From the IMG/VR virus record IMGVR_UViG_3300020438_000286, positions 1-23,241 of that record: a stretch of 23,241 bases of DNA; one strand, 5' to 3'. Every line of letters begins with the position of its first letter. Positions within the stretch are counted from its first letter, which is position 1. The stretch is from a virus. The position numbers and the translations under genes are program-made. Below the pieces are notes generated by a model. That model saw only the letters and a list, made by a program, of their open reading frames with translations. It was not told the DNA's origin and did no database searches. Positions 1-23,241 of this stretch are shown piece by piece.

Positions 1-714
1 TCAATCGGATACTCACAAGCAACTTCGGGTCGTCTTGCTAAGCCCACCAAGGGCAAGATGAAAGAAGGTGTCGAAAACATTAATCCCGAAAACCTTATGG
101 CTCTCTTTAAGGCATTAGAGCACTTCGCAACTGATCCTGCTATCGTATCAACTTTGGGTACTGGCGGACTCCTTGGAGCCGTCAAGGCGATGAAAGATAA
201 GTTTATGCCTAAAGAGCCTAAAGATCAAGAACAAATGGAAGAAGGTATATTTGATCGCCCAATGGGAAAAGTAAAAGACATGGCTGCCCGTGTCACCGGT
301 CCCCGGCATACTCTCGGTGGCGACGAGACAAAAGAAGCTTGGGAGGCAATTGGCGGCTTTCTTAATACACGTTCCGACGAACAAATTAAACAATTTCATG
401 AAAAGGCGCGAATCTCAATACCATTAGAGAAGTTCGCCGCAAATCTCAGACGCGCTGTTGAATACGGCGAGGAGAAGTTTAAAATTTACTCTCTTTCGGA
501 TGCTCTTGACGCTGGCTACAATAGCCGCCAAGGCCGCGGCCGCCCAAAGGGTCGACTTCGTGAAAAAGAACTTACCAAGCCCGAGAAGAAAGAAAAAGAA
601 AAAGTTGTCAAAGGTATGAAGAAGAACAAGAAAGACTTCGAGAAAAGGTACGGCGATGACGCTGAATCCGTAATGTACGCAACTGCCACAAAAATTGCAA
701 AAGAGAAAGCATAG
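1..714 (+). CDS. Phage protein of unknown function with YATATK-type C-terminus (5' end outside window)
   Basis: The reading frame is open from base 1, and codons 1-19 before the first ATG (base 58) are already protein-like, so the gene very probably begins upstream of the window. The visible part is about 237 residues. The first half is mixed helical. The middle carries a Gly/Arg-rich stretch (GRGRPKGR) followed by a Lys/Glu-rich charged segment. The last 30 residues contain K-x-F-x-K-R-Y-G-D-D-x-x-S-V-M-Y-A-T-A-T-K, a short motif I recall from C-termini of many proteins of marine T4-like phages; its role is not known to me. The stop is 2 bases before the next gene's ATG, so it is part of one operon. 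No enzymatic motif was recognised. It could be a virion or assembly protein. Confidence is high that it codes and low for any function. Confidence 0.8.
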   Translation, partial: SIGYSQATSGRLAKPTKGKMKEGVENINPENLMALFKALEHFATDPAIVSTLGTGGLLGAVKAMKDKFMPKEPKDQEQMEEGIFDRPMGKVKDMAARVTGPRHTLGGDETKEAWEAIGGFLNTRSDEQIKQFHEKARISIPLEKFAANLRRAVEYGEEKFKIYSLSDALDAGYNSRQGRGRPKGRLREKELTKPEKKEKEKVVKGMKKNKKDFEKRYGDDAESVMYATATKIAKEKA

Positions 715-716
715 CA

Positions 717-1205
717 ATGTTCGGCTGGGTTGAAAGCGTTAGATCGTTTTTCTTCGGTCCAAAATCTTTAGAAAAAATAGAAGAAGAGTTATTAAACCAA
801 CTCATAAATGCTAATTCCAAATATTCTGAAAATATACAAGGTATATTTAAACACACTATTGAAACTGGGTTTGGTGATATAAAGAACGATTTACCTCCAA
901 ATGACAATGTGGTAGGGATGCTTGAGGCACTCCCCTGGATTAATCAAAGCTACCCAGAAATATTTGAAGCCGCCGGCTATTACGAAAACATGACAGGTGA
1001 CTTACATAGACTTTTTGGTTGGGGAAGACTTATTCGAATACCAGGTATAGCTTACAATCCTTCAGCGATGGGTTGGATTACTCGTCAAGATAAATTTATC
1101 AAATCGGTCAACTCCGAAGAGAATACCCTAGAGACAGAAAATTCACAGCAATTTGTGCGGTATCTAATAAAAAACGCCAAAAATGGAATCCAAGAAACTA
1201 ATTAG
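717..1205 (+). CDS. Hypothetical phage protein, 162 aa
   Basis: The ATG lies 2 bases after the preceding stop, and the frame runs to TAG at 1205 without overlap on the next gene. The protein is soluble, mixed alpha/beta in character and rich in aromatic residues (for example GWVESV near the N-terminus, then LPWINQSYPEIFEAAGYYE and LFGWGRLIRIPGIAYNP in the middle). There is no signal peptide, clear membrane helix or Cys cluster. I do not recognise the family. Its position just before a set of membrane proteins gives no firm clue. It is probably co-translated with the upstream gene, as the RBS (AAAAGAGAAAG) lies inside that gene's last codons. Confidence 0.75.
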   Translation: MFGWVESVRSFFFGPKSLEKIEEELLNQLINANSKYSENIQGIFKHTIETGFGDIKNDLPPNDNVVGMLEALPWINQSYPEIFEAAGYYENMTGDLHRLFGWGRLIRIPGIAYNPSAMGWITRQDKFIKSVNSEENTLETENSQQFVRYLIKNAKNGIQETN

Positions 1206-1225
1206 ATTGATTGGAGAAATGCACG

Positions 1226-1423
1226 ATGGCAAGAGCACAAGGATTTATTGATACTTGGTTAAGTAAATTAACCTCTAGAAAATTAATGGTATGGGGTGTA
1301 GCCACCTACCTCGCAATGTCGGGACAGTTAGCTAGCGAAGACTGGGTAATTATTTCGGCAATTTACATTGGCGGCCAGACTGTATTAGACGGTATTGCCA
1401 AATTAAGAGGTTATGATGGTTAA
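1226..1423 (+). CDS. Small two-helix membrane protein, holin candidate
   Basis: A frame exists from TTG 1211, but TTGGAGA at 1211-1217 looks like the Shine-Dalgarno for the ATG at 1226, so that start was chosen (65 aa). The sequence has a charged N-terminus, a hydrophobic stretch after TSRKLM (VWGVATYLAMSG), a short acidic turn (ASEDW) and a second hydrophobic stretch (VIISAIYIGGQTVL), ending with a basic tail. Size and two-helix hairpin topology suit a small phage holin or a related inner-membrane protein. The next two genes encode spanin-like membrane coiled-coil proteins, which strengthens a lysis reading. No endolysin is visible in the window, so the function is an inference. It overlaps the next gene by 8-11 bases. 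Confidence 0.7.
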   Translation: MARAQGFIDTWLSKLTSRKLMVWGVATYLAMSGQLASEDWVIISAIYIGGQTVLDGIAKLRGYDG

Positions 1424-1799
1424 AACAAAGATTATTACATTTGTTGTAAACCATTGGAAAGAGCTATTAATATTACTATTAGCTCTTATTGTGTTTGGTA
1501 AGATGAAACACGATTACAGACTCATGCAGAAAACATACAAAACCCAAATAGAATCTGCCCGGTCACAGATCGAAGGGCTCAAAGAAATTCATAAACAAGA
1601 GATTCGAGAAAAGCAGTTGCTAATGGAAGAACATCTTGAGTCGATGGCAAACATCGAAGAAGATTATGAAAAAGCTCTTGAGATGATAGAGAACATAAGA
1701 GAAGATAAGAAAGGCAAATACACCAACAAGTTCAACCAAGACAGGGAAGAACTTATAAAAGATATAGAAACTAAATTTGGGATCCAGTATGCTCCTTAA
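1416..1799 (+). CDS. Membrane-anchored coiled-coil protein, i-spanin-like
   Basis: Two ATGs sit in tandem at 1413 and 1416. AAGAGG at 1405-1410 gives better spacing (5 bases) to the second, so 1416 is preferred (127 aa). The N-terminus has one membrane segment (ELLILLLALIVFG, about residues 16-28) after a short basic lead. The rest is a long, highly charged helix rich in K, E, Q and heptad-like hydrophobics, typical of a coiled coil. An N-terminal anchor plus periplasmic coiled coil is the architecture of Rz-type inner-membrane spanins, which help fuse the inner and outer membranes in Gram-negative lysis. The downstream gene overlaps it by 11 bases, and Rz/Rz1 genes also overlap. There is no sequence-level proof of spanin identity; any membrane-tethered phage coiled-coil protein would look similar. 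Confidence 0.72.
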   Translation: MVKTKIITFVVNHWKELLILLLALIVFGKMKHDYRLMQKTYKTQIESARSQIEGLKEIHKQEIREKQLLMEEHLESMANIEEDYEKALEMIENIREDKKGKYTNKFNQDREELIKDIETKFGIQYAP

Positions 1800-2205
1800 A
1801 CTCTTACTATTACTCACCATGTCTGCCAATGCAACTACGCCTAAGTTTACGATACTTGAATACAAAGCTCCCGCTCCTTTCGCTGGCGTCCTGTTCGATG
1901 AAAATGCTCTGGCTAAAATATTAACTGAGTATGATATAGCAACCTATTCCTGCGAAATCAAAACTGATTACGAAACAAAGATCTTACGAGAAGAATACGA
2001 ATACAAATTAGAAAATCTTAAAATCGAACACAACGCTTTGACAAAAGAATATGACCTGTTTATAGAACAGAAGGATAAGGAAATTAGTTCCTTAGCAAAT
2101 TCTTTGGAAAAGACCTCACCACGTTATAAGTGGTTATGGTTTGTGGGCGGTGTCGTTGTCGGCGGCACTACCTATTACGCTATCGATAAACAACTATCAC
2201 AATAA
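1789..2205 (+). CDS. Exported coiled-coil protein with signal peptide and C-terminal membrane helix
   Basis: A frame is open from TTG 1777, but ATG 1789 gives a proper signal peptide: MLLKLLLLLTMSANA with a likely signal peptidase I site after A-N-A (about residue 15). The mature part starts with a conserved-looking APAPFAGVLFDENALAKIL segment, continues as a charged coiled coil (about residues 50-110), and ends with a hydrophobic helix (WLWFVGGVVVGGTTYYAI) and a short tail. It would therefore lie in the periplasm, held by its C-terminus in the inner membrane. There is no lipobox cysteine, so it is not a classical Rz1 or a standard unimolecular spanin. It overlaps the i-spanin-like gene and shares the TAA/ATG junction (TAATG) with the following gene. 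I recall similar signal-APF.G.L-coil-TM proteins in aquatic phages, function unknown. Confidence 0.72.
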   Translation: MLLKLLLLLTMSANATTPKFTILEYKAPAPFAGVLFDENALAKILTEYDIATYSCEIKTDYETKILREEYEYKLENLKIEHNALTKEYDLFIEQKDKEISSLANSLEKTSPRYKWLWFVGGVVVGGTTYYAIDKQLSQ

Positions 2206-2804
2206 TGATATTCAACGATGACATCGATGCCTGGGAGAACTGCAACCCTGCAGATCTTTGGGTATTTAATAAGTTAACCGTCTCTAGGACACTCAACTAT
2301 TCTTGTGGGCCAACCGGAACGGATGTGCCAAGGCCAGCCACATATATTACCAGACCCTGCATCAATCTGATGGGAATGGGTCGCGAAGCTAAATTTGTTT
2401 TTATTGAAGAAGAGACAGACGATATTGTACCCATAGGACATTTTTGGTGTGAGGTATTCAAAGGCCGTCACTTATCGATGGATTATCGTTGGGGACAACA
2501 AGTCCTGGGAGTCGAAGGGTTTCGTAACCCCGATGACCCACTCTACAGGTTTTCGCTTTGGAAAAAAGTGCAAGATAAAATACCATTACCGAAAGTTTTT
2601 GAAACTTTGTCTAAAAGATACGAGTATATTAATATAGAATATATTGATGGTAATCCAATAGAAATTCATTTGCGTCACAATCCTGATTTTCACAACAAAG
2701 ATTATACTGCTCTGATACCTGTTTGGGAAGACGCTGGAACTACCCATCCGAATTTCATAAAAGATGAAGAATACAAACGAAAAGGATTTATTGTTATAAA
2801 ATGA
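2205..2804 (+). CDS. Conserved-looking phage protein of unknown function, 199 aa
   Basis: The start codon overlaps the preceding stop (TAATG at 2203-2207) and the end overlaps the next start (ATGA), so it is translationally coupled on both sides. The protein is globular, with many Trp, Cys, Gly and Pro residues: WENCNPADLWVFNKL at the N-terminus, RPCINLMGMGREAKFVFIE near residues 50-65, IGHFWCEVF around 80, and EIHLRHNPDF near 155 followed by ALIPVWED. This density of rare residues suggests a conserved fold, possibly an enzyme, rather than a filler protein. The motif set resembles a hypothetical family I associate with uncultured marine T4-like phages. No catalytic motif can be named and no membrane segment or signal peptide is seen. 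Confidence 0.75.
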   Translation: MIFNDDIDAWENCNPADLWVFNKLTVSRTLNYSCGPTGTDVPRPATYITRPCINLMGMGREAKFVFIEEETDDIVPIGHFWCEVFKGRHLSMDYRWGQQVLGVEGFRNPDDPLYRFSLWKKVQDKIPLPKVFETLSKRYEYINIEYIDGNPIEIHLRHNPDFHNKDYTALIPVWEDAGTTHPNFIKDEEYKRKGFIVIK

Positions 2805-3190
2805 GTAAAAACCCCGATAAGATTGCTGCAATTGAAAAAGTTATAAAAGAAAAATATGGTGATGAAGCAATTGCAAACCCCAAAGCGTTTTGGGATGAAG
2901 ATAAAGAAAAAGATTATCTCCAACAAATGAAAGAGTTTTATGCTAAAACTTCTAAAAATTTAGAATGGGAAGATAAAATTGACGTAAATGGTATAAAGGT
3001 ATCGAAAAAACTACTTAATAAAGAACCTCGTAAAAATTGTCCTGTCTGTGGAATATTTCCAAAGATATCTATGGATGATGTCTGTTTAGTCAAATTTGGT
3101 TGCTGCAACACTTGTTATATCAACTATGTCGAACACAGAGAAGAACGATGGGAAAATGGTTGGAGACCAGATTTAAAAAAGGATAAATAA
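2801..3190 (+). CDS. Cys-rich protein, probable zinc ribbon, 129 aa
   Basis: The ATG overlaps the previous stop by 4 bases (ATGA). The N-terminal 70 residues are a charged helical region (KIAAIEKVIKEKYGDEAI...). The C-terminal half has C80-P-V-C83, then C95 and C101-C102-N-T-C105: two CxxC pairs spaced about 20 residues apart, the layout of a zinc ribbon. It is followed by an aromatic, charged tail (VEHREERWENGWRPD). Such small zinc-ribbon proteins in phages can bind nucleic acid or act as structural adaptors, but the sequence does not decide which. Its tight coupling with the 2205-2804 gene suggests the two proteins may act together. AT content and Lys use match the neighbours. Confidence 0.75.
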   Translation: MSKNPDKIAAIEKVIKEKYGDEAIANPKAFWDEDKEKDYLQQMKEFYAKTSKNLEWEDKIDVNGIKVSKKLLNKEPRKNCPVCGIFPKISMDDVCLVKFGCCNTCYINYVEHREERWENGWRPDLKKDK

Positions 3191-3192
3191 AA

Positions 3193-3738
3193 ATGGCAAC
3201 AGTTTACGATATAGTTAAGGGCTTGTCCCAAGCAGCAGCTAACGCTTACGATGGCGCGCTCGATGAAAACAATGAGCCCCTCAAGATTGGGCTTAACCGT
3301 GAGGACGGTGACGCAATTCTCGATCAGAGAGTGATGGACGGATTTAAAGTTCGTTTTTCTGGCAACATCATGCACCTTACCTACATGTCAGAAGTCCAGT
3401 TAAAGAAAGTTCACCAAAATGGATTCGAAGACGAAGTTGTTGCAACGGTGAATGAGGTTGTTAAGTTTCTTAAAAAAGAATACCGCAAGATTACTGGTGA
3501 ATCCGTTTCATTATCTCAAATTGAAGAGTGCGACATTAGAGTAGAAAGTTCCTCTAACGTTCGTTCTTGGTTGGTGGCGTGTCAAAGCTACACTGTCGGT
3601 GGACTCGAAGAAGAAATGAATAACGAAGATGGCAGCAAGGCACCTGGTGAGTACTGGCAAGACTTTATGTCTCAAGGTGGCTGGACTGGTGACGGCGGCA
3701 AGCGCCCCGACAATGATACCAGGAAGAAGGAATCGTAA
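3193..3738 (+). CDS. Probable phage structural or assembly protein, 181 aa
   Basis: It starts at ATG 3193, 2 bases after the previous stop; the RBS is weak (GGATAAATAAA). The first 30 residues (VYDIVKGLSQAAANAYDGAL) form an Ala-rich helix, followed by NREDGDAILDQRVMDGFKVRFSG, which looks like a beta-rich core, then a helical segment VVKFLKKEYRKITGESVSLS. The C-terminus is Gly/Asp-rich and ends GGKRPDNDTRKKES. I recall similar proteins in aquatic T4-like phages near the terminase, annotated only as hypothetical. The location next to packaging genes fits a head or neck component. It has no motif for tail tube (gp19) or sheath (gp18). Function is not assigned. Confidence 0.78.
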   Translation: MATVYDIVKGLSQAAANAYDGALDENNEPLKIGLNREDGDAILDQRVMDGFKVRFSGNIMHLTYMSEVQLKKVHQNGFEDEVVATVNEVVKFLKKEYRKITGESVSLSQIEECDIRVESSSNVRSWLVACQSYTVGGLEEEMNNEDGSKAPGEYWQDFMSQGGWTGDGGKRPDNDTRKKES

Positions 3739-3739
3739 G

Positions 3740-4297
3740 ATGAAAATTTCCGTATCTGAATTGGATATGATTATTCAAGAAGAATTAAAACAAGTCTTGG
3801 AAGAACAGCCGCAAGATCCCACTAAGCTCAAAACCAAAGCTATGTCAACTGCTGCATACAAAAGAGATGCACTCGGTAGAATTGCAACTGCCGGTGAAGA
3901 ATACACGGCAACGGAAAACAGTTTTGTCAATCAGATAGAACAATTTTTATCTGACATTGCAGCTAAGCCCGGTGTTGACTTACCAAAGTATAAATCTCAG
4001 TTGCAATTATTGCTTACAAGACTACAAACCATAGTCGCGCCGGATATAGAAGAACCTGAAGCTCCTGCGGTGACAGAAGACGAGCGCTCCGCCTACGACG
4101 TTAGTCAAGGTCACCCGATGGTAGAAGAAGCCAACGACAAGCTTCATGAGGCTTTCCTCGCCCTTGATAATTTAACTGACTTAATAGACGCTAAGGGTCT
4201 TGGAGCCCTCGGCGACATGCAAGCCGGCACCAACATAGAAGAGCTTCGCTCTAAAATACAGCAGATAAATCGCTTAGCAACATATTTGGAGAATTAA
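3740..4297 (+). CDS. Helical protein with N-terminal LxxIIxEE helix, 185 aa
   Basis: The frame extends back to ATG 3629 inside the upstream gene, but ATG 3740 has AGGAAGAAGGAA just upstream and starts the typical MKISVSELDMIIQEELKQ peptide, so 3740 is taken. The rest is Ala/Glu/Leu-rich and almost wholly helical, with a Pro/Glu linker (EEPEAPAVTEDE) near residue 110. The N-terminal amphipathic helix resembles those of the genes at 4302 and 11273; in each the helix ends in an (I/L)xE sequence, similar to a T4 gp21 cleavage site. It may be an internal head or core protein, but that is an inference. It begins 1 base after the preceding stop and lies 4 bases from the next gene. Confidence 0.75.
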   Translation: MKISVSELDMIIQEELKQVLEEQPQDPTKLKTKAMSTAAYKRDALGRIATAGEEYTATENSFVNQIEQFLSDIAAKPGVDLPKYKSQLQLLLTRLQTIVAPDIEEPEAPAVTEDERSAYDVSQGHPMVEEANDKLHEAFLALDNLTDLIDAKGLGALGDMQAGTNIEELRSKIQQINRLATYLEN

Positions 4298-4301
4298 AAT
4301 A

Positions 4302-4781
4302 ATGAAAATCACCCAAGCAAAATTACGCAAGATTATTATAGAAGAATATATTAAAGAAGAAAACTTACTTGAAGCAGATCAAGAAGAAATTGAAAAGCTC
4401 TTGCAACAAATCCAAGGAGACAAATACCGTTCTCCAGAAGCGAGAGATCCCAAAAGGTTTAAAACCAACGATGGTAACACCGCTGCAATGGAACGACCCC
4501 ATTCGCCGGATGAAACTATGGCTGATCCAGTTACTGGTTCTGATGAAGAAGTAGTCATGTCAGACAATATAAAAGACGCAATACTTAAGATAGTACAAGG
4601 TTCTTCTCCTGCCGAAGTAGCAGAGATTTTCAACGCTGTGTTCGGTGAAATACAGCCCGAAGAAGAAGAGGGGACTCCTGAGACTCTTTATACTCCTGGT
4701 GCCGAAGGAAGACCTACTGCGGGATTCAAATTGCAAGAGCTTAAAGAAATGATTAGAAAAGCTATATCAGAGAGTGTATGA
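4302..4781 (+). CDS. Acidic protein with LRKIIIEE-type helices at both ends, 159 aa
   Basis: The N-terminus is MKITQAKLRKIIIEEYIKEE, a short amphipathic helix like those of the genes at 3740 and 11273. The C-terminus repeats the pattern as FKLQELKEMIRKAISESV. Between them is an acidic, Pro/Asp/Glu-rich, probably disordered region with a short helical part (NIKDAILKIVQGSSPAEVAEIFNAVFG as two adjoining helices, about residues 89-115) and an EEEE run. Its stop overlaps the terminase ATG by 4 bases, so it is translationally coupled to the terminase. Position directly before gene 17 is where T4 has the small terminase gene 16, and gp16-like proteins are small helical proteins, but no gp16 sequence motif is recognisable. 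A core or scaffold role is equally possible. Confidence 0.75.
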   Translation: MKITQAKLRKIIIEEYIKEENLLEADQEEIEKLLQQIQGDKYRSPEARDPKRFKTNDGNTAAMERPHSPDETMADPVTGSDEEVVMSDNIKDAILKIVQGSSPAEVAEIFNAVFGEIQPEEEEGTPETLYTPGAEGRPTAGFKLQELKEMIRKAISESV

Positions 4782-6361
4782 GTTTTGAACTTACCAAAAA
4801 ACAAAAGTTCCAAGAAATATTAAAGTGTGGTAAAGACCCGGCTTACTTTCTTAAAAACTATGCCCGTATATCTCACCCGATGCACGGGCTAATCCTTTTT
4901 GATACATACGACTTTCAAGATGTTCTGTTGAACGATTTCAACGATTATCGATTTAATGTAATTCTCAAAGCAAGACAGTTGGGAATCTCAACGATTACGG
5001 CCGGCTATATCTCTTGGTTAATGTTATTTCACAAGGATAAGTCTATTCTTGTTATGGCAACCAAGTTTGCTACCGCTGGTAACTTAGTCAAAAAAGTTAA
5101 AAGCATCATGAAGAACTTACCGGAGTGGATCCGCATTGCGACCATTTCAGTAGATAACCGCACGTCCTTTGAGTTATCAAATGGTTCCTCTATCAAGGCT
5201 ACTTCAACATCTGGTGATGCCGGCCGTTCAGAAGCCCTGTCACTGCTTGTACTTGATGAGGCCGCCCACATTGAAGGCTTGGAAGAACTGTGGACTGGTC
5301 TGTACCCTACGCTGTCAACCGGTGGTCGTTGCATCGCACTGTCTACTCCAAACGGTGTAGGTAACTGGTTTCACAAAACTTGCGTCGATGCTGAAGCCGA
5401 GGCAAATAACTTTCACCTGACAACGCTACCGTGGGACGTACACCCAGACCGTGATGAAGAATGGTACAAGAAAGAAACCAGAAACATGTCAAAGAGACAA
5501 ATCGCTCAGGAGCTGGAATGTAACTTCAATACTTCCGGTGAGACTGTGATAGATTCACAGTGTATGGAATGGCTGATGTCTAATGTGTGTGAACCAAAAC
5601 ACAGAACAGGGTTTGATAGAAACTTCTGGATATGGGAAGAGTTTGATCCTACGTGCAATTATCTCATGGTAGCCGATGTAGCCAGGGGAGATGGTGCTGA
5701 TTATTCTACATTCCATATGATTAAACTAGAAACCTTACAGATTGTAGGAGAGTATCAGGGCAAGCCAACGCTTGATATGTATGCCAATATGTTAAACCAA
5801 GTCGGCAGAGAATACGGGAATGCTATGCTTGTTGTGGAAAACAACAACGTTGGGTACTCAGTACTAGACAAACTAATAGAGGCAGCCTACCCTAATCTAT
5901 ATCACTCCATCAAGTCAACGCACGAATACATAGAACAATATCAAGCAGAGATTAGAAACTCTGCCGTACCTGGATTTACTACTTCGTCAAAGACGCGACC
6001 TCTTATAGTCGCGAAATTAGAAGAGTTTATCAGAAATAAACTAATTACGATATATTCTTCTCGCACAATCAACGAGATGAAAACCTTTATTTGGAGGAAT
6101 GGTAGACCACAAGCAATGAAAGGATATCATGATGACTTAATCATGGCCCTTGCAATCGCTTGTTGGGTTAGAGACACGGCCATACAGAGCAGCGCAAGGG
6201 AATTAAACTACCAACGTGCCTTCGTAGACGCCATCATGACTTCTAAAACTACCATGAATACACAAATAAAAGGTCAAATAGGATACAAAAAAAGCGATAC
6301 TTTTGATAAAATGAAGGAAGCTAAAAACACTTATGACCAATATAAGTGGATTATAAAGTGA
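4778..6361 (+). CDS. 17: Terminase large subunit, ATPase and nuclease (T4 gp17-like)
   Basis: This is the DNA-packaging motor that docks on the portal, pumps genome DNA into the prohead using ATP and cuts the concatemer. Visible motifs: a Walker A variant ARQLGIST at residues 65-72 (T4-type RQLGK position; here I replaces K), Walker B LLVLDEA at 156-162 with the catalytic E following D160, and the coupling motif LSTPNG at 188-193. The C-terminal RNase H-fold nuclease has acidic residues in VADVARGD (D300), VVENNN (E354) and YHDDLIMALA (D452/D453). It has 527 aa against 610 in T4 gp17, shorter mainly at the N-terminus. ATG 4778 overlaps the upstream stop by 4 bases. The portal gene follows after 8 bases. 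Confidence 0.95.
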   Translation: MSFELTKKQKFQEILKCGKDPAYFLKNYARISHPMHGLILFDTYDFQDVLLNDFNDYRFNVILKARQLGISTITAGYISWLMLFHKDKSILVMATKFATAGNLVKKVKSIMKNLPEWIRIATISVDNRTSFELSNGSSIKATSTSGDAGRSEALSLLVLDEAAHIEGLEELWTGLYPTLSTGGRCIALSTPNGVGNWFHKTCVDAEAEANNFHLTTLPWDVHPDRDEEWYKKETRNMSKRQIAQELECNFNTSGETVIDSQCMEWLMSNVCEPKHRTGFDRNFWIWEEFDPTCNYLMVADVARGDGADYSTFHMIKLETLQIVGEYQGKPTLDMYANMLNQVGREYGNAMLVVENNNVGYSVLDKLIEAAYPNLYHSIKSTHEYIEQYQAEIRNSAVPGFTTSSKTRPLIVAKLEEFIRNKLITIYSSRTINEMKTFIWRNGRPQAMKGYHDDLIMALAIACWVRDTAIQSSARELNYQRAFVDAIMTSKTTMNTQIKGQIGYKKSDTFDKMKEAKNTYDQYKWIIK

Positions 6362-6369
6362 GAAACTAA

Positions 6370-8358
6370 ATGGCAAACGAAAAAGGCAGCAACCCAAAAA
6401 ACAATAATTCTCAATTATTCAAATCTTTGACAAGATTGTTTTCTGGTCCAATTATTAATTACCGTTCCCAATCGGGACGAAGAATCCGTCGACAACACCT
6501 GGATAAGTTCTCTTCTAGATTCAAGACAGCTTCAGGACAGCAGTTCAAAAAAGCACATTACAGCCCTCTAGACCAGATTGGCGCTAATGCAATTGCGAAC
6601 CAACGACGTTCGGAGCGATATGTTGACTTCGATCAGATGGAGTACACTCCAGAGATTGCATCAACACTTGACATCTATGCAGATGAAATGACAACTTATT
6701 CAGATCTCCGACCGATGTTGAATATTAAATGTCCGAATGAGGAAATCAGAGCAGTGTTGGCAATCTTGTATGAAAACATTCTTAATGTTGAGTACAACTT
6801 GTTTGGTTGGTCCCGCACTATGTGTAAGTACGGAGACTTTGTTCTCTATCTTGACATTGATGACAAGTACGGAGTTCAATCTGCTATCTCTTTGCCGCCT
6901 CAAGAAGTTGAAAGATTGGAAGGATTAGACTCAACCAATCCAAATTACGTACAATACCAGTGGAATTCTGGTGGAATGACTTTTGAAAATTGGCAGGTAG
7001 CCCACTTCCGTGTTCTTGGAAACGATAAATACGCCCCTTACGGTACTTCTATTTTAGAACCCGCACGTCGTATCTGGCGTCAACTTACATTAATGGAAGA
7101 TGCTATGATGGCTTACCGAGTTATCCGTTCTTCTGAACGTCGCGTCTTCAAGATTGACGTTGGCGCAATTCCCCCACAAGAAGTGGAACAGTTCATGGAG
7201 AAGACCGTAACACAACTTAAAAGAAACTCAGTCGTTGACCCTGATACAGGCCGCGTTGATTTAAGATATAACCCAATGAGTATTGAGGAAGATTACTTTA
7301 TTCCCGTACGTGCAGGTTCCGTTACAGACATTCAAAATCTTGCCGGCGGACAGAACACGACAGCAATTGACGATGTTAAGTACTTGCGAGATAAATTGTT
7401 TTCCGCTCTCAAGATCCCACAATCTTATCTTACCATGGGAGAAGGTGCTACCGAAGACAAGACCACTCTCGCTCAAAAAGACATTCGCTTTGCTAGAACT
7501 ATTCAAAGACTCCAGCGCGTTGTCATTTCTGAGCTGGAAAAAATTGGAATTATCCATCTCTACACATTGGGCTTCCGCGGCGATGACTTGTTAGCATTTA
7601 AATTGTCCCTCAATAACCCATCCAAAATCGCTGAACTTCAAGAGTTGGAGCATTGGAAATCTAAATTTGATATTGCTGCAGGCGCCACTGAGGGGTTCTT
7701 TTCTCGTCGCTGGGTTGCCGACAATATTTTTGGTATGTCTCACGAGGAGTTCATTAGGAACCAACGAGAGATGTATTACGATCGCAAACATGATGCAGCA
7801 TTGCAGCAAGTTGCCGAATCGGCGGCAGGCTCCGGCGGAATCGGTGGTGGACTTGGTGGAGGTGATCTTGGCGGTGGTCTCGGTGGAGACCTAGGCGGAG
7901 ACGACCTGGGTCTTGATGCAGGCCCAACAGAAATGCCGGCAGACGCTGCTGGTGGCGGTCCAGAAACCCCACCGGCCGATGCAGACGCGGGAGATGATTC
8001 ATCACTCTTAGCGGTACCCCCTGGTTCTAGACCTTCGAGGAGATTGAGTAAGTACGAAAAAAGTGATTACTTAAGAAAGGATGGTGTTAATGATAAGCGC
8101 GGTCGAGGCAAACGCGGTCAGTCGATGAAGATGACGGGTATGCCAGAAACCAACACGCCAAGAACTAACAATTTGGGCGGTTCACAATTATCAGCACTTG
8201 GAAGAGGTACTTATCAGGAACAAACATCTATATATTCTGATAGGGAACTCAACGAAGAGCAGAAAATACTTGAGATGAATAATTCAATTAAATCATTAAT
8301 TGATGTTTTAGACAAAAAAGAAAAACTATTGACGGAGCAAAAAGATGAAACACAATAA
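6370..8358 (+). CDS. 20: Portal vertex protein (T4 gp20-like) with Gly/Asp-rich C-terminal extension
   Basis: The portal forms the dodecameric ring at one capsid vertex through which DNA enters and leaves, and it nucleates prohead assembly. T4 gp20 family features are clear: EIASTLDIYADEMT around residue 100, RRVFKIDVGAIPPQEVE near 260, YNPMSIEEDYFIPVR around 300, then VTDIQNLAGGQN near 320 and YLRDKLFSALKIPQSYL. It has 662 aa against 524 in T4. The extra length is mostly at the C-terminus: a Gly-rich, Asp-rich low-complexity segment at about residues 487-543, then a basic stretch (RGRGKRGQS) and a coiled-coil end. The Gly tract is in frame with normal codon use, so it does not look like a sequencing artefact. 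It overlaps the next gene by 14 bases. Confidence 0.95.
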   Translation: MANEKGSNPKNNNSQLFKSLTRLFSGPIINYRSQSGRRIRRQHLDKFSSRFKTASGQQFKKAHYSPLDQIGANAIANQRRSERYVDFDQMEYTPEIASTLDIYADEMTTYSDLRPMLNIKCPNEEIRAVLAILYENILNVEYNLFGWSRTMCKYGDFVLYLDIDDKYGVQSAISLPPQEVERLEGLDSTNPNYVQYQWNSGGMTFENWQVAHFRVLGNDKYAPYGTSILEPARRIWRQLTLMEDAMMAYRVIRSSERRVFKIDVGAIPPQEVEQFMEKTVTQLKRNSVVDPDTGRVDLRYNPMSIEEDYFIPVRAGSVTDIQNLAGGQNTTAIDDVKYLRDKLFSALKIPQSYLTMGEGATEDKTTLAQKDIRFARTIQRLQRVVISELEKIGIIHLYTLGFRGDDLLAFKLSLNNPSKIAELQELEHWKSKFDIAAGATEGFFSRRWVADNIFGMSHEEFIRNQREMYYDRKHDAALQQVAESAAGSGGIGGGLGGGDLGGGLGGDLGGDDLGLDAGPTEMPADAAGGGPETPPADADAGDDSSLLAVPPGSRPSRRLSKYEKSDYLRKDGVNDKRGRGKRGQSMKMTGMPETNTPRTNNLGGSQLSALGRGTYQEQTSIYSDRELNEEQKILEMNNSIKSLIDVLDKKEKLLTEQKDETQ

Positions 8359-9145
8359 AAAAAGAAATACAGCGTTCGTTTTCGAAACCCTTGTAAAAGA
8401 AATTACTGCTGCTATTATTAAAAACGATGAAGAACGTAAAAACAAGGCTGTTAAAATTGTAAAAAAACACTTTAAGCCCGATAGTGCTCTTCGCCAACAC
8501 TTGGACTGCTACAAGTCTCTTTACGAAAATCAAGAATTGCCAAGAGAAACTTGTGAAAAAATCCTGAGAGAAGCAAACATTGCCAGCAGGATGATTGATC
8601 CTCAAGGCTTGTTTAAACAGCAGACTGCTCTCATTAACGACATTAACAAAGAATTAGATCCTACAGTGTTTAATAACTTTGTGCCAAACTACAAGACTTT
8701 GGCTACAATAGATCAGATCTTCAATACGCGCACAACCCCGAGAACAAAGGTTATGTTGGAGAATCAAATTGTTGAAAACATGTCTTTGTCATCCGAGGTA
8801 CAAGAAATAAGTGAGATTGATGGTCTTACCCTCACTACCTTCATTAACAAGTTTAATGAAAAATACTCCGATACTCTCCTCGACGAGCAGAAAGAATTGT
8901 TAAATTACTACATCACTTCTTTTGTTGACAACGCCGTCGAGCTTAAAATGTTTTTAAATGAAGAAATAGTTAGATTGAGAGAGCACGTAAGCTCTATCTC
9001 AGATGAGGAATTACAAGATAAGGCTACCCTTATCTCAGAAAAGCTTGATACTTTTAAATCTACAGAGATCAATGAAACTATCTTGCTTACAGTCTTGAAG
9101 ACTCAACAGCTTGTAAAGGAACTCAACGATGGCAGTAATAATTAA
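8345..9145 (+). CDS. All-helical phage protein of unknown function between portal and protease, 266 aa
   Basis: ATG 8345 lies inside the portal gene's last codons with GGAG about 8 bases upstream. The sequence is nearly all alpha-helical and charged: an N-terminal basic region (KHNKKRNTAFVFETLVKEI), a middle with FNNFVPNYKTLATIDQIFNT and a C-terminal long helix (LQDKATLISEKLDTFK). There is no signal peptide, membrane helix or Cys motif. In T4 the prohead core genes 67 and 68 sit in this position between portal and protease. gp67/68 are much shorter (80 and 141 aa) and no homology can be seen by eye, so a core role is a positional guess. It overlaps the following gene by 17 bases, implying coupled translation. 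Confidence 0.82.
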   Translation: MKHNKKRNTAFVFETLVKEITAAIIKNDEERKNKAVKIVKKHFKPDSALRQHLDCYKSLYENQELPRETCEKILREANIASRMIDPQGLFKQQTALINDINKELDPTVFNNFVPNYKTLATIDQIFNTRTTPRTKVMLENQIVENMSLSSEVQEISEIDGLTLTTFINKFNEKYSDTLLDEQKELLNYYITSFVDNAVELKMFLNEEIVRLREHVSSISDEELQDKATLISEKLDTFKSTEINETILLTVLKTQQLVKELNDGSNN

Positions 9146-9668
9146 AGTAGGCGCCGGCGCCAACAAGAAGAAAGTAAAACTTGAACTCGACTTGCGCCGC
9201 TCTATGAACGGTGATCTTATGATTTTCGATCATGGAGATATCGATATTGTCTTGTCGCCAGACAAGAAAAAAGTTGTCACTTTCCCAAAAGAAACGATGA
9301 CTGATTTAGTTTATGGCGCTCAAAATCGATTGTTCTCTCATCTACGCAGGAAAGGACTCGTCGTTCCAGAAAGCATTCAAGCAGGATCATTTTTTGGCTC
9401 CTTTGAGGCGACACTGGAAGAGTCTTCCGATCCCAACAGTTCCTCTGCAAAGATGGCTTTAATCAATATCTCAAATTTTATTGATGAGGAAAGACCTTAC
9501 TTCGAACAAGTAGAAGCTATTGTTTCTGCCGAAGAAGAACACCTGATAGAGCCTGATAACGAATACTCAACTGAACTCGGAGAAGTGCCACAGGCTGCTG
9601 AGAAGGGCAGCATACGACCCGGATACATCAGAGATCCTTACTCGTACAATTACTTATACACGGTCTAG
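9129..9668 (+). CDS. Hypothetical phage protein, 179 aa, between portal and protease
   Basis: ATG 9129 follows AAGGA inside the upstream gene. The N-terminal third looks beta-rich (AVIIKVGAGANKKKVKLELDL, then GDLMIFDHGDIDIVLSPDKKKVVTFP). The middle is helical (DLVYGAQNRLFSHLRRKGLV), followed by an acidic region and a Tyr-rich tail (YIRDPYSYNYLYTV). No known domain was recognised. I have a weak memory of similar proteins next to gp20 in aquatic T4-like phages. The placement between the portal and the prohead protease suggests a role in the head, and coupling with the 8345 gene suggests joint function. It ends with TAG, 9 bases before the next ATG, where the AGGAGA RBS overlaps the stop. Confidence 0.8.
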   Translation: MAVIIKVGAGANKKKVKLELDLRRSMNGDLMIFDHGDIDIVLSPDKKKVVTFPKETMTDLVYGAQNRLFSHLRRKGLVVPESIQAGSFFGSFEATLEESSDPNSSSAKMALINISNFIDEERPYFEQVEAIVSAEEEHLIEPDNEYSTELGEVPQAAEKGSIRPGYIRDPYSYNYLYTV

Positions 9669-9677
9669 GAGAATATT

Positions 9678-10271
9678 ATGGGTGAAATGAAACTAATACT
9701 TGAAAACTGGGACACGTTTGTTAACGAACAGTTTGATGCATGTCCCGAACAACCAGTTGACATTGATACATTTGTAAATGGTTTGGAGATTGCTTCATTG
9801 GATCCAGACGTTCAAAAACAAAGAATCGAGAAACTTAAAAGCCAAGGTGAAAACGTTGAAAAGTTAAATCAAATATTAACTGTTGCTGGTTTACTTGGCG
9901 GTATACCAGCCGCCGCGGCATCCGGCGGTGCCACTCTTGGAGCTACAGTCGTTGGCGTCTTTGCAAATTTAATCAATGACGTACAGCAAGAAAAGGTAAC
10001 TACCAAAACAGCAAATCTCTTACGGCTCCTGTGTATTGACACAGCACTTCTCGCAACCATTGACAATGATATTGAAAAAAATTATTGGTCCAACAGCGGC
10101 ATTCAAGATGAGATTGAGGCTTACATTAAAACAGCCAGAGCGAACACTACCCCAGATCCAATGCCGGATTTTACGGCACACTTGGTCGATTGGCTTAATA
10201 CAGACTCAAGCTCTCCGTACGCACAAGAAGGGACACCCGGCATAGACACAGACATAATTGTGAGGAAATAA
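9678..10271 (+). CDS. Protein with MKLILENW N-terminus and hydrophobic Gly/Ala segment, 197 aa
   Basis: ATG 9678 has TAGGAGAA with 6-base spacing; a second ATG at 9687 would start MKLILENWDTFVNEQF, an N-terminal peptide type that I recall from several aquatic phage proteins. Residues about 66-98 (ILTVAGLLGG, then Ala/Gly-rich to VVGVFANLI) form a long hydrophobic, small-residue segment that could insert into a membrane or pack as a helical hairpin. The C-terminal third is soluble, with DWLNTDSSS. Function is unknown. Because it lies between portal and protease it may be an internal head protein, and a hydrophobic segment in an internal protein could be released at infection. That last point is speculation. 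Confidence 0.78.
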   Translation: MGEMKLILENWDTFVNEQFDACPEQPVDIDTFVNGLEIASLDPDVQKQRIEKLKSQGENVEKLNQILTVAGLLGGIPAAAASGGATLGATVVGVFANLINDVQQEKVTTKTANLLRLLCIDTALLATIDNDIEKNYWSNSGIQDEIEAYIKTARANTTPDPMPDFTAHLVDWLNTDSSSPYAQEGTPGIDTDIIVRK

Positions 10272-10621
10272 TGGAACTTTTAACATTTATACTTTGCGCT
10301 TACGGACTTACACAAATAATTGTATATGGAAAAGTCTTTAAGAAAATCAGACCCACAAAAGGAAGAGCTGGAGAATTATTTCGCTGCCCCATGTGTATGG
10401 GCTTTCATGTTGGCTGGTTTTTATTGCTACTTTCTCCATTCACAGAACTATTTAACTTTGATGTAACGGTAACCAACTTCTTTCTTATGGGCTGGTTATC
10501 GTCGGGAACTTCTTATGTTCTCAACATGATTTTTGGAGACGAAGGATTTAAACATGAATACAAACAGACAAACCCAGATACCTGCCACCTGGACAAGCAA
10601 GTGGATGTTGCAGCCAGTTAG
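10271..10621 (+). CDS. Small membrane protein with CPMCMGFHVGW motif (DUF1360-like)
   Basis: The ATG overlaps the upstream stop (TAATG) with GAGGAA as RBS. The 116-aa protein has a hydrophobic N-terminal helix (LLTFILCAYGLTQIIVYG), a basic loop, the motif C39-P-M-C42-x-G-F-x-V-G-W at the start of a second helix (WFLLLLSPF), and a third hydrophobic stretch around residues 68-86. The C-x-x-C-x-G-F/W-x-x-G pattern next to a membrane helix is seen in DUF1360-type small membrane proteins of phages and bacteria, whose role is not known. A further Cys lies in the C-terminal tail. Position just before the prohead protease may have no functional meaning. Its last 68 bases overlap a possible 29-codon gene in another frame. 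Confidence 0.78.
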   Translation: MELLTFILCAYGLTQIIVYGKVFKKIRPTKGRAGELFRCPMCMGFHVGWFLLLLSPFTELFNFDVTVTNFFLMGWLSSGTSYVLNMIFGDEGFKHEYKQTNPDTCHLDKQVDVAAS

Positions 10622-10643
10622 ACACTGCTGTAAGGGAAGTTAG
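10554..10643 (+). CDS. Possible 29-aa overlapping peptide gene with W-rich/CC C-terminus
   Basis: An ATG at 10554 is preceded by GAAGGA with 7-base spacing and opens a 29-codon frame ending TAG at 10643, 2 bases before the protease ATG. The peptide ends WTSKWMLQPVRHCCKGS, a basic, Trp- and Cys-containing sequence unlike a random shadow frame. It overlaps the end of the upstream membrane protein gene by 68 bases but extends past it to fill the gap before the protease gene. It could be a real micropeptide, a leader that couples translation into the protease gene, or chance. Length alone proves nothing; the RBS, the gap filling and the composition are the evidence. Confidence 0.4.
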   Translation: MNTNRQTQIPATWTSKWMLQPVRHCCKGS

Positions 10644-10645
10644 CT

Positions 10646-11269
10646 ATGGGTAAACAATTACTTAGAGAATATTACCAGCTTTGCGAAGGCGGAGTTTGCC
10701 AAGATTTATTAACCGAAGAAGAAAAGCGCATGATTCGGGAAGATGATGTTATGATCCTCACAGGCGTCATGCAGATGTGTGGTGTTAAGAATGGTAACGG
10801 ACGTATGTATACCGAATCCGTAATGAAGAGAGAGATTAAAAAATATCAAGAGTTGGTTAAAGCCCAACAGGCTCTTGGAGAATTAGACCACCCTCAAGAA
10901 ATTGAGATATCTCTTGTAAACGTTTCCCACAAGGTTACATCGATCTGGATGGATGGTAATAAAGTTATGGGTAAAATTCAAGTATTAAATACGCCCGCCG
11001 GCAAGACACTCCGCGCATTGGTCGATGGTGAGTGTTGTATTGGAATCTCTTCGAGAGGTACTGGCTCACTGATTGAAAAAAACGGAGAACAGGTTGTTGC
11101 CGAAGATTTTGAACTTGTGTGTTTCGATATGGTTTCGACACCCTCGACACCCGGTGCATACATGCGACCTGAAACAGGCAATCAGTCGATGAGTATGTCG
11201 ATGAGAGAAACAAAAGAATTAAAAGAAAGTAACGTCGATGATTTAATCAACGACATTTTAAACGGATAG
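10646..11269 (+). CDS. 21: Prohead core protease (T4 gp21-like, peptidase family S80)
   Basis: This serine protease is built into the prohead core, activates itself and cuts scaffold, capsid and internal proteins, typically after (I/L)xE, so that the head can expand. It has 207 aa against 212 in T4 gp21. The family layout is intact: TGVMQMCGVKNGNGRMY near residue 40-55, GELDHP with the catalytic His82, SHKVTSIWMDGN near 95-105, and GISSRG with the likely nucleophile Ser135, followed by FDMVSTPSTPGA at 160-171. The C-terminus (NVDDLINDILNG) is a short acidic helix. The RBS is TAAGGGAAG. In T4 the scaffold gene 22 follows directly; here about 8.2 kb of other genes intervene. Confidence 0.93.
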   Translation: MGKQLLREYYQLCEGGVCQDLLTEEEKRMIREDDVMILTGVMQMCGVKNGNGRMYTESVMKREIKKYQELVKAQQALGELDHPQEIEISLVNVSHKVTSIWMDGNKVMGKIQVLNTPAGKTLRALVDGECCIGISSRGTGSLIEKNGEQVVAEDFELVCFDMVSTPSTPGAYMRPETGNQSMSMSMRETKELKESNVDDLINDILNG

Positions 11270-11272
11270 AAA

Positions 11273-11671
11273 ATGAAAAAAACAGAATTAAAAGAAATAA
11301 TCAAACCTCTCGTAAAAGAATGTATACAAGAAGTTCTTATAGAGGAAGGGTTGTTGTCTAATGTTGTGTCAGAGGTTGTGAAAGGTCTTGGTACCCAAAG
11401 TATTGTGGAACAAGCTCCGGTACCGCGCCCGGCACCTCAACCAAAAATAAACAATAATGCCCTGAAAGAACAGCGCGCAGCATTGATGAACGCAATAAAC
11501 AAAGATGCATATAATGGAGTTGATCTTTTCGAAGGCACCGACGCCATGTCATCCTATGAAGCAACCCCGCAACCCGCAGGCGCCGTAGACTTGGGTAATC
11601 CAAGCGACCCTGGCGTTGACATCAGCTCGCTCATGGGTGCATCATCTCAAATTTGGAACAGGATTAAATAG
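11273..11671 (+). CDS. Protein with LKEIIKPLVKE N-terminal helix, downstream of protease, 132 aa
   Basis: It starts 3 bases after the protease stop. The N-terminus (MKKTELKEIIKPLVKECI, then QEVLIEEGLLS) is a long amphipathic helix with an (L)IE|E-like site, followed by a hydrophobic helix (NVVSEVVKGLG). The middle is a Pro/Ala-rich linker (VPRPAPQP), then ALKEQRAALMNAINKDAYNG and a loose acidic end with SSLMGASSQIW. The N-terminal region resembles the genes at 3740 and 4302 in style. I recall this kind of protein directly after gp21 in aquatic T4-like phages. A substrate or partner of the protease is a reasonable inference from position, but no function is established. Confidence 0.78.
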   Translation: MKKTELKEIIKPLVKECIQEVLIEEGLLSNVVSEVVKGLGTQSIVEQAPVPRPAPQPKINNNALKEQRAALMNAINKDAYNGVDLFEGTDAMSSYEATPQPAGAVDLGNPSDPGVDISSLMGASSQIWNRIK

Positions 11672-11674
11672 ATA

Positions 11675-11917
11675 ATGAAAAAACAAGCACAAGTGATTAC
11701 TAAGCGTAACCACCCCAAAGAAAGCAATGAAAGACTAATAAGAAAGTTTCTTAAAAAAGTCAAGAAAGAAAGAATCGTAGAAGAATGCAGGGACAGGAAA
11801 CATTACAACAAGCCCTCAGTCAAGAAACGTATAAAAAAGGAAAGAGCCGAGCGCACTCGACTTCGCGAACAAGCTAAAAAGCTTAAAGCACAACAAAGAC
11901 GCGCTAGAAAAAATTAA
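11675..11917 (+). CDS. rpsU: Ribosomal protein bS21 homologue
   Basis: The 80-aa, very basic protein aligns by eye with bacterial bS21 (71 aa in E. coli). VITKRN corresponds to the N-terminal VIKVREN strand, LIRKFLKKVKKERIVEECRDRKHYNKPSVKK (read as two adjoining parts around residues 21-34 and 35-51) matches the ALRRFKR...AGVLAEVRRREFYEKP region with Y44 and KP at 46-47, and the tail is a long Arg/Lys helix. bS21 binds the 30S platform next to the 3' end of 16S rRNA and takes part in translation initiation. Phage-encoded bS21 has been reported from aquatic viruses and can replace or compete with the host copy. It lies 3 bases after the upstream gene and is last before the first CTATTTA motif. 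Confidence 0.88.
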   Translation: MKKQAQVITKRNHPKESNERLIRKFLKKVKKERIVEECRDRKHYNKPSVKKRIKKERAERTRLREQAKKLKAQQRRARKN

Positions 11918-11920
11918 TGA

Positions 11921-11927
11921 CTATTTA
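11921..11927 (+). promoter_or_regulatory. CTATTTA motif, candidate late promoter element
   Basis: ACTATTTATAGT here is an inverted repeat and contains CTATTTA. It lies between the bS21 gene and the first gene of the fibre cassette, 32 bases before ATG 11960. The same 7-mer recurs before four other late genes, which is the main evidence. T4 late promoters use TATAAATA and some cyanophages a CTAAATA-like box, so an AT-rich single box would fit a gp55-type sigma factor. The motif differs from both. Confidence 0.5.
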
Positions 11928-11959
11928 TAGTGTGATTTAAATATTTAAGGAGTTTTATA

Positions 11960-12379
11960 ATGGGAAGTTGGAATACCGAACCCGGCCTAAATCATGTAGG
12001 CGCATATCAGGTAAGTGGGAAGCCATTTGCCACAGGCAGTCTTAACTGCAAAGTAGACGCACAACCTATGGAAGGGTGCGTTGTTAACTTTCCATACGTC
12101 ACGTCATGGGTAAAAATTGTTAACAAAGATCCAGCAAACACAGTTAGAGTGGGATTTAGTATCTCCGGTGTTACAGGATCTTTTAACTTTTTCGAAGTTG
12201 GAAAGGCATCCACTGCAAACGTACACAACGACAGCGGCATGTTGGATTTCAAGGTATCGTCTATCGTTCTATCCGGCTCGACCACCGTCGATGTCGTTGC
12301 TGGCTTAACTAACATCCGAACTGGCCTCACAGCTACAGCTCAAGGCGCAAACTGGTCGGGCTCTGTAGGGGTAGGCTAG
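11960..12379 (+). CDS. Small beta-rich virion protein, possible head decoration or fibre-associated, 139 aa
   Basis: It starts after TTTAAGGAGTTTTATA, a strong RBS (AAGGAG). The protein is rich in Ser, Thr, Val and Gly with almost no long helices: VVNFPYVTSWVKIVN, VRVGFSISGVTGS, NVHNDSGMLDF and the end TAQGANWSGSVGVG. This is the composition of a beta-sandwich virion protein such as a capsid decoration or short fibre protein. No specific family was recognised. It is first in the fibre cassette, behind the first CTATTTA motif, and only 4 bases before the next gene, so it is probably expressed together with the fibres. Confidence 0.78.
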   Translation: MGSWNTEPGLNHVGAYQVSGKPFATGSLNCKVDAQPMEGCVVNFPYVTSWVKIVNKDPANTVRVGFSISGVTGSFNFFEVGKASTANVHNDSGMLDFKVSSIVLSGSTTVDVVAGLTNIRTGLTATAQGANWSGSVGVG

Positions 12380-12383
12380 ACTA

Positions 12384-13085
12384 ATGTCGAGTTTTGGCTG
12401 GGCTTATGTTGATTGCTCCGACACTTCTGGTGATGGTGCTGCTGCAGGACCAACTGGTTCTCTCCAGTTTACAACTGGATCTGACGGCCATACTACAGGT
12501 TCGGCTAAATTAGTATATTACACAGCCTCTTATGGAGAGCACACCGAGCCCTCCACATTAGTGTTATCTGGTAATATGATTGTCACTGGTACCCTGAGTG
12601 CTAGTGTTTTCAATTACGAGAACATTTCTATTATTGATGCAACCGGTTCGACATTCTTTGGTAACACCATTGATGACAGACACTTCAGAACAGGTAGCTT
12701 GGCGATTTGGTCGGGAACAACTGCAATATTGAGCGCTAGCTCCTATTCAAAGCAAACCTTCGTTAAGGGCTTTGGAGGGGGCTACACCAACGTTACGAGC
12801 AGCCACTACACTGCGTCAACCTCTGACTACCTTCTCGGCGTTGCAACCCCCTTTACGGGCGGTACAGCGCCTGTTAGAATAACAATACCGAATCCTAGCA
12901 CATATAGTGCCGGCGCTGTACTGGTGGTTAAGGACGAAGCCTCTCTTAGGGGAGGTTCAAGTATTGTTCTTACTAGATCGGTTACTGATACATATACATT
13001 CGATGGCGATGCATTCTATACCTTGACTGGTACAATGCCAGCAATTAGTTTATATTCAAATGGAAGCAACTGGTTTGTCTTCTAG
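12384..13085 (+). CDS. Tail-fibre-like protein with shared C-terminal domain, 233 aa
   Basis: The protein is Gly/Ser/Thr-rich. The N-terminal part contains GPTGSLQFTTGSDGHTTGSA and LVLSGNMIVTGTLSAS, a module that recurs in the gene at 13106 (GPTNSLQF..., LTGALYLTGTL). The C-terminal part, about 60 residues, contains VLVVKDEASLRGGSS and AISLYSNGSNWFVF, and aligns with the ends of the proteins at 13106 and more weakly at 14499 and 16146. These repeats and the terminal domain are typical of phage fibre or baseplate-associated proteins, and the common end may be a trimerisation or capping domain. There is no chaperone gene nearby to help decide. Receptor binding is inferred. Confidence 0.82.
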   Translation: MSSFGWAYVDCSDTSGDGAAAGPTGSLQFTTGSDGHTTGSAKLVYYTASYGEHTEPSTLVLSGNMIVTGTLSASVFNYENISIIDATGSTFFGNTIDDRHFRTGSLAIWSGTTAILSASSYSKQTFVKGFGGGYTNVTSSHYTASTSDYLLGVATPFTGGTAPVRITIPNPSTYSAGAVLVVKDEASLRGGSSIVLTRSVTDTYTFDGDAFYTLTGTMPAISLYSNGSNWFVF

Positions 13086-13105
13086 TTAATAGAGGAGGCA
13101 TGTAG

Positions 13106-14383
13106 ATGGCTTATAACAACATGTCGGGCACTGTGTTCTTGCCCGCAGAACTTAGACCTCGGATAGATATAGCATATGCCAATATTCTATCAGGTAATTT
13201 AAGTACGTCTGACGCAGCCGATGTCATTAATGTACCTCGTGTATCTAACGCTACCAACAATGCAATCCTTACAAATGTCAATGGAGATGCTAATAACTTA
13301 GTTTGTGAAAGCAACCTGACGTTTGATGGTAATACCTTGAATGTTACAGGAGACATAACAGCATCTGCTGGGGCTTCGTTCCTTGGGGCAGTAAACATCT
13401 CTAGTAGTACTGGCTTAACAATCACAGGCTCTATATTACCATCTGGTAGTACTGTATTCAATTTAGGTTCTGAAACACAAAGATGGGGCTCGATATTTGT
13501 TGGCACTGGTTCAGTTCACCTTGGTCCTAACTGTTCCATCAGTTCTATTCCGAACGGAATTGTAATGAATAAGTCTACGTTCATTACAGGCGCCTTATCA
13601 GCAAGTTTGAATATTTCTGCTTCTGCTTTCTATGGCGATGGTAGCAATCTCATAAATGTAAGAGCAGACAATGTTGTTGCGGAAGGACCAACTAACTCTT
13701 TACAGTTTCACGACCCGGCCGATGGTGACTTAACAGGCTCCTCAAATTTAAAATACGTCAACAGTGCCCTTTTTCTAACTGGTGCTCTTTACTTAACTGG
13801 TACTCTAGATTTAGATGGCGACTTGGTTCCAGCCACGGCCAATGCTCGTGATTTAGGAACAGCAGCAAAACCATGGCGCTCACTATACATCTCCGAAGAC
13901 ACCATTTATTTTGGAAATGATTCTTTAAGTGTGGAGTCCGGCAACATGAAATTTGGGTCTGGCTCTGCAACTAAAGGTTTCAACGTCGGTCACATGCATC
14001 TTAAAGATAGAGGCATAGTTATGGATCAAGGCAGAGTCTTCAATCTTGCAGCACACCAGATGAAATTTAATGGTGGTATCGCAGTTAAAAGAAACACAAT
14101 TTCTGAAAACCATATAATGACTAATGGAGAATATCTGATTGCAGTACAAACAGATCAATTGACCGGTTCAACTGTGGCGGTAACATTGCCCCCTGGAACC
14201 ACCGTTGTCAACGGCCAAACTTTCATCATAAAAGATGAAGGAGGCGCCGCTTCCACAAAACCAATCACAATTTTGACCCAAGCTGACAATTTAATCGATG
14301 GTAAAAATTCAGTGGTTTTAGAGTCTCCCTACGCAGCTATTACTCTTTATTGTAACGGCTTAGATAAATACTTTATTTGCTAG
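13106..14383 (+). CDS. Tail-fibre-like protein, 425 aa, MAYN N-terminus
   Basis: The RBS is GAGGAGG with an ATGTAG between it and the real ATG 13106. The protein starts MAYNNMSGTVFLPAEL; the MAY(N/K) start is shared with three other genes of the cassette. Then come GNTLNVTGDITASAGASFLGAV, SAFYGDGSNLINV (the common fibre GDGS motif), GPTNSLQFHDPADGDLTGSS and LDLDGDLVPATANARDLGT followed by KPWRSLYI, a sequence style common in fibre shafts of marine phages. The last 60 residues (FIIKDEGGAASTKPITIL... AAITLYCNGLDKYFIC) match the end of the preceding protein. It is likely a trimeric fibre protein. It ends just before a hairpin terminator. Confidence 0.87.
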   Translation: MAYNNMSGTVFLPAELRPRIDIAYANILSGNLSTSDAADVINVPRVSNATNNAILTNVNGDANNLVCESNLTFDGNTLNVTGDITASAGASFLGAVNISSSTGLTITGSILPSGSTVFNLGSETQRWGSIFVGTGSVHLGPNCSISSIPNGIVMNKSTFITGALSASLNISASAFYGDGSNLINVRADNVVAEGPTNSLQFHDPADGDLTGSSNLKYVNSALFLTGALYLTGTLDLDGDLVPATANARDLGTAAKPWRSLYISEDTIYFGNDSLSVESGNMKFGSGSATKGFNVGHMHLKDRGIVMDQGRVFNLAAHQMKFNGGIAVKRNTISENHIMTNGEYLIAVQTDQLTGSTVAVTLPPGTTVVNGQTFIIKDEGGAASTKPITILTQADNLIDGKNSVVLESPYAAITLYCNGLDKYFIC

Positions 14384-14418
14384 TTTTCTTTACTCCAAAT
14401 GTGGACTAATTAAACTTG

Positions 14419-14468
14419 AATGCTGGGCTTGTCTGTACCTTCGGGTCCATACTGGTCTAGCATTTTTT
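14419..14468 (+). terminator. Hairpin terminator with UUCG loop
   Basis: AATGCT at 14419-14424 pairs with AGCATT at 14459-14464. Inside, a partly paired arm closes with ACC-TTCG-GGT, a stable UUCG tetraloop, and a T run (14463-14468) follows. The stem has several wobbles and mismatches, so strength is uncertain. It separates the 13106 gene from the highly biased 14499 gene. Confidence 0.65.
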
Positions 14469-14498
14469 ATATAATTCATAATTTAGGAGAAATATATA

Positions 14499-16031
14499 AT
14501 GGCTTACAAATTTCAATTAGGTGATGCTATCCTTTCTGGTGCTCTCAAGCAAGAAGGTGATATTGACATCATTTCCGCCGGCAAACTTAAAGTCGGCAGC
14601 ACCGTCGTAATCGACGCTGCTCGTAACCTCTCGGCCTCGACTCTCGACGGCCAGTTGCAAAACCCTGCAACATCTCTCGAACTCGCTGACACTGATGATG
14701 TTAGCGAAGGTTCTTCGAACCTTTACTTCACCGACGCTCGCGCTCGCGCTGCTATCTCCATGGAAGCCGATCGCTTCATCGAGTACAACTCTAGCACTGG
14801 TGCTTGGACTATGAACGAGGCTCTTTTGTCAAGTTCCGTTCGCGGCATGGTTTCTGTAACTGATGCTGGCGGTGACGGCTCCATGGCTTACAACGCTTCA
14901 ACTGGTGTCCTTACATACACAGGCCCTTCTGCTGCTGAAGTCCGCGCTCACATGACCGCTGGCGAAATGCTTGAAGTTTCTGCTGGTGTCTACAAGATCA
15001 AGGCTTCCGAGTACTCTGCTTCTTGGGCTGACGCTCTTGCAACCAAAAACACTGCTGACTTGGCTGAAGGTACAAACCTTTACTTCACCGACGCTCGTGC
15101 TCGTGCTGCAGTATCTGCTGTAGACGCTGGTGGTGACGGTTCTTTTGCTTACAACGCTTCGACAGGCGTTTTCACTTACACCGGTCCTTCGGCCTCTGAA
15201 GTCCGCGCTCACATGACCGCTGGCGAAATGCTCGAAGTTTCTGCTGGTGTTTACAAGATCAAGCACACTGAATTCTCTGGTTCCGCACTTGATGTTATCG
15301 CTCACGCTGATGCTGCTGCCGGTGTTCGCAGCCACATTTCTGTGACTGATGCTGGTGGTGACGGCTCCTTGGCCTACAACGCCTCTTCGGGTGTTATTAC
15401 TTACACCGGTCCTTCGGCCGCTGAAGTTCGCGCTCACTTGAGTGTTGCCCCTGAAGCAATGATCGATTACTCTTCTGGTGTGTTTAGCATCGACGAAAGC
15501 GAATTCTCGGGTTCTGTACTCGACACCATCGCTCACGGTGATGCTGCTGCTGGTGTTCGCGGTCACTTGTCCGTATCTGACACTAACTCGATGGATATGT
15601 CCTTCGCAGGTGGTGCTTTCTCTGCAGACCTTAGACTCAACTCTGGCGACGGTGATGCTTCCATGGAAGTTGTTGCTGGCGGTCTTCGTCTTAAGTCTAC
15701 AGTTGCAGGCGCTGGTCTCACACTTGCTAGTGGTGTTCTTTCGCTCGACGGCGCTGTCGTCACCGCAGTCGGTGATGCAGACGCTACTCTTGCCGAAGGC
15801 TTCAACTACGGCTCCGCAGACCTTACAGCTAACCGTACCTGGACTCTTCCAGCCGCTCCTGCTGCTGGCGATGTCGTACACGTTAAAGCTCCGCTTGTTG
15901 GTTCCAACAAGCTCATCATCGCTGCTGGCTCTGGTGATAGCATTGACGGTGTGGCTTCTATCGAAATCGAATCCGATTCCGGTGCTGTCTCCTTGATGGC
16001 TATCTCGGATGCTGCATGGAGAATCTTCTAA
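14499..16031 (+). CDS. Repeat-containing fibre-like virion protein, probably abundant, 510 aa
   Basis: The RBS is TTTAGGAGAAA. The protein starts MAYKFQLGDAILSGAL and contains NLYFTDARARAA twice (about residues 73-84 and 191-202), a motif known from fibres of marine phages. Three repeats with GDGSxAYNASTGVxTYTGPSA and EVRAHMTAGEMLEVSAGVY follow, with a fourth decayed copy. The C-terminus (VVHVKAPLVGSNKLIIAAG... VSLMAISDAAWRIF) is a divergent copy of the shared fibre end domain. Codon use is unlike most neighbours and like the capsid gene: Arg is nearly always CGT/CGC, and Leu CTT/CTC. This suggests a high-copy product. It is flanked by a terminator on each side, so it may be its own transcription unit. 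Alternatives are a head fibre or an extended whisker-like protein. Confidence 0.85.
   Translation: MAYKFQLGDAILSGALKQEGDIDIISAGKLKVGSTVVIDAARNLSASTLDGQLQNPATSLELADTDDVSEGSSNLYFTDARARAAISMEADRFIEYNSSTGAWTMNEALLSSSVRGMVSVTDAGGDGSMAYNASTGVLTYTGPSAAEVRAHMTAGEMLEVSAGVYKIKASEYSASWADALATKNTADLAEGTNLYFTDARARAAVSAVDAGGDGSFAYNASTGVFTYTGPSASEVRAHMTAGEMLEVSAGVYKIKHTEFSGSALDVIAHADAAAGVRSHISVTDAGGDGSLAYNASSGVITYTGPSAAEVRAHLSVAPEAMIDYSSGVFSIDESEFSGSVLDTIAHGDAAAGVRGHLSVSDTNSMDMSFAGGAFSADLRLNSGDGDASMEVVAGGLRLKSTVAGAGLTLASGVLSLDGAVVTAVGDADATLAEGFNYGSADLTANRTWTLPAAPAAGDVVHVKAPLVGSNKLIIAAGSGDSIDGVASIEIESDSGAVSLMAISDAAWRIF
14856..15660 (+). repeat. Internal protein repeats in the 14499 gene
   Basis: Units start at 14856, 15120, 15342 and 15573 (about 264, 222, 231 bases and a degenerate last copy). 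The first three share V-(T)DAGGDGS-x-AYNAS and TGPSAxEVRAH. Units 1 and 2 are nearly identical at DNA level over GAAGTCCGCGCTCACATGAC and the next 40 bases, which points to recent duplication or gene conversion. Confidence 0.85.
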
Positions 16032-16065
16032 TCTAAACATAGTTTTAGACTTAGGCTATTGTCTT

Positions 16066-16096
16066 GGGTGCCCTCCTTGTGGGGGCATCCTTTTTT
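16066..16096 (+). terminator. Strong rho-independent terminator
   Basis: GGGTGCCCTC (16066-16075) pairs with GGGGGCATCC (16081-16090), a 10-bp stem with two G-T pairs, a 5-base loop and a T6 run. It ends the 14499 unit. Confidence 0.88.
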
Positions 16097-16102
16097 ATGA
16101 GG

Positions 16103-16109
16103 CTATTTA
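16103..16109 (+). promoter_or_regulatory. CTATTTA motif, first copy before the 16146 gene
   Basis: GCTATTTA lies 7 bases after the terminator T run and 36 bases before ATG 16146. It is one of six copies in five intergenic regions. Confidence 0.4.
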
Positions 16110-16120
16110 GTAATATAATT

Positions 16121-16127
16121 CTATTTA
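16121..16127 (+). promoter_or_regulatory. CTATTTA motif, second copy before the 16146 gene
   Basis: TCTATTTATT lies 18 bases before ATG 16146, the same spacing as the copy before the 23037 gene. Two copies in one short intergenic region are notable; one may be the active box. Confidence 0.45.
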
Positions 16128-16145
16128 TTGTTGAGAGGATATAAT

Positions 16146-17279
16146 ATGGCTTACAATGTACTCAAGGGCGCAGTAGAGGGTTCCGTGGATCAACACGGAG
16201 ATCAAGAGATCGGCGGCATCAAAGTTTTTAAAAACACTATTAGTGCCAGTGTTTTTTATGATACAGACGCAGAATCCCCCTGTGCTACCATGAAAGATGT
16301 GGCAATCAAGAAAATTAAAGGCAACATCAATGACGGTATTATTATTGCCGATAAACAACACGGTGCCCGAACACACCATAACTTAACATACAATAGCGAT
16401 TCTCAGACATTAGATGTGAAAAACATCAATGCTAGTACAATTGCAGGTTCAGGAATTTATTTGCATACAATCCCTACAGATAAATTTGTAAGCAAAATCA
16501 ATGCTAATTTTGTTGATTACGGCTCTGGGTTACAGAACGTAAGAGGAAAGCTGCAGGTTAAATTATCCCAAGGTCTCTTTATGGAAGAAGATTCTTTGAG
16601 TGTAGCAGTAGCTAACAATTCTGGATTGTACTTTGAAGACAATAAGCTGACTACCGATATTGCCAAGGTTGAAAAAATCAACCTTGCAGGCCAAAACCTT
16701 AGCGACGATGATTTATTACTTGTCAGTGACATTTCTTTAGGCAAGACCAAGAGCACAACAATCAGGAACTTATTTGATAGCTACATCAACATGAAGATAC
16801 CGCATGCATCTGGCAATAAAAACGAAATCCAATTAAAAGGTAGAACCGGCTTTGAATCAACAGCCGCCTTTAGCTTCAACACAGATAGCAATTCTTTGAA
16901 TGTCGAAGGCAAAATATCATCGATAAACACCCAGATTAAAAATAAATTAGTCTGTGAAGGTTCTGTTTACAAAAAAATCAGAACTGTTAAAGAAGAAAAT
17001 TACGAAGTACAAAGTGACGATTACACAATTCTTTGTGATGCGTCAAACAACAAAATGAATGTCAATCTCCCACCACCTGTCAACAACCAAGGCAGGGTAT
17101 TGATTTTCAAAAAAGCTAACTCTAACCAATACAAGCTAAATGATAATGAAATTACATTAAGCTGTAAAGAAGGTAAAATTGACATTGGCAATAATGAGTT
17201 AATGAAAATGAATTACTCATCGCGAACTTTGCAGTGCGATGGAGAAAATTGGTGGATTATTGGAACTAAAGGTTCCTAG
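16146..17279 (+). CDS. Fibre-like virion protein, 377 aa, MAYN N-terminus
   Basis: The frame reaches back to TTG 16128, but GAGAGGA at 16133-16139 is the RBS of ATG 16146, giving MAYNVLKGAVEGSVDQHGDQ. The protein has a beta-rich, Asn/Ser/Lys-rich shaft: GGIKVFKNTISASVF near the start, DYGSGLQNVRGKLQVKLSQG and SGLYFEDNKLTTDIAKVEKI in the middle. The C-terminus (VLIFKKANSNQYKL... TLQCDGENWWIIGTKGS) is a divergent copy of the end domain seen at 13085 and 14383. Arg codons are mainly AGA/AGG/CGA, unlike the 14499 gene just upstream, so the two differ in expression level or history. It is likely a fibre protein; the specific role is unknown. Confidence 0.83.
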   Translation: MAYNVLKGAVEGSVDQHGDQEIGGIKVFKNTISASVFYDTDAESPCATMKDVAIKKIKGNINDGIIIADKQHGARTHHNLTYNSDSQTLDVKNINASTIAGSGIYLHTIPTDKFVSKINANFVDYGSGLQNVRGKLQVKLSQGLFMEEDSLSVAVANNSGLYFEDNKLTTDIAKVEKINLAGQNLSDDDLLLVSDISLGKTKSTTIRNLFDSYINMKIPHASGNKNEIQLKGRTGFESTAAFSFNTDSNSLNVEGKISSINTQIKNKLVCEGSVYKKIRTVKEENYEVQSDDYTILCDASNNKMNVNLPPPVNNQGRVLIFKKANSNQYKLNDNEITLSCKEGKIDIGNNELMKMNYSSRTLQCDGENWWIIGTKGS

Positions 17280-17312
17280 AGAATATTTAATACAAACGGA
17301 GACTAACACTAA

Positions 17313-19391
17313 ATGGCTTATAATTCTAACAAAGGCCCCCAACACAGCGGCGATATTCAATTTGAAGGAGATCCTAACGACGTTCAGATTGATTTCGAAA
17401 ACGATCAAGTATCACTAAAAGCTGGTGGTGTAAACAGATTGACCGCTGATAGTGGTAGTGTATCAATCTCTGGAAGTTTAAGCGCGTCAGCGGACGTAAA
17501 AGCCACTGGCAACATACACGCAACTGCATACTATGGCGATGGTTCCAACCTTTCAGGCGTGGGTGGTGGTGCTTCATCAGGTTCTGCCAGACTTTACAGC
17601 AGCACCGGTGTAGAAACATCAGGGTTCTTAAAAGTTAGTGGCTCATCCACAATCACTACTGTGTCTGGCACCACAGCACAATTCACAGTTTTAACTGCCA
17701 GTCAAATAGTTGGTGGCTCTCCAATAAGTATTTCAGCGTCCTCTATAACATTTACTGGTAGTGTTGAATTCAGTGGTTCCTCCACAATTTCGGCATCAAG
17801 CGCCACACTCACATCGCTTACAGCCAGCGCAATATCTGGTGGCTCTCCAATCGAAATTTTTGGAGACACTGTTACAATCACGGGAGATGCAGGTATTGCT
17901 CTCCGAGGTCCAGTATCCAGTTCTGGCGTTATCGCAGCGGTTGGTAACGCCGTATTTGGCGGAACAGTAGCAAGCACTGGCTCTATGACAGCCGCTGGTA
18001 TGTTTACAACTTCGTTGTCTGCATCCAGTATTTCACAATTGGTTGGGTCAATATCCAGTTCCGGTGACGTTGCAGTTTCCGGAAACATACATGCTACTGA
18101 GTTCCATGGAGACGGTTCGTATTTGTCTGGCATTTCAGCAGGGGCTGTATCCGGCGCCGCGAGAGTTTATAGTGTGACTGGTTTAGAGACTTCCGGATTC
18201 TTAAAGGTATCAGGTTCCTCGGTAATGGAAGACATTACGGCAAATGGTATAACAAACGTCGGAGCATATTCCGGTTCGGGCGTCCTTGCAAACGTAGGAT
18301 CCATCTCTTCATCGGCCAACTTGGCAGTAACTGGCGCGGTACATGCTGCTAACTTTTACGGAGATGGTTCAGGTCTTGTCAATGTTCCAGCAGGCGCCCC
18401 TACATCTTTGTCTGGCACAACAGCGCAATTAACAACTGGAGTCGAAACTTCTGGATTCTTAAAGGTGTCTGGTTCGAGTGACTTCGCTACAACCATAACT
18501 GCTTCAAACGGAATAAACATTGGCAACAACAATGCTTCCGCATCATTTGGACCCAAGGCGTTAGAAATTTATTGGAATGGCACCAACGGTGTAATGGAAA
18601 GCGAGGTAGGGCATTTAAATATACGTGTCAACCAAAGCGCTAAAGATATTCGTCTTAGAATGGGTGATGCCGCCGGTTCCTCGAAAGTTGAATTTAGAAC
18701 CAATGCCGATGCAAATGTTGTCACAGTTGATTCAAATGGGTTAATCTCTGGCTCCGGCGGTTTACAGATTGTTGGTTCTATCTCATCTTCTGCTGACGTA
18801 GCCGTCTCTGGAAATATTCATGCGACCGCTTATTACGGAGATGGGTCTGGCCTATCAGGTGTGGGCGGCAGCGCTTCTGGTTCTGCTAGAGTTTACAGTA
18901 CCACCGGACTAGAAACATCTGGTTTCCTAAAAGTTTCGGGATCCACTACCCTAGCTGGAACATTGAGAAGCGCTGGTAAGATACAATCGACAAATCACGC
19001 ATATAGCTTCGGTGCAGGGACGATACATTTTATTCCACTGAACGGCTCCACCAATGAATCCACTACACCTGATTACCGCCACCAGTTCGTTGCACCGTTC
19101 AACGGAAGACTCAGGAGAGTCTATGCACGCACCAAACTTAATCCGAATGGTACCTGTACCGCAAACATAACAGTTGGTTCTGACGGCACTGAAGACTTCA
19201 ACGCTGGTGGTGCAATCGTCGAGTCTCAATCAATCACAATCAGCGCCGCAAATACCACTGGCACATTCAATCTCACAGGTTCTCAACATTTCACCGCAGG
19301 TCAAATCATTGGGGTGGCAATGCAATATAATGCTAATCCATCCGATGTTAACATCACTTGTGTTTGGGAATATGACGATAGAGACGTATAA
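17313..19391 (+). CDS. Large tail-fibre protein with four GDGS/ETSGFLKVSG repeats, 692 aa
   Basis: The ATG follows ACGGAGAC. The N-terminus is MAYNSNKGPQHSGDIQFEGD, sharing MAYN with other cassette members. Four repeats carry the order GS(I/L)S(A/S)S - GNIHAT - YYGDGSxLSG - VYS - TG(V/L)ETSGFLKVSGS, alternating with TGSVEFSGSSTISAS-like segments. A single shaft segment (LEIYWNGTNGVMESEVGHLN) differs from the rest. The C-terminal domain of about 130 residues (FIPLNG, HQFVAPFNGRLRRVYART, TVGSDGTEDF, GQIIGVAMQYNA, CVWEYDDRDV) looks like a jelly-roll beta-sandwich and is the best candidate for receptor binding. It is the largest fibre here. There is no clear terminator after it, but a CTATTTA motif follows. 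Confidence 0.88.
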   Translation: MAYNSNKGPQHSGDIQFEGDPNDVQIDFENDQVSLKAGGVNRLTADSGSVSISGSLSASADVKATGNIHATAYYGDGSNLSGVGGGASSGSARLYSSTGVETSGFLKVSGSSTITTVSGTTAQFTVLTASQIVGGSPISISASSITFTGSVEFSGSSTISASSATLTSLTASAISGGSPIEIFGDTVTITGDAGIALRGPVSSSGVIAAVGNAVFGGTVASTGSMTAAGMFTTSLSASSISQLVGSISSSGDVAVSGNIHATEFHGDGSYLSGISAGAVSGAARVYSVTGLETSGFLKVSGSSVMEDITANGITNVGAYSGSGVLANVGSISSSANLAVTGAVHAANFYGDGSGLVNVPAGAPTSLSGTTAQLTTGVETSGFLKVSGSSDFATTITASNGINIGNNNASASFGPKALEIYWNGTNGVMESEVGHLNIRVNQSAKDIRLRMGDAAGSSKVEFRTNADANVVTVDSNGLISGSGGLQIVGSISSSADVAVSGNIHATAYYGDGSGLSGVGGSASGSARVYSTTGLETSGFLKVSGSTTLAGTLRSAGKIQSTNHAYSFGAGTIHFIPLNGSTNESTTPDYRHQFVAPFNGRLRRVYARTKLNPNGTCTANITVGSDGTEDFNAGGAIVESQSITISAANTTGTFNLTGSQHFTAGQIIGVAMQYNANPSDVNITCVWEYDDRDV
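17472..18948 (+). repeat. Four long protein repeats in the 17313 fibre gene
   Basis: Units lie at about 17472-17652, 18045-18222, 18297-18479 and 18774-18948. Each ends in ETSGFLKVSGS and holds a (Y/F)xGDGS motif. Units 1, 2 and 4 are closest; unit 3 replaces LSGV by VNVPAG. DNA differs at many third positions, so they are old duplications kept by selection. Confidence 0.85.
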
Positions 19392-19426
19392 GTCACATAA
19401 AAAATTGCTTTCCTGCTTAAATAATA

Positions 19427-19433
19427 CTATTTA
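19427..19433 (+). promoter_or_regulatory. CTATTTA motif before scaffold gene
   Basis: ACTATTTATTTTG lies 32 bases before ATG 19466, the same distance as the copy before the 11960 gene. It would drive the scaffold and capsid genes. Confidence 0.5.
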
Positions 19434-19465
19434 TTTTGAATTATTGTCAATTTAGGAGAGAATTC

Positions 19466-20686
19466 ATGTCCAACTTGCTTAACGAGTCTATCGTAGATGC
19501 CAAAGCCCTTCGCGATTCCGCGCTCAAAAACGCTGAATCTGTTGTTATCGAGAAATACGCCGAAGAGGTGAAGAAAACTTTAGAAAGTTTACTGGAACAA
19601 GATGAGCCGGGTCTGGAAGCCGATCCTCTTGAAGCAGGCCCAGAATTGGGTATCGACGCAGATCCAGAAACTGAGAGCGAAGACATTATCGAAAACGAAG
19701 CCGACACGATTCCACTTGCTTCTACAGACGATTTAGCTAACAACGAGGGTGATAACTTAAATTCTCTTGCCTCCGAAGGCGAAAATGTTGAAGTTACCAT
19801 CGATTTAGGCGCTCTCCAAGAAGCAATCGAAGCACTTTCCAGTGATATCGACGAAGACATTGATTTAGAAATCGAAGATGATTCCATTAACGAAGAAGAA
19901 GTTAATGAATATTCGGCTGGCTTCCAAGATGACGATGATGCTTACTATGATTGCAAAAAAGCACACATGAAAGATGGCATGTCTCAAGATGAAGCACACA
20001 AGAAGTGTGATAAAGCCAACCCCCGTTACAACATGGAAGAGTCTGAAGAAGAACTCTACGAAGAAGACACCGAAATTGTTGATGAAGAAATCGACATGGA
20101 TGGTCTTTTTGATTCGGTAATGGAAAAGCTCACTGCTGATATGAAAGCAGAGATCTCCGGCTGGGCCGGCCGTCCTACGTCACAATTGAAAGACGAGCAA
20201 GAAAGAGAGCTTGCAAATGAAGCCTCTACCGAGACTGAAGAAGAATCAGTCGAAGAAGAGCAAGAAGAAGTTAATGAGTCCAAGGAAACACTTGAAAAGA
20301 CCCTCGCAAATAATGAGAGCCTTAAAGAAGAATTGGTGAATTATCAGTCCGCTATGGAAGAACTCAAAGAAAATCTCTATGAAGTTAACCTTTCTAATGC
20401 AAGACTGTTATATACGAACCGTGTATTGAGAAATACCTCCCTTAATGAGCGACAAAAAGATAAAATTGTCGAAGCTATTTCCGGCGCGGGTTCAGTCACA
20501 GAAGCAAAGACTATATTTGAAACGCTTCAAAGCACAATGGAAGCTAAGCCTACGCGAAGCCCTAAGTCATTGAGCGAAGCAATCAGTGGTCGTAATTCTG
20601 TATTAACCGCGTCTCGTAAAGAGACCAAAGTGGCCTCTCAAGATCCATTCTCGGATCGTATGAGAAGGCTTGCTGGAATAAAATAA
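19466..20686 (+). CDS. 22: Prohead core scaffolding protein (T4 gp22-like)
   Basis: The frame opens at ATG 19436, but TTTAGGAGAG at 19451-19460 places the start at 19466 (406 aa). The scaffold forms the inner core around which capsid protein assembles and is then digested by the prohead protease. It is very acidic (many Glu/Asp runs), helical, starts LLNESIVDAKALRDSALKNA and ends QDPFSDRMRRLAGIK, the C-terminal DPFxxRMxxLAGI signature of gp22-type proteins. It is longer than T4 gp22 (269 aa). The extra part includes an acidic central region with a Cys-containing insert, DCKKAHMKDGMSQDEAHKKC, between Cys163 and Cys181. The position directly before the capsid gene matches T4. Many LxE/IxE tripeptides offer cleavage sites. 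Confidence 0.9.
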   Translation: MSNLLNESIVDAKALRDSALKNAESVVIEKYAEEVKKTLESLLEQDEPGLEADPLEAGPELGIDADPETESEDIIENEADTIPLASTDDLANNEGDNLNSLASEGENVEVTIDLGALQEAIEALSSDIDEDIDLEIEDDSINEEEVNEYSAGFQDDDDAYYDCKKAHMKDGMSQDEAHKKCDKANPRYNMEESEEELYEEDTEIVDEEIDMDGLFDSVMEKLTADMKAEISGWAGRPTSQLKDEQERELANEASTETEEESVEEEQEEVNESKETLEKTLANNESLKEELVNYQSAMEELKENLYEVNLSNARLLYTNRVLRNTSLNERQKDKIVEAISGAGSVTEAKTIFETLQSTMEAKPTRSPKSLSEAISGRNSVLTASRKETKVASQDPFSDRMRRLAGIK

Positions 20687-20707
20687 ACACAAATAAATTA
20701 TAAAAAA

Positions 20708-20718
20708 AAGGAGGTGAT
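20708..20718 (+). promoter_or_regulatory. Perfect 11-base Shine-Dalgarno of the capsid gene
   Basis: AAGGAGGTGAT is fully complementary to the common 3' end of bacterial 16S rRNA and ends 6 bases before ATG 20725. It is the longest SD match in the window and fits the need for very high capsid protein output. Confidence 0.85.
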
Positions 20719-20724
20719 TTTATT

Positions 20725-22485
20725 ATGTCTAGTATTATCGAAAGATTGACCGAAGGTGTGGTCAACAGAGATATGCGTGCAGAAGGTGGTGCTCTTCTCT
20801 CTAAGTGGGAGAAAACCGGTCTTCTTGAAGGTCTTACCGGCGACAACAGCCGCAAGACCATGGCACGCCTGCTTGAAAATCAAGCAAAGGAACTTCTTCG
20901 TGAAAGTTCCACGATGGCTGGTGGCGATGTTGAAGGCTTCGCTGCTGTTGCTTTCCCCATTGTACGTCGCGTCTTCGCTGGCCTCATTGCCAACGATCTC
21001 GTCGCCGTGCAACCTATGAGTTTGCCCTCGGGTCTCATTTTCTTCATGGATTTCACTGTTTCTACAAACGGTGCAGGTCTCCCTCGCTTGGGTTACGGCA
21101 CTGACGGTTCTGAAGAATCCGTCTACGGTGGTGCGCGCGTTGCGTCCGAAATCACTGGTGGTGTCTTGATCTCCGAGGCCAACGCTGAGCGTGGTCCTCG
21201 CAACTTGAACAACGGCTACGCTTCCCCAACAGGTTCCGTCGCTGCTTTGGCTATGACGTTCATCACAGCAAGTACATACAGTGCTTCTGCTGGTGCTCTT
21301 CCTGACCTTTGTCAACATGACCCTGAACTTGAAGGTGCTCCCGGCGCAACTGTTGCCGTCGCTTCTTTCTCAGTGTCTGACTTGACAAACTTCAACGAAG
21401 ATGATTTCGTCACTGTTACTCTTCAAGATGCATCTGGCTCGAACGCCGGTCTTAACACTACTAGTTCCGCTGGTGGAGAACAACGTGGTGTCCAACTTCG
21501 TCGTCTCACCCGCTTCAGTGGCTCTAGCACTACTACAGGCTTGCTTGTTCTTGCTTCCTATGATGGTTCTGCTACTGCAGCACAACTTCATGGTATCCTT
21601 ACTGCTTCCGTAGGACACAAAGTTACCTTCGCTCAAGAAGATGACTTCATTAATGGTGGAGCCCTTGGTTCTGTTATTGGTGATGATCCTTGGGGCTTGG
21701 AAAACAACATCAACATCCCCGAGATCGACATCAAAGTTGACTCGATTGCTGTTACCGCTGTTTCCAAGAAGCTTAAGGCTAAGTGGACTCCTGAGTTAGG
21801 TCAAGACCTTAACGCATACCACAACTTGGATGCTGAAGTCGAATTGACTTCTATCCTCTCCGAGCAAATCGCTCTTGAGATCGACCGTGAGATCCTTGAA
21901 GATCTCGTTAAGGGCGCTACCGCTGGTACTAAGTACTGGTCTCGCTCCCCAGGTCTCTTCGTGAACCGCAACACTGGTGTTGAGATTGGTGCATCTGCAT
22001 CGGCTCCCGACTTCACCGGTACCGTTTCCGAGTGGTACGAGACTCTCGTTGAAACCATCAACGATGTTTCTGCTAACATTCACCGCAAGACCCTTCGTGG
22101 TGGCGCTAACTTCATCGTCTGCGGACCTGAAATCGCCAACATCCTTGAGTTCACTGCTGGCTTCCGTGCTTCCGTCACTGCTGACGACGAGCGTGGTTCC
22201 ATCGGCGCTCAGAAGGTCGGCGCGCTTACTAAGAAGTTCGACGTTTACGTTGACCCATACTTCTTGCGTAACGTGATTCTCGTTGGCCGTCGCGGCTCCT
22301 CTTTCCTTGAAAGCGGATACGTGTACGCACCATACGTGCCACTGCAGACAACTCCAACTATCTTTGGACCAGAGGACTTCGTACCTCGTAAGGGCGTGAT
22401 GACTCGTTACGCCAAGAAAATGGTTCGTCCAGATATGTACGGATTAGTTATCTGCCGCGGTCTTATCGGCGAGAGCGGAAGCTGA
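20725..22485 (+). CDS. 23: Major capsid protein (T4 gp23-like)
   Basis: This is the main shell protein of the head, HK97-like fold. T4 gp23 family features: LLSKWEKTGLLEGL at residues 24-37, MARLLENQAKELL at 46-58, VRRVFAGLIANDLVAVQPM around 80-98, IDIKVDSIAVTAVSKKLKAK near 335-354, and ELGQDLNAYHNLDAEVELTS; near the C-terminus YVYAPYVPLQTTPTIFGPED and FVPRKGVMTRYAKKM. It has 586 aa against 521 in T4. The central Ser/Thr/Gly-rich region of about 120 residues (roughly 200-320) probably forms the surface insertion domain. A likely protease site is L58-R-E60|S61, close to the T4 site after E65. Codons are strongly biased (Arg almost only CGT/CGC), as expected for the most abundant protein. Confidence 0.96.
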   Translation: MSSIIERLTEGVVNRDMRAEGGALLSKWEKTGLLEGLTGDNSRKTMARLLENQAKELLRESSTMAGGDVEGFAAVAFPIVRRVFAGLIANDLVAVQPMSLPSGLIFFMDFTVSTNGAGLPRLGYGTDGSEESVYGGARVASEITGGVLISEANAERGPRNLNNGYASPTGSVAALAMTFITASTYSASAGALPDLCQHDPELEGAPGATVAVASFSVSDLTNFNEDDFVTVTLQDASGSNAGLNTTSSAGGEQRGVQLRRLTRFSGSSTTTGLLVLASYDGSATAAQLHGILTASVGHKVTFAQEDDFINGGALGSVIGDDPWGLENNINIPEIDIKVDSIAVTAVSKKLKAKWTPELGQDLNAYHNLDAEVELTSILSEQIALEIDREILEDLVKGATAGTKYWSRSPGLFVNRNTGVEIGASASAPDFTGTVSEWYETLVETINDVSANIHRKTLRGGANFIVCGPEIANILEFTAGFRASVTADDERGSIGAQKVGALTKKFDVYVDPYFLRNVILVGRRGSSFLESGYVYAPYVPLQTTPTIFGPEDFVPRKGVMTRYAKKMVRPDMYGLVICRGLIGESGS

Positions 22486-22514
22486 TTTAAAAATCAGTCA
22501 AGCTGACTAAATGC

Positions 22515-22543
22515 AAAACCCCCGTCATTTGGCGGGGGTTTTT
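22515..22543 (+). terminator. Strong rho-independent terminator after capsid gene
   Basis: AAAACCCCCG (22515-22524) pairs perfectly with CGGGGGTTTT (22533-22542), an 8-base loop between and further T-rich sequence after. It ends the scaffold-capsid unit. Confidence 0.93.
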
Positions 22544-22629
22544 GTTTTTGAGAGTGAAGTATAAAAATGTCAATTTCTCAATTTTTTTTGCCGTCTAATT
22601 TTTGAGATTTTCGTTTTGTTAATTTCAAA

Positions 22630-22636
22630 CTATTTA
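22630..22636 (+). promoter_or_regulatory. CTATTTA motif before Ala/Pro/Lys protein gene
   Basis: ACTATTTACTAT lies 31 bases before ATG 22668, in a short AT-rich region between a strong terminator and the gene, where a promoter is required for expression. This is the clearest context for the motif being a promoter. Confidence 0.55.
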
Positions 22637-22667
22637 CTATCACAGGTTTAATAGAGAGGATATTATC

Positions 22668-22904
22668 ATGAACCCACGTAGAAGATTAATGTTTAAGAAT
22701 AGAGCACGCGCACGCCGTGACGCTGAAGCTGCTGCTGTAGCACCGGCAAAGCCAGCTCCGGAGAAGGCTGCACCCAAAGCCGCCCCTGTGGCTGCACCCG
22801 AGGCTGCTCCTGCACCCGCACCTAAAGCTGCCCCCAAAGTTGCTACCAAGGCTGCCCCTGTACCTGCTAAAGCAGCAACAAAGAAGACTACTCAAAAGAA
22901 GTGA
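22668..22904 (+). CDS. Ala/Pro/Lys-rich basic low-complexity protein, 78 aa
   Basis: The RBS is AGAGAGGA. The N-terminus is MNPRRRLMFKNRARARRDAE, an Arg-rich helix, followed by about 50 residues of Ala, Pro and Lys with repeating APKAAP/APAPK units and a KKTTQKK end. Composition recalls histone H1-like and HU C-terminal tails and would bind nucleic acid or stay disordered. It has its own unit: terminator and CTATTTA before, terminator after. The position next to the capsid gene suggests a virion or DNA-condensing protein, but many disordered linkers look alike. The antisense frames across it are only mirror images of the GCx-rich codons. Confidence 0.8.
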   Translation: MNPRRRLMFKNRARARRDAEAAAVAPAKPAPEKAAPKAAPVAAPEAAPAPAPKAAPKVATKAAPVPAKAATKKTTQKK

Positions 22905-22926
22905 AGAGTTGAATAGTCATAAAATT

Positions 22927-22959
22927 ACCCCCTTTCCTTCAAGGATCGGGGGTTTTTTT
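22927..22959 (+). terminator. Rho-independent terminator
   Basis: ACCCCC (22927-22932) pairs with GGGGGT (22948-22953), with a small CCT-TCA-AGG hairpin inside the loop and a T7 run after. It ends the unit of the 78-aa protein gene. Confidence 0.88.
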
Positions 22960-23011
22960 CATTTAGTTTAATCATACCGAATTTTTAAAGAGGTCATTGA
23001 TCGCCTGTTTA

Positions 23012-23018
23012 CTATTTA
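23012..23018 (+). promoter_or_regulatory. CTATTTA motif before last gene
   Basis: TTTACTATTTAATTTAAGG lies after a terminator and 18 bases before ATG 23037. The 5' leader would be very short if the motif is at -10, so the active start may overlap the RBS region. Confidence 0.45.
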
Positions 23019-23036
23019 ATTTAAGGAACTTTACAA

Positions 23037-23241
23037 ATGCCAACAAATTTATCCCCGCAATCTCAAACGAGTGCAATCATTCTGTCGTCCACTGGCTCCA
23101 CAACAGAAGTCGCCGCAGCGGTGCCTTTCGGAATGTATACCTCATCGGCAGCCTTTCTTAGCGGCGCCTCGGAGCAAGTAGCTTATACATATAAGAAACT
23201 GGGTGGCGATGTTGTAGACATCGAACTTACCCCATCAAACG
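23037..23241 (+). CDS. Probable virion structural protein, N-terminal 68 residues (3' end outside window)
   Basis: ATG 23037 follows TTAAGGAAC. The frame MPTNLSPQSQTSAIILSSTG, then TEVAAAVPFGMYTSSAAFLSGASEQV and YTYKKLGGDVVDIELTPSN, runs off the window edge. Ser/Ala/Thr-rich composition with a strand-like VVDIEL end fits a virion protein. I recall similar proteins behind the capsid gene in uncultured aquatic T4-like phages, possibly neck or head completion proteins, but without a named function. Confidence is high that it codes because of RBS, promoter-like motif and composition. Confidence 0.75.
   Translation, partial: MPTNLSPQSQTSAIILSSTGSTTEVAAAVPFGMYTSSAAFLSGASEQVAYTYKKLGGDVVDIELTPSN

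Follow-up and report, generated by a model that had tools for sequence, protein, structure and literature searches.

A candidate late promoter box upstream of structural genes in a group of uncultured marine phages distantly resembling T4

Examination of a 23,241-nucleotide stretch of viral DNA (the window), comprising the entire IMG/VR record IMGVR_UViG_3300020438_000286 and corresponding to a head-module fragment, points to the sequence ACTA(T/a/c)TTA, i.e., ACTANTTA and mostly ACTATTTA, as the late promoter box of a large group of uncultured marine phages distantly resembling T4. This reading, originally proposed for the CTATTTA core, is supported by the directionality of the box, by its fixed architecture and by its exclusive association with structural genes in relatives held out from motif definition. 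What computation shows is the motif, with its orientation, spacing, specificity for gene class and conservation, as well as a sigma factor gene in the same genomes. It is considered likely that a diverged gp55-like sigma factor and ACTANTTA, serving as a -10-position late promoter element, operate together in this distantly T4-like clade.

Copies of the box in the window

The original prediction listed six forward-strand copies of CTATTTA, at 11921, 16103, 16121, 19427, 22630 and 23012, in five intergenic regions totaling some 0.5 kb. All six were found at these positions, the regions measure about 0.54 kb, and four copies are preceded by A, as had been noted. The gaps between the end of the box and the ATG are, in order, 32, 36, 18, 32, 31 and 18 nt, in line with the 31-36 or 18 bases predicted. 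Terminators, said to precede two of the copies, are present, with stems at 16066-16090 (before the copies at 16103 and 16121) and 22515-22542 (before the box at 22629..22636), and a terminator at 22936-22952 (before that at 23011..23018). A single copy inside a gene, at 10448, had been reported; this holds for the forward strand, yet a reverse-strand copy within a gene, at 11665-11671, went unmentioned. The relevant features of the window are as follows.

4778..6361, + strand: T4 gp17-like terminase large subunit gene (phrog_2, E 1.1e-51), lineage marker
10447..10454, + strand: in-gene ACTATTTA, inside gene 10271-10621; PWM 16.4
11920..11927, + strand: putative late box ACTATTTA, 5' of gene 11960, 32 nt to ATG; PWM 13.0
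14405..14412, + strand: candidate late box ACTAATTA, in the region 5' of gene 14499; PWM 10.6
16101..16108, + strand: GGCTATTT, -35-like element assigned to the 16120 promoter, overlapping CTATTTA at 16103-16109
16102..16109, + strand: weaker copy GCTATTTA; PWM 13.8, as compared to 19.3 for that at 16121
16120..16127, + strand: putative late box TCTATTTA, 5' of gene 16146, 18 nt to ATG; PWM 19.3, best in the window
19406..19412, + strand: TGCTTTC, -35-like element assigned to the 19426 promoter; carries G (-20), C (-19) and TTT (-18..-16)
19426..19433, + strand: putative late box ACTATTTA, 5' of gene 19466; PWM 19.1
20725..22485, + strand: T4 gp23-like major capsid gene (phrog_138, E 7.6e-69), query for finding the clade
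22629..22636, + strand: putative late box ACTATTTA, 5' of gene 22668, 31 nt to ATG; PWM 16.7
22992..22998, + strand: GGTCATT, -35-like element assigned to the 23011 promoter, a weak match; GG at -20/-19, ATT at -16..-14
23011..23018, + strand: putative late box ACTATTTA, 5' of gene 23037, 18 nt to ATG; PWM 15.0

Within the window, the evidence for CTATTTA lies in its placement, the total count being only mildly high. Of seven forward copies, six fall within 889 intergenic bases and one within the approximately 22,350 bases of coding DNA (Fisher p=2e-8). When both strands of the whole window were considered, eight copies were found where 3.5 were expected, a mild excess reached (at least eight) in 6/100 shuffles. 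First-order simulation of the window's intergenic DNA predicted 0.20 copies, with at least six appearing in 0/20,000 runs. Some 7-mer nonetheless reached six copies in 12.6% of such simulations, such that the window by itself fails the standard of a blind search. Sigma70-like sites showed no excess in the window (23, versus 21.8 in shuffles).

Orthologues of gene 16146 carry the box in 10/10 relatives and those of gene 11960 in 15/17. The box at 16121 is preceded by GG at -20/-19 and TTT at -15..-13. GCTATTTA at 16102..16109 is either an alternative late box or just the -35-like element of the 16120 promoter; the copy at 16103 coincides with that element of the stronger promoter and probably does not represent a second promoter. 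Gene 19466, at the position of T4 gene 22, is a probable scaffold/prohead core gene, and its layout, with a box 32-34 nt 5' of a gene of ~390 aa, recurs in many relatives. The capsid gene has no box of its own (a box was found in 1/82 cases) and is presumably also driven from the 19426 box. The role of ACTAATTA, which is followed by an inverted repeat, as a late box is uncertain. Finally, the copy inside a gene at 10448 matches the intergenic copies in score and could act as an internal late promoter driving the protease gene at 10646, although only 2/23 orthologous protease genes present a box within 120 nt upstream.

Architecture and gene specificity in related phages

The terminase large subunit shows 61-79% identity across the nine long window-clade contigs compared. 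The best isolate matches of the capsid and terminase proteins, at about 34-48% identity, include RM378 (capsid), Mel-JY01 and immuto. As to a host, the sole match at 61% in genome collections falls on a contig, perhaps mis-binned, that was assigned to an Acidiferrobacteraceae MAG.

In 80 related contigs, CTATTTA is the top intergenic 7-mer. It occurs 255 times in the 46 kb upstream of genes versus 57 times in 928 kb of coding sequence, a 90-fold difference in density that repeats the enrichment seen in the window. The word is directional, with 8 reverse copies, and a PWM site occurs in about 86% of upstream regions of at least 60 bp. Position -1 of the box is A in 86-89% of sites in the logo. 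A literature search found neither CTATTTA nor TATTTATA described as a phage late promoter.

A conserved purine lies 6-7 nt 3' of the box (+12/+13 counted from the box C). This purine is predicted to be the transcription start, which would place the box at -13..-6, the position seen in T4 late promoters. The second half of the signal is a -35-like element, GG(C/G)nTTT, with GSnTTT starting 19-21 nt 5' of the box at 164/348 sites (about half), as compared to mostly 0-10 per position farther upstream. This upstream half of the bipartite signal had been missed in the original prediction.

Might the upstream element instead comprise the terminator tails of preceding genes, the promoter being a single box as in T4? 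Terminators often lie 5' of these promoters, the logo looks like a G+C stem with T's after it, and folds below -8 kcal/mol were found upstream of 18% of boxes with at least three T's, as opposed to 7% of others. Yet the 19-21 nt spacing is fixed, no stable hairpin was found at 82% of the T-rich sites, and the element is kept in 40/72 sites at which just 25-45 bp separate the box from the end of the upstream gene, a gap that could hardly accommodate a terminator. Moreover, immuto-type boxes, some of which follow terminators, lack the element. At most sites, the idea that the signal stems from terminator tails was thus rejected, and this explanation is considered unlikely.

To which genes the box belongs was addressed in eight long relatives held out from motif definition. 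ACTANTTA was found in 43/60 regions upstream of structural genes (28% being without a box) and in 0/22 upstream of replication/metabolism genes (p=1e-9), whereas the shuffled control gave 1/60 and 0/22, respectively. By contrast, sigma70-type promoters appeared in 0/60 structural and 12/22 replication/metabolism regions. The comparison of the box upstream of structural genes was also run on a larger set.

A candidate sigma factor

The box-bearing lineage encodes, across dozens of long contigs, a previously unannotated divergent sigma factor of ~230 aa, at a locus upstream of the baseplate genes that was reached using a baseplate query. The divergent late sigma factor originally envisaged thus has a candidate in the same lineage, although no sigma gene lies within the window. 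A gp55 family profile matched nothing in the first long contigs, which stop short of this locus.

The candidate is homologous to immuto26A_153 of a Flavobacterium phage (E ~1e-31), annotated as hypothetical. Its sole PHROG match is phrog_234, the T4 late sigma family (E 0.0027), PF04542 aligns below threshold through identical profile columns in five contigs, and hhalign against the single T4 gp55 sequence yielded E 0.07. A sequence search of the PDB returned no match, while the folds nearest to the AF2 model (pLDDT 83) are those of sigma factors, including phage late sigmas, with all Foldseek PDB matches having E > 0.04. Each match is weak but the lines converge, suggesting relatedness to gp55 at the profile and fold level.

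In T4 gp55, R57, N13, H95 and T99 are base-pocket residues for the -12, -9 and -8 bases (PMC7892883). Upon alignment, Y97 and an acid at E70 are retained in the candidate, while these four residues are mostly replaced by T, T, F and S. As the substituted residues match the altered box bases at -12, -9 and -8, this was counted in favor of sigma-box pairing. The C-terminus presents a conserved helix, FKxxWxxGxI, in a domain modeled as four helices (pLDDT 90) for which Foldseek returned nothing significant and no sigma region 4; an acidic hydrophobic tail like the SLDFLYEAND of T4 is absent from the C-termini. The following gene (64-109 aa, no convincing family match) is no more than a candidate gp33 co-activator. 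No consistent promoter for the sigma gene was found within 6 kb upstream.

The ~230-aa protein probably reads the box. Co-occurrence of sigma and box, being a clade-wide property, cannot single out this protein from others found clade-wide. A late promoter box with another reader, such as a holoenzyme containing a Cys-rich sigma region 4 protein or a host alternative sigma, was also considered. A small Cys-rich protein of ~80 aa matching Pfam Sigma70_r4 (E 2e-10 and 3e-9) is found in 10/16 long window-clade contigs and in none of the immuto-type, Mel-JY01, RM378 or T4 records, a distribution broadly paralleling the presence or absence of the -35-like element. However, two contigs (G042 and G046) keep the element with no such protein found, such that a role for it as reader of that element is not supported. 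Furthermore, region 4 by itself cannot melt a -10 box, and a host sigma fails to explain a core common to phages of very different hosts. Another reader is thus deemed quite unlikely. Nor does the clade appear to use the RM378 sigma for late transcription: this candidate was rejected, with homologues in 0 of the first 22 related contigs.

Known systems and a proposed mechanism

T4 late transcription relies on gp55, gp33 and gp45, and T4 late promoters have no -35 element (PMC2988020, PMC7892883). The window clade resembles T4 in having a short A+T box 5' of late structural genes, at an inferred position of -13..-6, T4-type head proteins and a divergent sigma with region-2 features. The boxes differ, as originally claimed (ACTANTTA versus TATAAATA in T4), and only the window clade has a conserved -35-like element. 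Its sigma is longer than gp55, has a helical domain conserved at the C-terminus and lacks an LDFLY-like clamp-binding tail. Among 18 records, a gp45-type clamp (phrog_223) was found in T4 alone, although a host or very divergent clamp could serve, and clade matches to the gp44-type loader (phrog_168) are short and at the level of generic ATPases, with a true loader in Mel-JY01. Given that no gp45-type clamp was detected and that T4 promoters have no -35 element, the system of the window clade would work like gp55 but differs from the gp55/gp33/gp45 system of T4.

CTAAATA, originally attributed to cyanophages, belongs instead to Aeromonas phage Aeh1, where it serves as the late box (PMC1524935). 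It shares C at -12, T-11 A-10 and T-7 A-6 with the box of the window clade, which differs just at -9 (degenerate, T>A>C) and -8 (T instead of A) and has the additional upstream element. Flavobacterium phage immuto (Immutovirus) and its relatives encode the homologous sigma and present the CTATTTA core before structural genes with the same purine spacing, yet their box is extended to CTATTTATA or ATATTTATA and GG(C/G)nTTT is missing; their early promoters are of another type, TATATTTAGGTATC. Rhodothermus phage RM378, the founding Far-T4 phage, has a T4-type capsid and (T)TATTTAA before several structural genes, but contains an ordinary sigma (Pfam region 2, E 4e-14, with a weak region 4 match) and no gp55-like protein. 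ECF-type bacterial promoters also pair a GG... -35-like element with a -10 box roughly 15 bp away; their sequence differs, and window-clade contigs gave no match to sigma region 2 that passed the Pfam cut-off.

We infer that this sigma pairs with the box, where transcription starts, that the host polymerase is used, when the genes are expressed and that no clamp is needed. Late in infection, the ~230-aa sigma (gp55-like region 2; immuto26A_153 family) would displace the host sigma on host RNA polymerase, melt and read the box, located around -13 to -6, and direct RNA to start at the purine 6-7 nt 3' of it, thereby turning on head, tail and fibre genes. Early replication/metabolism genes would be transcribed by the host sigma70-type holoenzyme from TTGACA-type promoters. 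GG(C/G)nTTT, at about -33 to -27, may offer an upstream contact that T4, which uses the gp45 clamp instead, lacks. More tentatively, the sigma could be a clamp-free gp55 derivative whose own C-terminal domain recognizes GG(C/G)nTTT as a true -35 element, with clamp tethering being an alternative solution in a single sigma lineage and immuto-type relatives going without the element.

That the box acts not as a promoter but in RNA, as a 5' leader element for processing, stability or enhanced translation, would fit a directional sequence mostly 15-60 nt 5' of start codons. This distance, however, varies widely, peaking at 18-20 and 32-34 nt and tailing off past 110, whereas the upstream DNA element and the downstream purine keep their spacing from the box to within about +/-1 nt, and early genes lack the box, many having sigma70-type promoters instead, rendering such a role very improbable. 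Chance occurrence of an AT-rich word in AT-rich spacers, for which the simulations of the window alone leave room, is refuted by replication in the 80 relatives and in the held-out genomes with shuffle controls.

A survey of Far-T4 phages detected none of the T4 core genes for transcription regulation, leaving late transcription open (PMC4360716). A concrete late promoter is now proposed for these abundant Far-T4-like phages, as is a sigma gene hidden as a 'hypothetical protein', e.g., immuto26A_153. The box offers a route to predicting the late operons of uncultured phages. Given that T4 late promoters become more than 1,000-fold more active with the sliding clamp (PMC2988020), how a gp55-type sigma might fire strongly without a clamp becomes a testable mechanistic question.

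Placement and gene-class specificity of the CTATTTA box

The six intergenic copies of CTATTTA originally noted are present in the window, at the stated distances from the start codons and with the A preceding four of them. The window encodes a T4-type head module, namely, terminase (4778), portal (6370), prohead protease (10646) and capsid (20725), as well as several long structural genes whose similarity to tail/fibre genes is weak. Placement of CTATTTA within the window is highly non-random (p=2e-8 for that word); a blind 7-mer search, however, saw some word attain six copies in 12.6% of simulations, such that independent data were needed. As the window makes up an entire IMG/VR record of 23.2 kb, the proposed genome-wide count had to be made in relatives, i.e., 80 contigs from a capsid scan (59-75% identity). 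Here, CTATTTA was the most enriched 7-mer in upstream regions, with 255 copies in 516 regions (46 kb), where 928 kb of coding sequence contained 57, and was directional (8 reverse complements). Iterative PWM refinement yielded ACTA(T.71/A.14/C.12)TTA, found in 350/516 upstream regions and in about 86% of those of at least 60 bp.

The PWM having been built from these contigs (L001-L080), a further eight long contigs of 157-194 kb, with a terminase sharing 62-79% identity with that of the window, served as test set. Upstream regions were considered when 40 bp or longer and when the gene behind them was homologous either to replication/metabolism genes of Flavobacterium phage immuto or to structural genes. 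ACTANTTA preceded structural-gene homologues in 43/60 regions (shuffled control, 1) and replication/metabolism homologues in 0/22, whereas sigma70-type TTGACW-N15-19-TANNNT showed the opposite distribution (0/60 and 12/22, respectively). In a wider set of 11 contigs, the corresponding values were 56/80 and 0/33 for ACTANTTA, and 0/80 and 23/33 for the sigma70-type sequence. Among relatives, 15/17 keep a box before the orthologue of window gene 11960, and 10/10 before that of gene 16146; boxes are almost absent directly before the relatives' capsid, terminase and portal genes, which are presumably transcribed by read-through from upstream boxes. This directional motif is, with high confidence, a late promoter box.

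Two in-gene, sense-oriented copies, ACTATTTA at 10447-10454 (score 16.4) and ACTACTTA at 3010-3017 (score 14.6), each in a gene directly before another gene, are possible internal late promoters. Within 14384-14498, an imperfect inverted repeat (about 14420-14467) and a T run lie between ACTAATTA at 14405 and gene 14499, an unusual order for a promoter and possibly an attenuator-like leader. The following frame is probably a by-product of the repetitive composition of the gene it opposes:

14898-16040, minus strand: 380-codon open frame, antisense to structural gene 14499-16031

In the spacer 3' of the capsid gene, a conserved stretch at 22575-22612, AATTTTTGAGATTTTCG, lies just upstream of the next gene's late box and recurs in many related loci (e.g., L005, L006, L008, L009, L013). 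One 24-kb contig (L427; PBOB01000007.1), with a capsid 61% identical to that of the window, was binned in an Acidiferrobacteraceae MAG, a tentative host link.

Promoter anatomy

Alignment of 252 boxes revealed a T-rich stretch directly 3' of the box and, numbered relative to the C of the box, a purine (+12) followed by an A-rich position (+13). Judging from this alignment, the purine at +12/+13 is likely the transcription start, which would place the box at -13 to -6. The alignment also shows an upstream element, G-G-C/G-n-T-T-T, beginning 19-21 nt before the box in 164/348 sites, with low background elsewhere, and present also where the preceding gene ends too near for a terminator. The double copy at 16103/16121 is explained in this manner, since the first copy, GGCTATTT (score 13.8 vs 19.3 for the second), falls at the expected position of the -35-like element of the second.

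A candidate late sigma factor

The initial contigs stop short of the locus 5' of the baseplate genes, and hence lack the sigma gene. In five longer contigs, reached by a baseplate query, open frames spanning 228-255 codons gave sub-threshold Sigma70_r2 matches, all at the same columns of the model. The gp55-like sigma sought in the original prediction was thereby found as a candidate of 226-237 aa, homologous to immuto26A_153 and its counterpart in phage Mel-JY01, and widespread; among PHROG families, it matched that of the T4 late sigma alone (E 0.0027). The AF2 model (pLDDT 83) has sigma factors (PDB) and phage late sigma factors (BFVD) as neighbours, with modest E-values.

The base pockets of T4 gp55 are known (PMC7892883). 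When aligned to gp55, the candidates retain Y97 as well as an acidic residue at position 70, while the pocket residues for the -12, -9 and -8 bases (R57, N13, H95, T99 of gp55) are altered. The box departs from TATAAATA at these same three positions, and at -13. This alignment-based match between altered pockets and altered bases suggests a correspondence, and the gp55-like protein likely reads the box.

Recognition of the upstream element and relation to known systems

Immuto-type contigs (116 sites), a sister group, have CTATTTATA and the purine spacing in common with the window clade; no upstream element was seen at these 116 sites. A small Cys-rich sigma-region-4 protein is restricted to the window clade (10/16 long contigs), with conserved examples of ~80-110 aa at:

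L094:1378-1617
L095:1396-1635
L096:1474-1737, minus strand
L246:16703-17053

Its Cys-rich N-terminus (C..C..C...DCR.WI.Y..d.NC) is joined to a helix-turn-helix of sigma region 4.2, and its gene adjoins that of a ~108-aa protein with an acidic IEDIFDxLEEE tail. The Cys-rich protein looked like a reader of the upstream element, but this was not supported, as two long contigs that lack the protein retain the element. The leading candidate is the C-terminal domain of the sigma itself, with NTKQVVNNLNKLR in the window clade and ETPxLTRVISKLK in immuto-type contigs; a fold search with the predicted domain gave no significant match.

The CTAAATA box, originally ascribed to cyanophages, is that of phage Aeh1 (PMC1524935). 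In phage RM378 (L085), (T)TATTTAA precedes structural genes in several spacers, yet the phage's sigma, Rm378p144, is of the ordinary Pfam type, with region 2 plus a weak match to region 4. In immuto (L083), TATATTTAGGTATCAATAATTAA is common to about 15 small-gene spacers at 66-76 kb and is apparently the early promoter type of this phage. Immuto encodes a family A polymerase, a DnaB-type helicase and RecA.

A survey of Far-T4 phages detected none of the T4 genes for transcription regulation (PMC4360716); the box and sigma therefore appear, by a limited literature check, to be unreported. T4 late promoters comprise a single box with no -35 conservation, the polymerase being tethered by gp45 (PMC2988020, PMC7892883), whereas those of the window clade include the upstream element. 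A gp45-type clamp profile that finds that of T4 matched nothing in 17 non-T4 records; a host or very divergent clamp may be present. Both -35 recognition and clamp independence are plausible for late transcription in the window clade.
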